From Geopsychrobacter electrodiphilus DSM 16401 (GTDB lineage: Bacteria; Desulfobacterota; Desulfuromonadia; Desulfuromonadales; Geopsychrobacteraceae): 64,000 nt of DNA. The notes beneath the pieces were generated by a model. That model did no database searches, was not told the DNA's origin, and saw nothing but the letters and a program-made list of their open reading frames with translations. The stretch is taken from positions 2,454,501 to 2,518,500 of the forward strand of contig NZ_ARWE01000001.1 of the NCBI RefSeq assembly GCF_000384395.1, written 5' to 3'. The position numbers were made by a program, and so were the translations under genes. Numbering within the stretch: the first letter of the stretch is position 1; each line of letters begins with the position of its first letter. Of the stretch, positions 1-64,000 are shown one piece after another.

Positions 1-547
1 AGGCAGAAATCTTAATCCGCTCCGCCGGCATTCCGAAGCGCAGCTGCCCCTTGAGTCGTCCGTCGTTCCCCCCCAGACGCAGCCCGACACCTGCTAAAGC
101 CCCAATCACCCCCTGACCTGTACCACCATGCTCGGAAAGGTGGATGTCCGTTTGGCGGGCCAGGGTATAGGCCTCATTCTTGGTCAATACCTGCTTTTTG
201 GCTGCCCGACCAAAGGCGAGCAGAGCCGACTCATCACCCAGGTCGGCGGGAATCATTACACATAGACCAGGGTCGGATTCCGGAGCAGATTCCTGCAACA
301 GGAAGCGTCCGGCATAATCAATAAATTGTTCCACTGGGCAGTTTTCATTGAGGGAAGCGGCGAAGCACATGGCGCTGTTGTGCGAGGTGTAAGGGATGTC
401 GGGGTGAACCAGCAACTGATGACGCGTCACATAGCTGCTGCTGCCCCAGCCTTGTTCTTCAAGCTGAAGCGCCAGCATTGAAGCAAGCTCGCCGGTGCCG
501 CGACTCTCGAGGTTATCGGTATCATCGATACAAACCAAAAGATTCAT
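1..547 (-). CDS. TiaS-like (tRNA-Ile2 agmatinylcytidine synthetase-like) protein, 3' end outside window
   Basis: The 182 visible residues start MNLLVCIDDTDN and carry a GTGQGVIGAL glycine-rich segment. Both resemble the N-terminal part of archaeal TiaS, which attaches agmatine to C34 of tRNA-Ile2; the DDTD motif is the nucleotide/metal site of that family. The start ATG overlaps the stop of the upstream S-component gene (ATGA), so the two are translationally coupled and this is the last visible gene of the TonB/ECF operon. Bacteria normally use TilS for this tRNA, so a tRNA role is doubtful; the operon suggests an ATP-dependent accessory role in handling the imported compound (inference). The C-terminal half cannot be seen, so domain completeness is unknown. 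Confidence 0.7.
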   Translation of the reverse strand, partial: MNLLVCIDDTDNLESRGTGELASMLALQLEEQGWGSSSYVTRHQLLVHPDIPYTSHNSAMCFAASLNENCPVEQFIDYAGRFLLQESAPESDPGLCVMIPADLGDESALLAFGRAAKKQVLTKNEAYTLARQTDIHLSEHGGTGQGVIGALAGVGLRLGGNDGRLKGQLRFGMPAERIKISA

Positions 548-1089
548 TGTCTCCTCCCATTCGTGGCGGGGCTGAGCACGCTATAAGCCCTCAACCGACG
601 TAAAACCGGTGGGATTCCCATGGCCCCGATACCACCAAAAGCCATGGCAGCAACAGCCTCAAGTAATGAATGGCGCCAGACAATGGCCGGATCCATGCCG
701 ATCAATAAATCTAGCCCGGCGGTCCCAAAAAATTTACTCGCCCCGGCTACCGCACCAACCAGAGCACAGAGCAGAACGCTGCCGAACAGCCACGGCAGAA
801 GCAAGGCACCAAGGTCGACTGCCAGTGCCGGCAACAGGAATTTGCTTATCACCAGGGGCCCACCTTTGCCCATCCCTAACAGAGCTGCGGCCATCCCGGC
901 CAACAGGCCAGCGATACTGGCCGCACCACGAAACTGCACACAACCACGCGCCAACAAGAGGAAAAAAGCGGTAAAAAACATGGCATGACCTGAGATCCCC
1001 AGGTGCCAGCGCAAAGCGGCCTTGGTGATGATCAGCAACGCCGCACAGAAGCCGAGAAAAAGTGATTCTTTGAGGGATATTTGATTCAT
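544..1089 (-). CDS. Predicted ECF transporter substrate-binding (S) component
   Basis: A 181-residue, very hydrophobic protein with about five or six predicted membrane segments and short polar loops, the size of an ECF S component. It sits directly downstream of the EcfT gene (2 nt gap) and overlaps the next gene by ATGA. I do not recognise a vitamin-specific S family (no clear BioY, ThiT, RibU or CbiM signature). A GISGHAM segment near residue 33 and a GMGKGGPLV segment near residue 73 are candidate ligand-contact regions. The neighbourhood (ModE, AOR, Mo-storage protein) makes a molybdenum/tungsten compound or cofactor precursor the leading guess, which is inference only. Confidence 0.6.
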   Translation of the reverse strand: MNQISLKESLFLGFCAALLIITKAALRWHLGISGHAMFFTAFFLLLARGCVQFRGAASIAGLLAGMAAALLGMGKGGPLVISKFLLPALAVDLGALLLPWLFGSVLLCALVGAVAGASKFFGTAGLDLLIGMDPAIVWRHSLLEAVAAMAFGGIGAMGIPPVLRRLRAYSVLSPATNGRRQ

Positions 1090-1091
1090 GA

Positions 1092-1772
1092 CTACGTCTC
1101 CTGATCATCCGGCCAACAGGTCCGGCGGGGAAAACGCCCAAATTCGCGGGTCCGGGCGGCACAAGATATATTATCCGCAATCTCAAGCGCCCGAACGACA
1201 ACCGGCGCCACCAGACAGTGCAGCAGATCGCCCCAGTGCCCAGGCCAGAGCTGATCCCGTGGTCTGATTCTGGCCCCACGTAACCTTTGGGCCTCGTAAA
1301 TTGCAGATATTTCCGTCAGCAAAAGGGGTAAAAATTTGAGCGAAGTTGTCAGGACAAAGGCACTTCGCGCCGGCAGGATCTTCCCCAGGGCGTTCAGCAT
1401 GCGACTGCCCGAATCTCCTGAGAGCAGGATCAATCCAGGCAAAAAGACCAATAACAACTGCCAACTGATCCTCAAACCAGGCATTAACCCCTGCGCCATG
1501 CCATAGCGCAACACATAGAGAGCGGTCACCATGCCACCCTGCCACAAACAGACTCGCCCCCCCCGCACCAGGACCTGGCGGTCCAGTCGATGGACAAACA
1601 ACAACGCCAGGTTGGCCACACTCAGACAACCGAGGGCTACCGGGTCCTGAGTGAGAATTGCTCCGAGAGACAGGAAGAAACAGAGACCAAGAGCCACCCC
1701 GGCAGAGAGTCGCGGAGGACTCTTCGGTTGCTTCCTGCGCAGTTGTTGAAACAGTAAGCTAGTGCCGGACAA
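1092..1772 (-). CDS. ECF transporter transmembrane component EcfT (CbiQ family)
   Basis: A 226-residue integral membrane protein of the CbiQ/EcfT family, the coupling subunit joining S component and ATPase. Hydrophobic helices fill the first two thirds. Near residues 157-166 is AQRLRGARIR, the coupling motif that docks on the ATPase, and near the C-terminus CAARTREFG corresponds to the second Ala-Arg-Gly motif (ART here). The start lies 14 nt inside the end of the ATPase gene, which implies coupled translation. Only one T component is seen. Confidence 0.82.
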   Translation of the reverse strand: MSGTSLLFQQLRRKQPKSPPRLSAGVALGLCFFLSLGAILTQDPVALGCLSVANLALLFVHRLDRQVLVRGGRVCLWQGGMVTALYVLRYGMAQGLMPGLRISWQLLLVFLPGLILLSGDSGSRMLNALGKILPARSAFVLTTSLKFLPLLLTEISAIYEAQRLRGARIRPRDQLWPGHWGDLLHCLVAPVVVRALEIADNISCAARTREFGRFPRRTCWPDDQET

Positions 1773-3129
1773 GACGTCCTCCTGTTATCCCCAAGGTGAC
1801 ATGATTCCACTCACCATCCTGTGGCGGGTGATGACTCGTCCAGAGAATTGTCGTCCCGCGTTCTTTAACGCACAGCTGCAGAGTTGCCATCACCTGTCCC
1901 GCCGTCACCGGGTCAAGCCCCGCCAATGGGTCGTCAAGCAACAGCAGTTCCGGTTCCCGGGCCAGTACCGACGCCAGGGCGACCAGATGCTGCTGGCCGT
2001 AGCTGAGGTGATGAGGTGAACGCCCGGCCAGATGTCCAAGCTGGCAACCATCGAGGACACGATCAACCAGGATTTTCACCCTCTCACGCCGCATGCCGCG
2101 CCGCCGCAGGCTGAACGCGACCTCATCGAAAACAGACGTTTCAAACAACTGCCGGCGCGGGTTCTGGAAGAGATAGCCAATGCGACTATGCGGCCAGTCC
2201 ACTACTGGCGGTTGGCCACAGATTCGGATGCTACCGCGACAAGGACGTATGAGCCCTGCCAAACAACGCAGCAAAGTTGTCTTTCCCGCCCCGTTTGGAG
2301 CACAGAGCAGGGCTTGCTCACCACCCTGCAGCAGCAGATCAACCTCCTGCCAGGCAGGAGAGGCGTCCATGGCGGCGACCGTCACCCCCCGCGCCTCCAC
2401 CACTGGTGGACCATCCCCTGTCAGCAGCGGATTAGACAGGCACCCCGGATGAAACGGCGGGTCGAACACCTCATCCGACAGCCGACCTGTGGCCTCCAGC
2501 CTCCACTGCCGGTCTATCACTGTCCTGAGTGGCCCGGGTCGGTGTTCACAGAGCAAGACGGATAGACCTTGAGTTTTTAACCTGGCGATGATCGCCGCCA
2601 GGCTTTGCAATCCCTCTTCATCGAGTTGCCCGGCTGGCTCATCGAGAATCAGCAGCGCCGGGTCCATGACCAGTTGAGCCGCCAGCAGCAGGCGATATTT
2701 CTGGCCCATCGACATGCGCACGGTTGGATGATCAAAGGGCAGGTCGAGACCGACAGCATCAAGTGCGGCGCGAACCCGCCTCGGCATCTCGGTCGCCGGT
2801 AGGCAGAGATTCTCAAGGCCGAAGGCGACTTCGGCGCCAATACTTTCAGTCAAAATCTGGGTTTCCGGGTTCTGCAACACCAGCCCGACTGCGGTACGTG
2901 CTGTTCCGGGGACGCTGGGAAGAAGTAGACTTCCTTCCTGCCGGCCGGGGGGCAACAACTCTTTTAGAGCCAGAGCCAGTGAGGTCTTTCCCGAACCGCT
3001 GGCACCGCTCAGCCAGTGACACTCGCCTTGCGGAATTTCCAGGGAGACGTCTCGCAAGGTCCAGTTCGAGGCGCCGGACCAGGCGTAAGAAAACCTTTCC
3101 AGCCGAACCACAGTTGTCCCTTCAATCAC
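1759..3129 (-). CDS. ECF transporter ATPase, two ABC domains fused
   Basis: A 456-residue protein with two complete ABC ATPase cassettes, matching fused EcfA1-EcfA2 proteins. Domain 1 has Walker A GASGSGKTS at about 42-50, signature MSMGQ (unusual) and Walker B LLILDEP. Domain 2 has Walker A APNGAGKTT near residue 275, signature LSYGQ and Walker B LLLLDDP. It provides ATP hydrolysis for the EcfT/S complex. The gene begins 5 nt after the TonB-receptor stop, so receptor and transporter are one operon. The weak first signature suggests one of the two ATP sites is degenerate, as in many heterodimeric ABC ATPases. Confidence 0.85.
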   Translation of the reverse strand: MIEGTTVVRLERFSYAWSGASNWTLRDVSLEIPQGECHWLSGASGSGKTSLALALKELLPPGRQEGSLLLPSVPGTARTAVGLVLQNPETQILTESIGAEVAFGLENLCLPATEMPRRVRAALDAVGLDLPFDHPTVRMSMGQKYRLLLAAQLVMDPALLILDEPAGQLDEEGLQSLAAIIARLKTQGLSVLLCEHRPGPLRTVIDRQWRLEATGRLSDEVFDPPFHPGCLSNPLLTGDGPPVVEARGVTVAAMDASPAWQEVDLLLQGGEQALLCAPNGAGKTTLLRCLAGLIRPCRGSIRICGQPPVVDWPHSRIGYLFQNPRRQLFETSVFDEVAFSLRRRGMRRERVKILVDRVLDGCQLGHLAGRSPHHLSYGQQHLVALASVLAREPELLLLDDPLAGLDPVTAGQVMATLQLCVKERGTTILWTSHHPPQDGEWNHVTLGITGGRLVRH

Positions 3130-3134
3130 CCTGT

Positions 3135-5198
3135 TCAGAAGTGATACTCCGCACCTGCATACAGGGTGCGCCCAGGCTGGGGTAGCCCATAACTCTGTTC
3201 GTAATTTTCATCCAGCAAATTGTCAGCTCCGACGTAGAGATCCAGCCGCTGCTTCAACAGTTGCTGGTCGAACTTGGCGTTCAACACCACATAGTCATTA
3301 AGACGCTTCTTCTGAGTGCCGGTATTATCATAAAAATATTGCTGCGCCACATAGAGCAGAGAGGCATCGGCAGTCAACCCGAAGGGGAAGAGATAACGCG
3401 TTTCGAGGGTGGCCTTATCACGGGGCCGGTACTGTAATTCATCTTTACCGCTTCCGGCAGAGCGATCTTCGCTGTGCATATAGCTGTAACTTCCACGTAC
3501 AAGAAGATGTTCCACGTAACGATTTTCTATTGTGATTTCAGCCCCTTCAAAGCGGTACTGCTGAAAATTTTCGTAATGATCGGTGATATCATTCTTTTCA
3601 ATAAAATTCCTGGCATCAATCAGAAATCCGGACAATGACAGGTTGGTAGCACCAGGAAGTTGCTGGTCGATTCCAGCTTCGTAATGCTGGCTACGCTCGG
3701 CAGACAATGTCTCGTTGCCACGCGTGACATCATAAAGCTGGCTGATCGAAGGGAAGCGCACCTTACGACTATTGCTGGCATGCAGGCGCGTTTCGGAGGA
3801 GAGGTCGTAATTGAGACCAATCAGGTAGGAACCGAGCTGCTCGGTTTTACCATTATCACGGCGTTGTAAATGATCCGCCCCGCCCAGAACCAGACCGAGT
3901 TTTGGTAACAACTGGAGTTCATACTGCAGGGCCGCTGAATAGAGCTGTACATCGCGCTGCAGATCGAAAGGTGTTGTCGTCAGCGTGCTGCCGCCACCAC
4001 CGCCACCACCACCACCGCCACCGCCGCCACCGCCACCGCCGCCGCCGCCGCCCGTAGAAGCCGCGATCTGGAACCCATCTGCATTCCAGTGACTTCGTTC
4101 GCCAAGCAGTGCCAGAGTGGTTATACCTTTGGTCTGCCAATCTCCCCGGAGTTGGAGATTAACGCCGGTATTATCGGTGGTGGAGTCACTGCGCGAAGCG
4201 CCGCTGGCCACCTGGGTCGTAAATGCAGAATTGTCGTAGCGGTTCTCCAGCATTCTCAAGCGGTTAAAATAAACCCAGCCCCGGCTGCTGAAAGTCCCGG
4301 ACAGTTGCTGGTCATAGGCAAGCTGGCCAGCGATACCTTCAAGGTCATCGACCCGATCAAACTTGGCGTTTTTGCTGAAAGGGTCAGTTGCGCTGGCGTT
4401 CGTTACCGGCGGAACACCATATTTGCCCTTGCGGTATTGGAGACTCGCTGCCAACTGGGTCTTTTCCGAAGGGGCCCACCCGAGGTTGGCAAAGAGGTTC
4501 TGACGCCGATTATCACTATTCAAACGCTCTCCGCCATTCTGGGCAGGGGTGGGGAGGAAATCGTCAGAAAGCTGAAAGCTGCCCCCCTGATAGACGCTGC
4601 CGCTGACGAAAACATCAACATTATCGCTGCCAGCTCCCAGCGAGAAGTGGGAGAGCGAGTTATTGTCCTCCGCAACCTCAGTGCCAAGGGCTCCATGCAG
4701 GCCCGGCTGGCCCTTTTTAGTGATAATGTTGATCACCCCGCCATTACCTCCCTCTCCATAGAGAACCGAGCCGCCGCCGGTCGTAACCTTAATTGACTGG
4801 ATATTCTCGACGCCGAAAGTGCTCGGATCAAATTGGCCATCGAAGGTCGAATTAATCGGGATCCCGTCAAGTAGCAGTTGAACGTGACGAGTCCTGAAGC
4901 CACGGATGTCGATACGCGGTGTCCCCTGATTGCCGGTCTGCACCAGCACTCCAGGGACCAGAGTTAATGCCTCATCCAGAGTACGGGCACCGCTCGCCTT
5001 AATCTCGGCAGCCTGAATGGTGTGGACAGTTCCGACAGCTTCGACCCCGGCCTGGGGTGCGGAAACAACGACCTCGCCCAGCGTGTAGAGCTGCGGCACA
5101 GACTGATCGGCCAACAGGGGGGACGCCATGCAACAAATAGCCAAGCCCACCACCACAGCAATTAGCAAACGGACACTAACCATAACTTTCATTTTCAC
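3135..5198 (-). CDS. TonB-dependent outer-membrane receptor
   Basis: A 687-residue receptor. A signal peptide (about residues 1-30, ending LLADQ) is followed by a TonB-box-like VVVSA near residue 48, a plug domain (TLDEALTLVPGV and RIDIRGF segments, then GSVLYGEGGNGGVINI) and a 22-strand-type barrel ending in aromatic F (AEYHF). It imports a scarce ligand across the outer membrane using TonB energy. An extracellular-loop position contains 21 consecutive glycines (see the repeat at 3990-4052). It heads the operon with the ECF transporter, which suggests one substrate crosses both membranes through this set. The family alone does not identify the ligand; siderophore, cobalamin or a metal complex remain possible. 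Confidence 0.9.
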   Translation of the reverse strand: MKMKVMVSVRLLIAVVVGLAICCMASPLLADQSVPQLYTLGEVVVSAPQAGVEAVGTVHTIQAAEIKASGARTLDEALTLVPGVLVQTGNQGTPRIDIRGFRTRHVQLLLDGIPINSTFDGQFDPSTFGVENIQSIKVTTGGGSVLYGEGGNGGVINIITKKGQPGLHGALGTEVAEDNNSLSHFSLGAGSDNVDVFVSGSVYQGGSFQLSDDFLPTPAQNGGERLNSDNRRQNLFANLGWAPSEKTQLAASLQYRKGKYGVPPVTNASATDPFSKNAKFDRVDDLEGIAGQLAYDQQLSGTFSSRGWVYFNRLRMLENRYDNSAFTTQVASGASRSDSTTDNTGVNLQLRGDWQTKGITTLALLGERSHWNADGFQIAASTGGGGGGGGGGGGGGGGGGGGGSTLTTTPFDLQRDVQLYSAALQYELQLLPKLGLVLGGADHLQRRDNGKTEQLGSYLIGLNYDLSSETRLHASNSRKVRFPSISQLYDVTRGNETLSAERSQHYEAGIDQQLPGATNLSLSGFLIDARNFIEKNDITDHYENFQQYRFEGAEITIENRYVEHLLVRGSYSYMHSEDRSAGSGKDELQYRPRDKATLETRYLFPFGLTADASLLYVAQQYFYDNTGTQKKRLNDYVVLNAKFDQQLLKQRLDLYVGADNLLDENYEQSYGLPQPGRTLYAGAEYHF
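3990..4052 (-). repeat. Triplet repeat encoding 21 consecutive glycines
   Basis: 63 bp made only of GCC and ACC triplets on the plus strand, read on the minus strand as GGC/GGT glycine codons within the TonB receptor. It is an in-frame microsatellite whose length could vary by slippage without a frameshift, changing a predicted surface loop. Confidence 0.95.
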
Positions 5199-5231
5199 CT
5201 CCTAAATTACCAATAAATCCAAAGTATTAAA

Positions 5232-5248
5232 TACAGACCGTCACTGTA
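5232..5248. promoter_or_regulatory. Small inverted repeat upstream of the TonB/ECF operon
   Basis: TACAG-N7-CTGTA lies 34-50 bp upstream of the TonB-receptor start, beside an AT-rich GTATTTAATAC palindrome that could be a -10 region. It could be an operator. It does not match the ModE-like site at 6161, so the regulator is unknown. Confidence 0.3.
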
Positions 5249-5322
5249 AAATTAATGGCGGTGCAACCCGAACGGCCGATTAAGGGCGGCCACCGATTCT
5301 TAGCAATTGAAGTTTCCTCCTG

Positions 5323-6135
5323 CTATTCAACGCCGATAATCACGTTCGATGCTTCGATAATTGCGCAGGCCTCGTCCCCTTCGACCACACCAAGGCTGCC
5401 AACTCCACCTGCCGTCACTGTGGCCGAGATAGTGTCCCCACCGCCAATATCAAGGACCACCGCTCCCATGACCGCGTCAGTTCTGACACTGACGATTCTT
5501 CCAGACAGCTGATTCCTCGCGCTGATGCGCACCGACCCGAGGTCACTCGAGATTAATACCGAGGACGCCTTGATCACGGCATAGACATCTTCACCTTCGA
5601 CAAGGCCGAGGGTGTCAACGCTCTCAGCAGTGATAATCGAATAAATGCGATGCCCCGATTTAAGTTCAAGACACACCTCCGCAAGAAGATTTTCGACTTT
5701 GATGTCTCGAATAATCCCGTAGCAGACGTTCTTGGCGCTGATCCGCATGGAGATTCTACGCATGAGATTCAAGGCACGATCTAGATCGTCCGCATTCTTG
5801 CCAATATTGAGCAGGGCCTTACCGTGCTCTTTCTCGACCATACGGAACATCTGGATCAGGCTTCGCCCTTCCTCGGTCAAAAATGTTCCCCCGCCGGTGC
5901 GTCCCCCCGTCACGTTAACTGTCAGAGGTTTATCAGCCAGATTATTCATGCTGTTGACCGCATCCCAGGCGCCTTTATAGCTCATACCCGCAGCTTTAGC
6001 GGCTTTGGTGATCGAACCATGCTCGGCAATTTTCTCCAGCAACTCGATCCGCCGGCTCTGAAGAAACGCCTTGCGGTTCTTGTTCAGCCATAAGGGGGCT
6101 GCGAACTCGACCATTTGATCCGCCTTCTTTTCCAT
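5323..6135 (-). CDS. modE: ModE-type molybdate/tungstate-responsive transcriptional regulator
   Basis: 270 residues, close to E. coli ModE (262). An N-terminal winged helix (about 25-100: ELLEKIAEHGSITKAAKAAG, then GGRTGGGTFLTEEG) precedes two tandem Mop/TOBE domains (about 130-197 and 203-269), each with the SARN / AIIEAS-type pattern that binds molybdate or tungstate at dimer interfaces. In the known family, oxyanion-loaded ModE represses uptake genes and can activate molybdoenzyme genes. Here it stands upstream of, and codirectional with, the TonB/ECF operon, and a ModE-like palindrome precedes it. No modABC or tupABC is in the window, so the local ECF system is its obvious target (inference). 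Confidence 0.9.
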   Translation of the reverse strand: MEKKADQMVEFAAPLWLNKNRKAFLQSRRIELLEKIAEHGSITKAAKAAGMSYKGAWDAVNSMNNLADKPLTVNVTGGRTGGGTFLTEEGRSLIQMFRMVEKEHGKALLNIGKNADDLDRALNLMRRISMRISAKNVCYGIIRDIKVENLLAEVCLELKSGHRIYSIITAESVDTLGLVEGEDVYAVIKASSVLISSDLGSVRISARNQLSGRIVSVRTDAVMGAVVLDIGGGDTISATVTAGGVGSLGVVEGDEACAIIEASNVIIGVE

Positions 6136-6160
6136 GATGTCCTTTCATTAGCAGCCAGAG

Positions 6161-6184
6161 CGCTGTATAGACTACTACATAACG
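6161..6184. promoter_or_regulatory. Candidate ModE operator upstream of modE
   Basis: CGCTGTATA-GACTAC-TACATAACG is an imperfect palindrome of CGYTRTRTA half-sites, 26-49 bp upstream of the modE start. It closely resembles the E. coli modA operator (half-sites CGTTATATT and TACATAACG with a 6-nt spacer, from memory). It suggests autoregulation by oxyanion-bound ModE. Confidence 0.65.
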
Positions 6185-6294
6185 CATGATACATCAAAAC
6201 CTAACAACACTGCCTGAAGACTTATTGTGCAAAGTCAGCCGCCTGGCATAAGTTGTTGTGCCTGGATGAGGGTATTCACACCTGCGAGCGGTTC

Positions 6295-7110
6295 TTAGAC
6301 TGGAATCTCGTCAAACTGCATATCCAGCAAATTGATCGACAGCATCCTCTTGCCTAATGGTCGTCCCTGCTCTAACAATAATTTACAAGCTTCGGCTACC
6401 TGCAGACTGGCAATCACGGCTGGCGTAAAGGACGGATTTCCCAGCCCGGCTTCAACGCCTTTACCGCCGCTCCAGTTTGCATAGAGCTTTTGCAGTGTTC
6501 CATCACCGGGGTAGACGGTGACAACCTGCCCATACCAGCCGGCAATCGCACCATGCACCAGCGGAAGCACCATTTGGCTGCATACATCGGCCAGCTCGAG
6601 CCTGGTCGGGATGTTATCAACCGCGTCAATCACCAGGGCGACTCCGTTTAACATGTCACCACCATGCTCAAGATCGAAAGCCGCTTTTATCGGGGTGACT
6701 CTGACAGCCGGATTAATTGCAGCGATTCGTGTCACTGCCGCTTCGGTCTTGGCCACACCAAGCGAATCAATGGTCGAGAGCAGTTGGCGATTCATATTGT
6801 GCTCTTCGAACACGTCGGGATCGATGGCGACAATCTGACCGACGCCGAGCCGTGCCAACTCTTCCAGAATATATCCCCCCAACCCGCCGCAACCGACCAC
6901 CGCAACCTTGCTCTGAAACAGCTGCAGTTGTTGCTCTGTCGAGATCATCTGTTGATTACGCTGATAGCGGGTAGGAAGGTAGCCACCCTGCAGGATCAAT
7001 TCTTCGGCTGCAGCACAATCCAGTTCAAAATGGGACATCATCTCACGTTGGCCAACCCAACTCAGCAGATGGCCTTCAGCTTTTTCGGCCAGAAATCGTT
7101 TAACGCTCAT
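6295..7110 (-). CDS. HesA/MoeB/ThiF-family adenylyltransferase (E1-like)
   Basis: About 271 residues. An N-terminal extension of some 60 residues precedes a Rossmann ATP-binding fold with VVGCGGLGG and the DVFEEHNMNRQ adenylation signature. These enzymes adenylate the C-terminal Gly-Gly of a MoaD/ThiS-like protein so that it can receive sulfur. The start chosen (MSVKRF) has a GGAGG ribosome site inside the end of the MoaD-like gene just upstream, so the pair is coupled. The Cys-X2-Cys zinc pairs of MoeB are not visible, so it belongs to the shorter HesA-like group. Its place beside the AOR points to synthesis of the tungstopterin dithiolene (inference). Confidence 0.85.
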   Translation of the reverse strand: MSVKRFLAEKAEGHLLSWVGQREMMSHFELDCAAAEELILQGGYLPTRYQRNQQMISTEQQLQLFQSKVAVVGCGGLGGYILEELARLGVGQIVAIDPDVFEEHNMNRQLLSTIDSLGVAKTEAAVTRIAAINPAVRVTPIKAAFDLEHGGDMLNGVALVIDAVDNIPTRLELADVCSQMVLPLVHGAIAGWYGQVVTVYPGDGTLQKLYANWSGGKGVEAGLGNPSFTPAVIASLQVAEACKLLLEQGRPLGKRMLSINLLDMQFDEIPV

Positions 7111-7111
7111 C

Positions 7112-7336
7112 TCAACCTCCACCGACCAGGGGAAAGATCGCCAGGAGATCCCCCTCAGTTAGAGGTTGATCCATTTTGGCATGAACCGCATTGAGGAGCA
7201 GGATTCCGACCTCACCTGCAGGAATATTCAATTCCCGGACAACATCGCCGATCAGGGTTTGATCCGGAAATTCCCTGAGTTCTACCTTGAAGCGCCCAGT
7301 CTGAAATGAGGCGAAGAGCTTGACGGTCACTTGCAT
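7112..7336 (-). CDS. MoaD/ThiS-family sulfur-carrier protein
   Basis: 74 residues with a beta-grasp pattern, ending VGGG. The terminal Gly-Gly is the site adenylated and thiocarboxylated in the MoaD/ThiS family. The neighbouring E1-like gene starts within its last codons, so they form a carrier/activator pair. Beside an AOR, the likely role is sulfur donation for the pterin cofactor; thiamine synthesis is the alternative, but no thi genes are present. Confidence 0.85.
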   Translation of the reverse strand: MQVTVKLFASFQTGRFKVELREFPDQTLIGDVVRELNIPAGEVGILLLNAVHAKMDQPLTEGDLLAIFPLVGGG

Positions 7337-7396
7337 TTTGTTTCTCCCTGCCCCCTGACTCTGATGATACGACGAAATAGTTATTGGCGTGCGTGC

Positions 7397-8002
7397 TCAA
7401 CCTGTGAATTCAACCTTGAGAAGAATCTCAGCGTCAGGGTCAGCACCACGAACCCGCTTAATCAAACTGGTGAAATCCAGCGGCAAATCGCCCCAGAAGG
7501 CGGCACCTCTCCCCGCTAAGAAGCCATCATCCTGCGCGCTCAAAAAATTATCCAGCTCAGCGCTGGACAGACAAACACCATGACCGAGAAAAATTGCCCC
7601 CAGTTCTGTCATCACCAAATTAAACAGTTTAATCCTGATACGGCCGATGCCGCTTTCGATCCGCTGCTGGTCCTTACATGAGATATCTCCGCGCATGGCG
7701 GCAAGATGACTTCCACGGCGCATCGTGGTGCCAACCAGACCTGGCATGGCCGAAGAGAGTGCTAACGTAGAGCCATCATTGACATACGAGGTTTTCAAAT
7801 CGTCTATCGGTTTAAAATCCAGGAACAGCGTCGTAATTCTCTCAACAATATAATCTTCAGCGATACCGAACTGGTCAGTCAACAGATCCGCGACACTGCA
7901 ACCGGTCTGAACTTGCAACCAAACCCCCTGTTGCAGAAACAAAGAGAAGGCAGGCAACCGCTCAAGGGGCAGAATCAAACGTAATGATTGTTTCTCAGTC
8001 AT
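7397..8002 (-). CDS. Conserved protein of AOR neighbourhood, unknown function
   Basis: A 201-residue soluble protein with no motif I can name. Visible features are an N-terminal LRLILPLERLPAF stretch, a DFKPIDDLKTSYVNDG segment resembling the MoaD-like idea of a beta-grasp loop followed by an SSAMPGLVG glycine turn, and a C-terminal helical half (about 115-201). No signal peptide or membrane segment. It lies between the AOR terminator and the MoaD-like gene in the same direction. I infer a maturation or chaperone role for the tungsten enzyme, from position only. Confidence 0.5.
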   Translation of the reverse strand: MTEKQSLRLILPLERLPAFSLFLQQGVWLQVQTGCSVADLLTDQFGIAEDYIVERITTLFLDFKPIDDLKTSYVNDGSTLALSSAMPGLVGTTMRRGSHLAAMRGDISCKDQQRIESGIGRIRIKLFNLVMTELGAIFLGHGVCLSSAELDNFLSAQDDGFLAGRGAAFWGDLPLDFTSLIKRVRGADPDAEILLKVEFTG

Positions 8003-8054
8003 AAACCCTGACCTTCAAGTGCGTTAAAAAGACTGTCTCTTTAATCGATTTTCA

Positions 8055-8090
8055 GAAAAAAAGGGGAGACCTGATCCAGGCCTCCCCTTC
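8055..8090 (-). terminator. Intrinsic terminator after the AOR gene
   Basis: On the minus strand, AAGGGGAG-CCTG...CAGG-CTCCCCTT is followed by a run of T. It separates the AOR transcript from the MoaD/HesA genes, at least partly. Confidence 0.85.
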
Positions 8091-8106
8091 AGCTTAGTTG
8101 TTATTA

Positions 8107-9846
8107 CTACCAGTTGTAAACTTCGTCCAGCTCCTCATCGGTCACACCGAAGGTGAGGTTGTGTGGTGGCAACTTTTCAGACTGGAAGAAGCTCGGCAGA
8201 CGATCATCGGCGGGACCGAAGCCGGCGGCCTTGTTGAACTCACGCTCCACGGACAGAACATTCTTGCCCAAGGCAACCACGTCGTCACCGGTCATCTCAA
8301 TCCCATAGAATCCGCCCAGCAAATCGAGCAGGGATTGGAAGGTCTCCGGTTGGTCAAGAATCGGGAAGGCGATGAACAGGCAGAGCCCGGTGGAATCGAT
8401 GGCGGTGGTTGCAATCTGCAAGTTACGCGACAACTCAACCTGGCCTTCAGGTTTCAAGGGATCGACATCGCCGCCGACCTTTAGGATGTTGGTAGCAACG
8501 GCATAACCAGCAGTGTGATCAGCGCCCATGGTGCTGGTCGCATAGGTCACGCCGATCCCCTGGACGGTACGCGGATCATAGGCAGGCAGCGCCTGATTCT
8601 TGACCACAGGCACACGCGTAACACCGAAGGCCTTGCCGACCATCCCGGCGCCGCCGCCGAGGATACGTCCCAAGGGAGTCCCCTTGGCAACTTCATCGCG
8701 CAGCAGGCTGACGGCACCTTTGCCGTCGCCAAACTCAATCACACCACCGTCCATGGCGACGCCGATGGCGACACCCATCTCAATCGTATCGACGCCGACG
8801 TTGTCGTCCCAGTAATCAAGAGTCGCGATGGTATCCAGATCGCTGATACCACAATGACCACCGTGGGACCAGACAGTCTCGTACTCGGGCTGTTTGGTCA
8901 GGTAGTTACCGTCTTTATCGTTATAGATACCGGAGCACTGAATGACGCAGCCACGATGGCAACCGTGAGTTGCTTTTCCACCGCGTGAAATCTCAAGTTC
9001 AGCCTGGGACTCGCCGCTGATCTTGGTCGCGCCTTCAAATTGTCCGCTCTTGAAGTTACGGGTCGGATAGCCGCCAGCTTCGTTAAGGACGTTGGTCAAG
9101 ACGTTGGTCCCGTAGGCTGGCAAGCCTTCACCCGAGACCGGGTGCTTACGGATCCCTTCAACGAAGGCGCGGTTAGCTGTTTTGAATCTCTCAGCGTCTT
9201 TGGGTGCACGGTTCGAACAACCGGCATCATCAAGAATGATAACCTTGACCTTCTTGGAGCCCATAACCGCGCCGACACCGCCGCGACCACAGTGACGGGT
9301 CGGGCGCAGCTCAGGATCGGTACAGGCGATGGAAGCCGAAGCCATCAAGCGCTCACCGGCAGTTCCAATCGACATGTAAGCAACCTTGTCGCCGTATTCC
9401 TTTTGCAACTTGGCAATCAACGGATAGTTGTCGAGCAGTTTATTGCTGTTGTCGACACTGATTTCAACCCGGTCCTTATTGATATGAATTTTGTAAAGGT
9501 CATCCCCTGCGGGTTGTCCCTCAATGACGATCGCAGCGTAGCCAAGACGCGCAAGCACCTGAGCCGCCTGACCACCGGCGTTCGACTCTTTGATGCCACC
9601 GGTCAGCGGGCTCTTGCAGCCGACCGAGATACGCCCGGAGATGGCAGCAGCAGTTCCACTGAGCATACCTGGAGCGATAACCAGTTTGTTTTCAGCACTT
9701 AAGGGATGACAATCCGGCGGAACCTCTTTACCAACGATCATCGAAGTCGTTGCCCGCCCCCCCAGAGCAGCATATTCCCCGGCGGCTTCAGTACTTTGTT
9801 GCGGCCCACCGGCAGCACTCATATTAATTCTTAAAATCTTGTCCAT
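8107..9846 (-). CDS. aor: Aldehyde:ferredoxin oxidoreductase, tungsten type
   Basis: 579 residues, similar to the usual 580-610 of the AOR family, which oxidises aldehydes to carboxylic acids with ferredoxin using a tungsto-bispterin and one [4Fe-4S] cluster. The N-terminal domain has the RINMS start and GRISVGCKSPLTGG pterin-binding region. The cluster cysteines appear in GCHRGCVIQC (about 297-306), with a DSTGLCLF segment supplying the fourth (about 496). A GGGAGMVGKAFG turn also fits. The start follows GGGAGAAGAG. A perfect sigma-54 promoter and an upstream activator-like motif precede it, so it should be induced conditionally. The neighbours (HesA/MoaD pair, ModE, MoSto homologue) supply metal and cofactor. 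The substrate is not fixed by sequence; short-chain aldehydes from the alcohol dehydrogenases are likely. Confidence 0.93.
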   Translation of the reverse strand: MDKILRINMSAAGGPQQSTEAAGEYAALGGRATTSMIVGKEVPPDCHPLSAENKLVIAPGMLSGTAAAISGRISVGCKSPLTGGIKESNAGGQAAQVLARLGYAAIVIEGQPAGDDLYKIHINKDRVEISVDNSNKLLDNYPLIAKLQKEYGDKVAYMSIGTAGERLMASASIACTDPELRPTRHCGRGGVGAVMGSKKVKVIILDDAGCSNRAPKDAERFKTANRAFVEGIRKHPVSGEGLPAYGTNVLTNVLNEAGGYPTRNFKSGQFEGATKISGESQAELEISRGGKATHGCHRGCVIQCSGIYNDKDGNYLTKQPEYETVWSHGGHCGISDLDTIATLDYWDDNVGVDTIEMGVAIGVAMDGGVIEFGDGKGAVSLLRDEVAKGTPLGRILGGGAGMVGKAFGVTRVPVVKNQALPAYDPRTVQGIGVTYATSTMGADHTAGYAVATNILKVGGDVDPLKPEGQVELSRNLQIATTAIDSTGLCLFIAFPILDQPETFQSLLDLLGGFYGIEMTGDDVVALGKNVLSVEREFNKAAGFGPADDRLPSFFQSEKLPPHNLTFGVTDEELDEVYNW

Positions 9847-9897
9847 TCTCTTCTCCCTATAAAGTGTAAAAGAGGTTGCACGAAAAACTCCTTTCCA

Positions 9898-9945
9898 TCA
9901 GGGAGGCAGAATCATTTCCAATTCTACCCATAGGTCCTTCGCCAT
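9898..9945 (-). other. Possible 15-codon leader ORF in the AOR 5' leader
   Basis: The predicted AOR leader is about 170 nt. Within it, an AAGGGA-like ribosome site is followed by ATG and 15 codons (MAKDLWVELEMILPP) ending in Pro-Pro-stop, a sequence that tends to stall ribosomes. It may be a chance ORF. Confidence 0.25.
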
Positions 9946-10026
9946 GAGGAGATCCCTTTTAGGCAACCGGACTCGGAGCTGTAGGTTTCAAATCATCAGT
10001 CGTTAAGACTGTGAATCTGGTTGTTC

Positions 10027-10042
10027 TGCAATGCAAGTGCCA
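10027..10042 (-). promoter_or_regulatory. Sigma-54 promoter for aor
   Basis: Minus strand TGGCAC-TTGCA-TTGCA, an exact match to TGGCAC-N5-TTGCW, about 180 bp upstream of the AOR start. Transcription should begin near 10016, giving a long leader. Confidence 0.9.
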
Positions 10043-10204
10043 CTTTATAGAACAATGGTTGATATGTGAAAATAAAATCTCAAGTGCATAAATCAGCCGG
10101 AAATTAACCGTTTTAATTCTAGCCCTGATACGCATATTGGCAAGCTGCTGATAGAAATTTTGTCAGTATTTACAGGACAAACAAGGGAACAGAAGGCAGA
10201 AGAG

Positions 10205-10230
10205 CTGGGGAGATTATGAACACTGGGGAG
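10205..10230 (-). promoter_or_regulatory. Shared upstream activator motif (aor copy)
   Basis: Minus strand CTCCCCAGTG, then TTCATAATC, then TCCCCAG, 163 bp upstream of the -24 element. The same pattern CTCCCCAGTG-N9-TCCC occurs before mftA and before the 32.3-kb alcohol dehydrogenase. A further TCCCC half-site lies a few bases upstream. It is probably the binding site of a sigma-54 activator. Confidence 0.65.
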
Positions 10231-10289
10231 GATTTCTACACCACGGGGATAACTTGCTCCCCAAAAACCTGGCCTATATAAAGACGAGA

Positions 10290-10476
10290 AGATACCAAAT
10301 ATATTTTCTCTATAGCTGAACAGCAGATTTTTGGTCTGCTGGTATTGATCAGGCATGACCTTGTGGGTTTCTCGCCCGATCCCTGATTCTTTGTAGACGC
10401 CAAAGGCTGAATGTGCCAGATAGGCATGATAGCAGTTGGTCCGCAGGCGCCCTGCCTTTATCGAAGGCCCATGCAA
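10290..10476 (-). pseudogene. C-terminal remnant of an NAD-dependent aldehyde dehydrogenase
   Basis: The minus-strand reading gives KAGRLRTNCYHAY, AHSAFGVYKESGIGRETHK and YQQTKNLLFSY. These match the last ~60 residues of class AldB/ExaC-type aldehyde dehydrogenases (AGRVWTNCYHAYP, AFGGYKKSGIGRE, YQQTKNLLVSY). The catalytic cysteine domain and all upstream sequence are missing, the family's natural stop is lost, and the sigma-54 activator motif of the AOR lies just downstream. It is a dead relic, implying that a NAD-linked enzyme for aldehyde oxidation once stood here. Confidence 0.85.
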
Positions 10477-10753
10477 TAAGCGACATGAGTGTATGAGTTC
10501 GCTTCCCTTAAAAAAGTGTCACGGCAACCTTTCTGCCGCTGCACGACAGTCGGGTATCAGCCGAATAACCCTGTACTGTAAGCTGAACGAGGGCCACTGA
10601 CAGTAACCAGGCAGCATAAGCTGAAAGGAAGAAATATCCTGAAATTGAGATAAACTGACTGTGATAGCTTTGAGCAAAAATTTAATTGTCCCTGCCCCGC
10701 CGCAATCGGAGCAATACCGCCTATCTTCAGACACTTCTCGCGAGGATCTATCC

Positions 10754-11563
10754 ATGATGCGAAAACGCCACGAAATCGAATCGAAATTAAAGGGTGAGAC
10801 GCTGGTCAGCAAGGGGCTGATGCATCGTCAGGCAATGATCCCCCAACTGCGTATCGTCCCTGATCTGCACGTCATCAAGATTGGTGGACATGGAGCCATC
10901 GACTACGGTCGAGAAGTTTTACTGCCGCTGCTGGAGGAGATCGGCGAGCTGTCGAAGCGCCATCATATTCTGGTTGTCACCGGCGGCGGAGCCCGCGTCA
11001 GGCATATTCTGGACGTCGGTATCGATCTGGGGATGCCGACCGGTGTGCTGGCCGAACTGGCCGGCAAAATCAGTGAACAGAACGCCGAGATCGTTGCATT
11101 GCTCCTCTCCAAGTGGGGCGGCTCACGGGTCAAGACCGGTGACCTGCTCGAACTGCCAACCCTGCTGCATCTGGGATTACTGCCGGTGATGCACGGCACG
11201 CCCCCTTATGGATTATTTGAACATCCACCAGCGCTGGGCCTGATTCCTCCGCACCGTACCGACACCGGGGCCTTTTTGATGGCAGAGGTGCTGGGAGCGA
11301 AAAGCTGCATGCTGGTCAAAAACGTCGATGGTCTTTACAGCGCCAATCCCACCATCGACCCACAGGCTGAATTTATCGCAGATATTGAAGTGACAGACCT
11401 CATCGCAAGAGACCTGGAAGATCTGGTCCTGGAGCGCAAGCTGCTTTACCTGCTGCAGGACGCACGGCACATCAAAGAGGTTCGTATTGTCAACGGCCAC
11501 CAGCGCGGTAACATCGAAAAAGCAATTTTGGGAGAAAAGGTCGGAACAAGAATTCACACATGA
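10754..11563 (+). CDS. Molybdenum/tungsten storage protein (MosA/MosB-like, amino-acid-kinase fold)
   Basis: About 269 residues. The ATG at 10754 is preceded by GAGGA; an upstream GTG frame extension exists but lacks a good site. It follows Azotobacter MoSto subunits closely: VIKIGGHGAIDYGRE, TGGGARVRHI, DLGMPTGVLAELAG, PPYGLFEHPP, LIPPHRTDTGAFLMAE, VKNVDGLYSANP, VRIVNG, and a VGTRI end. MoSto is an ATP-using cage of UMP-kinase-like subunits that packs polymolybdate or polytungstate. Only one subunit gene is seen rather than an alpha/beta pair, and it lies divergent from a tungsten enzyme, so tungstate storage is plausible. UMP kinase itself is less likely because of the PPY and PPHR motifs. 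Confidence 0.85.
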   Translation: MMRKRHEIESKLKGETLVSKGLMHRQAMIPQLRIVPDLHVIKIGGHGAIDYGREVLLPLLEEIGELSKRHHILVVTGGGARVRHILDVGIDLGMPTGVLAELAGKISEQNAEIVALLLSKWGGSRVKTGDLLELPTLLHLGLLPVMHGTPPYGLFEHPPALGLIPPHRTDTGAFLMAEVLGAKSCMLVKNVDGLYSANPTIDPQAEFIADIEVTDLIARDLEDLVLERKLLYLLQDARHIKEVRIVNGHQRGNIEKAILGEKVGTRIHT

Positions 11564-11582
11564 ACCAAAGGAGATCGTCACG

Positions 11583-11795
11583 ATGCCAGGCAAACTGTTT
11601 TACCGGGAACGCAAAAAATATGTCGATGGCTCACATACATCACGCTACCAGATTGTTGCCGTTTATGGGGTGGACCTAAAGATGGTCGCCAAACATCTGC
11701 GTATGAGTGAAATAAAATTTCTTGCCGAGGCGGTGGACGCAGAACTGGTCGCTTTGCCTCGCGGCCCCAAGCATACAGACGAAGAGGACAAATAA
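11583..11795 (+). CDS. Small protein downstream of the storage protein, unknown function
   Basis: 70 residues, start ATG after GGAGATCGTC, 19 nt behind the MoSto-like gene, so almost certainly cotranscribed. It begins MPGKLFYRERKKY and is basic in the first half and acidic at the end (HTDEEDK). There is no cysteine, signal peptide or membrane segment. I do not recognise it. A partner or regulator of the storage cage is a reasonable guess from position. Confidence 0.6.
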   Translation: MPGKLFYRERKKYVDGSHTSRYQIVAVYGVDLKMVAKHLRMSEIKFLAEAVDAELVALPRGPKHTDEEDK

Positions 11796-11815
11796 GACAG
11801 GACACTCTGTTTTTT

Positions 11816-11847
11816 TGCCAGGCCCGATACGCTTATGGGGCCTGGCA
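11816..11847. repeat. Perfect 10-bp inverted repeat between convergent genes
   Basis: TGCCAGGCCC and GGGCCTGGCA surround a 12-nt loop, next to a T-run on the left. In neither direction does a T-tract follow the stem, so a classic intrinsic terminator is not formed. The stop codon of the minus-strand small gene lies in the loop. Confidence 0.7.
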
Positions 11848-12033
11848 GGTGAATGAGTCTGCGGTCCAGCGCCGGTAACGGCAATTGTAACAGGAGAGTT
11901 CTTCTTCGGCGCACTGCTCGTCTTCATCGTCGGCGCGAAAACTGGGACAGGTTCGGGCTTGTTCGGCAGCCAGGCTCCAGGCTTCGCGGCCCGCACGGAA
12001 TTGTTTTTTTCCAGATTCATTTCCAAGCCACAT
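11833..12033 (-). CDS. Small Cys-rich protein at the end of the mycofactocin operon
   Basis: 66 residues, start MWLGNESGKK after GGGAGGATATT. Cysteines occur at about residue 29 (RTCPSF), 42 (EQCAEE), and in a C-terminal SCYNCRYRRW...FTCQ cluster, a pattern fit for a zinc or Fe-S site. It lies 150 bp beyond the last radical SAM gene of the mft operon in the same direction. Function unknown. A longer start 21 nt upstream is possible but has a poorer site. Confidence 0.6.
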   Translation of the reverse strand: MWLGNESGKKQFRAGREAWSLAAEQARTCPSFRADDEDEQCAEEELSCYNCRYRRWTADSFTCQAP

Positions 12034-12183
12034 AATATCCTCCCTTAATGGCATTTCAGCTGGCGATGCGGCCGGCTCGGGAAACCAGCCCCTCCCCCCT
12101 GTTCTTCGGCTCCCGAGAATTTCGCGTCCATGCCTGCCAGAATGTTCTCGCTTCTCCGCGTCTTTCTATCCCGGATTGCCGTA

Positions 12184-13320
12184 TCAAAGATACTTATCCT
12201 GACCCATGTGCTTGAACAAGCGAAAAAAGTCTGAAAATCCCATACGCCTCAGGCTGCGTAAACAGCTGAAACCCTCAAATGGCCAGGCGATGCGTTCAAG
12301 GCCTGGTTCCGTGCAGGTCAGACACTCGGTAAAGGTGCCGATCTTTTTTCGAAAACAGGCCGCCTCTGAATTTCCCCGCAGAATCTTCAACGATTCCTGT
12401 TTAATATTCCCCAGACGCTTTGCAATCACCGGACAGGAAAAAACCTCGCCGTTATTTCGAACAAAAAGCGTGTTGAATCCGGCTGAGCAGGGTTTGCTGA
12501 CCTTCCCCGTTTTGAAATAATCGAGCAAGGTTTGCCGATGCCCGCTCCAGGCGTGATCCATTTCGAAATAAAAGGTTTCGAGGTTCTCCAGATCGGCGTT
12601 GCTGAAATTCAGGTTCTCCTCCAGAGCGACATTGCCGAAACGATTGGCGGTGATTATGCGAGGCGAAATGATCGTGAACAGTTCGTGTTCTCGGGCAAAG
12701 GCTGCAATCTGATCAAGTTCCTTGACGTTGTCCGGAATGATGGTGGTTTTGATGCCAAGAATCAGATTGGGGTGAGCTTCGCGCAGCGGCTTAAGTCCCA
12801 ACAGGGTCGCTTCGAGCTTGTCCCAGGCGCCCGGATAATTACGGATTTTGTCATGCACGGGCCCAACGGCATCGAGACCACATGCCAGGACCAGATCAAC
12901 CCCCTGCGCTTGCAAAAGGGCGACAACCCTTTCGGTAATCTCAAGAATACGCCCGGTCAAAATACCATTGGTGGTTAAAGCCAGGGTTTTTAATCTGGGG
13001 AAAGAGGCGGTCTTCGCGCGGGCGATCCAGGTCAGAAGTTCTTCCAGCTCCGGATGTAAGAATGGTTCTCCCCCGGTTATATCCAGCTCACGCAGAGAGC
13101 TGAGCTCCCGTGAAGACAAAAGGTCGGTCCAGGCTGTCAGGGGCAGGTCCGCCACATCCTGGGGAATCTGCCAGATGTTGCACATTTTGCAGCGGCATAT
13201 ACAGCGATGGGTAATTTCGAGGCTGAGCGCCTGGAGCCGGCCGGGTCGGCCAGTGGACTTCAACAGCCGAAACATCAGGCCATTATAGATCAACTTCCTG
13301 AGGATTCGGGCTCGGTTCAT
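12184..13320 (-). CDS. Radical SAM/SPASM-type protein in the mycofactocin operon
   Basis: 378 residues. The radical SAM cluster motif C40-X3-C44-X2-C47 (CICRCKMCNIW) is followed by the DITGGEPFLHPE glycine motif. The C-terminal part has cysteines (KPCSAGF, EVFSCPVI, CLTCTEPG) typical of a reduced SPASM/twitch auxiliary cluster domain. It lies 73 bp after mftF on the same strand. It is not MftC, which is at 20450, and is not a standard mft gene. Candidates are a tailoring enzyme for the mycofactocin product or a maturase for a partner enzyme; the substrate is unknown. Confidence 0.78.
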   Translation of the reverse strand: MNRARILRKLIYNGLMFRLLKSTGRPGRLQALSLEITHRCICRCKMCNIWQIPQDVADLPLTAWTDLLSSRELSSLRELDITGGEPFLHPELEELLTWIARAKTASFPRLKTLALTTNGILTGRILEITERVVALLQAQGVDLVLACGLDAVGPVHDKIRNYPGAWDKLEATLLGLKPLREAHPNLILGIKTTIIPDNVKELDQIAAFAREHELFTIISPRIITANRFGNVALEENLNFSNADLENLETFYFEMDHAWSGHRQTLLDYFKTGKVSKPCSAGFNTLFVRNNGEVFSCPVIAKRLGNIKQESLKILRGNSEAACFRKKIGTFTECLTCTEPGLERIAWPFEGFSCLRSLRRMGFSDFFRLFKHMGQDKYL

Positions 13321-13393
13321 AGCGCAACTCGAAGGGAGAAAAATGGCTTGACAGAGGTATGCAATCGGACGGCCCGGAGACCAACCCCGGGGA

Positions 13394-14812
13394 TCATGCC
13401 TTAATCAGTGTGAGGCGATAGCTGGCAAAATTTTTCATCTTTGAGCAACCCCAGAAAACCCCGCTGCCGTACGAAAGTTGTTCGAGCAGGTAATAGAAAC
13501 AGAATCCCGGAAAATACATTTTGGGCTTCCGCACTCGAAAATCGACCAGACCAACCCCAAGGAACATCACCAGAAGAGCTACGCCGCAAGGGGGATAGAG
13601 CGCGCTTGTCAAGAGCAGGGGCGTCAGGTAGTAGCGTAAAAGATGATAGCCGAGATAATAGCCGAGGCTGCCCACTGCGCGTATCCGGGCGGCGATAATC
13701 TTACCCCAGGGTAGGGACAACCCCTGTCTGGACATGCGCTGTCTGGTCAGGGCCGTGTCGCTCAGCAGCAGCAGAGCTGCGATGGGTAACGGCAGCAGTG
13801 ACAGGGTAGCGAGCGCGGCGACCAGCAACAATAAAATCCCGGTCAGCATCGGCGGGAGCAGCATCTTCTTGGCGCGCACCGGGTGGAGTTGTTGAAGCAG
13901 ACCTTCCGAGGTGCCGTAATCAAAGCGACGCTTCATAAAGGGCCAGGTGCGGCAGCGATGGGCGTGATAAACCGTTCCCTGCGGCAGATACTGGATTTTC
14001 CAGCCAGCATCGCGCAGGCGCCAGGTCAGATCGACATCCTCGCCGACCTGCAGTTCGGGGTTGAATCCGCCTGCCGCAGCAAAAGCGCTTTTACGCATGA
14101 GCAGGTTGCAGCTCGGCAGATAAAAGGTGTCCCCGCCTGCCCCGCCGCTCATCTCGCGCCGGCCCAGATTCAGGCTCGACATCACCGCCTCATAGCGATC
14201 GAGCGCCGACCCCTCGAACATGCCCGCGACCCAGCCGCCGACTGCGGCCAGACTCACGTCATTAAACGCTGGCAACAGATCTGCCAGCCAGTCGACCGAA
14301 GCGCTACAGTCGGAATCGATAAAGGCCAGGATTTCGCCGCTGGCAACGGACGCGCCCTTGTTGCGGGCCAGCGCCGGTCCGCCACCGACCGCCCCCGATC
14401 TGACCAAAAGCGCGCCAAGCTCGGTAGCAACCTTGGGGCTGTCGTCACTGCTGCCATCATCAACGACTACGACTTCCAGTATTTCGGAAGGATAGTTCAG
14501 CTCCTTTAAGGAGTTCAGGCATTGACGCAAGTCTGCGGCGCGGTCTTTAACCGGGATGACGATGCTGACTGCAGGCAATTGTGCCAGATCGGCCAGATTC
14601 TGATGACGCACCACAAAGCCGCTTTTAACCAGGCTCTCCAGAACTGTTGTTTCCGCTGCCGAGGTCGCTTCAATCTCGGCAGCCAGCATACGCTGCGTCA
14701 ACTTGAGCAGCGCCGGATTCAGGCGCACCATGCGCAAGGGTCGCGCAGAGACCAGAAAACTGCCGCGTACGGAGTCTTCAATAACAATCCCTGGCGCGAG
14801 CCCATAGGTCAT
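13394..14812 (-). CDS. mftF: Mycofactocin glycosyltransferase MftF
   Basis: 472 residues, the family length. A PqqD-like N-terminal part (about 1-80) precedes a GT2 glycosyltransferase domain (VSIVIPVKDRAADL, VVVDDGSSDDS, DxD-type FIDSDCS near 187, GEDVDLTWRLRDAGW acceptor motif). Several membrane helices follow (about 310-440). MftF attaches a beta-1,4-glucan chain to premycofactocin in mycobacteria. The start overlaps the ETF beta stop by ATGA. Its presence in the mftABC operon makes the assignment solid even though the host is not an actinobacterium. Confidence 0.88.
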   Translation of the reverse strand: MTYGLAPGIVIEDSVRGSFLVSARPLRMVRLNPALLKLTQRMLAAEIEATSAAETTVLESLVKSGFVVRHQNLADLAQLPAVSIVIPVKDRAADLRQCLNSLKELNYPSEILEVVVVDDGSSDDSPKVATELGALLVRSGAVGGGPALARNKGASVASGEILAFIDSDCSASVDWLADLLPAFNDVSLAAVGGWVAGMFEGSALDRYEAVMSSLNLGRREMSGGAGGDTFYLPSCNLLMRKSAFAAAGGFNPELQVGEDVDLTWRLRDAGWKIQYLPQGTVYHAHRCRTWPFMKRRFDYGTSEGLLQQLHPVRAKKMLLPPMLTGILLLLVAALATLSLLPLPIAALLLLSDTALTRQRMSRQGLSLPWGKIIAARIRAVGSLGYYLGYHLLRYYLTPLLLTSALYPPCGVALLVMFLGVGLVDFRVRKPKMYFPGFCFYYLLEQLSYGSGVFWGCSKMKNFASYRLTLIKA

Positions 14813-15705
14813 GAGTCGCTCCCGCTGACGAGCCCCTCTGCGGCAAAAAGCTGCATCAGCTGCTCTACGGTCTGTTCGACGGGAAGGCAGTGTAATTTCC
14901 CGGCGCGTGGTTTCAGGCCACCAGAGAGGAGCGCCAGAATCCGTTCAAAGGCGGGGAGGTTTGCATCGGGGGTCACGACCCGCTGTGGGTTCTGACGCGG
15001 CAGGCTGCACTGTTCTTTACCGAGTCTTGCCCCGAATTGCCCGAGTTCAGAGACCGACAGACCGAGCTCCGCCACCCCCCAGACTTCGATACCGGGCTCG
15101 AGAGATTTCATCAATGCATCATGGTCAGGATAACGTGGCTCGCAACAGCCGTCTTCAAAGAGCAGGGTGCAGGGGAGGCTCGAAGTAATTCGCTGCCGCG
15201 CGCCGCGATCACACTTGCGCAGCACCTCGATTTTCCCTTCGAGACAGCCGAGATCGAGGGCGGCCGTCACATAGGGGATCCCTAGTTTTGCAGAGGCCAG
15301 CGCCAAAGCCGGATCAGCGCCACGGTCGACCAGTTGTTGCCCGCTGACAAAGAGATCAGGCTTGAGAATTTCGACCAGACGTTCCAGCAGACGCGCATCG
15401 GCAACGGCGTCCCCCCCATTAAAGGCGGAGCTCCAGACCCGGATCACTCTGTGCGTCCCCAGCGACAGGGCCAGACGCAAATGATCATCAAGGCGCGGCG
15501 GCCCGATGGCCACAGTGGTCACTGTTCCACCCTGGGCTTCGGCTAGAGACAGAGCCTGCTCAAGGGCACAGAGATCTGCCGGGTTAGCGACGCGGCGCAA
15601 ACCACGCTCACGTACCCCGAAGCCATCAGCGGTCAAACGGACCGGAGGACGCGGATCACAGGCTTCGCGCAGCAGAACGACGATATTCAGTTCTTTTTGA
15701 CTCAT
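14809..15705 (-). CDS. Electron-transfer flavoprotein beta subunit, mycofactocin-associated
   Basis: About 298 residues; start MSQKELNIVV chosen because GAGGAG lies 7 nt upstream. ETF beta pattern: VVLLREACDPRPP, FGVRERGLRRVANPADLCALEQAL, TTVAIGPPRLDDHLR. It is longer than usual (about 255) with a divergent C-terminal tail of Cys-containing segments. It pairs with the alpha subunit at 17428 though separated by the FixCX genes. It should carry electrons from the mycofactocin-linked dehydrogenase system to the FixC-like quinone reductase. Confidence 0.8.
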   Translation of the reverse strand: MSQKELNIVVLLREACDPRPPVRLTADGFGVRERGLRRVANPADLCALEQALSLAEAQGGTVTTVAIGPPRLDDHLRLALSLGTHRVIRVWSSAFNGGDAVADARLLERLVEILKPDLFVSGQQLVDRGADPALALASAKLGIPYVTAALDLGCLEGKIEVLRKCDRGARQRITSSLPCTLLFEDGCCEPRYPDHDALMKSLEPGIEVWGVAELGLSVSELGQFGARLGKEQCSLPRQNPQRVVTPDANLPAFERILALLSGGLKPRAGKLHCLPVEQTVEQLMQLFAAEGLVSGSDS

Positions 15706-15742
15706 GGAGCTACTCCTCAAACATCAGGACAAACTGTATCAT

Positions 15743-15884
15743 GGGGACAGGCACCCTGCGGGAGCCAGTCCCTCAGGTCATGCGGTAAGAGACGTCAAAG
15801 CCGCCGCACCTCACACCTCACGGGGACAGGCACCCTGCGGGAGCCAGTCCCTCAGGTCATGCGGTAAGAGACACCAAAGCCACC
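15743..15884. repeat. Tandem copy of a REP-like palindrome plus the 3' end of fixX
   Basis: GGGGACAGGCACC...GGAGCCAGTCCC occurs at 15743 and again at 15822 (79 bp offset). Each copy is followed by the sequence encoding the FixX C-terminus (VSYRMT and stop on the minus strand). The first 52 nt are identical. The outer copy is a broken duplicate of the fixX tail; the inner copy is the live gene end. The palindrome resembles REP elements common in Geobacter-type genomes (recollection). Confidence 0.85.
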
Positions 15885-16136
15885 ACGTGGGTAACGCCAG
15901 CGGGTGAAGGCGTCCTTGCGGCAGACAACATAACAGGTGCCGCACTCCAGACAGCCGTCATGCACAAAGGTCATCTTCTGCGTTTCTTCATCCCAGCTGT
16001 AACAGCGAGCCGGACAACCGACGACGCAGGCCCGGTTATCGCATTTTTGACAGATATCGGAATCGAGGATGATATGCGGTTCGCGGTCGACGTTGAAGCT
16101 CGTCATGTCGAAAATTTCATCAAGATTGATATTCAT
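15852..16136 (-). CDS. fixX: Ferredoxin-like protein FixX
   Basis: 94 residues; start MNINLDE overlaps the FixC stop (ATGA) with GGAGAG upstream. Cysteines CQKCDNRACVVGCP and CLECGTCYVVC match FixX-type ferredoxins that bind one [4Fe-4S] cluster and dock on FixC. It ends VSYRMT, duplicated downstream. It relays electrons from ETF through FixC to menaquinone. Confidence 0.87.
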   Translation of the reverse strand: MNINLDEIFDMTSFNVDREPHIILDSDICQKCDNRACVVGCPARCYSWDEETQKMTFVHDGCLECGTCYVVCRKDAFTRWRYPRGGFGVSYRMT

Positions 16137-17431
16137 AGTGCTCTCCATCCGCTGTAGACATCGGCCAGCAGATTTTTCAGCCCGACCTTTTTGCTGGCGA
16201 GTCGCAGCAGCATTTTAGTCATCGACTCTTTCGGTTGGCCATCAATGCGATAGATCTGATCCATCATGCTGCAGACCAGATCGGGGTATTGACTGTAGAT
16301 CCGATCATTGTGGAGCATCTTCGGCGTCCGGCGGTAGAGCTTGAGGTCCTTGATGACATAGCTATCGGCCAACATGGTTCGATAATCGCGCAACACAAAA
16401 CGGGTGAAGTTTTGTTCGCGATGTGCCTTGATTACTGTCTTACCTGCAATCACGCCAGACTGGGTCGCGAGATTGATCCCCTCGAGATTAAGACCGGTAA
16501 CGATACACATCGCCGCGGCATCACCGGCAACCAGAATGCCGTCCGCCTCAATCTGCGGAATCATTTCGAATCCGCCCTCGGGGACCAGATGGGCCGAATA
16601 TTCGAGCAGTTTCCCACCACGCAGCTGTTTGGCCATCTGCGGCTGCTGCATAAACTCATTCAACAGCTCATAAGGGGTCTTCTTCCCCTGGGTGAGGCTG
16701 GAGAGGTGCAGCACCAGACCTAGCGAGAGAGAGTCATAGTTGGTGTACAAAAAGCCGCCGCCACGCACCCCCGAGGTGCAACCGACGATTTCACTGGATG
16801 CACCCTGATCACGGACCAGCCCGAAACGATCATCAATCACCTCTTTCGGCATATCGATCAGGGCCTTGACCCCGACCGCCAGGTGCGAGGGGTTGAACTT
16901 CCCCTGCCGCAGCCCAGCCTTCTTGGCGATAAACGAGAGCACACCGTCGGCGGCAATCACCACCGGTGCCCGGAGCTCGCTGCCGTCGCGCAGCAGGGTA
17001 ACCCCGACGACCTGACCATTCTCTTTGATGACATCGTCAACCGTGGTGCGGTTGTAGAGTTTGGCCCCGGCCTTAACCGCTTCTTCGGCCAGCCAGCGGT
17101 CAAATTTCGGACGCATGACGGTATAACCGTTGTAGGGAGTACGATCAGAGGCCTCGGTATCAAAGTTGACATTAAAACTCGCTTCGCCAGTCATGAACGT
17201 CAGCGACTTCTTGACGATATGTCGCTCCAGCGGAGCCTGGTTCCAGAAATCGGGGAACAGTTCCTCAAGCGCAGTCAGGCGATGCAACACACCACCAAAC
17301 ATATTCTTTTCACCTGGAAACTCGCCACGCTCGAGGAGGGCAACGTCGAGCCCCGCCCGAGCCATGGTCAGTGCCGCCGCAGAACCGGCCGGGCCGGCTC
17401 CGACCACGATGGCGTCGAAGGTGCGTTTCAT
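16133..17431 (-). CDS. FixC-like FAD oxidoreductase (ETF:quinone oxidoreductase type)
   Basis: 432 residues. FAD-binding GAGPAGSAAALTMARAG at the N-terminus, a central DGVLSFIAKKAGLRQG region and a second ATG-type FAD motif GILVAGDAAAMC (about 310) identify the FixC/ETF-QO family. The C-terminus is a FixC-like helical region. Overlapping starts and stops with EtfA and FixX show a single translational unit. It takes electrons from ETF to the quinone pool, and is the likely respiratory outlet of the mft operon. Confidence 0.88.
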   Translation of the reverse strand: MKRTFDAIVVGAGPAGSAAALTMARAGLDVALLERGEFPGEKNMFGGVLHRLTALEELFPDFWNQAPLERHIVKKSLTFMTGEASFNVNFDTEASDRTPYNGYTVMRPKFDRWLAEEAVKAGAKLYNRTTVDDVIKENGQVVGVTLLRDGSELRAPVVIAADGVLSFIAKKAGLRQGKFNPSHLAVGVKALIDMPKEVIDDRFGLVRDQGASSEIVGCTSGVRGGGFLYTNYDSLSLGLVLHLSSLTQGKKTPYELLNEFMQQPQMAKQLRGGKLLEYSAHLVPEGGFEMIPQIEADGILVAGDAAAMCIVTGLNLEGINLATQSGVIAGKTVIKAHREQNFTRFVLRDYRTMLADSYVIKDLKLYRRTPKMLHNDRIYSQYPDLVCSMMDQIYRIDGQPKESMTKMLLRLASKKVGLKNLLADVYSGWRAL

Positions 17432-18456
17432 GCGGCTTCTCCTGTTGCAGTCTTGAGCCGCTCGATCAACAGCGGCAGCACTTCACGCAGATCGGCGACA
17501 AAGGTTTCATCGGAATTGGGAACAATCGGCGCCTTGGCGTCGATATTGACCGCCACCACCCGCCTGGAATCCTTGATCCCGCCGAGATGATGCATCGAGC
17601 CGGAGATCCCCAGCGCCAGGTAGAAACGCGGCGCCACGGTCTTGCCGGTCTGACCGACCATCCGTTCAAAACCGGTGTAGCCGAGATCATAGGCGGGCCT
17701 TGTCACCCCGAGGGAGGCATTCAGCAGACGGGTCAACTCTTCGACCTGGGCGAAACTCTTCGGGTTGCAGCCAAGTCCGGCGCTGACCATGACCTGCGCT
17801 TCCGAGACATCGACCGTCAGCGGATCGGCCGGGATACGTTCAATGATCCGCGTACCCCCGGTCTCCAAATTTACTGCCGGTTGCCAGAGCTCGGTTTTCA
17901 TCTTACCCGTTTGCATACTCGGCAAGACCACGCTGCTCAGCACGCGCGGGTGCACGGTCAAAACCAGCCTGCCGCTGCCGTCCCAAGTTTTTGATTCGGC
18001 GATCTGCTGCCCTAAAATCCGCCGGCTCAAAACCAGCTGGTTGCCATCCACACGAGTGGCGATCGTTTCAGTCAGTAGGGCGGCATCGAGTTCGGCCGCC
18101 AACAGCGGTGCCAGGGCGCCGCCCAGGTCGTTATGCGGCAGCAACAGCAGCGCCGCGCCCTGCGCCCGAGCCGCGGCGGCGATCAATCTCCCCTGCAGTT
18201 CAAGGGAATCTTCCGCGCCTTCCGGCCCGTCGATCAGGGTCAGCTTGTCGACGCCGTAAGGAGCCATGGCTTGCAGCACATCTTCGGGCGCACCGGCAAA
18301 TGAGAGCACCGACCAGTCAGCGGCCAGCGTCCTGGCCAGACGTGAGGCCTCCGACAGAATCCCTTTGCCAAAATCGTCCAGTTCCCCCTGTGGCAGGTCG
18401 ACAAAAACCAGGATTTTAACCTGCTGCCCGGCATGTTGAAGCTTCGCGGTTGACAT
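17428..18456 (-). CDS. Electron-transfer flavoprotein alpha subunit, mycofactocin-associated
   Basis: 342 residues, typical length. N-terminal ETF domain (VKILVFVDLPQGEL), then the C-terminal FAD domain with AGLGCNPKSFAQVEEL, GQTGKTVAPRFYLALGISG and HLGGIKDSRRVVAVNID, the classical ETF alpha signature. Start overlaps the stop of the OYE gene (TGATG). It forms the FAD-containing half of the heterodimer with the 14809 beta subunit. Confidence 0.88.
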   Translation of the reverse strand: MSTAKLQHAGQQVKILVFVDLPQGELDDFGKGILSEASRLARTLAADWSVLSFAGAPEDVLQAMAPYGVDKLTLIDGPEGAEDSLELQGRLIAAAARAQGAALLLLPHNDLGGALAPLLAAELDAALLTETIATRVDGNQLVLSRRILGQQIAESKTWDGSGRLVLTVHPRVLSSVVLPSMQTGKMKTELWQPAVNLETGGTRIIERIPADPLTVDVSEAQVMVSAGLGCNPKSFAQVEELTRLLNASLGVTRPAYDLGYTGFERMVGQTGKTVAPRFYLALGISGSMHHLGGIKDSRRVVAVNIDAKAPIVPNSDETFVADLREVLPLLIERLKTATGEAA

Positions 18457-20417
18457 CAGATGGTCCTCCCTACTTCATGTCCTTCCCAGATCGCCATGTC
18501 GACCTTGCGCGGGGCAACGCAATCGCCGATGCGGTGGAGTTCCTTGACCTTCCCCTTGAGGGCGAAATAGAGATCCTCGTCCGCCGCCTGCCCCATGGCC
18601 AGCACCAGGGTGTCGTAACCGCTCCATTCGTCCCAGACGTTGTTGTAGACGTTGAAGCCCTTGATGGTTTTATTGCCGATCTCGCCAGAAACCTCCATCA
18701 CCGCGATATCCGGGGTGAAGCTGACACCTTTTTGCAGCAGGCGCTGGCGAGTCAGGTAGAGATCCTGGGTCGGTCCGAGTTCGGCGCCGATGAAGAGGCT
18801 GGAACAGATAATGTGGACTGTTTTGCCCTGATCTGCGAGATATTCAGCCGTGGCGGTAGCGCGATGATGACCATCGTAATCGATGAGACAGACCTTCTGC
18901 CCGACTTCGACTTCCTGATTGAGGACCTGCCAGACATTGCACACACCAGGGCCATCACAACCGCCGACCGGATACTGCTTGGGTTTACTCCCAGTGGCAA
19001 TGATCACCGCGTCGGCACCGGAGTTGAGCACCGCTTCAGCTGTGACCTCAACCCCGAGTTCAACCTTGACCCCGGCCTTGTCAACCTGTTCTTTTTCGTT
19101 ACGGATAATTACGCCGAACTCGTCGCGTCCGGCACCCTTCATCGCGGTCAGAACCTGACCACCGAGGGTTTCGCCGCGATCGAAAAGGGTGACGTCGTGC
19201 CCGCGGCGACCGGCCATTTTAGCTGCCCACATGCCGCCAGGACCGCCGCCGATGACCATGACCTTCTTCTTGAGCGGCGCCAGCTTCAGGGTCCCCTCTC
19301 CCCATTTCTTTTCAAGCCCGACCGCCGGGTTCTGCACGCAACCGAGAGAGCGGTTAACGCCCATCCGCCCGATACAGCCCTGGTTGCAGGCAATACAGGA
19401 ACGGATATCCTCAAGACGACCCTCTTCGGCCTTCTTCGGCAAGTAGGGGTCGCAGATCAGGGCGCGACACATGCCGATCATGTCGGCCTGCCCGGCGGCC
19501 AAAACCTTTTCAGCCATGGTCGGATCATTGATACGGCCCGTGCAGAAGACTGGCAGATTGATCTTTTCACGGATGCCGGCGGCGAGCGGGATGGTATAAC
19601 CGAGCGGGGTGTGCATCGAACCTTCAACCAGATAAAGGTTGTAGAAGGTCGCGATGGAGAGGTCGACGAAATCGATCAGGCCACTCACTTCGAACAGGCC
19701 GCAGATCTCCTGCACCTGAGCCAGGTCGAGCCCGCCTGGGATCATCTCGTCGGCGCACATGCGGATGCCGAGGGTAAAGTCGTTGCCGACCGCCTTGCGC
19801 ACCGCGGCGATAAACATCAAAGGCGCCCGCATGCGGTTTTCCAGGCTGCCGCCGAATTCGTCCTGGCGGTGATTGGTCAAGGGTGAAAGGAACTGACGCG
19901 CCAGGCTCGAGTGACCGAACTGCAGCTCGACGCCGTCGAAGCCACCCTGACGCACATGCTCGGCGCTGATGGCGAAGTAGCGGCAGACCTCTTCAATATC
20001 CTCAATCTCCATCGCCTTGGGCGTTTCGCGGAACAGGATATCCGGTACCGGCGAGGGCGCCCAGACCGGCAACCGCGAGATGCTGCCGTCGCACTGCTGC
20101 CCATTGTGATTCAGCTGACAGAACATCTTGGTGTCGTACTGATGCACGTAATCGGTGATCTTCCGAAACCCGGGGATGACCTCGGGGTGGAAGGCCTCAA
20201 CCAGCTTTTCGTAAGCGGTGTCGGTCGGATGGACACTCATCTCTTCGGTGGTTATCAGGCCCGCCCCACCCTTGGCCCGCTCACCCCAGTAGTACATGTG
20301 GCGTTCACTTGGCAGGCAGTTTTCGGCAAAATTGGTCAGATGCGGCTGAAAAGAGATCCGGTTCTTCACGGTTACTTTGCCGAGCTTCTGGGGCGAGAAA
20401 AGATTTTGGAACATCAT
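18456..20417 (-). CDS. Mycofactocin-system FadH/OYE-family oxidoreductase
   Basis: 653 residues in 2,4-dienoyl-CoA reductase layout: an FMN TIM-barrel (about 1-330: NRISFQPHLTN, HNGQQCDG, GGFDGVELQFGHSSLARQFLSP), a [4Fe-4S] cysteine set (CIACNQGCIG then GCVQNP, about 340-360), and a FAD/NAD domain (VMVIGGGPGGMWAAKMAGRRG). It ends in a DCVAPRKVDMAIWEGHEVG FAD contact. OYE-family enzymes recur beside mft genes. The substrate is unknown; transferring electrons between the reduced mycofactocin, ETF and NAD(P) is inference. Confidence 0.88.
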   Translation of the reverse strand: MMFQNLFSPQKLGKVTVKNRISFQPHLTNFAENCLPSERHMYYWGERAKGGAGLITTEEMSVHPTDTAYEKLVEAFHPEVIPGFRKITDYVHQYDTKMFCQLNHNGQQCDGSISRLPVWAPSPVPDILFRETPKAMEIEDIEEVCRYFAISAEHVRQGGFDGVELQFGHSSLARQFLSPLTNHRQDEFGGSLENRMRAPLMFIAAVRKAVGNDFTLGIRMCADEMIPGGLDLAQVQEICGLFEVSGLIDFVDLSIATFYNLYLVEGSMHTPLGYTIPLAAGIREKINLPVFCTGRINDPTMAEKVLAAGQADMIGMCRALICDPYLPKKAEEGRLEDIRSCIACNQGCIGRMGVNRSLGCVQNPAVGLEKKWGEGTLKLAPLKKKVMVIGGGPGGMWAAKMAGRRGHDVTLFDRGETLGGQVLTAMKGAGRDEFGVIIRNEKEQVDKAGVKVELGVEVTAEAVLNSGADAVIIATGSKPKQYPVGGCDGPGVCNVWQVLNQEVEVGQKVCLIDYDGHHRATATAEYLADQGKTVHIICSSLFIGAELGPTQDLYLTRQRLLQKGVSFTPDIAVMEVSGEIGNKTIKGFNVYNNVWDEWSGYDTLVLAMGQAADEDLYFALKGKVKELHRIGDCVAPRKVDMAIWEGHEVGRTI

Positions 20418-20449
20418 GATTTATGGTCTCCTGCTAGATTCCGCCGGAC

Positions 20450-21493
20450 TCAGGCGGCACTCACATCGGCTTTGGCATCAGCAATCGAGGTCACGCAACG
20501 CTCCAGACACTCCGGGTCGCCTCCCTCGATATCGTCTTTTAAATGATAGGCCACCGCCGGACAGCCACCATGGCATTGGTCGAAGCGCTGACAGTCTTCG
20601 CAGGAATGGATACGCAGCCCGCGGAATGAAGCGAAGATTTCCGAGTTATCCCAGATCTCTTTAAAACTGTTTTTACGAAGATTCCCGGCTTCGAAGCGGT
20701 CACTCTGCAGAAAAGCACAGGGGTAAACCATGCCGGTCGGGCTGACGCAACAGGTGAGCTTAGCCGCACCACACAGGTTGAGCCCCAGGCCCTGACGCTC
20801 CTGAGAGGTCAGCGAGAAGAAACTGTCGCCGGTGCGCACGTTCTGGTTTTTGGCCAGCCAGGCGGAAAAGGCCAGCAGCTGAGTCGGGGTCGGGCGCAAC
20901 TCCTGCCAGTTGTCGGCGCCACGTCCCGAGGGGCGAAAGCGGCTGATGCGCAGGGTCACGCCGATGCGGCCGGCCAGATCTTGCAGAGCTTGAATTTCGT
21001 CGGCATTTTCTCTAGTCAAAACGGTATTTATACTGGTCGGGATTTCAGATTTAGCCAACAGCTCCAAAGCTTTGAGGGCAATATTAAAAGTCCCTTTGCC
21101 GCGGATTGCCTCACAGGTGCTCTGCTGGGCGCCGTCGAGGCTGACCTGGATCGCCACCAGTCGATTGCGCGAAAGACGCTCAACCAGTTCCGGCGTGATC
21201 AGGGTACCGTTCGTCGAAATACAGGTCATGATCCCGAGCTCGTGACAGGCATCCAGAATATGTAAAAAATCAGGCCGCATAAAAGGTTCGCCGCCGCCGA
21301 AGTTGATCTGGAAGACCCCTTCGCCGTGCAGCTGCTCAACCAGGGCCAGCGCCTCTTCAGTAGAGAGTTCACCTTCGGCCGGTTCGGCCGAAGATGACAG
21401 GCAGTGCCGACAGCGCAGATTGCAAGCCAGAGTTACTTCCCAGGTAAGGTTGACCGGCGAGCGCAGGCCCTTTTCAACATACTGGTTGCTCAC
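20450..21493 (-). CDS. mftC: Mycofactocin radical SAM maturase MftC
   Basis: 347 residues with C24-X3-C28-X2-C31 (CNLRCRHC), INFGGGEPFMRPDF and a SPASM domain (CGAAKLTCCVSPTG, YPCAFL, CEDCQRFDQCHGGCP, CLERC). MftC decarboxylates the C-terminal tyrosine of MftA and cross-links it to valine. It overlaps mftB by 20 nt and follows mftA, fixing the assignment. The gap to the OYE gene is 32 bp. Confidence 0.93.
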   Translation of the reverse strand: MSNQYVEKGLRSPVNLTWEVTLACNLRCRHCLSSSAEPAEGELSTEEALALVEQLHGEGVFQINFGGGEPFMRPDFLHILDACHELGIMTCISTNGTLITPELVERLSRNRLVAIQVSLDGAQQSTCEAIRGKGTFNIALKALELLAKSEIPTSINTVLTRENADEIQALQDLAGRIGVTLRISRFRPSGRGADNWQELRPTPTQLLAFSAWLAKNQNVRTGDSFFSLTSQERQGLGLNLCGAAKLTCCVSPTGMVYPCAFLQSDRFEAGNLRKNSFKEIWDNSEIFASFRGLRIHSCEDCQRFDQCHGGCPAVAYHLKDDIEGGDPECLERCVTSIADAKADVSAA

Positions 21494-21731
21494 GGAGAAA
21501 CCCCCTTTCGAGTAATTTGGTAATAAAGTTTTGCAGCACGCTCTGCTGCTGTGCGTTCAGTCCTGCCGGAAGCTCATCCTTGCGCCGCTCGGTCTCAAAA
21601 AAATCCGGGGCCAAAAGCTTGCCGGTCGCAGCAAAGAGAAGGCGCGGCCCCCGCGAATCGTAAAACAGGAGGCCGAACCCCTCTTGCCGCACGCGGCAGG
21701 CGGGATGCAGCTTGATGCCTGCCGCAGCCAT
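21474..21731 (-). CDS. mftB: Mycofactocin peptide chaperone MftB
   Basis: 85 residues from MAAAGIKLHP, whose ATG lies 1 nt past the mftA stop (TGAGATG). A PqqD-like RiPP recognition element: RVRQEGFGLLFYDSRGPRLLF, then a C-terminal helix LQNFITKLLERGFL. It delivers the MftA leader to MftC. A longer start inside mftA is possible (MKSSPS) but would overlap the precursor. It overlaps mftC at its 3' end. Confidence 0.88.
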   Translation of the reverse strand: MAAAGIKLHPACRVRQEGFGLLFYDSRGPRLLFAATGKLLAPDFFETERRKDELPAGLNAQQQSVLQNFITKLLERGFLREQPVC

Positions 21732-21732
21732 C

Positions 21733-21852
21733 TCAGTAAACCCCGCAGATACCGTCGATGGCGAGCTCTTCAACCTGGATCTCTTCCAGAATCTGCGGCT
21801 CCTCGTTACAGTTTTCGGTCTCTACAACTTCATTCTCAAATTTCTTTTCCAT
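21733..21852 (-). CDS. mftA: Mycofactocin precursor peptide MftA
   Basis: 39 residues, start MEKKFENE after AAAGGAG. The leader is very acidic with two cysteine-free helices apart from one Cys at 15, and the core is the terminal VEELAIDGICGVY. The IDGxCGVY end is the diagnostic mycofactocin core; the terminal Val-Tyr becomes the redox cofactor after MftC action. Isoleucine replaces the common methionine before Cys. The gene is first in the operon, 63 bp downstream of a perfect sigma-54 promoter. Confidence 0.95.
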   Translation of the reverse strand: MEKKFENEVVETENCNEEPQILEEIQVEELAIDGICGVY

Positions 21853-21914
21853 CTTTTTTCTCCTTTGTGATGTTATCTATACGCAACCACTGTTGCGCTC
21901 TTACCGAAACTTAT

Positions 21915-21930
21915 TGCAACGGCGGTGCCA
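21915..21930 (-). promoter_or_regulatory. Sigma-54 promoter for the mycofactocin operon
   Basis: Minus strand TGGCAC-CGCCG-TTGCA, exact consensus, with the mftA start about 63 nt downstream. No TetR-type MftR gene is in the window, so control differs from mycobacteria. Confidence 0.9.
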
Positions 21931-22067
21931 CAACAGAACGATGGTTTAAGGCCGGATTCCGGGGCTTTAAACCGCCCTGTGGTTTCAGCAGATCTGGACA
22001 TGTGTGGAGGAATTGGACAGAAGGGCGGTTATCAGCACCAGTGGGCGCAAAGAAAGCTGTGGCCTTT

Positions 22068-22093
22068 CTCCCCAGTGAACATTTAATCCCCAC
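22068..22093 (+). promoter_or_regulatory. Shared upstream activator motif (mft copy)
   Basis: CTCCCCAGTG, nine bases, then TCCCCAC, on the plus strand, 138 bp upstream of the mft -24 element. Same motif and same internal spacing as at 10205 and 32619, but in opposite orientation relative to the promoter. A further TTCCCCACGC half-site lies at about 22129. Confidence 0.6.
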
Positions 22094-22204
22094 GCGTGAA
22101 TAGAACTCTGGTTCTTTTTGGGTTGATTTTCCCCACGCAGGGACATAAAAAACTTAAAATTATTTTTCTCGGCACCAGTGGCCGGCCCGAAAGGGAGGAT
22201 TTCA

Positions 22205-22699
22205 ATGCCCAGGATAAATTCGCACTGTTCCTATTGCGGGCAGAAATATGTGGCAAAGGCCCCTTGGCCGCGCCGCTGCCTGGCCTGCGGCAACACCAGT
22301 TACCTGAACCCGCTGCCGGTCGTGGTTATGCTGCTGCCCATGGGGAATGGCCTTGTCGTTATCCGGCGCAACATTGAACCGCAGAAAGGGACCCTGACCT
22401 TCCCCGGCGGTTATCTCGATCTCGGTGAAACCTGGCAACAGGGCGCCTGTCGCGAACTGGAGGAAGAGACGGGGATCGCTATCGGGGCGGAGGAGATCAA
22501 ACTTTATGATGTACAGAACGGCCTGGATCAGACCCTGGTGATCTTCGGCCTGGCACCGCCGCAACCCCTTGAACAGCTCAAACCGTTCAGTTCAGATGAA
22601 ACGCAGGAAGTCGTGCTGATTGAAAGACCGATCGAGTTGGGCTTTTCGATGCACACCGTCGCCATGCAGAAATTCTTCGCAGCAACCGGAGCGAGATAA
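22205..22699 (+). CDS. NUDIX hydrolase with N-terminal zinc ribbon
   Basis: 164 residues; ATG after GGGAGGA. A CxxC...CxxC ribbon (CSYCGQ, CLACGN, about 8-27) precedes the NUDIX box GYLDLGETWQQGACRELEEE (about 64-83), which holds the metal-binding glutamates. The layout resembles NADH pyrophosphatase-like or YjaD-type proteins but is shorter than NudC. Hydrolysis of a nucleoside diphosphate derivative is expected; the substrate is unknown. It is 6 nt ahead of the MFS gene, so cotranscribed. It lies divergent from the mft operon. Confidence 0.85.
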   Translation: MPRINSHCSYCGQKYVAKAPWPRRCLACGNTSYLNPLPVVVMLLPMGNGLVVIRRNIEPQKGTLTFPGGYLDLGETWQQGACRELEEETGIAIGAEEIKLYDVQNGLDQTLVIFGLAPPQPLEQLKPFSSDETQEVVLIERPIELGFSMHTVAMQKFFAATGAR

Positions 22700-22705
22700 A
22701 ACAGC

Positions 22706-23902
22706 ATGTCGAACCTCAACTCCAACGTCAGGAAGCTCTATCTTTTCTCCTTTTTACAGATGAGCCTCTTCCCGATGGCGATCATCACCCTGTTCTGGAA
22801 GGATCAGATCGGCCTCAGCCTCACCCAGATTCTACTCCTGCAGGGGATTTTTTCCGTAGCGATGCTGGTAATGGAATACCCCTCCGGCTACCTGAGCGAC
22901 CGGATCGGTTACCGCGCCGCGCTTAACCTGGCGGCGCTGCTCGGGATTGTCGGCTGGGGACTTTACGCCGTCGCCAGCTCTTTCGCCGGAGTGTTGGCCG
23001 CCGAGATTATCCTCGGCTTCTCGATTTCGTTTATCAGCGGTTCCGACAGCGCACTTTTGTTTGAGACTCTCAAGAAGAGCGGCGCAGAAGAACAGTACGC
23101 CCACCACCAGGGGCGGATGACCGGTCTCGGCCAGATCGGTGAATCATGTGGGGCAATCTTCGCCGGTCTGCTCTACGCAGCCGCGCCTCTCCTCCCCTTT
23201 TTTATCCAGGTTGGTGTCTGGGTGCTGGTGCTGCTGGTGACCCGCAGCCTGGTCGAGCCACCGCGTCAGATAAAAGCCACGGTCAGTCATTTGTCCGAGG
23301 CCTGGCAGTCGACGCGCTATGCGCTGTTTGACAACAAACGCCTGCGTTACCTTATCCTCTTGAACCTGGTGCTGGGACTCGCTTCTTATTATCCGATCTG
23401 GCTGATCCAGCCCTATATGCAGGACAACGCTGTACCCTTGGCCTGGTTCGGTCCGATCTGGGCCGGCGCCAACCTGAGCGTCGCCCTGTTCGCCCTGATC
23501 AGCCGGCGCAGTCAGCTGCGCCTCGGTGATCGTTCCATGGTCGTGGTCTTCGTACTGATGATCGTCGTTGGCTACCTGGGTCTGGGTCTGACTGGAGGTC
23601 TCTTCAGCTTTCTGTTCTATTATCTTTTGACCAGCATGCGCGGCCTGCGCGGTCCGATGCTGCTCAGTCACGCCCAGCAGCAGATCCCCTCCGCCAACCG
23701 TGCCGGCATCCTCTCACTGCAGTCGCTCTGCTTCCGCCTCAGCTTCGTCTGCACCGGACCGCTGATCGGCATGCTCGCCGACAGGGTCGGTGTGCAGCGC
23801 ACCTTCCTGGTGCTCTGCGTCGCGTTTGTGCTGGTATTACCGCCGGTCGTCTGGTTGTTTCTCAGACAACTTAAAAAAAATATGCCGATATATAAAGAAT
23901 GA
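22706..23902 (+). CDS. MFS transporter
   Basis: 398 residues with 12 predicted helices. The MFS signature between helices 2 and 3 is visible (GYLSDRIGYRAALN, about 66-79). The second half repeats the pattern (GMLADRVGVQRTF). Likely substrate unknown; efflux of a small molecule is common for this group. It follows the NUDIX gene directly. The 170 bp after it, up to the kinase gene, holds no recognisable element. Confidence 0.8.
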   Translation: MSNLNSNVRKLYLFSFLQMSLFPMAIITLFWKDQIGLSLTQILLLQGIFSVAMLVMEYPSGYLSDRIGYRAALNLAALLGIVGWGLYAVASSFAGVLAAEIILGFSISFISGSDSALLFETLKKSGAEEQYAHHQGRMTGLGQIGESCGAIFAGLLYAAAPLLPFFIQVGVWVLVLLVTRSLVEPPRQIKATVSHLSEAWQSTRYALFDNKRLRYLILLNLVLGLASYYPIWLIQPYMQDNAVPLAWFGPIWAGANLSVALFALISRRSQLRLGDRSMVVVFVLMIVVGYLGLGLTGGLFSFLFYYLLTSMRGLRGPMLLSHAQQQIPSANRAGILSLQSLCFRLSFVCTGPLIGMLADRVGVQRTFLVLCVAFVLVLPPVVWLFLRQLKKNMPIYKE

Positions 23903-24075
23903 ATCGGCCACCGCGTGCACAGGTTTGGATCAGGCTGTTTTGTCGGCTGACGCAAATTGATCCTCGCCCTGACCGGGCCGGGCTGAGCCAGACAAAATCT
24001 GCGGGTCGAAAGCCCTCTCGACGGCGGCACCTTTTGGGTCAACATGGTTGATGTTCACGCGAACGAACCAGACCC

Positions 24076-26016
24076 TTAGCCCCTGTCTCCCTGCCAGACC
24101 GGCAACAGCACCGTAAACTGCGACCCTTCCCCCAGCTTGCTTTCAAGCCGGATTTCCCCTCCGTAGCGCTTGACGATATTGTAGGTCAGGGCCAGACCGA
24201 GCCCGACCCCCTTACCCACTTCTTTGGTGGTGAAGAAGGGTTCCCAGATCCGTTCAAGGATGTTCGGCGCCATACCGCAACCGGTATCACGGACCAGGAC
24301 TGCGATCATCTCATTATCACGAGGTTCAGTGGTGACCTCGACCAGCCCGGGACCATCAATGGCATGATAGGCGTTGACCAGCAGGTTCATAAAAACCTGA
24401 CGCAGGCCGGAGGGGTCGCCAAGCACCGGAGGGAGGTCGGGACTCATTCTGGTGATCACCTGAATTTTCTGATAGCCAGGAAGATACTTGAGTAGCTCGA
24501 GGATCTCCTCAAGAACAATATTTATCTCGACCTTGACCGGGCCTCCGTCCGACTTGCGTCCGAAGCTGAGCAGATGATCGATGATCCCTTTGCAGCGATA
24601 GGATTCGCGAACGATGACCTCGAGATAACGCGGAAAGTCACTCAGGCGCAGATCCTCTTTCAACTTCGGTTCCTCGCGAAATCGCCGCTGCAGGGCTTCG
24701 GCGAAACCTGCGACCGAGGTCAGGGGATTATTGATTTCGTGGGCGATGCCCGTGGCTAAGACCCCGATACTCGACATCTTTTCTGTCTGGATCAGATGCA
24801 GCTCCTGCTGACGCTTTGCGGTGACATCGCGAAAAAAAACCAGGGCACGGTTATGTTCACCCTGGGCGTCCTTGATCGGTGTGGCTGTGATCTCCAGTTG
24901 GCGGGTCTCCTGTCCTTCACGCTCCAGGGCCAGGCAGCTGTCAACCCTCTCCCCCTTAAGTGCTAATTCAACCGGACAGAGCTGCGGCATATGGTTTTTA
25001 TCGGGGTGAAAGACCTCGGCGCAAAATTTTCCTGGCAGGATCTCCTGTGGAAAGAGCTGGGGGCTGATAAGGTTGTGGTGCTGAATCATCCCGGTGTGGT
25101 CATAAACCGCTATACCATCACCGATCGAATCAAAGATGGCCTGAAGCTCGTTGGTTTTGTTGCGCAGTTCTGATTCGGCCTGTTTGCGCGGGGTGATATC
25201 CTGGGTTGTGCCATAAAGTTTGACAACCTTGCCGGCGCTGTTGACCGAAGCCTCAACAATCGTATAGACCCAGCGCAGAGTACCGTCATCAAATTGCAGG
25301 CGATGTTCGATCTCATAATTTTTGCCGAACTCAGCCCCCCTGCGCAAATGTTCGAGGACGTTGTCACGGTCATCAGGATGGACCACGCGAGAGAAAGCTT
25401 CATCAGTGGTTTCCTCCGGGCGCAGACGCATAATACGCAGCAGCTCCGCGGAGGCACGTACCTCGCTGGTCGCGGGGTCGAAGCTCCAGGACCCGACATG
25501 GGTCATGGCCTGGGCTTTTGCCAGATTGTATTCGCTCTGTGACAACGCCTGCTCGGCGCGTTTCTTTTCACTGATATCGACGAGTACGGCAAGGCACTCC
25601 GTACCGGATTCAGTGACCAACGCTTCAATTCGCACCGACAAAGGGAGAGGACCTTCTTGTGCCAGTTGCAACCGGCAGGTCTCTTTTTTTTGGCTGATAA
25701 AAACTGTTTCGATAAAATCGGCAAAGACGAGGCAATCCTCATAATCCACGAAATGTTCAAACTTCTGACCGATCAATTCGCCGCACTTGAGCCCCAATAG
25801 CGCCGCGCCAGTCTGGTTGGCGGCCCGAATGCCGCCGGCACGATCGAAGGTGAAATAACCGACCGGGGCGAAATCATAGAGGAAGGCGTAGCTGTTGCGC
25901 GAAGCCTCGATCTCCTCGAGGGCACGGCTCAGTTCTGCGACTTTTAACTCCAACGCGATCTGTTCGGCTGGTTTTTTGCGTTGAGTCTTCACCGAAACAT
26001 CCTCTTGAATCTCCAT
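24076..26016 (-). CDS. PAS-domain sensor histidine kinase, orphan
   Basis: About 646 residues from MEIQEDVSV (AAAGG 7 nt upstream; GTG or ATG starts up to 45 nt earlier are possible). Three PAS domains (about 40-150, 165-285, 295-410) precede HisKA ([17 protein letters not shown], His as phospho-site) and HATPase ([36 protein letters not shown]). No transmembrane segment, so cytoplasmic sensing. The third PAS and the kinase core are very like those of the kinase at 35915, including FHP...CPVE cysteines. No response regulator lies beside it. It overlaps the dead glycerol-dehydrogenase end. Confidence 0.9.
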
Positions 26017-26057
26017 GGGTTTGCCTTTGACTACGACTGGCATGCCAGTAGAAGCTA

Positions 26058-26339
26058 TCACTTCTGTTGCGCTATGTAATCTACCCCCAGTGCATCAGCT
26101 GCCCAGATGGCGGCCTCGACCATTTCAGCTGTCACCGGAAACCAGGTCGCGTGGATCGTCTCCCCGGCGACTACCGCGTTTTCTGCTACCAGCCTGATCT
26201 CTGCTGCCGTCGGGTTGCTCAGGTTCAATTCGGCGAGGCAGATCGGTAGCCCGACCAAGTAACAGAAAGCCTGAACCTCGCGAATATCACACAACGGGCG
26301 TCCTTCCAGTACGAGCTGGGCAAGCACCCCGAACGCGAC
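26058..26339 (-). pseudogene. C-terminal remnant of a glycerol dehydrogenase (GldA-like)
   Basis: The minus strand reads VAFGVLAQLVLEGRP, GLPICLAELNL, ENAVVAGETIH and FPVTAEMVEAAIWAADALG, matching the last ~95 residues of GldA (VAFGVL, LPVTLADIG, ETIHNMPFPVTPEMV, IIAADALG). A TGA stands directly before the first conserved residue and the metal- and NAD-binding parts are gone. It is a relic truncated by deletion or rearrangement beside a sensor kinase. Confidence 0.85.
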
Positions 26340-26477
26340 TCATAATGACACCTCTCTCATACTGAACGGCCGTGCCACCTGCCGGGGAAATCCCGATCAG
26401 GACCGATCCAGGTACTGATTGACAGGTAAAATGATCATGGCTTTTACTTTTCCGTACCGCCCGCCAGCCCCGTCGAT

Positions 26478-27590
26478 TTAAGTTGCAGACCCCTTTTTCA
26501 TCTGGATAGTCTCAATCACCCGATAGGCATCGTTGATGGCAGTATGAATCAGGTTCGGATGTTTGTGCTCCTGAATACTGCCGGCGCTGATCCGCATGTA
26601 GGACGGAGAAATTCCCCCACCGATGACGTAAATCCCCTTGCGTGTCGACTCAAAGTCAGCCGTCAAGAGCAGCAGGCGATCCCCTTCCTTGGCGACATGG
26701 CAAACCCCTTCGGCACAGGCGATGGATTGCAAACCCAGCTTGTCAAAGATCGGCAACGGGCCTTGAGAGCCGATGCAGGCGAGCACATTTTTCATCGGAA
26801 AGCTGAGGGCATTGTAAATCTCGATGCCATCGGACTCGCGCACCTCGCTGGTGCGGATCACCAGCCGGTCGACACCATGCTTGTCGACTTCACCGATCCG
26901 CGGTTGCGCCCCCGGCAGCAGGCGGATATGGCCACCAAGCAAAATCTCTTCACCGAGGCGCTGAGCTGTATTCTTGTTGACATCAAAGGTTTCGGCGATA
27001 TGTGCCCAGTAAACTGGTTGATCGTCATTCGCCTGGCGTTTAGCGCATAAAATCGAACTGATAACGTCGGCCGCTGAATTGCCGCCGCCGATTACCAGGG
27101 TGCGCATGCCGACATATTTTTGTGGATCGCCAAGGGTCTTGGCCACCATCCTGGCGTCGCCATAGACTGTCAATTCCTTTGGGATACTGCTACCGAAGGA
27201 GAGGACGATACGCCGGGCATGCAGTGCCCCTTGGGAGGTCGAAACCAGAAAGCCGTCCTTTTCATCCACGGCATCCTCGAACAGTGACTCGAACTGAATG
27301 TTCAGCTGGGCATGCTCGACGAAGTGTTCGACATACTGGAGATATTTCTCCACCGTGACCGGTTTATCCGGCGGACGGAGCTCCTCGATCAGAAAAGGCT
27401 CTTCACTGTCCTTGGGGCGCGAAGCGTAAACATCCTTGCCGGCGGGATAGGTATTGGCAATCCCCTGAAAAACCCGGGTACCCGACTCAATCACCAGATA
27501 ACTCAACCCATGCTGATGACAGCGGTAGGCCGCGGCTATGCCAGCAGGACCTGCCCCAATAATCAAAACGTCATAACTCTGTTGCGGCAT
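26478..27590 (-). CDS. NAD(P)/FAD-dependent oxidoreductase (YpdA/thioredoxin-reductase-like)
   Basis: About 370 residues from MPQQSYDV, chosen for the CAGGAG site upstream. N-terminal FAD motif YDVLIIGAGPAGIAAAYRC, a second nucleotide motif VIGGGNSAADVIS (about 165), and a C-terminal GIYVIGGGISPSYMRISAG segment. The redox CxxC of thioredoxin reductase is absent, so YpdA-like or ferredoxin-NADP reductase-like chemistry is more likely. It lies about 100 bp downstream of the peroxidase gene on the same strand, which hints at a thiol redox role. Confidence 0.78.
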   Translation of the reverse strand: MPQQSYDVLIIGAGPAGIAAAYRCHQHGLSYLVIESGTRVFQGIANTYPAGKDVYASRPKDSEEPFLIEELRPPDKPVTVEKYLQYVEHFVEHAQLNIQFESLFEDAVDEKDGFLVSTSQGALHARRIVLSFGSSIPKELTVYGDARMVAKTLGDPQKYVGMRTLVIGGGNSAADVISSILCAKRQANDDQPVYWAHIAETFDVNKNTAQRLGEEILLGGHIRLLPGAQPRIGEVDKHGVDRLVIRTSEVRESDGIEIYNALSFPMKNVLACIGSQGPLPIFDKLGLQSIACAEGVCHVAKEGDRLLLLTADFESTRKGIYVIGGGISPSYMRISAGSIQEHKHPNLIHTAINDAYRVIETIQMKKGSAT

Positions 27591-27695
27591 AGAGACTCCT
27601 GAGGAGATATTTTCGCCTTGACCGAAACGGGCTGACGGAAATTTTTCGCTGTTCCCCTTCAACCGTAATCCCGGTTCACCATCCCCCTCAGATTT

Positions 27696-28253
27696 TCAAT
27701 AACCGCCGCAGACCCCGTCACCCGGAATTTCTTTGGTGGGGATCTCTTGTTTAACCGTTGCAAGGACCGCGGCGTAGTCCGGTTCATTAGTGATTTCCGG
27801 GACATGCTGGATATAAGTCAGCTTGTCTGCCGCATTCACAATAAAGATCGCGCGCGACAACAACTTCAGCTCCTTGATCACAACTCCGTAAGCACTACCA
27901 AAACTATGCTCCTGATAATCGGACAGCACTGTGACCCGTTCGATACCGGCGGCAGCACACCAGCGCTTTTGCGCAAAGGGCAGATCCAGGCTGATGGTCA
28001 GGATGACGATATCAGCGGAAAGCTGGGCGGCCTCCTGATTGAAGCGCCGGGTTTCACTGTCGCAGACCGGCGTGTCAAGCGAAGGGACGCAACAGAAAAT
28101 TTTAGTTTTTCCCTTAAAGTCGGCAAGCGTCACCGGGTTGAGCGCCGAATCGACCACCTGAAAATCAGGCGCCTGATCACCGACTTTCAATTCGGAACCG
28201 AGCAAGGTCACAGGATTATTCTTAAAGCGCGTCACACCTGTTCTTTCTTGCAT
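27696..28253 (-). CDS. tpx: Thiol peroxidase (Tpx/peroxiredoxin)
   Basis: 185 residues, slightly longer than standard Tpx. VGDQAPDFQVVD, the peroxidatic site PSLDTPVCDSETRRFN, and a second Cys in KRWCAAAG that matches the resolving cysteine. It reduces hydroperoxides with a thioredoxin-like donor. The C-terminus carries an extra GVCGGY tail, whose cysteine is not needed in the family. A G:C homopolymer lies 48 bp upstream. Confidence 0.9.
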   Translation of the reverse strand: MQERTGVTRFKNNPVTLLGSELKVGDQAPDFQVVDSALNPVTLADFKGKTKIFCCVPSLDTPVCDSETRRFNQEAAQLSADIVILTISLDLPFAQKRWCAAAGIERVTVLSDYQEHSFGSAYGVVIKELKLLSRAIFIVNAADKLTYIQHVPEITNEPDYAAVLATVKQEIPTKEIPGDGVCGGY

Positions 28254-28300
28254 AAGTGTCCTCCTTTTTGTCGCGATGGTTCTTGGTTCTATCGTCCCCG

Positions 28301-28311
28301 CCCCCCCCCCC
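28301..28311. repeat. 11-bp homopolymeric C tract upstream of tpx
   Basis: Eleven consecutive C on the plus strand, preceded by CCCCG, in the 80-bp gap between tpx and the upstream small gene. Length variation could alter promoter spacing for tpx. Confidence 0.8.
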
Positions 28312-28334
28312 GCAGTTTGATCCGGGAATACTTA

Positions 28335-28577
28335 TTATTTCTGGCCCGCGTGGGGTTTACCGATTTCGTCAAGGCTGACAACGCCGTGCCCTCCTTCGAT
28401 ATTTGGTGCGGTTGTGCCTAAATGTGCGGCACAGATGTTCTTGATGCTGTTCGCCATGGCCCCGCAATGTTTGCATTCGACAACCGGCTTATCGGACAAA
28501 AGCTGGATACATTCGTCAAGGCCCTGAGCCTTCAAGGCACACATGTGCTTGGTATGATCTTTACTGTCACAACTCAT
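28335..28577 (-). CDS. Small cysteine-containing protein, unknown function
   Basis: 80 residues starting MSCDSKDHTKHMC, with a CKHCG pair at about 35-39 and another Cys at 49. Possibly a metal- or Fe-S-binding small protein. It follows the VWA gene by 26 bp on the same strand and precedes tpx. I do not recognise a family. Confidence 0.6.
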   Translation of the reverse strand: MSCDSKDHTKHMCALKAQGLDECIQLLSDKPVVECKHCGAMANSIKNICAAHLGTTAPNIEGGHGVVSLDEIGKPHAGQK

Positions 28578-28603
28578 TGTCTTTTCCCTTGTGCGTAATA
28601 ATT

Positions 28604-30019
28604 TTACCAGCTGCTTCGCCCGCTCGGATCAAACTCCGGTTCGCTACGTTCGCTGGTGCCACGGTGATAATAATCGCTGGAATTATTGCTGGCGTCTTTG
28701 GCCGCCCTGGCTTCGCGCAGCAGCTTACGGTCGATGGGGTGGGCTGTGTCGGCATAGATATCACGCAGCAGGTCTTCGACCACCAGGCTGAGATCTTCGA
28801 CGGTTTTTACAACTTCGACCTTGTCACAATAAGAGCCGTAGACGTCCATCATGCAGTCGCCTCGGCTCCAGGTGTCGCGTTCTTCCGGAGTCAGCCACAG
28901 CATATAACGCGATTTCTCACGAATCTCGTCGAGCACCCAGTCGTTAGGCTCATCATAATTATTGCGTCCGTCGCCGAGGAAAATGAATGCCGGTCGGCCG
29001 CGCAGATTTTCCAGATAATTCTTTTTGAATTTTAAAAAGACCTGCCCGAAGCTGCTGTTCTCATCAAGATCAATCAGATCGCCGGTATCGATGGTTTCCA
29101 TCAGATCATTTACCGGCATATTTGCCAGCATTTCGGTGATCTCAGTGACATCGCGATTATAGATAAAGCTGCGCACATCCAGCAGCTGGTTGTGCAGGGT
29201 ATGCAGGAGCAACAGCATAAAACGCGATGCATGACTGACAGAAAAGCTGACATCACAGAGAACGACCAGTCGTGGTTTTTCGCGCCGTTTGCGGCGCATT
29301 ACCACCTGAAATGGGACCATGTCGTGGCGGTAATTTTTTTGAATTGTTCTGATGACATGCAGTTTGCCGCGATTCTGATTGTTCTTCATGCGCTTCATAT
29401 CTTTGCGCAGACGCAGCATCATCTTTGACACGACTTCCTGCATGGCTGCCTGTTCTTCAGGCGTAAAGGTAATCCGCTGCTCCGGGACCGTATTCTGCCC
29501 TAAAGAGATCAGCATCGGATTCTGACCATAGCGCCGACTCGGCCGCGGTGGTTTCTGGGCTTTGCCGCGATACCCTTTCATCTGGATCTGGAGTTCGGTG
29601 CCATCTGTGTCGTCGGGATCAATCTCGTTAAGGCTTTTTAGCTCGGCGAGATCCTCCGGGCTAATCTCACTGTCAATCTTGATCAGAGGGCCGGGTTCGT
29701 CATCGTGGTCATCTTTCACCACATTGAGGTAGGTAAATTCACCATCCATCTCGGTGATGGCAACATCCATCAGGGCAGAGAGATCCTCGTCAGGTCCGAC
29801 AAACTGGTAACGGCTGAAAAAAATATTAAAAACTTCATTGAATGTCTTGATATCATTAACATTTTTAACGAGCGTAAGACGCAGAAGCTGGCGGGAAACC
29901 TTTCGGCTTTTTACACCACAAACGCCAAGGGCATGTACGGCGTCAATGCTTTCTCCCGGCGATACCCGGAGCCCATGTTCACGTAGAGCGGCGACGAAAC
30001 TGGTAACAATCCGTTCCAT
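28604..30019 (-). CDS. VWA-domain protein (CoxE-like)
   Basis: 471 residues. The C-terminal half is a von Willebrand A domain with a MIDAS DVSFSVS (about 238-244) and FLGDGRNNYDEP (about 350), as in CoxE. CoxE works with the MoxR ATPase CoxD to mature a Cu/Mo CO dehydrogenase; other MoxR-VWA pairs fold or load metals into target enzymes. It immediately follows the MoxR gene (2 nt gap). The target is unknown here; the nearby alcohol dehydrogenase or metalloenzymes are candidates. Confidence 0.85.
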   Translation of the reverse strand: MERIVTSFVAALREHGLRVSPGESIDAVHALGVCGVKSRKVSRQLLRLTLVKNVNDIKTFNEVFNIFFSRYQFVGPDEDLSALMDVAITEMDGEFTYLNVVKDDHDDEPGPLIKIDSEISPEDLAELKSLNEIDPDDTDGTELQIQMKGYRGKAQKPPRPSRRYGQNPMLISLGQNTVPEQRITFTPEEQAAMQEVVSKMMLRLRKDMKRMKNNQNRGKLHVIRTIQKNYRHDMVPFQVVMRRKRREKPRLVVLCDVSFSVSHASRFMLLLLHTLHNQLLDVRSFIYNRDVTEITEMLANMPVNDLMETIDTGDLIDLDENSSFGQVFLKFKKNYLENLRGRPAFIFLGDGRNNYDEPNDWVLDEIREKSRYMLWLTPEERDTWSRGDCMMDVYGSYCDKVEVVKTVEDLSLVVEDLLRDIYADTAHPIDRKLLREARAAKDASNNSSDYYHRGTSERSEPEFDPSGRSSW

Positions 30020-30021
30020 GC

Positions 30022-30933
30022 CTAGCCTAATTCCTGGGTCGCCAACTCCGTAACTTTCTGCAAGTCTGACTGGTGTTTGGCGATCACACCAACGGTGCCT
30101 GCAACGACCTCGGGAGTCAGTTGTTTGGCCCTCATTATGGAAAGAACCTGAGCCCAGTCCAGGGCCTCGGAAACACTGGGTGGTTTACGTAAATTCAGCT
30201 CACGGGCCTTGTTCAGAAAGACGATCATCTGGCGCGCGAGCGTTTCGCAGATATCGGGGAACTTGGCGCGAACAATGGCGACTTCTCGTTCCAGTTCTGG
30301 ATAGCCAATATACAGATACAGACAGCGGCGGCGCAGCGCATCGGAAATCATGCGTGTGCCGTTACTCGTCAAAATGACCAACGGCTTGCGTTTTGCCTCG
30401 ATGACTCCCAATTCAGGGATTGAGACTTGGAAATCACTGAGACATTCCAGCAACAGAGCTTCGAATTCATCGTCTGACCGGTCAATTTCATCAATTAGAA
30501 GCAATGAGCGCTTTTCGGACATGAAGCTCCGTAAGATTGGCCTCTGTACCAGAAAATTTTCAGAAAAGAATAAACTCTCTTCTGACGAGAGTCGCTGGAC
30601 GGCCTCTTTTAAATCAGCGGATACGGAAAGATAATTATCCAGCTGAGTCCGCAGTAACTGCGTGTATAGGAGCTGCTTACCATACTCCCAGTCATAGAGC
30701 GCTTTACCCTCATCAATCCCCTCATAGCACTGCAGGCGCACTTGCGGAAAATCCAGGGCCACAGAAAGAGCTTTAGCCAGACCTGTCTTTCCGACGCCGG
30801 GAGGTCCTTCGATCAGGATCGGTTTCTCCATACGCAGGGCAAGAAAAACAGCGGTAGCGATCGCGTCATCGGCAATGTAACCGTTGGCCTTGAGTAGATC
30901 TGAAATCGTTTCTTGGGTAATCGTACTAACCAT
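30022..30933 (-). CDS. MoxR-family AAA+ ATPase (CoxD-like)
   Basis: 303 residues: Walker A IEGPPGVGKTGLAKAL (about 39-54), Walker B LLIDEIDRSDDEFEALLLECLSD split around residue 145, sensor 1 ILTSNGTR, and an arginine-rich RRRCLYLYIGYPE. Function is chaperone-like unfolding or assembly powered by ATP, with the VWA protein downstream as partner. It is separated from the alcohol dehydrogenase by a terminator, so it has its own control or relies on readthrough. Confidence 0.9.
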   Translation of the reverse strand: MVSTITQETISDLLKANGYIADDAIATAVFLALRMEKPILIEGPPGVGKTGLAKALSVALDFPQVRLQCYEGIDEGKALYDWEYGKQLLYTQLLRTQLDNYLSVSADLKEAVQRLSSEESLFFSENFLVQRPILRSFMSEKRSLLLIDEIDRSDDEFEALLLECLSDFQVSIPELGVIEAKRKPLVILTSNGTRMISDALRRRCLYLYIGYPELEREVAIVRAKFPDICETLARQMIVFLNKARELNLRKPPSVSEALDWAQVLSIMRAKQLTPEVVAGTVGVIAKHQSDLQKVTELATQELG

Positions 30934-30986
30934 GCCGACCTCGTAGTCTTGTTGGGATTTTCGATTTGAGAGCTGAAAACTTCAAG

Positions 30987-31042
30987 AAAAAAGCCGTTGG
31001 CCTCCACAAGAAAGAGAGAGTTTTCATTGTGGGGCCAACGGC
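30987..31042 (-). terminator. Intrinsic terminator after the sigma-54 alcohol dehydrogenase
   Basis: Minus strand stem GCCGTTGGCC...GGCCAACGGC with a longer imperfect CCACAA/TTGTGG extension, followed by TTTTTT. It divides the ADH transcript from MoxR/VWA. Confidence 0.88.
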
Positions 31043-31063
31043 AGTCATTGCTTCAGATCAAGA

Positions 31064-32269
31064 CTACATGCACTGCTTGAAGATGCCGATCATGTCCTGC
31101 AGACCGGTATCGGTCGGGTTGCCTTCGGTGCAGATATCATTGACCGAGAAGCGTGACAGCCCTTCGATATCTTTCTCGAGCAGACCGAGGTCGCTGAAGG
31201 TTTTGGTGATGCCGAGGTCGGCTTTCAGTTCGAGGCAAGCGTCGATGAACGCATGGCCGGCTTGCATGTCGGACATGCCGCCGGTGTCGATTCCGGCAGC
31301 TTGGGCCATCATCTTGAAGCGCTCCGGGCAAGCAGGCAGGTTGAAAGACATAACCGGACCAAGACCAATGGCGTTACACAGACCGTGCGGTGCGTCGTAC
31401 ATACCGCCCAGGGCGTGAGCCATACTGTGGATCAGGCCGAGACCGGCGCTGTTGAAGCTGTAGGCGGCGGCCATTTCGGCCCAGACCATCGCTTCGACGG
31501 CTTTGTCATTGTTACGGTTCATTGAGGATTGACGCAGGTTGCCGAAGATCAACGAAATTGCGCTGAGACCCGGACCATAAGCAGAGACCACACCCAGACG
31601 GGAGGTGATAGCTTCAACGCCGTGAGCCAGGGCATCCATACCGGTATAAGCGGCGAGGTCGCCAGGCATACACTGATGAATCAACGGATCGTTGACCGAC
31701 TTGCTCGGGGTACAGTTGGGATCAAACAGTGCCATTTTGTACTTTTTGTCGGTGTGGTTGATGATCGAAAAACAGGAGACTTCCGAACCGGTACCCGAGG
31801 TGGTGTTGATCGCGAGCTGCGGGATGGTGTTGGCCTTGGTCGCTTTAAAGGCGCCCTCGAAGGTGCGGACATCCTGGCCGTCATGGCTGTGAACCAGTTT
31901 GATTGCCTTACATGCGTCGTGCGAGCTGCCGCCACCGAGGCTGATCAGGCCGTTAAATTTACCCGAAGCCAGAACCTTGGCACCAGCCATAACTTCATGG
32001 TCTTTAGGGTTCGGGGTCACGCCGGAGAATACTTCAGAGTTGACGCCAGCGGACTTCAACACACCCTGGATGGTCTCGACAATGCCGGTGCCACGCAGAC
32101 CGGTGGTAACGATCAGCGCGTTGGTCATGCCAAGGGCCTTGGCATCATTGCCGACCATGGTATGTGCGCCCCAGCCAACGTTGACTGAAGGATAGGCGTG
32201 CATCATCTTGATGGGATACTCGAGTCTTTCATTCTTGAGGGTACGTTTAAGGTCTTTATTGTGGGACAT
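31064..32269 (-). CDS. Iron-containing (group III) alcohol dehydrogenase, nicotinoprotein candidate
   Basis: 401 residues. NAD-binding GGGSSHDACKA (about 112-122), TTSGTGSEV, and metal ligands in GMDALAHGVEA and HSMAHALGGMYDAPHGLCNA. It resembles methanol/NDMA-type dehydrogenases of the iron family that keep NAD tightly bound and pass electrons to mycofactocin. The ATG follows AGGAGGAAG. It has its own perfect sigma-54 promoter, a shared activator motif and an unusually long leader, matching the mft and AOR units. Oxidation of a primary alcohol is expected; a free-NAD enzyme is the alternative. Confidence 0.9.
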   Translation of the reverse strand: MSHNKDLKRTLKNERLEYPIKMMHAYPSVNVGWGAHTMVGNDAKALGMTNALIVTTGLRGTGIVETIQGVLKSAGVNSEVFSGVTPNPKDHEVMAGAKVLASGKFNGLISLGGGSSHDACKAIKLVHSHDGQDVRTFEGAFKATKANTIPQLAINTTSGTGSEVSCFSIINHTDKKYKMALFDPNCTPSKSVNDPLIHQCMPGDLAAYTGMDALAHGVEAITSRLGVVSAYGPGLSAISLIFGNLRQSSMNRNNDKAVEAMVWAEMAAAYSFNSAGLGLIHSMAHALGGMYDAPHGLCNAIGLGPVMSFNLPACPERFKMMAQAAGIDTGGMSDMQAGHAFIDACLELKADLGITKTFSDLGLLEKDIEGLSRFSVNDICTEGNPTDTGLQDMIGIFKQCM

Positions 32270-32291
32270 GGATACTTCCTCCTGTTGGTTT

Positions 32292-32327
32292 GTACTCTTT
32301 CAGGACAATCAGGTCCGATCAGAGTAC
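32292..32327. repeat. Hairpin in the ADH 5' leader
   Basis: GTACTCT...AGAGTAC with an inner GGAC/GTCC stem, just upstream of the ribosome site of the alcohol dehydrogenase. It lies in a predicted leader of about 190 nt and could affect translation or mRNA stability. Confidence 0.6.
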
Positions 32328-32473
32328 GCGTTAGATTGACGTGCGAGTTGGTCATGAGTTGCATATGAGCTGGGCAACAACGCAATAACCTCGTTCTACC
32401 TGATACTGCAAAAATCTCTGATTGAGCTGAACACTGTGTCACCAAGGCTCATCAACAACCTGCATGTCGATAT

Positions 32474-32489
32474 AGCAAGCAGAGTGCCA
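32474..32489 (-). promoter_or_regulatory. Sigma-54 promoter for the 32.3-kb alcohol dehydrogenase
   Basis: Minus strand TGGCAC-TCTGC-TTGCT, exact TGGCAC-N5-TTGCW consensus, about 205 bp upstream of the start codon. Confidence 0.9.
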
Positions 32490-32618
32490 AGCGAAAACAT
32501 TGTTCTATATCAGTGATCTAGAGGGGTTTTTGAGCGAAACATGTAAAGAGCGCGGGGCGAGATGGGGAGGAAAGAAACACTTTTTGCCAACAACGACCGA
32601 GACCTCCCGCTTCCAGCA

Positions 32619-32644
32619 CTAGGGAGAATATCCACACTGGGGAG
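32619..32644 (-). promoter_or_regulatory. Shared upstream activator motif (ADH copy)
   Basis: Minus strand CTCCCCAGTG, TGGATATTC, TCCCTAG, 130 bp upstream of the -24 element. Same orientation as the AOR copy, with nearly identical sequence and spacing. Confidence 0.65.
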
Positions 32645-32713
32645 TTTTACCTCGGAAATACAACCAATTCAGAGTGCAGGAAGGAAGGTTTAGCCTAAAA
32701 TAAATCAAAAAAA

Positions 32714-33802
32714 TCAGGATTTTTCTTTCCAGCTCATAACGGCCTGCCGTTGCTGGCAGCGATCATCTGTTGCCAGAAAGGCGCCAAAGCTTCCCCAGGC
32801 TCGCCCCATGCAACCTGCCGCACAGCTCTGTCTCAGACTACAGTTTTGACAGGCAGGGAGGGCCGTTGCGCGGCCCTGACTGAGCTGCTGGAGCCTGGAC
32901 CAAAGAGGAGCTCCCTCTCTCAACGCTAGATCAAGCCCCTTTTCGAAAAGACCTAAGACCGAATACTCCTCGGCATGGCACATCAGACAGGGGTAGAGAA
33001 CGCCAGTCGCAGTCAGGTAGGGATTTTTTATAAAGGTACAGCCCCTTTGTGAGGATTCACAATGGCTCCATTCCAGCGCCGCGACACGTCCGAGTCTGGC
33101 ATAGAGTTGCTGAAACTCAGAATCCTCGGCGTATTTTTCAACCAGGGGGAGATACTGTTCGGGATCGGGTGGAGCAATGACCTCATCATCACGTGCCCGG
33201 CCACAGCGGACCAGGGTACCGCTGCTGAGTGAGCCAACCCCCAGACGGTCAGCCACGAGAAACAACTCGGGAAGTTCGTGCAGGTTATGACGCATTTCGG
33301 TAAAGAAGAGGGCGATGTTTTCTCCCAGGCCCTGAGCACACAGCAGTTCAATCCCCCGCATGGTCCGGGCGTAAGCCCCAGTGCCGCGGACCAGATCATG
33401 GGTCGTCGCATTCACACCATCGAGACTGATCTGAATCTGAAGATGTTTCAGGTCGAGGCGTTTCAGGGCGGTCACATCTTGAGCGCGGAACAGTATGCCA
33501 TTGCTCTGGAGGATTAATCGGCTCAGACCAAGTTCTGCGGCATAGCCGAGCAGATCGAGCCAATCCGGATGCAGAAGAGGTTCTCCGCCGGTCAGGCGCA
33601 GGCCGCTGCCCCCAAGGCGCGAGAAATCACGCAACAGGGAACGCAGCACCACACCTGGAACTGGTGGCGGCTGAGATTCTCCGGCCTCAACCCAGCAATG
33701 TGCGCAGCTCAGGTTGCAGGCCGAGGTAATGGCCAGAGTCAGGGTTTCTGGAAGGGAGAGTCCTGCGTGCTTCAGTTGATCAACTGTTGTGCTCAGGTCC
33801 AT
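32714..33802 (-). CDS. Radical SAM/SPASM protein, unknown substrate
   Basis: 362 residues. Cluster motif C29-X3-C33-X2-C36 (CNLSCAHC), LTGGEPLLHPDW, ISLDGVNATTHD and a SPASM region with CTFIKNPYL, YPCLMCH, CQNCSLRQSCAAGCMG. Such enzymes modify peptides or mature metalloenzymes. The gene points toward the alcohol dehydrogenase, whose promoter begins about 225 bp on, and no precursor peptide was found beside it. It resembles maturases found near tungsten oxidoreductases (recollection), but the AOR here is 22 kb away. Confidence 0.8.
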   Translation of the reverse strand: MDLSTTVDQLKHAGLSLPETLTLAITSACNLSCAHCWVEAGESQPPPVPGVVLRSLLRDFSRLGGSGLRLTGGEPLLHPDWLDLLGYAAELGLSRLILQSNGILFRAQDVTALKRLDLKHLQIQISLDGVNATTHDLVRGTGAYARTMRGIELLCAQGLGENIALFFTEMRHNLHELPELFLVADRLGVGSLSSGTLVRCGRARDDEVIAPPDPEQYLPLVEKYAEDSEFQQLYARLGRVAALEWSHCESSQRGCTFIKNPYLTATGVLYPCLMCHAEEYSVLGLFEKGLDLALREGAPLWSRLQQLSQGRATALPACQNCSLRQSCAAGCMGRAWGSFGAFLATDDRCQQRQAVMSWKEKS

Positions 33803-33934
33803 AACTCACCAAGAATGGCTGATCGCTCATAGCCTGTAGAGATTTTGGCCCGTATCCGCTAAAAAACGTTCGAGACAAGGATTGAGTATGTAGAATATCT
33901 CTACAATGAGGATTTTTGCACCACTCCCTCTGCG

Positions 33935-34366
33935 TTAAAGAAGATCAAGCTTCGACCCTGCCATCACCTCTCCACCACGCAGAACTCTGGCGAAGATCCC
34001 CTCCTTCGGCATCACACAATCGCCAGCCTGGTGATAAATGGCACAGTGGCTATGACATTCCTTGCCGATCTGGGTCACTTCCAGCAGGGCATCGCCCAGG
34101 GTAAACTGGCTGCCGATCGGCAGAGCCACCAGGTTGACACCACGGGTAGTGATATTCTCGGCAAAAGCTCCAGAATCAAGTTCCAGACCGAGTCGGCGCA
34201 TCTTGTCGATACTCTCCTCGGCCAGCAGACTCAACTGACGATGCCAGTCACCGGCGTGCGCATCGCCGACAATGCCGTGATTCTCCAGCAATTGAACGGA
34301 TGGAACGGGGATTTTCTGTTCCCCTTTATTTTTACTGATATTGACCGCAACGACTTTCGCACTCAT
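33935..34366 (-). CDS. MOSC-domain protein
   Basis: 143 residues with MOSC traits: LLENHGIVGDAHAGDWHRQLSLL (read around 28-50, GIVGDAHAG core), GAFAENITTRG, and conserved CHSHCAIYHQAGDCVMPKEGIFARVL. The central cysteine is the sulfur-carrying site in MOSC proteins linked to molybdenum cofactor sulfuration. A stand-alone MOSC protein of this size, near tungsten/molybdenum genes, could tune cofactor sulfur or bind pterin. It follows the activator gene by about 160 bp on the same strand. Confidence 0.85.
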   Translation of the reverse strand: MSAKVVAVNISKNKGEQKIPVPSVQLLENHGIVGDAHAGDWHRQLSLLAEESIDKMRRLGLELDSGAFAENITTRGVNLVALPIGSQFTLGDALLEVTQIGKECHSHCAIYHQAGDCVMPKEGIFARVLRGGEVMAGSKLDLL

Positions 34367-34523
34367 TTAAGTTCTCCCTCAGAAACCGCGCCGCTCTCAA
34401 CCACAAAAGATCGGACCCTCTCATCCCCGACGATTACAGCATGAAGCCAGTTGGCAGAGTTGCACATAATTCAGAATTTCAGCATGTTTCAGTGTACCTT
34501 CAGCGCTTTCGGGCATGCCGTTG

Positions 34524-35918
34524 TCAATCTGCGGGATGAGCAAGTCCTGGCCGGCCGTCATCCTCGAAACCGTAGCGGTCGAGCTTGGTATAGAGAGTTT
34601 TGCGATCGATCTCAAGAACTCTGGCCGCATGACTCTTGTTCCCCTCAACGGACTCCAGCACCTTGCAGATATGCGCGCGCTCAACCTCCCAGAGGGGCGC
34701 AGTGGCGGGAAGAGAACTTTCTGTCCCCTTGCTTAACGGCGGCAATCGGGGTGGTGCAAAGGGGAGCAAGTCCGAAGTGATGAGGTTTTCGGTGGTCAGG
34801 ATACAGGCACGGCGGATGGTGTTTTTCAGCTCGCGCACGTTGCCCGGCCAATGATAACTGGTCAGAGCCTTTAACGCCTCATCGGTAATTTCGAAGGGTG
34901 CGCCACTACGCTCTGGACTATCGCGCAGAAAGTGCATCGTCAGCGGCAGGATGTCCTCGGGTCGCTCGCGCAACGGTGGCAACAGGATCGGTAACAGATT
35001 GATGCGATGATAAAAGTCTTCACGAAATTCACCACGATCGACGCAGACCTGGAGAACCTTATTCGACGCGAAGACAAAACGGACGTCGACGCTGATATCG
35101 CGCCCCCCTCCCAGGCGGCGGAAGGTCCCCGTTTCGAGAATACGCAACAACTTGACCTGCACTTCGAGGGACATCTCCGAAACCTCATCCATAAACAGGG
35201 TACCATTATCGGCGAGTTCAAACAGCCCGGCACGCGCCTTACTCGCTCCGGTAAAAGCGCCCTGCATGTGTCCAAACAGTTCACTCTCGGCGGTGTTGGC
35301 GTCGAGGCGTCCGCAGTTGACGGTGACAAAGGACTTGTCCTTGCGTGGGCTGGTATCGTGAACAGCCCTGGCGATCAACTCTTTACCTGTGCCACTTTCA
35401 CCGTAAATAAGAACGTGCTCATCGGTCGCGCCCCAGCGTTTGACCGTCTCCATAACCTTGCGCATCGACTCACTGCGACTGATCACCTGATGGTTTTCAA
35501 GCTTACTGATCTCGAGGCGCAGATTAATATTTTCGCGGCGTAGGCGGTTTTTTTCGTTCGCCTTGCCGATCACCATGTCAAGCTCATCGAGCTTGACCGG
35601 CTTGGTCAAATAGTCATATGCACCCAGCTTGATACACTTAACCGCCGTTTCAATATCACCCTGCCCGGTAAACATGATAATTTCTGGGATGCTGGAATGT
35701 TCTCTCATGCGCTCAAGAACTTCAACCCCGTTCATTTCAGGCATTTTGACATCGAGCAGAACGACGCTGAAGCACTCTTCGCAGTATTTATTCAGGCCTT
35801 CGCGACCATTGGCGGCCACCTGCACCAGATATCCGCTGCGTGCGAGTTCGGCCCCCAGCAGCTCACGCAGAGGGGTCTCATCTTCGACAATAAGGACCTT
35901 GGTTTTGTTTTCCATCAT
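34524..35918 (-). CDS. Sigma-54-dependent response regulator (NtrC family)
   Basis: 464 residues. Receiver domain with phospho-acceptor D56 (VVLLDVKMPEMNG), then the AAA+ domain: Walker A YGESGTGKELIARAVHD, GAFTGA (QGAFTGASKARAG), Walker B TLFMDEVSEM, GRDISVDVRFVFASN. The C-terminus is a Fis-type HTH (GNKSHAARVLEIDRKTLYTKLDRYGF, about 425-450). ATP-driven opening of sigma-54 polymerase is expected. Start overlaps the kinase stop (ATGA), so the kinase upstream is its partner. It is the only sigma-54 activator in the window and the best candidate to bind the shared CTCCCCAGTG motif. Confidence 0.93.
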   Translation of the reverse strand: MMENKTKVLIVEDETPLRELLGAELARSGYLVQVAANGREGLNKYCEECFSVVLLDVKMPEMNGVEVLERMREHSSIPEIIMFTGQGDIETAVKCIKLGAYDYLTKPVKLDELDMVIGKANEKNRLRRENINLRLEISKLENHQVISRSESMRKVMETVKRWGATDEHVLIYGESGTGKELIARAVHDTSPRKDKSFVTVNCGRLDANTAESELFGHMQGAFTGASKARAGLFELADNGTLFMDEVSEMSLEVQVKLLRILETGTFRRLGGGRDISVDVRFVFASNKVLQVCVDRGEFREDFYHRINLLPILLPPLRERPEDILPLTMHFLRDSPERSGAPFEITDEALKALTSYHWPGNVRELKNTIRRACILTTENLITSDLLPFAPPRLPPLSKGTESSLPATAPLWEVERAHICKVLESVEGNKSHAARVLEIDRKTLYTKLDRYGFEDDGRPGLAHPAD

Positions 35919-37141
35919 ATGTCCTGACAGATCGGAAGCCGCACGATAAATTCTGTCCCCTGCCCGAAGTTGCTATGCACCTCTATCTCTCCTTTATGTT
36001 TTTCAATAATATCATAGGTGACGGCCAGTCCCAGCCCCTGCCCCTTGCCAACCACTTTGGTGGTAAAAAAGGGGTTCCAGATCTGATCCAGCACCTCCGG
36101 AGCAATACCAACCCCGGTGTCGATCACCCTGGCAACGACCTGACCCTCATCAACCCGGGTCAGGATTGTCACGACGCCTTTAACTTCGATAGCCTGAAGT
36201 GCATTCAAAATCAGATTCAGAAAGACCTGCTGCAATGCACTGGCATCTCCCTGAACCAGAGGCAGGGGAACGGACAGATCTTCGCGCAGCAAAATCTGAT
36301 CATCCAACCCCTTGTGGCTCACGAGTTCCAGGACCTCCCCGATAATCTGGTTGAGATCGACCAGGCCGAACACGCCGTCTGACTTGCGGCTGAAGCTTAA
36401 GAGGCTTTCGATGATCCCTTTGCAGCGATAGACTTCGCGTACGATAACCTCAAGGTATTTGGGGAAATCAAGCAGGCGAAGATCACCTGCTAAAGTAGCG
36501 TCTTCTCGAAAACGTCGCTGCAACGCTTCGGCATAGCCGGCAACCGAGGTCATGGGGTTGTTTATCTCGTGAGCCACTCCCGCAGCCAATACGCCGATGC
36601 TCGACATCTTTTCGGCCTGCAGCAGCTGCAGCTCACGGGTACGCCGCTCGGTCACATTGCGGATAAAGACCAGGGCCCGGTTGCCGCTGACTGCATCCTG
36701 CAGCGGAGTCGGAATGGGAGTTGCGATCACATCATAAAATTGATTGCGCCCCCCACTTTGGTGCGTGGTCGAAAAGGAGAGCTGCGAACTTTCGCCCTGC
36801 AGTGCCTTCTCAACCGGGCAACTTGCTGGTGCCAGCTCCTGCTCCGGATGAAACAGGGCCTGGCAGCTCTTGCCCATCAACGTCTCCCTGGGAAAGAGTT
36901 TCGGACAGACATGATTGCGATGCTGGACCATCCCCTTGCGGTCATAGATGACGACGCCATCACTGATGGCATCAAAAACCGCCTGTAATTCAGTCTTCTT
37001 GACCCGCAGCCCCAGATTCGCGGCTTCTAGTTCCTGGATCTTCTGCTTCACTTCACCGTAAAAGCCGATTTTGGAACTCTCGATACCGAGCAGGGTGTCG
37101 AGAAATTGTTCATCAACGTGAGTCTGCCTAATCTCTTTCAT
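35915..37141 (-). CDS. PAS histidine kinase paired with the sigma-54 activator
   Basis: 408 residues. A coiled N-terminal segment (about 20-50), one PAS domain (FDAISDGVVIYDRKGMV), HisKA (AAGVAHEINNPMTSVAGYAEAL) and HATPase (DTGVGIAPEVLD, GKGQGLGLAVTYDII). No membrane helices, so it senses a cytoplasmic signal. The PAS holds Cys in KSCQALFHP and SCPVEKAL. The start overlaps the alcohol dehydrogenase stop (TGATG), which couples enzyme, sensor and regulator in one operon. It is paralogous to the kinase at 24076. Confidence 0.92.
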   Translation of the reverse strand: MKEIRQTHVDEQFLDTLLGIESSKIGFYGEVKQKIQELEAANLGLRVKKTELQAVFDAISDGVVIYDRKGMVQHRNHVCPKLFPRETLMGKSCQALFHPEQELAPASCPVEKALQGESSQLSFSTTHQSGGRNQFYDVIATPIPTPLQDAVSGNRALVFIRNVTERRTRELQLLQAEKMSSIGVLAAGVAHEINNPMTSVAGYAEALQRRFREDATLAGDLRLLDFPKYLEVIVREVYRCKGIIESLLSFSRKSDGVFGLVDLNQIIGEVLELVSHKGLDDQILLREDLSVPLPLVQGDASALQQVFLNLILNALQAIEVKGVVTILTRVDEGQVVARVIDTGVGIAPEVLDQIWNPFFTTKVVGKGQGLGLAVTYDIIEKHKGEIEVHSNFGQGTEFIVRLPICQDI

Positions 37142-38301
37142 CAGTATGATCGTTTCAAAATACCGAGCAGATCTTCCTGGTCTGTCTGCCTGGGTGAGGT
37201 GAGCAGACAGACATCATCAAGAGCGCGCGCAGCCAGGCCTGGGAGATCTTCTTCGCGAACACCCAGATTCCTGAGTCCGCGCGGTGCCTTGCCATCATCG
37301 AGCAGACGGTCTACCGTCTCCAGCGCCATCTCCTCGGCAAACCCCTCGTTTCCGACGGGGTTGTGCCCTAGAGCGGCTGCAAATCCCGAAAGCTTTTGCT
37401 TCACAACGGGAAAATCATAACGCAGGACTTCGGGCAACAGAACGGCATTTACATGGCCGTGATTGGAATCGTATAAACCACCGATGGGATGAGCCAGGGC
37501 ATGACTGATCCCCAGCAGCGCATTTGAAAAGGCCATCCCGGCATGTAAACTGGCCCGCGACAGATCTTCAAGATCATCGTTGCGCCGCTCCCTGACTGCC
37601 CGGGAAAAACTTTTTGCCAGCAGACTCAGGGCCTGGGTCGCATTAACATCGGTCAAGCTCGAGGAAGCGACCGAAAAGTAGGCTTCGACAGCATGGGAGA
37701 GTGCGTCAACGGCGCTGCTGCTGAGATATTCATCGGACAGGGTTGCCAGGGTGTCAGGATCAGTCAGGCTGATATCGGGGGCGACGCAACGACTCATAAT
37801 GGTGAGCTTACATTTTTCATAGCTGTCATTGATGACCGCAAATTGTGAGACATCAGAACCGGTACCACAGGTCGTCGGGCAGAGCACCAGCGGTGGTAAG
37901 GGACGATGGATCTGATCAACGCCCCGGTAATCCTGAATCCTGCCGCCATTGGAGCCGAGGATGGCAATCCCCTTGGCCGCGTCCATGGCGCTCCCGCCAC
38001 CAAGACCGACGATAACGTCAGCCCCATGGGCCATATATTCATGAAACCCTGCCTCGATCTCATAGTCTTTCGGGTTTGATGTGATCTGGTCAAACAACAC
38101 GAAATCCAAACCGGCATCCTGCAGGCTTTTCATTACCCGATCGACCCAGCCGGCCCGCACCAGGCCTTCATCACTGACCAGAAAAACTTTTTTTCCACCC
38201 AGCCGTTTGGCACAGGATCCGACCTGATTCAGCAGACCGCGTCCAAAAATAATTTCTGGAACCTCAAATTTACAATGCTGATTCAGGCTATATTTTCCCA
38301 T
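37141..38301 (-). CDS. Iron-containing alcohol dehydrogenase
   Basis: 386 residues, iron-ADH family. GGGSAMDAAKGIA (about 99-111), TTCGTGSDVS, metal ligands in VDALSHAVEA and ISHALAHPIGGLYDSNHGHVNA. It oxidises a primary alcohol or diol with NAD. It leads an operon with the kinase and the sigma-54 activator, so the regulator may sense its substrate or redox state. It is related to, but distinct from, the 31064 enzyme. A weak sigma-54-like site and a degenerate activator motif lie upstream. Confidence 0.9.
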   Translation of the reverse strand: MGKYSLNQHCKFEVPEIIFGRGLLNQVGSCAKRLGGKKVFLVSDEGLVRAGWVDRVMKSLQDAGLDFVLFDQITSNPKDYEIEAGFHEYMAHGADVIVGLGGGSAMDAAKGIAILGSNGGRIQDYRGVDQIHRPLPPLVLCPTTCGTGSDVSQFAVINDSYEKCKLTIMSRCVAPDISLTDPDTLATLSDEYLSSSAVDALSHAVEAYFSVASSSLTDVNATQALSLLAKSFSRAVRERRNDDLEDLSRASLHAGMAFSNALLGISHALAHPIGGLYDSNHGHVNAVLLPEVLRYDFPVVKQKLSGFAAALGHNPVGNEGFAEEMALETVDRLLDDGKAPRGLRNLGVREEDLPGLAARALDDVCLLTSPRQTDQEDLLGILKRSY

Positions 38302-38368
38302 TTATCTCTTCTTTCATCTCAGCAAGGCGTCATACCTGCCAAACAGATCATCTCATGCAAAATTGCAG

Positions 38369-38384
38369 AGCAAGCCGTGTACTA
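38369..38384 (-). promoter_or_regulatory. Weak sigma-54-like promoter for the ADH-kinase-activator operon
   Basis: Minus strand TAGTAC-ACGGC-TTGCT: the -12 element fits TTGCW, but the -24 element has A for the conserved G. About 70 bp upstream of the ADH start. It may give low expression or be chance. Confidence 0.3.
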
Positions 38385-38465
38385 ATATTCTTAGCAATTC
38401 CTGTACCTAAAAATAAACACTGTTCTGTTTATAATTCAATCTTACATCTTTTTCAGCGCAGATAT

Positions 38466-38488
38466 CGGGAGATTCTCTACAGTGTTGA
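38466..38488 (-). promoter_or_regulatory. Degenerate copy of the shared activator motif
   Basis: Minus strand TCAACACTGT, then six bases, then ATCTCCCG aligns with the three good copies at 16 of 23 positions (second half-site intact). It lies between the divergent ADH operon and the DUF4242 operon, about 285 bp before the latter's promoter. Confidence 0.35.
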
Positions 38489-38772
38489 TTCTCGCCCCAA
38501 GTGGTAAGAATCGCCATAGCAGCGTTCCCTCCAGATATCCAGCATTCCTTCTCAGCCTGCGTACAATAACAATGTAATAATGGTGGGTTAGGACCATTTT
38601 CATTCTCCCTGCAGACCCTTGATCTGGACCAGACACCCGATATCCACGCCTTGAATATCCCTCAATCTTAGCAGAGGTCCCCATCCTATTTCTCCACATA
38701 ATCCTGATTCCTGGCCCCACAACAAAAGCGCGAAACCTGGAAGAACTTGCTAAATAACGGTGTTCTACCGCT

Positions 38773-38788
38773 TGGCACCCTGGTTGCA
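38773..38788 (+). promoter_or_regulatory. Sigma-54 promoter for the DUF4242-channel-porin operon
   Basis: TGGCAC-CCTGG-TTGCA, exact consensus, about 65 bp upstream of the DUF4242 start. Confidence 0.92.
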
Positions 38789-38853
38789 GTAGGGCTCACC
38801 GTCACCAGGAAAGGCTCAACATTTAGTCAATTTCAATCGAAAGGAGACGCTTG

Positions 38854-39126
38854 ATGCCAAAATATATCATCGAACGAGAAATTCCCCAGGCGGGAAATCT
38901 GTCTGCGGAAGATCTGCAATCAATTTCCCAAAAATCCTGCGGTGTCCTCGGCAGCATGGGTCCACAAATCCAATGGGTCCAGAGCTATGTTACTGCGGAC
39001 AAAATCTACTGTGTCTACATTGCGCCCAACGAAGAAGCGGTCAGAGAGCATGCCCGCCAGGGAGGATTCCCGGCCAACAGTATCGCGGCAATCAAGACGA
39101 TTATTGACCCGACAACAGCTGAATAA
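38854..39126 (+). CDS. DUF4242 protein
   Basis: 90 residues; ATG after AAGGAG. The pattern MPKYIIEREIPQAGNL, QISQKSCGVLG and YCVYIAPNEEAVREHARQGGFPAN is that of DUF4242, a ferredoxin-like small fold whose members have been called nickel-binding or dehydrogenase-related without firm function. First gene after a perfect sigma-54 promoter, 51 bp before a channel gene and then a porin. It may sense or bind the imported compound, but that is inference. Confidence 0.85.
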   Translation: MPKYIIEREIPQAGNLSAEDLQSISQKSCGVLGSMGPQIQWVQSYVTADKIYCVYIAPNEEAVREHARQGGFPANSIAAIKTIIDPTTAE

Positions 39127-39177
39127 TACTTACTCCGCGGCTGCATCTTGCGCCGCGAGACGCAATGGAGACGAGAA

Positions 39178-39705
39178 ATGACTTTAGCAATACTTGTAGC
39201 AATCAGTACGATGTGGCTCTCAGTTGGGCTGCTGTTCCTCGGCAAGGGTGAGGCCAAGGGGACCGGTGCGATCTGCGCCTTTGTTGGTCTGACGGTGGTC
39301 CTCGGTGCGTTCCTCCAGACGGCCGTGTTCAAAGATCCCTTTACCGGCGGACTGTTGTTTGCCCACGGTCTGCTTTACTGCGCGGTGGCCTACGCTCTGC
39401 TGGCAGGCCTTGAAGATCTGCGCTCGGTCGGAAATGCCAGCCTGGCGGCGGCGATCGTTTCGGCAATCTACATGGTTCTGTTCTATACAGGCGGCACCGC
39501 TGCTGACGGTACGGTTTTGATCGGCAAGAGCAATTACTTCGCCTTCGCCTGCGCCGGCTATACCGTACTGACCATCGAAGTCTGGCTCAACGCCTACGGC
39601 AAACTCAGTGCAACGCTCCTGGCCTGGTCATTAATCATCTGGGTCCCGATCGGACTCTTGGTCCCCGCGTTCATGTTAATGGCCAGCGGGACACTCCCCT
39701 TTTGA
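39178..39705 (+). CDS. AmiS/UreI-family small-solute channel
   Basis: 175 residues, six predicted helices, AmiS/UreI family (length and LLFLGKGEAKGTGAICAF and LLFAHGLLYCAVAYAL segments). Family members pass urea, short amides or similar small neutral solutes through the inner membrane. ATG after GGAG. No urease or amidase gene is nearby; the companion porin and sigma-54 control suggest uptake of a small alcohol, amide or acid. Confidence 0.82.
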   Translation: MTLAILVAISTMWLSVGLLFLGKGEAKGTGAICAFVGLTVVLGAFLQTAVFKDPFTGGLLFAHGLLYCAVAYALLAGLEDLRSVGNASLAAAIVSAIYMVLFYTGGTAADGTVLIGKSNYFAFACAGYTVLTIEVWLNAYGKLSATLLAWSLIIWVPIGLLVPAFMLMASGTLPF

Positions 39706-39773
39706 TATTTAATTCTGTTGCCTGCTGTCAGGACGTATTCGCTCCTGACAGCTTTTTAAAGAAGGATAAATTT

Positions 39774-40913
39774 ATGCGATTTCCACGACTGTTTAAAGCC
39801 TCGCTCACAGCTCTTATTGTGCTGGCGTTTTGCCTGCCGGCCTCTGCCGCGATCAACCTCTACGACACCGACGGAACGACCTTCAGCGTTGATGGCTATT
39901 TTAACGTCTTCTATGCCAACAGTAAGTCGAACAACGCAGATCTGACACAGTCTCGCGTTAAAATGGGTTTCCTGCCCAACACCATCGGCTTTAATTTTGG
40001 TAAGCAGACAGGTAACTTGAAACTGGGGGGACGGTCTTCCTTCTGGGTTACCATCAATGACAGTGATTCTTCCGCCGCTACCGCTACCGCTATTGATGTG
40101 CGTCAGTTTTACGCTACGGTAGACGGCCCATTCGGCCAGGTCCTGCTGGGAAAAGATTTCGGACTGTTCGGTCGCAGCAATATTTTTAAAGACGAAATCC
40201 TGCAAGGTTTCGGCAGAACCGGTGACCTGGCGGGTCCTAACACCACAGGCGTATCCCTCGGCAATATCAATTCAGGCTACCCCTATGCTGCCCCGACTGC
40301 TCAGATAACCTACCGCACCCCGGATATGAGAGGTTTCAAACTGGCGGTCGGAATTTTCGATCCGGCCAGAAACGGGGCTACCAGCGTTCAGGAAAAAGCC
40401 CCACGTTTTGAAGCCGAAGCCAACTTCGACAAAACCTTTGGCAAGGTCGCGGTCAGCGCCTGGGTTAATGGTGTGACCCAATCCAGTCAGTCCAATACCC
40501 CGGGTGTTGATAATTATGACGCAAACGGTATCGGCTATGGCCTCAATGGCAAAGTCGCCGGTTTCAGCCTTACGGCTTCAGGCTTCAGCGGTAAAGGAAT
40601 TGGTGCCTTTGGCGCGAATCTGGCAAATGCTCTTCACGGTGCTGATAACCGCGACACCAAAGGATATCTGGTACAGGGCTCCTATACCATCGACAAAATT
40701 CGCGTAGCTGGTTCTTACGGTAAATCCACATACGATGCCATCGGGACAACGCCGAAATTTGAAGATAAAGCCTATATTGGCGCTGTGTTCTACAGCCTTA
40801 ATTCCAACCTCACTCTCGAGGCTGAGTACAATGTGGAGAAATATACAGACACCGCTTTCGGCTCGGATGAGAAAATCAGTACCCTGGCCCTGGGTGCAAT
40901 TGTCACCTTCTAA
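39774..40913 (+). CDS. Outer-membrane porin
   Basis: About 379 residues. Signal peptide MRFPRLFKASLTALIVLAFC, ending PASA, then a 16-strand-type porin barrel (FSVDGYFNVFY, GFNFGKQTG, VRQFYATVDGPFGQVLLGKDFG) finishing with aromatic F (LGAIVTF). A general or small-solute pore. Third gene of the operon, 68 bp after the channel, followed by a strong terminator. It completes an outer-to-inner membrane route. Confidence 0.88.
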   Translation: MRFPRLFKASLTALIVLAFCLPASAAINLYDTDGTTFSVDGYFNVFYANSKSNNADLTQSRVKMGFLPNTIGFNFGKQTGNLKLGGRSSFWVTINDSDSSAATATAIDVRQFYATVDGPFGQVLLGKDFGLFGRSNIFKDEILQGFGRTGDLAGPNTTGVSLGNINSGYPYAAPTAQITYRTPDMRGFKLAVGIFDPARNGATSVQEKAPRFEAEANFDKTFGKVAVSAWVNGVTQSSQSNTPGVDNYDANGIGYGLNGKVAGFSLTASGFSGKGIGAFGANLANALHGADNRDTKGYLVQGSYTIDKIRVAGSYGKSTYDAIGTTPKFEDKAYIGAVFYSLNSNLTLEAEYNVEKYTDTAFGSDEKISTLALGAIVTF

Positions 40914-40961
40914 GCACCTGGGTTAGTTTTTCATAATTCAGGCTTTTACTACTTACAATTT

Positions 40962-41043
40962 CACTGCGGAGGCGGTTTCCTCCTTACAAGCTGATGATGC
41001 GGTCTCTCTCCCGTATGTCTGTTGCCTCCGCAGTGATTTTTTT
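40962..41043 (+). terminator. Terminator after the porin operon
   Basis: CACTGCGGAGGC ... GCCTCCGCAGTG followed by ATTTTTTT. A long loop of about 46 nt lies between the arms. Confidence 0.85.
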
Positions 41044-41052
41044 ATGCTGATC

Positions 41053-41097
41053 GACGGTGCTATCGATTCTGGCCTCAATGGACTCGATAGCACCGTC
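41053..41097. repeat. Second long inverted repeat
   Basis: GACGGTGCTATCGA and TCGATAGCACCGTC form a perfect 14-bp stem around a 17-nt loop, immediately after the porin terminator. Only a short CTTTCAT follows, so termination is doubtful. Confidence 0.7.
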
Positions 41098-41270
41098 CTT
41101 TCATAAAAAAATAACCCTCATCTGGTATCCTTCGGGGTGGCTATCATTCCTCCCGGATTTTAAGTAAGGTTCATGCAGTAAGGTAATGTCCATCGAATGG
41201 TTGGAACCGTTGTGGGCACCGTCCAAATCATTGCATGTCAGAGTAGTTGATAAATGTATGGAGCTCCCCT

Positions 41271-42605
41271 ATGAAAAAGCTGCCCGAGTTCGAGCAGAAT
41301 ACGCCTGCAATCCCCCCAGCCCTCAGAAACTACCCCAGTAAACTGTTTGTCGAAACCACCACGAGCTGCAATCTGGGCTGCTTTATGTGTGTCAAGCAAA
41401 CCGGCGACTGCGGTATCATCGAAGGCGAGATGCCGCTGAAAACCTTTGCTGCTCTCGAAGCCGCCCTGCCCCGGGCTGAGGCGTTGATCCTTAACGGGGT
41501 TGGTGAACCCTTGCTTCATCCTCAACTCGAAACCTTTATCGCGCGAGCGAAGAAACTGATGCCCAGCGGCAGTTGGGTCGGTTTTCAGTCGAACGGCCTA
41601 CTGCTCAATGACTTGCGTGCCCGTGCCCTGCTTGAAGCCGGCCTTGACCGCATCTGTATCTCAGTCGATGCTGTGACGCCTGAGATGTTGCGCAAGATGC
41701 GCGAGGGCGCGGAGATTACCGGGCTGGGGCGAGCCTTTGAGGCCCTGACAAAAGCCAAAGTCAGTGTCGGAAGGCCGGATTTTCAAATCGGTGTCGAGAT
41801 TGTGATCATGCGCAGCAACCTCGCCGAACTCCCCGATACCCTCAAGTGGGCGGCCAGTCGCGGGGCGACCTTTGCGTTAGTCAGTCATGTCCTCCCCTAT
41901 GCAGAAAAACACGCGGCCGAATCGGTCTATGAGTCCTGCTCGGGGCAGGCCATATCCCTGTTGTATAAGTGGCGTGAAAAAGCGGCCGCAGTCGGGGTAA
42001 ATATCGATCAATATCCCAGGATCGTCTGGAATTACACCAAGAGCCCAGCCGAGCAAAAGGTCGTCGAATTTGTCGATAAGCTCAAGGCAGATGCCGAACA
42101 ACAACAGGTTTTTCTTGATATGAAGAAGTTGTTTCTGGTGGATACCGCCTGGCTTAAAAAGGTCGATAAGATTTTCACCGAAGCTGCGCGGATCGCCAAA
42201 AAGGAAGGACTGGAGCTGAATCTTCCGGAAGTGGTGCTCAAGGAGAATCGACGCTGCGAATTTGTCGAAGACGGCAGCGCCTTCTTCTCCTGGCAGGGGG
42301 ATGTTCACCCCTGCTATTTCCTGTGGCACAATTATCACTGCTTCGCCAGCGGCTGGGCGCAACAGGTCAGGTCCAGGGTCTTCGGCAATCTCAACGACCA
42401 ACCGATTCTCGAGATCTGGAATTCACCCGAGTTCAAGACTTTTCGCGAAAACGTCACCCGCTACGACTACCCTTACTGCTCCGGCTGCGGACTGGCCCCC
42501 TGCGACTATGTGCAAACAGAAAAATTCGAACAGGACTGCCACATCAACAGCGAGCCCTGCGGCAGTTGTCTCTGGTGTATGGGGCTGTTTCAATGCCTGC
42601 GCTAA
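41271..42605 (+). CDS. Radical SAM/SPASM putative metalloenzyme maturase
   Basis: 444 residues; ATG after GGAG. C33-X3-C37-X2-C40 (CNLGCFMC) within PSKLFVETTTSCNLG, then NGVGEPLLHP and a C-terminal SPASM-like set (CSGCGLAPCDYV, CHINSEPCGSCLWCMGLFQC). I recognise the layout of the Geobacter-type putative metalloenzyme maturase group, whose members are usually near aldehyde ferredoxin oxidoreductases (recollection). The AOR here is 31 kb away. Its exact chemistry is unknown. It stands alone between hairpins and the tRNA. Confidence 0.8.
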   Translation: MKKLPEFEQNTPAIPPALRNYPSKLFVETTTSCNLGCFMCVKQTGDCGIIEGEMPLKTFAALEAALPRAEALILNGVGEPLLHPQLETFIARAKKLMPSGSWVGFQSNGLLLNDLRARALLEAGLDRICISVDAVTPEMLRKMREGAEITGLGRAFEALTKAKVSVGRPDFQIGVEIVIMRSNLAELPDTLKWAASRGATFALVSHVLPYAEKHAAESVYESCSGQAISLLYKWREKAAAVGVNIDQYPRIVWNYTKSPAEQKVVEFVDKLKADAEQQQVFLDMKKLFLVDTAWLKKVDKIFTEAARIAKKEGLELNLPEVVLKENRRCEFVEDGSAFFSWQGDVHPCYFLWHNYHCFASGWAQQVRSRVFGNLNDQPILEIWNSPEFKTFRENVTRYDYPYCSGCGLAPCDYVQTEKFEQDCHINSEPCGSCLWCMGLFQCLR

Positions 42606-42651
42606 CCCAGAACGTTGCAGGATTTTCCGACTCAAACACAAAAATAAAAAC

Positions 42652-42686
42652 AGAAGAAAAAAAGGTTAGCGAAAAATCGCTAACCC
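42652..42686 (-). terminator. Terminator of the tRNA-Arg gene
   Basis: Minus strand GGTTAGCGA-TTTT-TCGCTAACC followed by TTTTTTT, 12 bp beyond the tRNA 3' end. Confidence 0.88.
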
Positions 42687-42697
42687 TTTAATATTTA

Positions 42698-42774
42698 TGG
42701 TGCGCCCGGCAGAATTCGAATCTGCGACCCCTGCCTTCGGAGGGCAGTGCTCTATCCAGCTGAGCTACGAGCGC
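42698..42774 (-). tRNA. tRNA-Arg, anticodon CCG
   Basis: The minus strand folds as a full cloverleaf. Acceptor arms GCGCTCG and CGGGCGC pair with one T-G wobble, the D-arm is AGCTCAGCTGGATAGAGC, the anticodon stem CTGCC/GGCAG encloses CTCCGAA (anticodon CCG), and the T-loop is TTCGAAT. CCA is encoded at the 3' end. It reads CGG arginine codons. Confidence 0.96.
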
Positions 42775-42786
42775 GCAAGGCGTTAC

Positions 42787-42815
42787 TATATACTGCAATT
42801 GTTGTATGATTGCAA
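42787..42815 (-). promoter_or_regulatory. Sigma-70 promoter for tRNA-Arg
   Basis: Minus strand TTGCAA, 17-bp spacer, TATATA, ending 13 bp before the mature tRNA 5' end. Confidence 0.7.
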
Positions 42816-42860
42816 CTTCAAAACCTCGCAACCCGCCACAATAAAGGCTCTCCAGCATTT

Positions 42861-43733
42861 ATGAAAAATATCCTTTTAAAAATTATTATTATTGCACTGA
42901 CATTCAGTTTTATTTGGGGTGGAGAGCTTCCCGTCGAGGCGGCTCAAAAAAGCTACACCATTGAGAAGGTTGCGGATGGCGTATACGCTGCGCTGGCAAT
43001 CGCCGGCGGTGCCGCAACATCCAACGGCTTTATCGTTGACCTCGGATATTACCTCGTCGTCGGAGGCGCCCACTTATCCAAGAAGGCGATTAACGACCTC
43101 ACCGCAGCCGCCGCAGAGATTAGCCCCAAACCGATTGAATTCTTTGTTGTGGCGCACCACCACAAGGGCTTTTCTTTTGTCGACTTCGATTTTCCCCCGG
43201 GGAAAAACATCATCATGACCCTGCAGACACGCCAGGCTATCAAGCAAGAGGTGCGTCAGATAAACGGCCAAATCATCTACTTTCAGGAAGGGTTCACCAT
43301 CGAAGGGACCGAACGCTCGGTCGTGTTGACCAATATTGGAGCAGCCCACAGTGAGGGAGACCTGATCGCGTATATCCCTCAAAGTAAAACCCTGTTCACC
43401 AGCGACCTGGTCTATGTTAACAGTGCTGGTTATTTAGGAGACGGTCCTCTGCGTGGATGGGTCATAGCGCTTGAAGGAATTTCAAATATCGACGCCGAGA
43501 AGGTCATCCCCGGGTTCGGGCCGGTGAGCACAATGAAAGAGGTCAGAGATTTCAAAATTTACCTCAAGGACTTCCTTACTGAGGTGCTGTCCCATATCGA
43601 AAAGGGCGAAAATCTTGCCACAACTATTCAAAACTTCTCTCTGCCTCAATACGAAGACCTGCCAGGATATGAGATTTTCAAATCTGGGAATATCAAGCGG
43701 GCCTATCAACAACTGTCCAAAAAAATGAATTGA
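42861..43733 (+). CDS. Secreted MBL-fold protein with degenerate metal site
   Basis: 290 residues from MKNILLK. Signal peptide (about 1-27, ending EAA). MBL-fold order is visible: SNGFIVDLGYYLVVGGAHLS, then VVAHHHKGFSF, then IGAAHSEGDLIAYIP, then DLVYVNSAGYLGDG and PGFGPV. The canonical HxHxDH is replaced by HHHKGF: D and last H are lost while the first His pair and the later AHSEGD remain. A one-metal or non-hydrolytic role is likely. Divergent from the tRNA, with a weak ribosome site. Confidence 0.75.
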   Translation: MKNILLKIIIIALTFSFIWGGELPVEAAQKSYTIEKVADGVYAALAIAGGAATSNGFIVDLGYYLVVGGAHLSKKAINDLTAAAAEISPKPIEFFVVAHHHKGFSFVDFDFPPGKNIIMTLQTRQAIKQEVRQINGQIIYFQEGFTIEGTERSVVLTNIGAAHSEGDLIAYIPQSKTLFTSDLVYVNSAGYLGDGPLRGWVIALEGISNIDAEKVIPGFGPVSTMKEVRDFKIYLKDFLTEVLSHIEKGENLATTIQNFSLPQYEDLPGYEIFKSGNIKRAYQQLSKKMN

Positions 43734-43776
43734 GGCTTGAAATACCAATCGCAAGATTGGTGGAATTGTCTTCGAT

Positions 43777-43971
43777 ATGCAGTTGATGACTCAACCCAAG
43801 ATTGCCAGGGTAAACCTGACGCAGCGCAACGAGGATACCCGCTTTGGTGACAAAGCTGTTGATATGGGCTTCCTTACTCAGGAGCAGCTCAAACAAGCCC
43901 TGACCCGCCAGAAGAATAGTCATATTTATCTGGAGGAAGCACTTGTCAAGACCGGTGAGAGTGAGAGCTAA
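43777..43971 (+). CDS. Small protein, possible partial GspE-N-like motif
   Basis: 64 residues. The centre reads FGDKAVDMGFLTQEQLKQALTRQK, like the MshEN/GspE N-terminal segment used for cyclic-di-GMP or nucleotide sensing, but too short for a full domain. The ATG has no strong ribosome site; an ATG at 43786 is an alternative start. It lies 43 bp after the MBL gene. Function unknown. Confidence 0.45.
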   Translation: MQLMTQPKIARVNLTQRNEDTRFGDKAVDMGFLTQEQLKQALTRQKNSHIYLEEALVKTGESES

Positions 43972-44151
43972 AACCAAAGACCAAAGAAGAAAGCCCTACT
44001 GTAGTCCCTGCGTAATTACAAACCATTTCAAATTATCCAGAAGTCTGAACAAAAGCTCTTGCCCCAGTCATCCCCTAACGGGAATCGGGGCGCGCAAACC
44101 CGACAACATAAGATCTTCCTGCCCGTTTCAATACCCTCTTGAGCGATAAAC

Positions 44152-44202
44152 AAAAAAGCGTGGCACATGCGGTCCTAAGACCGACACTCTGCCACGCTTT
44201 TT
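44152..44202. terminator. Bidirectional terminator
   Basis: AAAAAAGCGTGGCA...TGCCACGCTTTTT. T-tracts follow the stem on both strands, closing the MBL/small-protein unit and the cytochrome operon. Confidence 0.85.
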
Positions 44203-44219
44203 ACTCATGATGAGTCGAA

Positions 44220-45005
44220 TTATTCTTCTTCGTGATAACTCTTGCGGATGAGCATCGCGATGCAACCACCAACGATTAACAGGAGAACCACCAATCCACC
44301 AAACATTTTACGCTGCGAAAGATCATCCTCGATTCCATTCATCTGTGCACTAATTTTATCCAACCGGGTGGTAAACCCAGCAGTAGCTGCGTGAATTTTT
44401 TCGACGTTGACCGTGTGGAAGAGCCGCCGAAAATTGTTTCGAGTGGAAAAGATCTCGCCGCTGATTTGTTTTGTGTCAATGCCGACCCGATGCAGACCCT
44501 CCACCTGACCTTCGAGTTGCTGCAGTTTTGTTTCGGTTTGACTGATTGCGGCTTTGACTTTCGCCGCCCGTTCATAACTGTGGCAGCGCGTACAATTCTT
44601 TTCGTTGATCAGGTCAATGGATGCCTTTTGCACTGCATGGTTACTGTGGCAGACAACACATTGGGGACCACCCTTGGTTAAAGCCTTGCCATGGGCGCTA
44701 CTGCTGTAATCTTTGAGAACACCCACGTGACAACGACCACAAAAGGCAGGAACATCCGCGTATTTAGGTGCGCCTAAAAACCCTTTTGCAGGATCCATTG
44801 CCGTAGCGAAATCAGTGGGGTCGCCGCCATGACAATCGTTACAAGAGATACCATTGGCTGCGTGCACACTGGTTTTCCATAATGCGACCGGAGCACTGAG
44901 CCGGCCTTCCTGACCACTATGGCACTGCAAACAAACCGTATCCTCAGCGAGTACCGGCGTACACAACACCAGCAGCATCAAAAAAGGCAAAAGTTTACGT
45001 ATCAT
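44220..45005 (-). CDS. Pentaheme c-type cytochrome with C-terminal membrane anchor (bc complex subunit)
   Basis: 261 residues from MIRKLLPF, whose ATG overlaps the cytochrome b stop. Signal peptide (about 1-21), then five CxxCH sites (CLQCH, CNDCH, CGRCH, CVVCH, CTRCH, about 25-145). A coiled helical stretch (about 150-225) and one C-terminal membrane helix (FGGLVVLLLIVGGCIAML) follow. It replaces cytochrome c1 as electron exit of the complex, as in Geobacter Cbc systems. Electrons can pass to periplasmic multihemes. Confidence 0.88.
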   Translation of the reverse strand: MIRKLLPFLMLLVLCTPVLAEDTVCLQCHSGQEGRLSAPVALWKTSVHAANGISCNDCHGGDPTDFATAMDPAKGFLGAPKYADVPAFCGRCHVGVLKDYSSSAHGKALTKGGPQCVVCHSNHAVQKASIDLINEKNCTRCHSYERAAKVKAAISQTETKLQQLEGQVEGLHRVGIDTKQISGEIFSTRNNFRRLFHTVNVEKIHAATAGFTTRLDKISAQMNGIEDDLSQRKMFGGLVVLLLIVGGCIAMLIRKSYHEEE

Positions 45006-46105
45006 GAGAAGTGCCCCCAAATCGACAACCCGACAAACAGCAACGTGCCGAGAAGATAACAGGTAAGAAACAGCGGCCGCTTAAATGGTCGGCGTTCGGG
45101 ACCGAAATCGATAAACGGCAACAGCGCAAGAAAAGTCATGGCAGCGCCCTGCACAGCCAGGCCAATCAACTTGCTGGGGAAAATCTTCAGGGTCTGATAG
45201 GCCCAGAGAAAATACCATTCAGGTTTGATATGTGCCGGAGTGTTAAAGGGATCGGCCGGGACAAGGGCATCAGGGGGGATAAACAACCAGGGGGCATAAA
45301 AACTGATCGCCACCAGAATCGCCAGGGCGAAGAAAACCATCCCGATGTCCTTGATGGTGTAGTTAGGATGAAAAGGTACGCCGTCAGGATGATGCTCATG
45401 TTCAAAGGCCGCACCAAAAACTCGTGGTTTGTATGCCTCGCCGAAAGGCGGCTGAGAGATCCCCGCCCGGCGAACACAAAAAAGGTGGAATCCGACCAGA
45501 CCCATTAGCGCCAACGGCAGCACCATGACGTGTAAGGCAAAGAATCGTCCCAACGTCGGGCCGCCGACAGAAACACCACCACGCAGGAAAGCCACAAGGG
45601 AATCACCGATGAACGGAACGGCACCGGCCGCATCGGTAGCAACGGTAGTCGCCCAGAAAGAGAGCTGGCTCCAGGGGAGAAGATACCCGGTTAAACAAAA
45701 AATAAGGCCGAGATTCAGCAAGGTGAAACCCGAGACCCAGGTCAGTTCGCGAGGACGTTTATAACTGCCCATAAATAGGACAGACATCATGTGCAGGAGC
45801 AGAAAGATAATTATCAGATTCGAGCCGACCACATGCAGGTATCGGAACAGCCAGCCGAACGGCACCACATTCATTATTGCGGTCACACTGGCAAAAGCTT
45901 TTTCGGTATCAGGTACATAGTAAATAAGGAGCAGGATTCCGGTTAAAAACTGTAACCCAAAAAGCGCCATCAGCACGGCACCCATGGTGTACCAGATATT
46001 GACGTTGCGCGGCAGTTTGTATCCACCCATATTCTGATGGATCAGATCCTTGACGCCCAGTCGGTTATCCAACCAGTCAGCGGCCAATTTTGGCAGATTC
46101 ATCAA
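45002..46105 (-). CDS. Cytochrome b of the bc complex
   Basis: 367 residues, eight predicted helices, cytochrome b6 and subunit IV portions in one chain. Heme ligand histidines in FRYLHVVGSN and LLHMM, later FALHVMVLP and VGFHLF; Qo motif PEWY in KPEWYFLWAYQTLK (about 292). It oxidises menaquinol with the Rieske protein. Genes Rieske, b, and pentaheme c are contiguous with 6 nt and ATGA junctions, one operon. Confidence 0.93.
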   Translation of the reverse strand: MMNLPKLAADWLDNRLGVKDLIHQNMGGYKLPRNVNIWYTMGAVLMALFGLQFLTGILLLIYYVPDTEKAFASVTAIMNVVPFGWLFRYLHVVGSNLIIIFLLLHMMSVLFMGSYKRPRELTWVSGFTLLNLGLIFCLTGYLLPWSQLSFWATTVATDAAGAVPFIGDSLVAFLRGGVSVGGPTLGRFFALHVMVLPLALMGLVGFHLFCVRRAGISQPPFGEAYKPRVFGAAFEHEHHPDGVPFHPNYTIKDIGMVFFALAILVAISFYAPWLFIPPDALVPADPFNTPAHIKPEWYFLWAYQTLKIFPSKLIGLAVQGAAMTFLALLPFIDFGPERRPFKRPLFLTCYLLGTLLFVGLSIWGHFS

Positions 46106-46111
46106 GCCCTC

Positions 46112-46546
46112 CTATCCGACCACAAGGTCAGTATTTCCAATAGTAACGGTATATGACTTAAGCGGCTTTGGCGGCGGACCACCAAGAACCTTGCCTTCGG
46201 AAGAGAAGCGGCCACCATGACAGGGGCAAAGGAATTCACCCTTAGCATCGACCCACTTGATGATACATCCAAGATGGGTGCAGACGGCGGTCAGAGCGAC
46301 AAATTCGCCTGGCTTCGGTTGCAGCAACACCGCAGGATGTCCCTGAAAAGCAAAAAACTTTGCCCCTCCGACCTTTACCTCAGCCTTGGCAACCGTAACT
46401 TTGGCCCCTTCGCCCGCTCCGGCTCGCGGCGCCAGAAAACGGAAAATTGGCCAGCTTAAAAAACCGGCCAGAACTACACCGACACCACCCAAGAGAATCC
46501 CTAAAAACGTCCGACGTTGTTGATTACTTTCAGAATTTCCATCCAT
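46112..46546 (-). CDS. Rieske iron-sulfur protein
   Basis: 144 residues: a short twin-arginine-like N-terminus (QQRRTFLGILLGGVG) with one membrane helix, then the cluster motifs CTHLGC and CPCHGG (about 89-113), ligands for the [2Fe-2S] centre. First gene of the bc operon; ribosome site GGAGG upstream. It passes electrons from menaquinol to the pentaheme subunit. Confidence 0.94.
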   Translation of the reverse strand: MDGNSESNQQRRTFLGILLGGVGVVLAGFLSWPIFRFLAPRAGAGEGAKVTVAKAEVKVGGAKFFAFQGHPAVLLQPKPGEFVALTAVCTHLGCIIKWVDAKGEFLCPCHGGRFSSEGKVLGGPPPKPLKSYTVTIGNTDLVVG

Positions 46547-46633
46547 GTGGAACCCTCCTGCTAGATGGGTTAGAAAAAAAACATTCCGGCAACAGATTTA
46601 CAAGTAAACACTTTAGCAGTTCAAAAATTGTAT

Positions 46634-47332
46634 TTATTTAATCAAGCGACCCGAAACAGAGACACGCAATTGGGGCATCGGCCCGAAGTCTGTTCCAATG
46701 ACAATATATCCGTTCAGACGTTCTTCTCCGGCACCAAGTTTACCGCTGACGCGTAAAAACGTCTTCTCACCGGGAGGAAGTTCATGTTTTTCCAAAGTCG
46801 CAGTCAACTGAGGATTTGTAACCGCAGGAGTTTGAAGTGTAATTTTCTTCTCACTCTGGTTGCTGATGATGATTTGAGTGACTTCAGTTTGATCAACCGC
46901 GTGCCAAACCCAGGAGATGTGGTTCATCGAAATACCGAGCAGCTCCTTGACCGTCCCTTCAAGTTTAAAAAACACCTGAGGATGGGTGGCCGCGTTACTG
47001 GTCATGGTAATTGTTTTGCTGACATGACCCCGGAAACGGCCTGAATCAAAGGTCGCTTTGATCTCTCCCATATCCCCCGGCGCCACCCTTTTGGAAGAAA
47101 GCAGCGCCGCCGTACATCCACAAGAACTGCTCACGGAGGAGATTTCGAGCATCTCATCACCACTATTTTTGAAGCGGAAAGTATAACCGACTTTGTCTCC
47201 TTGTGCTACTTCACCGAAATTATAATTTAACACCTTGCTCGTAACATCAGGTGCTGCAAAGGCAGAAATAGGCAGAATCAACAGTAAACAGAGGAGAACG
47301 ATCAACTTTTGCACAGGGTGAAATCCTTTCAC
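46634..47332 (-). CDS. DUF1573 secreted protein
   Basis: 232 residues with a signal peptide (about 1-27, ending AFAA). The DUF1573 pattern NFGEVAQGDKVGYTFRFKNSGDEMLEISSVSSSCGCTAA covers the first half (read from about 38; SSCGC core near 71). Immunoglobulin-like beta folds of this type are common in Geobacter and Bacteroidetes. Function unknown. It is codirectional with the bc operon, 87 bp upstream, so it may be cotranscribed. Confidence 0.8.
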   Translation of the reverse strand: MKGFHPVQKLIVLLCLLLILPISAFAAPDVTSKVLNYNFGEVAQGDKVGYTFRFKNSGDEMLEISSVSSSCGCTAALLSSKRVAPGDMGEIKATFDSGRFRGHVSKTITMTSNAATHPQVFFKLEGTVKELLGISMNHISWVWHAVDQTEVTQIIISNQSEKKITLQTPAVTNPQLTATLEKHELPPGEKTFLRVSGKLGAGEERLNGYIVIGTDFGPMPQLRVSVSGRLIK

Positions 47333-47421
47333 ACGAAAAAGTAGTCTAAAACAGAGTCAAAGTTTCGAAATCATAACACAATCCTCGCAAAGTGAACCAG
47401 CCCGAAAAAGGTCCCATTTCG

Positions 47422-47451
47422 TTGACATCACGGTCTTCTAGCTGTTATAGA
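47422..47451 (+). promoter_or_regulatory. Sigma-70 promoter for hpt
   Basis: TTGACA, 18-bp spacer, TATAGA, ending 31 bp before the hpt start codon. Near-perfect consensus. Confidence 0.75.
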
Positions 47452-47482
47452 AAGCGATCAATCACGCAACAAGGAGTCCCCT

Positions 47483-48016
47483 GTGCCAATCCCCCGCGAA
47501 AAATGGAAAATCCTCTATTCACGTGAACGCATCGCCGAGGAGATCCGTCGTCTCGGCAAGGAAATCAGTCGAGACTACTCCCAGAGAGATATCTTGCTGG
47601 TCGGTGTTCTCAAGGGGTCTTTTTTGTTCGTTGCAGATCTGATCCGGGAAATCAGCGTTCCGACCATGATTGACTTCGTGCGTCTGGCCAGCTACGGATC
47701 GGGAACCCAATCTTCAGGGATCATCGAATTCCGCAAGGAACTCGAAATGCCAATCAAGGGACGCGATGTTATCATCGTTGAAGACATCATCGACAGCGGT
47801 TACACTCTTGAAGCCCTGTACAACAAATTGCTGCTGCAGGACCCTCGTTCCCTGAAAATTTGTTCCCTGATCGACAAACGGATTCGACGGGAAGTTAATA
47901 TCGAAGCCGATTATGTTGGAATGACGATGGACGATGGTTTCATTATCGGCTACGGTCTCGATTACAATGAACATTATCGCAACCTCCCCGATATTTATAC
48001 CGTTGAAGGTTTTTAG
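47483..48016 (+). CDS. hpt: Hypoxanthine phosphoribosyltransferase
   Basis: 177 residues. PRPP-binding loop VIIVEDIIDSGYTL (about 93-106), LVGVLKGSFLFVADLIR and DFVRLASYGSG are typical. It makes IMP (and GMP) from the bases and PRPP in purine salvage. GTG start after AAGGAG. Single gene with its own promoter; the DUF3426 gene lies 70 bp on. Confidence 0.92.
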   Translation: MPIPREKWKILYSRERIAEEIRRLGKEISRDYSQRDILLVGVLKGSFLFVADLIREISVPTMIDFVRLASYGSGTQSSGIIEFRKELEMPIKGRDVIIVEDIIDSGYTLEALYNKLLLQDPRSLKICSLIDKRIRREVNIEADYVGMTMDDGFIIGYGLDYNEHYRNLPDIYTVEGF

Positions 48017-48086
48017 CTTTTTTATACCCAAGCATCGCTACGGCTTAATGAAGTTATATTAAATAAAACAAACAGGAGAGCTACCC

Positions 48087-49355
48087 ATGGTTATATCCTG
48101 CCCGGAATGTTCTACCCGCTTCAGGGTCGAGGAAAGTAAAATCCCGGAACGTGGGGCAAAGATCCGCTGTGCCCGCTGCAAACATATTTTCGCAGTCACT
48201 CCTCCGGCCCCGGCACCCGCCGCAATTGATGAAAACCCCTTGCAGCAAAGGGAAGAACCATCCGCATGGGAAGCCCCCACGTCACCCCGGGTCGATACAC
48301 CTTCCGAAGATTCGCCACCGCCTGATAACTTGGCTTCTGTGACCGAACCAGTTCCGGCACAAGCAAATATTCCAGCCCCAGAACCCGCGACTGAAGAAAA
48401 CGACTTCGGCTTCAACGATCTTGATTATTCTGGAATCGGCTCTGGCAGTAGTGACGAATTGGACCCATCCGCCCTTGAGAACGCCTCAAGCAACGAAGAC
48501 GATGATGACTTCTCGTTTGGAGATGAATACGGTAACGTTACCCTGAGCGGGGAAGACAGTGATCCTGAAGAAGACGAACCGTTTTCCTTTGGAGACCCTG
48601 TTCCGCCATCAACAAATCCTGCAACTGACGTCGAACAAGAGCAATTCAGCTTTAATCCAGAGGGCAACAAGGCACCGCCAAGCCCGGATCCCCTCGCAGC
48701 CAGTTTTAATGAAGACGCCAGTCTCGACGATATAACTGCGCCCTCAATCGAAGAAGCAATTAACTTCGACTCGACAGAACCTCCGCTGCCTGCCAAAGCC
48801 AGTAAAACTACAAGTCGTGGACCGCTCTCTGCGGTTATTTTTATTATCCTGATGCTGATTCTTGCGATTTTGGTCGCTGGTGGCGTTCTGGTATGGAAGG
48901 ATGGCCCAGAAGGCCTTGAAAAAGTCCTGTCAACCTTAATGGGACAAAGTTCTGTCGCGGAATCGATAGGTGATATCCATCTTATAAACCTGCAGGGCAG
49001 CTTTATAACAAACAAACAGGAAGGCGAGCTTTTCGTCATTCAGGGGGTTGCTGTGAATGACCTCGCCGAGGCGCGAGCGGCCATTCAGGTCAAAGGGGTT
49101 ATCTTCGACAAATCAGGGAAACAATTGATGCAGAAAACCATTTTCTGTGGCAATCCGATCAGCGACAATGACCTGCGAAAGCTGTCCTACAGCAAAATGG
49201 AAGAGATCATGGGCAACCAGTTTGGGGAGTCTCTGGCCAATCTCAACGTCACGACCGGGCAGTCGATCCCCTTCACTATCGTCTTTCGCAAACTCCCGAA
49301 AACTCTCTCTGAGTTTGTGGTCGAAGTAGCCGGAAGTAAACCGGCAGCACAATAA
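48087..49355 (+). CDS. Zinc-ribbon DUF3426 membrane protein
   Basis: 422 residues. An N-terminal MJ0042 zinc finger (ISCPECSTRFRV, IRCARCKHIF) precedes an acidic, Pro/Ser/Asp-rich low-complexity linker (about 40-245), one membrane helix (VIFIILMLILAILVAGGVLVW, about 252-272), and a C-terminal DUF3426 domain (about 290-420). Function unknown; the family is common in Desulfuromonadia and Myxococcota. Terminator follows. Confidence 0.85.
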   Translation: MVISCPECSTRFRVEESKIPERGAKIRCARCKHIFAVTPPAPAPAAIDENPLQQREEPSAWEAPTSPRVDTPSEDSPPPDNLASVTEPVPAQANIPAPEPATEENDFGFNDLDYSGIGSGSSDELDPSALENASSNEDDDDFSFGDEYGNVTLSGEDSDPEEDEPFSFGDPVPPSTNPATDVEQEQFSFNPEGNKAPPSPDPLAASFNEDASLDDITAPSIEEAINFDSTEPPLPAKASKTTSRGPLSAVIFIILMLILAILVAGGVLVWKDGPEGLEKVLSTLMGQSSVAESIGDIHLINLQGSFITNKQEGELFVIQGVAVNDLAEARAAIQVKGVIFDKSGKQLMQKTIFCGNPISDNDLRKLSYSKMEEIMGNQFGESLANLNVTTGQSIPFTIVFRKLPKTLSEFVVEVAGSKPAAQ

Positions 49356-49375
49356 CCAACGCAGAAACCAATCCC

Positions 49376-49416
49376 AAAAAGGCCACACCGCGGAATCACG
49401 GTGTGGCCTTTTTTTT
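49376..49416. terminator. Bidirectional terminator
   Basis: GGCCACACCG and CGGTGTGGCC arms with A-run before and T-run after, serving the DUF3426 gene and the minus-strand ferredoxin. Confidence 0.9.
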
Positions 49417-49440
49417 AACAAGACTACCTCCGGCTAAAAA

Positions 49441-49608
49441 TCAGGCGGAGATAGCGTCAACCGGGCAAGAATCAACGCAAGCACCACAATCGGTGCAGGT
49501 CTCTGCATCGATCACGCGAACGTCGCCCTGCTCAGAAATTGCCTCGACCGGGCAAACCGGCTCGCAAGCACCACAGTTGATGCACTCATCAGAAATAGTA
49601 TGGGCCAT
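49441..49608 (-). CDS. 2[4Fe-4S] ferredoxin
   Basis: 55 residues, start [10 protein letters not shown] after GAGGAGG. Two clostridial-type motifs, [12 protein letters not shown] and [12 protein letters not shown], each binding a [4Fe-4S] cluster. It is a low-potential carrier and a natural acceptor for the AOR, though the genes are unlinked. Short single gene, bounded by a terminator. Confidence 0.93.
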
Positions 49609-49926
49609 CGGTCTTACCTCCTCTAAAGGGTTTGTTTGACACTGGCGAATCGGTCACCAGCCTCTTATTGATTGGGGGTATACATTACTGCAAGTTTTTT
49701 TGGGTGTAAAGTAGCCAAATGGAATTTATTTTATGACCAAAAGTCCTTGCATCTGCGGCCCGTTCTGAGCTAGCCTGTTGAACATTTCGGCACGCAACTG
49801 TGCGAGATTCAAGGGATTCTTCCGTTTCACTAAAAAAAAATCAGGCAGTTTCAGTCACACTAAAACACGATTCTACATCTTTAGTCTTACCCTCTGTATT
49901 TCATACTGCGATCAAGGAGAACCAAA
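49609..49926. other. Intergenic region before ackA
   Basis: 318 bp with no gene. A small GCAC/GTGC hairpin occurs near 49790. No convincing promoter of either sigma class was found, though ackA must be transcribed from here. Confidence 0.5.
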
Positions 49927-51192
49927 ATGGATATTCTTGCCCTCAACTGCGGCAGCTCCTCAGTTAAATATCAGCTTTTCGACTGGACCCGTAAAGAAGT
50001 CATTGCCAAAGGAATGGTCGAGCGTGTCACTATCGGAGACTCTTATATCATTCACGAAGTTCCCGGTCGCGAAACCTATCGTGAAGAGTACGAGTGCCCT
50101 GACCACAGGGTCGCCGTTCAACTGATCGTCAAAACCCTCACCAGCACTGCCTATGGTGTCGTCAAGGATATGAATCAAATCTCGGCGGTCGGTCATCGCG
50201 TGGTCCACGGAGGGGAGAAATTCACCTGTTCGGTGACCATCGACGAGAACGTCCTCAACACCATAAAAGAGGTCCAGCACCTCGCACCCTTGCACAATCC
50301 GCCTAATATCTCAGGGATCGAAGCCGCCCAGACCGTGCTTCCCGACGTGCCACATATTGCCATCTTTGATACCGCTTTCCATCAAACCATGCCTGAGGCT
50401 GCCTACACCTACCCGGTGCCTTACGAGTGGTACGAGAAACACGGCGTCCGTCGCTACGGTTTTCACGGCACCAGCCACCTCTATGTTTCAAAACGCGCCG
50501 CAGTGCTGTTAGGCAAAAGCCCCAAAGATTGCAACATCATCACCATGCACATCGGCAACGGGGTCTCGCACTGCGCGATTAAAAACGGTATCTCTGTGGA
50601 CACCTCCATGGGATTAACGCCGCTTGAAGGTGCGGTCATGGGAACTCGCTGCGGTGATATCGACCCCGCCTTGCCGATGTTTATCCAAGGAGTTGAAGGC
50701 CTGTCGGCCAAAGAGGTCGATTCAGTTCTCAATAAAAAGTCCGGAATTCTCGGAATTACCGGCCAGTACACAGACCGTCGTGACGTAATTGACGCCGCAG
50801 AAAAAGGCGACAAGCGCTGCCAACTGGCGATCGACATCGAGGGCTATCGTTTAAAGAAATATATTGGGGCTTATATGGCGGGGCTTGGCGCCCTGGATGC
50901 GGTGGTCTTTACCGCAGGGGTCGGCGAGATGGGCTGGCTGATACGAGAAAAAGCGCTGGAGAACCTGTCGCACATGGGGATCGTGCTCGATAAAGCGAAG
51001 AATCGCAGCACTATGACACGCAAGCGGGAGACGATGATCTCAACCCCCGATTCTCCAGTCAAGGTCTTCGTCATCCCAACCGACGAGGAATTGGTCTTCA
51101 CCGAAGACGTGGCCGCGATCCTGGAAGAGACCTACACCGATCACATGAACTTCAAATACTCCTTCGCCGAGAGCAGCTTTCAACGCTCCTGA
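49927..51192 (+). CDS. ackA: Acetate kinase
   Basis: 421 residues. LALNCGSSSVKYQLF start motif, GHRVVHGGEKF, RRYGFHGTSHLY, and TMHIGNGVSHCAIKNG match AckA. Interconverts acetate + ATP and acetyl phosphate, used for acetate activation or energy gain. ATG after AAGGAG. Followed by a terminator; no pta beside it. Confidence 0.95.
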   Translation: MDILALNCGSSSVKYQLFDWTRKEVIAKGMVERVTIGDSYIIHEVPGRETYREEYECPDHRVAVQLIVKTLTSTAYGVVKDMNQISAVGHRVVHGGEKFTCSVTIDENVLNTIKEVQHLAPLHNPPNISGIEAAQTVLPDVPHIAIFDTAFHQTMPEAAYTYPVPYEWYEKHGVRRYGFHGTSHLYVSKRAAVLLGKSPKDCNIITMHIGNGVSHCAIKNGISVDTSMGLTPLEGAVMGTRCGDIDPALPMFIQGVEGLSAKEVDSVLNKKSGILGITGQYTDRRDVIDAAEKGDKRCQLAIDIEGYRLKKYIGAYMAGLGALDAVVFTAGVGEMGWLIREKALENLSHMGIVLDKAKNRSTMTRKRETMISTPDSPVKVFVIPTDEELVFTEDVAAILEETYTDHMNFKYSFAESSFQRS

Positions 51193-51216
51193 GAATGAAC
51201 AAATGACATGAAAACC

Positions 51217-51245
51217 AAAGGCCGGCGGGAATCCCGTCGGCCTTT
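51217..51245 (+). terminator. Terminator after ackA
   Basis: AAAGGCCGGCGGGA-at-CCCGTCGGCCTTT stem-loop followed by AATTATT; likely works in both directions. Confidence 0.8.
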
Positions 51246-51261
51246 AATTATTGCCACACCT

Positions 51262-52149
51262 CTAATAATGCGTCTCTTCGTAATCAGGGACCAGATTGTA
51301 CCAGTCCGGATCGCGCGCCCCTTGTACCAGACAATGTTCAGCCTGGCCGATGATCCGCTCTCGATCCTTCGGGTAGCTCCCCTCTAAATGGAGAATGTTT
51401 GAGACATGATTGGAGCGCAGAATAGTTTTTTGGGGGGAGAGAGCGCGCACAACCGTCAGGGCTTCCTGTAACACTTCACCGTTACTGAGTTGATCAATCA
51501 ATGCAAAATGGGCGTCATTGTGACGGCGAAACATGGTCAGCAGTGAAAAATACTCGGGTGACAGTTGAGTTACCCAGTCGGCCGTCGCCAGAGCATGCTC
51601 ACGGGTACGCGTCCTGCCGGCCAGACCGAGGATTGCGGTGACCGACAGCTTCAGCTGCGCATCTTTGGCTTTTTGGCAGAGCTGCAGCATCCGTTGGGCA
51701 TTAAAGCCCTTCTTGATCAGCAACAGGGTCGCATCGTCACCGGATTCAAGCCCGAAATAGAGGATGCGCAGCTTTTTGTCGCGCAGGAGCCTTAACTCTT
51801 CGACCGACTTGGTGGTCAAACTGTTCGGCGAAGCATAAGCGGCGACCCGGGTCAAATTGGGGAAATTTACCGCCAGTAGATCGAGAATTTCGCCAAGCCC
51901 GGCCTGGGGATAAACCAGTGCATCACCATCACCCAGAAACACCCGTTGCACCATAGCCCGACGGGCCAGGGGAATCATCTGCATCTCGGCCTGAATCTCC
52001 GCCACCGGTCGCAAGCTGAACTGCTTCATTTTATACATGCCGCAAAAGGTGCAATCATTCTGGCTGCACCCGAGAGTGATTTGAAAAATCAGGCTGCGCC
52101 CTTCTGAAGGCGGACGAAAAAGCGGCTGATTGTAATCAAAATAATACAT
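51262..52149 (-). CDS. Radical SAM protein (CX4CX2C type)
   Basis: 295 residues, cluster motif C28-X4-C33-X2-C36 (GCSQNDCTFC), unlike the CX3CX2C of SPASM enzymes. FGLESGDDATLLLIKKG, then GLAGRTRTREHA fit the Elp3/HemN-like barrel. No SPASM cysteines. The substrate is not recognisable; this group is often annotated only as radical SAM. Ends 17 bp from the ackA terminator. Confidence 0.82.
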   Translation of the reverse strand: MYYFDYNQPLFRPPSEGRSLIFQITLGCSQNDCTFCGMYKMKQFSLRPVAEIQAEMQMIPLARRAMVQRVFLGDGDALVYPQAGLGEILDLLAVNFPNLTRVAAYASPNSLTTKSVEELRLLRDKKLRILYFGLESGDDATLLLIKKGFNAQRMLQLCQKAKDAQLKLSVTAILGLAGRTRTREHALATADWVTQLSPEYFSLLTMFRRHNDAHFALIDQLSNGEVLQEALTVVRALSPQKTILRSNHVSNILHLEGSYPKDRERIIGQAEHCLVQGARDPDWYNLVPDYEETHY

Positions 52150-52193
52150 GCGGACACCCTGACGGTCAGTTCAAATTAAAGTTCAAGCGCTGC

Positions 52194-52982
52194 TCAATCA
52201 CCATCTAAAAGACGACCAAATCCACCCAGGACCGAGCCTTCCCCTTTACTTGAGCCACCTGCTCTCGGCGCATTAGCGAGAATCCGATCGGCCAGACGGC
52301 TGAATGGCAAACTCTGAATCCAGACCTTGCCATGACCGCTCAAGGTCGCAAGAAACAGCCCTTCGCCAGCAAATAACATGCTTTTAAGATTCCCGGCACG
52401 CTCAATGTTGTAATCGACGCTCGGCTCAAAAGCGACCAGGCAGCCGGTGTCGACGCGCAAGGTTTCCCCCTGGAGTTGTCTTTCAACGATGGTCCCGCTG
52501 GCGTGGACGAACACCAGACCGTCACCCTGCATCCGCTGCAGGATAAATCCTTCACCACCAAAGAAGCCGGTCCCCAGGCGACGCTGAAACGCAATATCCA
52601 GTTTGGTGCCATAGGCCGCACACAGAAAGGAATCTTTCTGGCAGAGCACCTCTCCGCCAAGCTTGTTAAGATCCAGCGGGATGATCTTGCCGGTGTAGGG
52701 TGCAGCAAAGGCGACGTGCCGTTTGGTGCTCCCCCGGTTGGTAAAGTGGGTCAAGAAAATCGATTCTCCGGCCAGCACACGCTTCCCCGCGCTGAACAGC
52801 TTGCCCATCAACCCCTGGTCGGCCTGCGAGCCATCCCCCATCCGCGCCTCGAACTGAATATCCTGCTCCATGTAGTTCATCGCCCCGGCCTCGGCGATGA
52901 CCGTCTCACTCGGGTCGAGCTCGATCTGAACCATCTGCATATCGTCACCGACAATCGTGTAATCAACTTCGTGACAGCGCAT
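52194..52982 (-). CDS. AIM24/TIGR00266-family protein
   Basis: 262 residues. The start [22 protein letters not shown] and [20 protein letters not shown], plus [29 protein letters not shown] (about 150-180), are typical of TIGR00266. A beta-barrel soluble protein of unclear role. It is 44 bp upstream of the radical SAM gene on the same strand. Confidence 0.85.
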
Positions 52983-53553
52983 TATTCTTCTCCTGTAGGT
53001 CAGTTTAAAATCTGCATTCTAGCATATCTCTCTTTGCATGAGCTCCAGAACAAAAAAGTGAGAACCCGAAGGCGACCCTTGCGACCCGGTGAATACAACA
53101 TAATAAAGGGCGCTCTTATTTCCCTATAAGGACGAGATAATGAAATAGGTAGGAACAAACCTGATCCCTGACAGGACAGCATCGAGGATAGCTTCCAACT
53201 TTTTAATTGTGCCCCATATTCCCACCTTAAGCACTGGACATCTCAGGCGCCCGCAAAAGACTGGCCTTGGCCGTAGAACAAGCGGTCAATAGCGGCAATT
53301 CAATACGCGTTACCAAGGCTTTTAACCTCCTGCTTTGGTAGTAACGGATGGGCAGTAAACTATTTGAACCAAATCTCTCCCCGTCAACACTTCTCTTAGC
53401 CCAATCCTCCACCACCACAGTTCTATTAATAACTCACTCAGCCCTATCTGCGCATTTCCTGCTTGACCATGCCGCAAGTGAGGAGTTAGGATTCGCTCTT
53501 TCTGTCGCACACTGATTATCCGCACTGTAACAATAGCCAGGGAGAGCCGAAGG
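52983..53553. other. Long intergenic region, no feature recognised
   Basis: 571 bp between divergent genes with many stops in all frames. No promoter, RNA gene or repeat could be supported beyond the short leader of the MarR gene (GGAG-like site before 53554). It may hold a decayed gene, but nothing matched. Confidence 0.5.
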
Positions 53554-53982
53554 ATGGATTTTGATATTGAGAAAAGCGTCGGATTCCTTTTGGCGAAGGC
53601 GCACCAGAATCTCTTCGCCCAATTTCGTGATCTGCTCGCACCACACGGGATCACCCCACCGCAGTTCGCACTCCTCGGATTCCTGTGGAAACAGGACGGC
53701 CTCTCCCAGGTCGAGCTGTCCGAGAAGACCGAAATTGACCGAACGACCTTAAGCGGCCTGATTGACCGCTTGGAGAAACAGGGACTGGTCACCCGCCAGC
53801 CCCACCCCGGAGACCGGCGAGCCTTCCTGGTGGCGTTAACCTCAGCCGGCCGCGCTATTGAATCACTGCTGGTACCGCTCGCCATGCAGATTCGCCAACA
53901 GCTCAAAGACGGGCTGTCCCCGGAAGAATATGAACAACTCTGTTTCCTGCTGAACCGCCTGCGAGGTGTCCGTCATGACTAG
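53554..53982 (+). CDS. MarR-family transcriptional regulator
   Basis: 142 residues, winged helix core: LLAPHGITPPQFALLGFLWKQDGLSQVEL (recognition region about 30-60, ending ELSEKTEIDRTTLSGLIDRLE) and GLVTRQPHPGDRRAFLVALT wing. It leads an operon with efflux genes, whose first start overlaps its stop (ATGACTAG). Likely represses the operon and is released by a small aromatic ligand, as for EmrR. Confidence 0.9.
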   Translation: MDFDIEKSVGFLLAKAHQNLFAQFRDLLAPHGITPPQFALLGFLWKQDGLSQVELSEKTEIDRTTLSGLIDRLEKQGLVTRQPHPGDRRAFLVALTSAGRAIESLLVPLAMQIRQQLKDGLSPEEYEQLCFLLNRLRGVRHD

Positions 53983-55231
53983 AAAACTGCTCTGTCTGTT
54001 GCTGCTGCTGGGTTGTTTCGCGACGCTTGCAGCGGCCGAACCTCTAACCCTTGAAGATTGCCTGCAGCGGGTACGTGAACAGAACCCTGACCTGTTAGCT
54101 GCCGCCAGCGGACCACGTCTCGCCGCGACTGCAGCCGAAGGCGCCCGAAGTGCCTACCGTCCGCAGGTTCAGCTTTCGGCCGGCTACACCGAGCAGCAGG
54201 CTCCGCAACAGGTGGTAATCGGCGGAAACAGTGCCCAGACCCAGGATCAGGGGTACGCTCATCTCAGCCTGGGTGTCGATCAGCTGGTCTATGACTTCGG
54301 CCGGACTTCAGGCGGCATCGCCGCCGCCGCCGCAACCAGCCGCGCAGCTGCTCACGCCTACGCATCAACCGAGCAGGACCTGTTACTGCAGACCCTGACC
54401 GCCTATTACCGAGTGCTGAATGCAGCCTCACTTCTTAAGACAGCCAAGGAAGAAGTCAACCAGACAGAGGCTCACCTGCACACCGCCCAGGCGCTCTTTG
54501 ATCAGGGGGTGGTCACGCGTAACGACCTGCTGCAGGCCGAGGTCCGGCTGGCCTCGAGTCGCCAGCAGGTCCTGGCGCGCGCCGGAAGCGAAGAGAACGC
54601 CTGGCTCACGCTCAACTATCTGACCGCCCGCCCCCCCGAAGCCCGCGGCGAACTGAGCGCCGGCCCGCTGCCGAGTCTCGAACCTGAGACTGAACCGACG
54701 GCGACCCGCCCCGATCTCCTCGCCCAGAGTGAACGGATCGAGAGCGCACAAGAGGCGCTGCGTCAGGCCAAAGGAGATTACCGCCCCGAACTCTTCGCCC
54801 ATCTTGGCGCGGATTACGTCGAAAACAGTTACGTTCAGGAACAGACCATCTACTCAACCACCGTCGGGCTGCGCATGACTCTCTATAATGGCGGATTACG
54901 CAACGCCAAGCTGCGCCAGGCCGAAGAGAATGTGCACCGCGAACAACAACGCCTGACCAACCTGCAACAGCGTGCACGACTCGAGACCCAATCGGCCCGC
55001 AACGATGCGCGAGTCGCAGCGCAGCAGATCGCCGTGGCACAGAGTGCGATCCGCCAGGCTGAAGAGAACCTGCGTATCAACCAGAATCGTTACAAGGAAC
55101 AGATCGGGACCGCGACCGACGTACTGGATGCCCAGACCCTGCTGACCCAGGCCAAAACCGATCTGGTCCGGACCCAATTCGATTATCAGGTAGCCGTGGC
55201 GCGCGTGCGTCACGCCGCCGGACAACTTTGA
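53975..55231 (+). CDS. TolC-like outer-membrane efflux protein
   Basis: 419 residues from MTRKLLCL, signal peptide (about 1-22, ending LAAAEP). Two TolC repeats with GVVTRNDLLQAEVRLASSRQQ and IGTATDVLDAQTLLTQAKTDL, long periplasmic helices rich in Ala/Gln, and FAHLGADYVENS barrel strand. Outer channel of the MarR/HlyD/DHA2 tripartite system. Confidence 0.9.
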   Translation: MTRKLLCLLLLLGCFATLAAAEPLTLEDCLQRVREQNPDLLAAASGPRLAATAAEGARSAYRPQVQLSAGYTEQQAPQQVVIGGNSAQTQDQGYAHLSLGVDQLVYDFGRTSGGIAAAAATSRAAAHAYASTEQDLLLQTLTAYYRVLNAASLLKTAKEEVNQTEAHLHTAQALFDQGVVTRNDLLQAEVRLASSRQQVLARAGSEENAWLTLNYLTARPPEARGELSAGPLPSLEPETEPTATRPDLLAQSERIESAQEALRQAKGDYRPELFAHLGADYVENSYVQEQTIYSTTVGLRMTLYNGGLRNAKLRQAEENVHREQQRLTNLQQRARLETQSARNDARVAAQQIAVAQSAIRQAEENLRINQNRYKEQIGTATDVLDAQTLLTQAKTDLVRTQFDYQVAVARVRHAAGQL

Positions 55232-55244
55232 AGGAATTACCCCA

Positions 55245-56351
55245 ATGAGCGAAACAGACAACCAGACCCCGGCACTAACCAAGCAGGTCGACAACAACGA
55301 AAACGCAGCAAAAGGGAACGGCAGGCGTCGAATCGGCCTGGTGCTGGCGGTTCTGATCCTGAGCGGGGTCTTGACCGCGTCCTGGCTTTGGTACAAGAGC
55401 AAGGTCGAACTTACGACCGATGACGCCTTCATCGAGAGCCATATCCATCTGATTTCGGCGCGGGTTTCCGGCCAGGTCGCAACCATCGCCGTCGCCGACA
55501 ATCAAAAGGTTGCCGCCGGGGATCTGCTGGTGGTACTCGACCCGGCCAGGTATCAGGCCCAGGTAGCGAAAGCTGAAGCGCTGCTGGCCCAGGCCCGCAA
55601 TACCACTGGTGAGAACCAGGCGATCATCGGCGCCCAGGAAGCCGCGGTGAACCAGGCCCGCGCCCGCTTGTCACAGGCAAAAACCGACCTGCAACGCGGC
55701 ACAGCCCTCTTCGCCCACGAGGTCATTCCACAGGAGCGGCTCGATCAGCTCAAGACCGCACAACGGGTCGCACAGGCCACCCTGGAGCAGGCACGGCAAG
55801 AGCTGCACGCGGCCAAAGCCAAGCTCGGCGACGCCGGTGTGGGTGGCGAACAGGCCAAGATTGCCGAACGCACCGCCGAGCTCGAGCTGGCCAAACTGAA
55901 CCTCGCGTACACCCGAATATTCGCCCCGGTGGCCGGCTATGTGACGCGTAAATCGGTGCAGGTCGGCAACAATATACAGACGGGGCAACCACTGCTTGCC
56001 CTGGTTGCTCTGGATAACCCCTGGATCATCGCCAATTACAAGGAGAGCCAACTCACCCATCTTGAGCCGGGACAGCGGGTAGATTTTCGGGTCGATTCCT
56101 ATCCGGGACAGATCTTCAGTGGCCGGGTCGACAGCATTATGGCCGGGACCGGAGCGGCCTTCTCGCTCCTGCCGCCGGAGAACGCCAGCGGCAACTACGT
56201 CAAGGTGGTCCAGCGCGTGCCGGTTAAGATCAGCATCGATCCCTCCAGCGACCCGCAGCATCAGTTACGCATCGGCATGAGCGTCCAACCGACCATTTAT
56301 ACCGGCCGCAGCCTGGGCGATATCCTCGCCACGCTCGACCCATTTAACTGA
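55245..56351 (+). CDS. HlyD/EmrA-family membrane fusion protein
   Basis: 368 residues with one N-terminal membrane helix (IGLVLAVLILSGVLTASWLW, about 31-50), a lipoyl domain (HLISARVSGQVATIAVADNQKVAAGD), a long coiled-coil hairpin (about 110-210) and a second lipoyl half (TRIFAPVAGYVTRKSVQVGNN). EmrA-type adaptor between the MFS pump and TolC. 13 bp after the TolC gene. Confidence 0.92.
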   Translation: MSETDNQTPALTKQVDNNENAAKGNGRRRIGLVLAVLILSGVLTASWLWYKSKVELTTDDAFIESHIHLISARVSGQVATIAVADNQKVAAGDLLVVLDPARYQAQVAKAEALLAQARNTTGENQAIIGAQEAAVNQARARLSQAKTDLQRGTALFAHEVIPQERLDQLKTAQRVAQATLEQARQELHAAKAKLGDAGVGGEQAKIAERTAELELAKLNLAYTRIFAPVAGYVTRKSVQVGNNIQTGQPLLALVALDNPWIIANYKESQLTHLEPGQRVDFRVDSYPGQIFSGRVDSIMAGTGAAFSLLPPENASGNYVKVVQRVPVKISIDPSSDPQHQLRIGMSVQPTIYTGRSLGDILATLDPFN

Positions 56352-56377
56352 AACCTCGTCGTGCGCCGGAATTTCTT

Positions 56378-57931
56378 ATGAGCCAACCCAAAGCCATTAA
56401 CAAGTGGCTGATCACCATCACCGTAATGCTGCCGACGATCATGGAGATCGTCGACACCTCGGTCGCCAACGTCGCGCTGCCGCATATGCAGGGGAGTCTG
56501 AACGCCGGGACCGACGAGATCACCTGGGTGCTGACCTCATATCTGGTCGCCAACGCCGTAGTTCTGCCGATGACCGGATGGTTGTCACGCATGTTCGGAC
56601 GCAAGCGTTTTCTCATCACCTGCATCGTGCTCTTCACCATCGCCTCGTTTTTATGCGGCGCGGCGCCGAACCTTGGTTTTCTGATCTTCTTCCGCATCCT
56701 GCAGGGCGCGGCCGGCGGCGCGCTGATCCCCAACAGTCAGGCGATCCTGATGGAGACCTTCCCGCCCAAGGAACAGGGGATGGCGATGGCGATCTTCGGC
56801 ATCGGCGCCATGTTCGGCCCGATTATCGGACCGGCCCTGGGTGGTTACGTCACCGATCAGCTCAACTGGCGCTGGATCTTCTATATCAACTTCCCCATCG
56901 GGATCATCGCGGTGATCATGGCCGCCAGCTTTCTGGTCGATCCCGAATACCTGCGCAACAAACAAAAGATCAGCATCGACTACTGGGGTCTGGCGCTGTT
57001 GGTCCTCGCTTTCGGCACTCTGCAGATCGTGCTCGACAAGGGACATCAGGAGGACTGGTTTGCCTCCGGTTTTATCACGGCCTTCTCCCTGATCTCGTTC
57101 TTCTCACTGATCGCGTTGATTCTCGTCGAACTGCGTCATCCCCACCCTATCGTCAATTTAAGGCTGTTTAAATACGTCTCTTACTCGGCGGGAAACTTTC
57201 TGATGTTCATCTTCGGTTTCTGCCTTTACAGCGCGATCATGCTGATCCCGCTCTTTCTGCAGACCCTGATGGGCTACAACGCAACCAGCGCCGGTATGGT
57301 CCTCGCTCCCGGCGGGGTCGTGACCCTCATCACCATGCCGTTTGTCGGCGCCGCCCTGTCGCGCGGCGTACAGGGGCGTTATATCGTCTTCTGCGGGCTG
57401 TCCATCGGTGCGACGGCGATGTTCATCATGCAGGGCTTCACCCTTGAAGCCTCTTACTTCGATTTCGTCTGGCCACGCATGGTCCTCGGCCTGGGGCTGG
57501 GAATGATCTTCGTGCCGCTGACCACCACCACGCTGTCGGTCATCCCCAAACCGGAGATGGGGAACGCCACCGGCATGTACAACCTGCTGCGCAACATCGG
57601 CGGCAGCGTCGGCATTGCGGTCTCGGCAACCCTGCTGCAGCGCTTCAACCAATTCTACCAGAACCAGCTTGTCGCCCACGTTAACCCGCTGAACCCGCAG
57701 TTCCAGCAGAAACTCGCGACTCTGACCCAGGCCGCCATCGGTCGCGGGGTGCCCCCGAGTGAAGCCGAACACACCGCTCTGGCGATGATCTACCAGCTGG
57801 TTCAACGGCAGGCGGGGATGCTCGCCTACAACCACGTCTTCTGGATTTTGGGAGTCGCCTTTCTCACGGTCATCCCCTGCCTGCTCCTGTTGCGCAAGGG
57901 AGAAGGTGAGGCGCCGGCAGGGCTGCATTAG
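56378..57931 (+). CDS. DHA2-family MFS efflux pump (EmrB-like)
   Basis: 517 residues, 14 predicted helices. MEIVDTSVANVALPHMQGSL, SYLVANAVVLPMTGWLSRMFGRKR, and GMFNL-like NATGMYNLLRNIGGSVGIAV are classic DHA2 motifs. Proton-driven export of hydrophobic compounds with EmrA and TolC homologues upstream. Last gene of the operon, 26 bp after the adaptor. Confidence 0.93.
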   Translation: MSQPKAINKWLITITVMLPTIMEIVDTSVANVALPHMQGSLNAGTDEITWVLTSYLVANAVVLPMTGWLSRMFGRKRFLITCIVLFTIASFLCGAAPNLGFLIFFRILQGAAGGALIPNSQAILMETFPPKEQGMAMAIFGIGAMFGPIIGPALGGYVTDQLNWRWIFYINFPIGIIAVIMAASFLVDPEYLRNKQKISIDYWGLALLVLAFGTLQIVLDKGHQEDWFASGFITAFSLISFFSLIALILVELRHPHPIVNLRLFKYVSYSAGNFLMFIFGFCLYSAIMLIPLFLQTLMGYNATSAGMVLAPGGVVTLITMPFVGAALSRGVQGRYIVFCGLSIGATAMFIMQGFTLEASYFDFVWPRMVLGLGLGMIFVPLTTTTLSVIPKPEMGNATGMYNLLRNIGGSVGIAVSATLLQRFNQFYQNQLVAHVNPLNPQFQQKLATLTQAAIGRGVPPSEAEHTALAMIYQLVQRQAGMLAYNHVFWILGVAFLTVIPCLLLLRKGEGEAPAGLH

Positions 57932-58056
57932 GCCTAAACCGAAATCAAAAAGAAAACAACCTTGCGTTACCTTATCCTGAACGTTAATATGCCCGATCGG
58001 AAAACTAAGCTTATACAAGGTAAAAAACGCTAAGGGGGACAACTAAGGCTTGTTAA

Positions 58057-58674
58057 ATGAAAACCGATATACAGCAGAGCGCGCGGAATTATACCAGAAG
58101 CGGGAAGTCTGAAAGATCTAGGCTCGGGAAAACCATCTGTCGCCGGTTTAAACCAGAGCAGTCGATTCTTCGGTCTGAACCGGACGACACTCTGGACGTC
58201 CTCGCTGTCTACCGGACTCCAAAAAAGACCTACGCCGGCTTCACCCTCATAGAGCTGCTGATCACCATGGCAATTATGGCGATCCTGGCCGCCATCGCCA
58301 TCCCGGCTTACCGGAACTACATGCAGGGGTCAAAAAATAACGTAGCTATTTCCGATATCAAAACAATTTCAACTTCTCTTGTTATCTACCAGTTCGAGAA
58401 CAGGCGGTTCCCCTCCTCCCTCACTGAATTGGAGGGTGTCAATTTGATCGACCCCTGGGGGCACTCCTACCAGTATCTGAATATTGACGATGACCACCCG
58501 AGCAAAGGCAAGATGCGCAAAGATCGGTTTCTGGTCCCGATCAATTCGGACTATGACCTCTACAGTATGGGGGCCGACGGCAAGAGTGTTTCACCACTCA
58601 CCTCAAAGCTGAGTCAGGATGATATCGTCAGGGCGAATAATGGCGGGTACCTGGGCCTGGGCAGTAATTATTGA
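58057..58674 (+). CDS. GspG-like type II pseudopilin with long leader
   Basis: 205 residues. The prepilin cleavage site YAGFTLIELLITMAIMAILAA lies at about residue 61 (cut between G and F), far from the start, so the leader is about 60 residues rather than 6-10. The mature part has a GspG-like fold with EGVNLIDPWGHSYQY and YSMGADGKS (calcium-loop region). No downstream ATG before the cleavage site exists, so an unusual start or a fused N-terminus is possible. It lies 10 bp before the HD-GYP gene. No other T2S genes are present. Confidence 0.78.
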   Translation: MKTDIQQSARNYTRSGKSERSRLGKTICRRFKPEQSILRSEPDDTLDVLAVYRTPKKTYAGFTLIELLITMAIMAILAAIAIPAYRNYMQGSKNNVAISDIKTISTSLVIYQFENRRFPSSLTELEGVNLIDPWGHSYQYLNIDDDHPSKGKMRKDRFLVPINSDYDLYSMGADGKSVSPLTSKLSQDDIVRANNGGYLGLGSNY

Positions 58675-58684
58675 ATCTGGCTAG

Positions 58685-60871
58685 ATGATGACCAAAGAAA
58701 TCGCCATCTCTGTCTTTACCAGCCCCCTCACACGCCGTATTTTTCTGCTATTTGTCATCTGCGCTCTGGTGCCGGTGCTCAGCCTTTCGCTAGTCTCCTA
58801 CTGGCAGGTCAAACAACAGATGACCCGGCAGCTTGAGCAAAACCTCAAGCGTGCCAGCAAAAATACCGGTATGTCGATCTTCGATTCCCTCACCTCGCTG
58901 GAATCGGAGTTGCTCGACCTCGACAGGTTCTTGTCGCACTCCTCAACTATTTCTCCGCGACAGAACCAGAATCTGATCGATGCCCGCGGAGTCAAAAAAC
59001 TCCGTGCCCTGGGATTGTTCAAACAGAACCATCTGTTCCTGCCGCTGTTCGGGTCCTTCCCCCCCCTGGCCCTGCCCGACGATCTCCCCAAAGAGACAAG
59101 TCTCATCTTTATTCCCCAGCAGGGGCAAACGACTCGCCTGATGATGGTCATTGCACGCGACCAGAGACGCTTTGCCGATGAGTATCTGGTCGCCGAACTG
59201 AACCCGGAGATGCTCTGGGAACAGGCCTTAAGGGCAGCTCCTCCAGAGGCTCTCGTCAGTGTTCTGGCGCCAGACGGCTCGCCGATCTTTACCTCGGAAC
59301 CCCTTTCTTCCAAAATTTTCACAAAAACCTTAACCAAAGCCAAACAGATCTCCAGCGGCCAGTTTTCCTGGGAAGAAGCGCAGAAAAATTATCTTTCCAG
59401 TTACTGGACCGTCTTTCTCCAGGGGACCTTCGACACCGACAACCTGGTGGTCCTGGTCAATGCGGAGAAACAACAATCACTATTAGCCCTCAATCGGTTT
59501 TCCCGCTCTTTCCTTCTGATATACATTCTGGCTCTCCTGCTCGTCATGCTCCTCAGCAGCATCTTCGTCCGTCGCACCCTCTACCCGCTGGCCGCCCTGC
59601 AACGCGGAACACGCCTCATCGGCGCGGGAGATTTCACCCAAGAAGTCAAGGTACACAGCAAAGATGAATTCAGCGAACTGGCCGACTCGTTCAATGTCAT
59701 GACCAGACGGATTGACGGCCATTTTCGCGGGCTCAACCAGACCAGTCAGACCGTGCGTCTGATCCTTTCGGCCCTCGACCGGCAAAAACTGATCAAAATC
59801 CTGCTGGAGAATATCGATAAAACCATCCCCTGCACATTGGCGGCAGTCTCACTGTTTCTGCCGGATTGCACCGATACCATCCAGACCACCTGCTTCCCCC
59901 CCGGCGCATCTCAGAAGCCCTTTAGCGAATCGGTAACTATTCTCAGCAGCCAGGAGCTGCAAACCCTTGCCGGAATCACCAACTATCTGCTTCTGGACAG
60001 ACCTGACTGCTTGGCCAACCTGCTTGAGCCGCTGGGTTCAACCTCCCCCGGCTCCTTTTTATGCTTACCACTTATCCATAAGGATAAGATCAACGGGTGC
60101 ATCAGCCTGCGATTCACAGACGGTGCTTCCCTGCCGTCTGAGTCCCTTCTGAGGGTGCGACAAATCGCGGATCAGGTGGCCATTGCCCTGGCCAACACGC
60201 GTCTGGTGGAAGAACTGGATCAGCTGAACTGGGGGACACTCCAGGCCCTGGCGCGCACCGTCGACGCCAACTCCCCCTGGACCGCCGGTCACTCTGAGCG
60301 GGTCGCCGTCCTGGCCCTGAAACTGGGCCGGCAGATGGGTCTGTCCGTGCCGGAACTCGACAACCTGCACCGCGGCGCCCTGCTTCACGATATCGGCAAA
60401 ATCGGCTGCCCCACCGCCATTTTGGACAAGCCGGGCGCTTTGACGCCGGAAGAAGTCGAGATTCTCAAACAACACCCCGCGCAAGGGGCGAAAATCCTCG
60501 AACCGATCGCCAAGTTTCAAGCCATCATCCCCATGATCAGGCAGCATCATGAACGCTTCGATGGTTCGGGCTACCCAGATGGTCTGCAGGGAAAAGCGAT
60601 CTGCCGTGAGGCCAGAACCCTGATCGTCGCCGACGTGTTTGACGCCCTGATCTCCCACCGCCCCTACCGGCCCGGCTGGGAGATCGACCGGGTCAAGGAA
60701 TATCTCGCACAGAACAGCGGCAGCCTGTTTGACCCCGAAATCCTGCAGCTGTTCCTTGACAAGGTTATCCCCAGCCTCAGCCCCTATGACTATGCACCGC
60801 CTATCGAGTTCCCCCTGCTCGAAGCGACGACTCTGGCGACCAGTACCACCATGGACAAGATCGACGTCTGA
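58685..60871 (+). CDS. HD-GYP phosphodiesterase with dCACHE/HAMP/GAF sensor
   Basis: 728 residues. Two membrane helices (about 16-38 and 275-297) enclose a periplasmic sensor; HAMP (about 300-350), GAF-like region (about 360-510), and HD-GYP domain (about 515-700) follow. HD motif HDIGK and GYP in HHERFDGSGYPDGL are intact, so it should hydrolyse cyclic di-GMP. Overlaps the pseudopilin operon, so c-di-GMP and surface secretion may be linked. Confidence 0.9.
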   Translation: MMTKEIAISVFTSPLTRRIFLLFVICALVPVLSLSLVSYWQVKQQMTRQLEQNLKRASKNTGMSIFDSLTSLESELLDLDRFLSHSSTISPRQNQNLIDARGVKKLRALGLFKQNHLFLPLFGSFPPLALPDDLPKETSLIFIPQQGQTTRLMMVIARDQRRFADEYLVAELNPEMLWEQALRAAPPEALVSVLAPDGSPIFTSEPLSSKIFTKTLTKAKQISSGQFSWEEAQKNYLSSYWTVFLQGTFDTDNLVVLVNAEKQQSLLALNRFSRSFLLIYILALLLVMLLSSIFVRRTLYPLAALQRGTRLIGAGDFTQEVKVHSKDEFSELADSFNVMTRRIDGHFRGLNQTSQTVRLILSALDRQKLIKILLENIDKTIPCTLAAVSLFLPDCTDTIQTTCFPPGASQKPFSESVTILSSQELQTLAGITNYLLLDRPDCLANLLEPLGSTSPGSFLCLPLIHKDKINGCISLRFTDGASLPSESLLRVRQIADQVAIALANTRLVEELDQLNWGTLQALARTVDANSPWTAGHSERVAVLALKLGRQMGLSVPELDNLHRGALLHDIGKIGCPTAILDKPGALTPEEVEILKQHPAQGAKILEPIAKFQAIIPMIRQHHERFDGSGYPDGLQGKAICREARTLIVADVFDALISHRPYRPGWEIDRVKEYLAQNSGSLFDPEILQLFLDKVIPSLSPYDYAPPIEFPLLEATTLATSTTMDKIDV

Positions 60872-61162
60872 CTCCGTCGGACTTTAAACATTTCCGTGCT
60901 CAAGCCACGGTGCTCCGATCACAACTTCCTGTTTTGCCAACTGCACCCGTTCTGACCGTCCTCGTAGTTAAATAACCTGCGCTGAAACCTGCGGACAGAT
61001 CGCAGAGCGCGCCAGAAATTACCCGACACGTATTGTTGATTTCAGATCTCATGATACCCTTCCAGGTAAGGCAACAGGCTAATTCATAGGCTTATTTTGC
61101 TGTTTGCCGCACGCTGAGATTCGCGGGTAACCTGCCGATAAAGCCGGCAAAAGGAAGGGGTT

Positions 61163-63430
61163 ATGCTCAGTCGATGGATTCCCTGGAACTACCTGATTAA
61201 AGCGGCGGCCCGCCGCTATGGCCTGATCGACCCGCTGACGCTCCTGGCCCGGTTGCGGCACTTCGCACAGCCGAGTGAGGTCCTGGAACCGATTGAACTG
61301 CTACGGGCGGGGATCGTGTTCCATGCTCGGGGGCTGATCAATACCCGGGCGATTCAGCACAATCTCGATTGGGTCTGGCCCTACTGGGTCGTGAAACAAT
61401 TTGATCCCAGAGACCCCTCCTTTATCCCCCGGGCCTTTTCCTTCACCCATATCAACCTGACCCAGCGTAACTGGACGACGGTCGGTTGCCCCGACTTGCC
61501 GATTTACCCGATTGTCGATCCGCGCGGTCTGCTCACCCCGCTGCATGATGGCTGGTCACTGGACGCCTGGCTGATAACCACCGATGGACGCCGGCTGTTC
61601 CCCTCCCAACTACCGCAGGTCGACCAGGAATGGCGGTTTAAGCCGGACTTGGCGGTGGTAACCACCTGTCGGCTTGAGGATCTCGGCTTGAGAGGTCGGA
61701 TCTGGCTTGAGTGCTGGGATACCAGTCCGCAGCTGCGTTGGCAACTGCAGGGATCAGGACCGCCAGGGTCAGCCCTGGTCATCAGCCTGCGGCCCTACAA
61801 CCCCGAAGGGATCGAGTTTGTCGAAACCCTCCGTTTCGACCCGAAGGAAAACTGTCTGCTGGTCAATGATAAAACCGGCGTGCGCTTTTCACATGCGCCA
61901 GCGCGTCTGCTCTTCGCCAATTATGCCCAGGGTGACGTCAGTCGGCGGCTGGATGACGCAGGGGGAGAAACCGGGACCAACTGCAAGGTCGGCATGGCGA
62001 CAGCGGCGGTGATTTTCCCACTTGATGAGCAACCAACCGAACCTCTCGAAGTGTTTGTCGACCTGCGCGCTGGGCTCGATAAAACCGGGCGCACCGCCGT
62101 ACAACGATCGCACTCGTGCAACAGCTGGCCGGAAGCCCTGGCTGGCTCTGCCCAGCTGAATATTCCGCATGAGCGCTTCAGCTTTTTGTATACGGCGGCG
62201 GTCCGTACCCTGACCCTGCTCTCCGCCGGTGAGGTCGTGCCCGGTCCCTACACCTACAACCGCTTCTGGTTCCGCGATGCCTGCCTGATGCTCAACGCCA
62301 TGCTCTGTCTCGGCCTGGAAGAACGCGCGCGCCGCTGCCTGGACAGCTTTCCAGTGCGGCAGAAGCTCACCGGCTATTTTTGCAGCCAGGAGGGAGAATG
62401 GGACTCCAATGGCCAGGTCCTGTGGATTATTAAACGCTATCTGCAATTGAGCGGCAGACCGTTCCCTGCAGCCTGGCAGAAGGTCCTCTGGAAAGGCGCC
62501 GAATGGATTCTGCGCAAGCGGCTGGCCGCAGAGCCCGCTACCCCGCATGCCGGTCTGTTACCACCTGGCTTCAGCGCCGAACATTTCGGGCCCAACGATT
62601 ATTATTATTGGGATGATTTCTGGGGTGTCGCCGGACTGCAGGCCGCCGCCAAACTGGCAGACCGCGTCGGTGAAACTGACCGCGCCGCCAAATATGCCAC
62701 GGCCGCAGCCGAATTCAGCGCCGCGGTCTGGCGCAGCATCGCCCAGATTCCCGAACAGCGCAGCCGGGGCGCGATCCCTGCTTCGCCCTACCGACGCCTG
62801 GATTCCGGCGCCATCGGCTGTCTGGCGGCAGACTATCCACTGCAGCTGGTTGCGCCCGGGGACTCCCGAGTGGCTCGGACCGCCACATTTTTACAGGAGA
62901 ACTGTTTTGTCGACGGGGCTTTTTTCCAGGACATGATTCATTCCGGGATCAATCCTTACCTGACCCTGAGCGTCGCTCAGACCTTACTCCGTAACGGCGA
63001 CCTACAGTACCGCAAGCTGGTCGAACGAGTGGCGACGCTGGCGACGCCCACCGGGCATTGGCCGGAGGCGATCCACCCCTTCAGCGGCGGCGGCTGCATG
63101 GGGGACGGCCAACACGGTTGGGCCGCGGCCGAATGGGTGATGATACTGCGAAACATGTTTCTTCGCGAAGAAGCCGGAGGCCTCATCCTGCTCTCGGGAA
63201 TTTTCCCGGAATGGCTGCAGTCATCCGAAACGCTCAGCTTCGGGCCGACCCCGACTCCCTGGGGCGCGATCAGCCTGAGGCTGTTCAAAAAGGCGGGTGA
63301 ACATTTTCTCGAACTCAACGCAGTTTGGCGCGGCCTGCCCCCTCCCCTCGAAGCGCGGCTGCCGGGCTATCGTTCGCAGGTCCTCGAAGCACATCGCAAA
63401 CCTCAGCGCATGATTTTGGTGAGCGCATGA
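61163..63430 (+). CDS. Amylo-alpha-1,6-glucosidase/GH15-like (six-hairpin) protein
   Basis: 755 residues. N-terminal beta-rich part (about 1-320) and an alpha-barrel part with YNRFWFRDACLMLNAMLCLG (about 360-379) and GPNDYYYWDDFWGVAGLQAA (about 474-493), acidic residues like those of glycogen-debranching and glucoamylase-type enzymes. Soluble, no signal peptide. The next gene is a glycosyltransferase overlapping by ATGA, so trehalose/glycogen-like polymer turnover is likely. Substrate unproven. Confidence 0.8.
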   Translation: MLSRWIPWNYLIKAAARRYGLIDPLTLLARLRHFAQPSEVLEPIELLRAGIVFHARGLINTRAIQHNLDWVWPYWVVKQFDPRDPSFIPRAFSFTHINLTQRNWTTVGCPDLPIYPIVDPRGLLTPLHDGWSLDAWLITTDGRRLFPSQLPQVDQEWRFKPDLAVVTTCRLEDLGLRGRIWLECWDTSPQLRWQLQGSGPPGSALVISLRPYNPEGIEFVETLRFDPKENCLLVNDKTGVRFSHAPARLLFANYAQGDVSRRLDDAGGETGTNCKVGMATAAVIFPLDEQPTEPLEVFVDLRAGLDKTGRTAVQRSHSCNSWPEALAGSAQLNIPHERFSFLYTAAVRTLTLLSAGEVVPGPYTYNRFWFRDACLMLNAMLCLGLEERARRCLDSFPVRQKLTGYFCSQEGEWDSNGQVLWIIKRYLQLSGRPFPAAWQKVLWKGAEWILRKRLAAEPATPHAGLLPPGFSAEHFGPNDYYYWDDFWGVAGLQAAAKLADRVGETDRAAKYATAAAEFSAAVWRSIAQIPEQRSRGAIPASPYRRLDSGAIGCLAADYPLQLVAPGDSRVARTATFLQENCFVDGAFFQDMIHSGINPYLTLSVAQTLLRNGDLQYRKLVERVATLATPTGHWPEAIHPFSGGGCMGDGQHGWAAAEWVMILRNMFLREEAGGLILLSGIFPEWLQSSETLSFGPTPTPWGAISLRLFKKAGEHFLELNAVWRGLPPPLEARLPGYRSQVLEAHRKPQRMILVSA

Positions 63431-64000
63431 ACATCTGCATGTTTACCAATACCTTCCTGCCGCACGTCGGCGGGGTGGCCCGCTCGGTGGCGACCTTTGC
63501 CGAGGATCTGCGCCAACGCGGGCACCAGGTGCTGGTGGTCGCCCCGAATTTCCCCGGTCAGGATCCGACCATCGACTCTCGAAATCAGGTGGTGCGTGTC
63601 CCGGCTATTCAAAATTTCAATGGCAGTGATTTTTCCGTGCGCGTTCTGCTGCCGGGACAGTTCAAGAGTCAGCTTGACCGGTTCGCGCCGGACATCATTC
63701 ACAGCCACCACCCCTTTCTGCTCGGCGATGCCGCGATCCGTACGGCTCGGATCCGCCATCTTCCGGTGGTCTTCACCCATCATACCCTGCACGAGCGCTA
63801 CACCCATTACGTCCCCTTTGATTCGCCACTCATGCAGCGCTTTGTCATCGACCTGGCGACCCGCTTCGCCAATCTTTGCCAACTGGTCATCGCGCCTAGC
63901 GAGAGCATCGCCGCGCTCCTGAAAACACGTGGGGTCAGTACGCCCTGCCGGGTTATTCCAACCGGGGTCGATACAGATTATTTCTCTCGGGGCGATGGTC
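63427..64000 (+). CDS. GT4-family glycosyltransferase, truncated by window end
   Basis: The first 191 residues: MNICMFTNTFLPHVGGVARSV, DIIHSHHPFLLG, TGVDTDYF. This is the N-terminal Rossmann half of GT-B glycosyltransferases. The start overlaps the previous stop by ATGA. The donor-binding half is outside the window. Confidence 0.88.
   Translation, partial: MNICMFTNTFLPHVGGVARSVATFAEDLRQRGHQVLVVAPNFPGQDPTIDSRNQVVRVPAIQNFNGSDFSVRVLLPGQFKSQLDRFAPDIIHSHHPFLLGDAAIRTARIRHLPVVFTHHTLHERYTHYVPFDSPLMQRFVIDLATRFANLCQLVIAPSESIAALLKTRGVSTPCRVIPTGVDTDYFSRGDG

Follow-up and report, generated by a model that had tools for sequence, protein, structure and literature searches.

Mycofactocin clusters were reported in Geobacter in 2011 (Haft 2011, PMC3023750) and, according to the sections of that paper available to us, most but not all mycofactocin clusters include the TIGR03966 and TIGR03964 families. 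The clusters of Geobacter uraniireducens and Geobacter sp. M18 described there have iron alcohol dehydrogenases, are of the same kind as the operon reported here and are probably of the same lineage; these sections do not discuss OYE2 and ETF as a replacement for MftD. Mycofactocin-like Saccharopolyspora clusters (BGCFlow, PMC11162802) resemble the present operon in lacking mftD and containing OYE2 (TIGR03997), and differ from it in being actinobacterial. In the available sections of that paper the OYE protein was given no function and its exclusion of MftD was not surveyed. No statement that OYE2 replaces MftD was found in the open-licence literature, for which long result lists were covered in part.

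The window (the whole 64,000-nucleotide stretch of Geopsychrobacter electrodiphilus DSM 16401 analysed here) contains an operon that shares mftA, mftB, mftC and mftF, and with them the core peptide and glycosyltransferase, with the mycobacterial mftRABCDEFG cluster. In contrast to that cluster it has no mftD, no mftE or mftG above cut-off, an OYE2-ETF-FixCX module and a sigma-54 element. Two electron transfer systems are also close. OYE2 matched the full-length fold of trimethylamine dehydrogenase, which is known with its ETF (PDB 1djn, 1o94), at a TM-score of 0.85-0.86 by query length; the two are 27% identical and differ in substrate. The best solved relative of EtfB is the ETF beta of the same system (1o94_C); trimethylamine dehydrogenase is part of that entry too. 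EtfA, EtfB, FixC and FixX are homologues of FixABCX, but FixC and FixX fall below the curated cut-offs and the module is fixed within a mycofactocin operon.

Gene content and order of the operon

Curated family models placed the operon mftA-mftB-mftC-OYE2-etfA-fixC-fixX-etfB-mftF at 13394-21852 on the minus strand of the window; the features of this region, with the neighbouring rSAM2, are:

21733..21852 (-): mftA, precursor peptide, 39 aa; C-terminus LAIDGICGVY; related MftA at the same place in other loci
21474..21731 (-): mftB, chaperone; TIGR03967 59 bits, cut-off 33
20450..21493 (-): mftC, radical SAM/SPASM maturase, GTG start; TIGR03962 352 bits, cut-off 265
18456..20417 (-): OYE2, mycofactocin system FadH/OYE family oxidoreductase 2; TIGR03997 961 bits, cut-off 793
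17428..18456 (-): etfA, electron transfer flavoprotein alpha; PF00766 and PF01012 above cut-off, NF038209 127 bits, below the cut-off of 240
16133..17431 (-): fixC-like ETF:quinone oxidoreductase flavoprotein; PF21162 27.9 bits, cut-off 27.7
15852..16148 (-): fixX-like ferredoxin; NF011993 FixX 68 bits, below the cut-off of 166
14809..15720 (-): etfB, electron transfer flavoprotein beta; PF01012 85.5 bits
13394..14812 (-): mftF, glycosyltransferase; TIGR03965 376 bits, cut-off 280
12184..13320 (-): rSAM2, second radical SAM/SPASM protein, possible tailoring enzyme; PF04055 and PF13186 above cut-off

MftB, MftC, OYE2 and MftF all exceeded their curated cut-offs and MftA carries the DGICGVY end, so the earlier note was right to recognise a mycofactocin operon, and gene content and conserved order agree with its joining of mftA, B, C and F to an OYE-type reductase, ETF alpha/beta and FixCX. 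Its span of 11833-21852 also covers rSAM2 and a 73-codon ORF (11833-12054) with no Pfam or NCBIfam family match. rSAM2 reached no cut-off among the 25 NCBIfam matches listed of 48, and a relative was present at 11 of 67 named MftC loci. The mftB start was read from the sequence as the ATG at 21731; the ORF list instead uses a TTG at 21773. Against the mycofactocin-associated models EtfB (74 of 200 bits), like EtfA, scored below cut-off, as did FixC against the Fix model (390 bits, cut-off 610).

The MftA C-terminus DGxCGVY was observed in 23 of 24 loci inspected, MftD-type and OYE2-type alike. The order MftC-OYE2-EtfA-FixC-FixX-EtfB-MftF was exact at 44 of the 67 loci, and a further 16 begin MftC-OYE2 and keep the order as far as matches go. 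The other seven deviate: L068 and L079 (MftD type), L105 and L117 (no match after MftC), L115, L121 and L130. An order conserved to this extent is not chance.

Searches for MftD and MftE

The absence of mftD and, above cut-off, of mftE that the earlier note had reported at the locus holds genome-wide: MftD had no match at E ≤ 0.001 across the whole 4.24-Mb genome, and we class the operon with the mycofactocin operons that lack MftD. No MftE was above cut-off in this genome or in any of the 136 genomes of the order. The best match was a distant creatininase-family protein (114 bits, cut-off 172; G000:C1:1935408-1936067), which was not taken as MftE because such proteins are common in the order (69 of 136 genomes) and missing from 4 of its 20 MftC genomes (G012, G032, G083, G086), of which G012 and G032 are 97-100% complete. 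By eye, the gene beside the creatininase resembles queE.

Mutual exclusion of MftD and OYE2

Among 52 MftC-bearing genomes or plasmids, 38 had OYE2 or a relative only, 10 MftD only, one both and three neither; with OYE2 counted only above cut-off the figures were 35, 10, one and six (Fisher P = 1.9e-7 and 4.8e-6, respectively, uncorrected for kinship). MftD was thus missing from 41 of the 52, of which 38 had OYE2 or a relative and 35 had OYE2 above cut-off. We counted G176, whose OYE2 is spread over two reading frames, and G218, which has a fragment at the end of a contig, as having no OYE2; together with G426 they are the exceptions with neither protein above cut-off. The plasmid of L143, whose OYE2 is also split, entered the first tally as OYE2-positive and the second as OYE2-negative. 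The one genome with both above cut-off (G124) has 7% contamination and 560 contigs.

Within the order of the window, MftC was above cut-off in 20 of 136 genomes, 18 of which had OYE2 above cut-off, and the other two (G083, G087) had MftD above cut-off. In the phylum of G176 (record titled Chloroflexi bacterium), MftC occurred in 20 of 400 drawn genomes: 13 had OYE2 and no MftD above cut-off, four had MftD above cut-off, with OYE2 absent also at E ≤ 1e-60, and three (G176, G218, G426) had neither above cut-off. Twelve plasmids with MftC (E ≤ 1e-40) comprised four with MftD, eight with OYE2 or a relative together with ETF and Fix genes, and none with both. Five of these eight OYE2s were above cut-off, two haloarchaeal ones reached 625 and 615 bits against the cut-off of 793, and the last, split over two frames, was unscored. 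MftD was found in 2 of the 47 named genomes behind 71 loci, and its locations there coincide with those of G087 and G124. G426 had neither OYE2 nor MftD at E ≤ 1e-60, and L115, from an Anaeromyxobacter MAG, had no OYE2 at E ≤ 1e-60 and no MftD at E ≤ 1e-100.

The exclusion persists where MftC and OYE2 are 154-158 kb apart (G232, G250, G330) or on different contigs (G241, G290, G298, G314). Paralogues below cut-off occurred on both sides, of the MftD family in the OYE2 genomes G241, G250, G330 and G558 and of the OYE family in the MftD genomes G083 and G087 (236 and 462 bits). Architecture alone does not mean mycofactocin, since OYE-etfA-fixC-fixX-etfB in G075 (L063) and a similar set in G091 (L064), with OYEs 35-39% identical, lie in genomes without MftC above cut-off.

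Exchange at a single locus

In G083 and G087 exactly OYE2-etfA-fixC-fixX-etfB is missing between mftC and mftF and MftD is present; G086, the sister of G087 in the tree, keeps all five genes. Streptomyces plasmids carry either ABC-D-E-F or ABC-OYE1-OYE2-etfA-fixC-fixX-etfB-SDR-F-E. The MftC tree, built by a quick method that gave long-branch warnings, required at least five changes between the MftD and OYE2 states, four of them forced by strongly supported branches. It comprised 99 rows (85% coverage, 200 bits, identical rows once), 94 of them labelled (10 MftD, 84 OYE2) and five unlabelled (L105, L115, L117, L154, L162). Four independent pairs, with the row of G124 set as having both, were all opposite, too few for significance (sign test, 0.125). 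Identities had suggested separate acquisition of MftD by G083 and G087; this was rejected, as the four MftDs of the order group together in a small tree (84/94 support), which points to two places of module loss and perhaps one MftD source.

The presence of the module where MftD is missing, together with two close relatives that have MftD and no module, indicates that the module most likely performs the step of MftD. The earlier note had placed that step elsewhere or considered it altered; no MftD exists in the genome and the module tracks its absence, which makes substitution the most likely account.

MftG and the fate of the electrons

No MftG was above cut-off in the 45 MftC genomes searched with TIGR03970, which include this genome and cover the MftD as well as the OYE2 kind (the available part of PMC11778925 names two further MftG models), and MftG was accordingly dismissed as the cause of the OYE2/MftD pattern. 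A GMC-family ORF of this genome matched the MftG model in two pieces, with 246 and 75 bits against a cut-off of 387, and a different exit route for the electrons may therefore exist. Among 11 annotated plasmid clusters, MftG was annotated beside MftC only in two of the MftD type; a plasmid search with a Tsukamurella MftG matched only itself (E ≤ 1e-50), though another plasmid carries an annotated mftG.

ETF and FixC families feed quinones. EtfA, EtfB and FixC are homologous to such families, and OYE2-EtfAB-FixCX could be a mycofactocinol dehydrogenase chain that takes the role of MftG and hands the electrons of the reduced cofactor to quinone, with another agent for the MftD step. The lack of MftG above cut-off in all 45 genomes and its annotation beside MftC in only two of the 11 plasmid clusters, both of the MftD type, agree with this, and the available part of PMC11778925 puts MftG-less MftC genomes at about 25%, leaves their replacement open and considers menaquinone reduction favourable. 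The module, however, follows the absence of MftD, and six MftD-type genomes (G083, G087, G308, G356, G364, G529) have neither MftG nor OYE2 above cut-off: a missing MftG needs no module, and a missing MftD nearly always pairs with one. We consider such a chain unlikely, and the mycofactocin-to-quinone branch proposed in the earlier note is not the best reading of a module that occurs where MftD is missing.

Fold and sequence of OYE2 and its partners

The nearest full-length folds to OYE2 were 2-naphthoyl-CoA reductase, trimethylamine dehydrogenase, histamine dehydrogenases, dienoyl-CoA reductase and an amine oxidase. It has the full-length three-domain fold of trimethylamine and histamine dehydrogenases, which is common to 2-naphthoyl-CoA and dienoyl-CoA reductases. 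By sequence it scored 318 bits with 2-naphthoyl-CoA reductase, 262 with dienoyl-CoA reductase and 229 with trimethylamine dehydrogenase. The tyrosine of trimethylamine dehydrogenase that we take to be its active-site residue was not conserved in the alignment, and the second dinucleotide motif of OYE2 lacks GxGxxG. Four cysteines of the kind that could hold a 4Fe-4S cluster are present in the OYE2 of the window; 10 of 24 OYE2s have Asp at position 344, and the other three are invariant. Confidence of the model was low (pLDDT below 50) in the cluster loop and in parts of the active site. FixC had FixC 7koe_C and the ETF-ubiquinone oxidoreductase 2gmh as best solved relatives.

With a reductase as its best sequence match, OYE2 might be a tailoring reductase for a product other than mycofactocin, the cyclised peptide staying an amine or being otherwise changed. 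We regard this as very improbable, as the MftA end and MftF are retained in both MftD and OYE2 types and S. erythraea, whose genus has a cluster without mftD, is cited as the source of a methylated mycofactocin (available sections of PMC11162802).

Proposed role of the module

On gene content and distribution, the OYE2-EtfAB-FixCX module probably stands in for MftD, making premycofactocin with quinone as electron sink. We infer the following reactions. MftB and MftC would convert the C-terminal Val-Tyr of MftA to the cyclised core, a known chemistry of these families, and AHDP would be freed by a cellular peptidase, postulated because no MftE was above cut-off. OYE2 would then oxidise the AHDP amine to the ketone of premycofactocin, the step of MftD elsewhere, as the replacement suggests, and its electrons would pass through EtfAB and FixC-FixX to the quinone pool, as homology suggests. 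The product would be glycosylated by MftF. A quinone link is thus likely to remain, as a sink for the OYE2 reaction.

For biosynthesis alone, a dedicated ETF and quinone reductase seems excessive; it would fit re-oxidation of the cofactor. An electron acceptor of MftD was not found in those parts of the mycofactocin literature that were searched. Re-oxidising the reduced cofactor is a possible second role of the module. A module that both makes premycofactocin and re-oxidises the cofactor would account for its own ETF and quinone reductase and agrees with the exclusion of MftD, the absence of MftG and the dedicated electron chain, but a single active site must oxidise both an amine and an alcohol, and we think this dual role rather improbable.

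The module occurs in Desulfuromonadales, Anaeromyxobacter, Chloroflexota and Streptomyces, with a more distant form in haloarchaea. The host is inferred from its relatives to be an anaerobe; carriage of the module or its relatives by Streptomyces and haloarchaea shows that it is not only an anaerobe's device, and an argument from an oxygen requirement of MftD was dropped for this reason. We lean towards OYE2-EtfAB-FixCX as a premycofactocin synthase that works without oxygen. It would be an amine dehydrogenase linking the final redox step of cofactor synthesis to the quinone pool, would have been repeatedly exchanged with the unrelated flavoenzyme MftD and perhaps also serves as a re-oxidation route in MftG-less organisms. 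The synthase reading is slightly weakened by the sub-cut-off haloarchaeal proteins, the Asp at 344 and the like modules without MftC.

Promoter elements and neighbouring genes

The window holds four exact sigma-54 elements (0.12 expected), and the following elements and genes accompany the operon:

21915..21930 (-): sigma-54 -24/-12 element TGGCACCGCCGTTGCA, exact match, upstream of mftA
10027..10042 (-): sigma-54 element, exact (motif scan), 181 nt upstream of the AOR-like gene
32474..32489 (-): sigma-54 element, exact (motif scan), 205 nt upstream of the iron alcohol dehydrogenase
8107..9846 (-): aldehyde:ferredoxin oxidoreductase-like protein (AOR), named by eye; homologue at 36 of 67 named MftC loci
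24076..26061 (-): PAS histidine kinase upstream of the operon (Pfam); homologue at 25 of 67 named MftC loci
31064..32269 (-): iron alcohol dehydrogenase, possible nicotinoprotein partner; best NCBIfam model NDMA-dependent methanol dehydrogenase, 304 bits, below the cut-off of 625
34524..35918 (-): sigma-54 response regulator; PF00158 and PF00072
35915..37141 (-): histidine kinase adjoining the response regulator; PF00512 and PF02518
37141..38301 (-): ErcA-like iron alcohol dehydrogenase; NF041833 411 bits, below the cut-off of 550

In a scan of loci with an MftA match and 150 nt upstream (53 stretches, five being second copies of the same genome; distances measured to the start of the MftA match, possibly not the start codon), 39 of the 48 distinct genomes carried the element before mftA, similarly placed and with at most one mismatch. 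This exact, conserved predicted -24/-12 element bears out the sigma-54 control proposed earlier and fits predicted sigma-54 regulation of the operon. The AOR-like protein had no NCBIfam match at 1e-30. Like elements before the operon, the AOR-like gene and the iron alcohol dehydrogenase fit a use of the cofactor in alcohol oxidation, as far as motifs and gene neighbours indicate.

Significance

In the literature searched, as far as it was covered, no enzyme was found assigned to the redox-centre step in MftC organisms without MftD, and the OYE2 module provides a named candidate for this step with a partner electron chain. G086, with the module, and its sister G087, with MftD, form a natural pair that makes the question directly testable. 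The finding also bears on how MftG-less organisms deal with the electrons of the cofactor, and it connects mycofactocin in Geobacter-like bacteria with promoters of the sigma-54 type and with genes for alcohol oxidation. If the OYE2 module is the stand-in for MftD, it would account for the completion of the cofactor in such microbes.

Operon organization and missing biosynthetic genes

The mycofactocin genes form an operon on the minus strand in which the genes from mftA to mftF are tightly spaced and several overlap. MftB, MftC, MftF and OYE2 (mycofactocin system FadH/OYE family oxidoreductase 2, TIGR03997) all scored over the curated NCBIfam cut-offs. EtfA, EtfB, FixC and FixX gave superfamily matches, yet remained under the specific NCBIfam cut-offs.

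21733-21852, minus strand: mftA, first gene of the operon
21474-21731, minus strand: mftB
20450-21493, minus strand: mftC
18456-20417, minus strand: OYE2 gene
between the OYE2 gene and mftF, minus strand: etfA, fixC, fixX and etfB, in that order
ending at 13394, minus strand: mftF
12184-13320, minus strand: rSAM2, a second radical SAM/SPASM gene, after mftF

The protein encoded by rSAM2 has no curated family among the matches listed, and relatives lie close to MftC in 11 of the 67 named loci (including Desulfuromonadales, Anaeromyxobacter, Dehalococcoidia/Chloroflexi, one Spirochaete and the MftD-type locus L057/L068), with extra tailoring of the mycofactocin cofactor a possible role. A cysteine-rich ORF of 73 codons (11833-12054, minus strand) had no match in Pfam and NCBIfam searches; its one relative (58%) adjoins rSAM2 in L057/L068.

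The earlier note had reported mftD and mftE missing from this locus, and both absences extend to the 4.24-Mb single-contig genome. MftD, the usual premycofactocin synthase, had no match at E <= 0.001, and the peptidase MftE had none over cut-off, the sole sub-threshold hit being a creatininase relative encoded far from the operon (114 bits against a cut-off of 172). MftE was not found over cut-off in any of the 136 genomes of the order. Excerpts of PMC7491314 report that an mftE mutant of Mycobacterium smegmatis still produced mycofactocin, at a lower amount, and that an mftD mutant produced none. A missing mftE need not, therefore, block mycofactocin synthesis, and the MftD step is the one most in need of a substitute.

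Distribution of MftD and the OYE2 module

MftC scored over cut-off in 20 of the 136 genomes of the order, and OYE2 in 18 of these 20 as well as in two genomes whose mftC is truncated at a contig end. MftD was over cut-off in three genomes (G083, G087 and G124), of which G083 and G087 are precisely the two that have MftC but lack OYE2 over cut-off. In both (loci L057 and L062), mftF directly follows mftC and all five genes of the OYE2-etfA-fixC-fixX-etfB module are missing; locus L052 of G086, sister to G087 in the MftC tree, retains all five. G124, with a listed contamination of 7%, carries both enzymes. Loss of the module maps to two separate points in the MftC tree. The MftDs of G124, G083 and G087 are 64-71%, 67-70% and 63-68% identical, respectively, to those of Mycolicibacterium and Streptomyces. 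All MftDs of the order form one group in a small tree (84/94), so the arrival of MftD in the order may have been a single event. In an Anaeromyxobacter MAG (L115), MftA, B, C and F were present and neither OYE2 nor MftD was found, which may reflect either an incomplete genome or a third solution.

Among 400 genomes drawn from the phylum of a Chloroflexi bacterium (G176, locus L125), 20 contained MftC. MftD was over cut-off in four of these, with OYE2 not found at E <= 1e-60, and 13 had OYE2 over cut-off without MftD over cut-off; in the remaining three OYE2 was split in two frames (G176), OYE2 was a fragment (G218) or neither enzyme was present (G426). A distance of 154-158 kb separates MftC from OYE2 in G232, G250 and G330, and in G241, G290, G298 and G314 the two are on separate contigs, so operon order does not account for the exclusion in these seven genomes. 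Twelve plasmids, the sole source of Actinomycetota here, carried MftC at E <= 1e-40. MftD was present on four (Mycolicibacterium, Thermomicrobium, Streptomyces NBC_00080 and Tsukamurella), and a plasmid-wide search at E <= 1e-90 returned the same four and no others. The other eight (two haloarchaea, six Streptomyces) carried OYE2 or a relative with ETF and Fix genes, five over the OYE2 cut-off of 793, the two haloarchaeal proteins at 625 and 615, and one split over two frames. No plasmid had both.

Over 52 MftC cases, 38 had only OYE2 or a relative, 10 only MftD, one both and three neither (Fisher P = 1.9e-7, kinship ignored); counting only OYE2 over cut-off, the figures were 35, 10, 1 and 6 (P = 4.8e-6, kinship ignored). 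The MftC tree, a quick-type tree with long-branch warnings, required at least five state changes, four of them forced by well-supported branches. All four independent pairs were opposite, too few for significance alone. Judged from these sequence comparisons, the OYE2-EtfAB-FixCX module is a likely replacement for MftD.

Sigma-54 element and neighboring genes

The element TGGCACN5TTGCW had four exact matches in the window against 0.12 expected, and none of 100 shuffles reached four. These lie upstream of mftA, an AOR-like gene (8107-9846, minus strand), an iron alcohol dehydrogenase gene (31064-32269, minus strand) and a gene at 39148. With one mismatch allowed there were five matches against 2.8 expected, and the weight is thus on the exact match and its fixed place. 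Of 53 stretches scanned, 44 (from 39 of 48 distinct genomes) carry an element with at most one mismatch 59-109 nt ahead of the MftA match, and the nine without it (L112, L114, L116, L117, L119, L126, L127, L130 and L134) are mostly non-Geobacter-like. Together with a sigma-54 response regulator and histidine kinase in the window (34524-37141), the exact element before mftA and its conserved place make the earlier prediction of sigma-54 control of the operon well founded.

The element at 38773-38788 (plus strand) precedes ORFs that by eye are membrane-protein-like (39148-39705) and porin-like (39702-40913), both without a match in Pfam; this region is perhaps within the same regulon. At 35915-38301 (minus strand), an ErcA-like iron alcohol dehydrogenase apparently shares an operon with a sigma-54 regulator and a histidine kinase, an arrangement resembling an alcohol-sensing unit. 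The AOR-like gene downstream of the mycofactocin operon is accompanied by ThiF-like (6295-7122) and MoaD-like (7112-7336) genes, identified by eye (6295-9846, minus strand). An AOR relative is also present at 36 of the 67 named loci with MftC, which suggests that aldehyde oxidation comes after the mycofactocin-dependent step.

Role of the module and relation to earlier work

The module could serve only as an electron outlet in place of MftG, the mycobacterial mycofactocinol dehydrogenase (scored here as TIGR03970), and a passage of PMC11778925 poses the case of organisms lacking MftG as an open question. MftG was, however, over cut-off in none of 45 MftC genomes of both types (model TIGR03970 only), and since six MftD-type genomes had neither MftG nor OYE2 over cut-off, the absence of MftG is no predictor of the module, whereas the absence of MftD is one. 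The electron branch to quinone proposed earlier is thus unlikely as the sole role but possible within a double one, in which the module may carry out MftD's step and also provide the outlet. A GMC-family oxidoreductase elsewhere in the source genome (G000:C1:232443-234011) matched MftG in two pieces (246 and 75 bits; cut-off 387).

The predicted OYE2 model (mean pLDDT 78.5, with low confidence in the cluster loop and some of the active site) matched 2-naphthoyl-CoA reductase, trimethylamine dehydrogenase, histamine dehydrogenases, dienoyl-CoA reductase and an amine oxidase over the full length. The best solved relative of EtfB is the ETF of trimethylamine dehydrogenase, and those of FixC are FixC and ETF-ubiquinone oxidoreductase. 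The second dinucleotide motif of OYE2, DYDGHHRATATAE, is close to that of histamine dehydrogenase, and dienoyl-CoA reductase has a glycine-rich stretch there; the lack of this stretch would suit an enzyme not using NAD(P)H. Against an amine-dehydrogenase view, plain sequence scores were higher for reductases, and the catalytic tyrosine of trimethylamine dehydrogenase is not conserved. Three of four cluster-type cysteines are invariant in 24 OYE2s; the other, second of the four (position 344), is kept in 14 OYE2s and is Asp in the 10 others (including Anaeromyxobacter and Dehalococcoidia), perhaps giving an Asp-ligated cluster.

Mycofactocin genes have been known in Geobacter since 2011 (PMC3023750) and were tied to methanol use in the G. 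pickeringii genome paper of 2015 (PMC4358379), and in NCBIfam OYE2 and the ETFs are already labeled mycofactocin-associated. Independent support for the replacement comes from PMC11162802, which describes 17 clusters from Saccharopolyspora that lack mftD and contain TIGR03997, labeled 'unknown function', and cites methylated mycofactocin production by S. erythraea. No statement was found in the mycofactocin literature searched that the module takes the place of MftD, that the two have been swapped repeatedly or that the sigma-54 element is conserved.

Tandem pairs of OYE-family genes (L124:9030-11815, L130:3884-7785, L142:11212-15218) occur in Streptomyces, some Chloroflexota, one Desulfatitalea and one Spirochaete. 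As a caution against reading mycofactocin from the architecture alone, two genomes without MftC over cut-off carry similar modules, with OYE, etfA, fixC, fixX and etfB consecutive in G075 (L063) and a similar OYE-ETF-Fix set in G091 (L064). Their OYEs are 35-39% identical to OYE2 and under its cut-off, and these loci point to a larger family of such modules. The arrangement resembles an ETF-linked oxidation unit of a general kind, with the mycofactocin form one instance of it.
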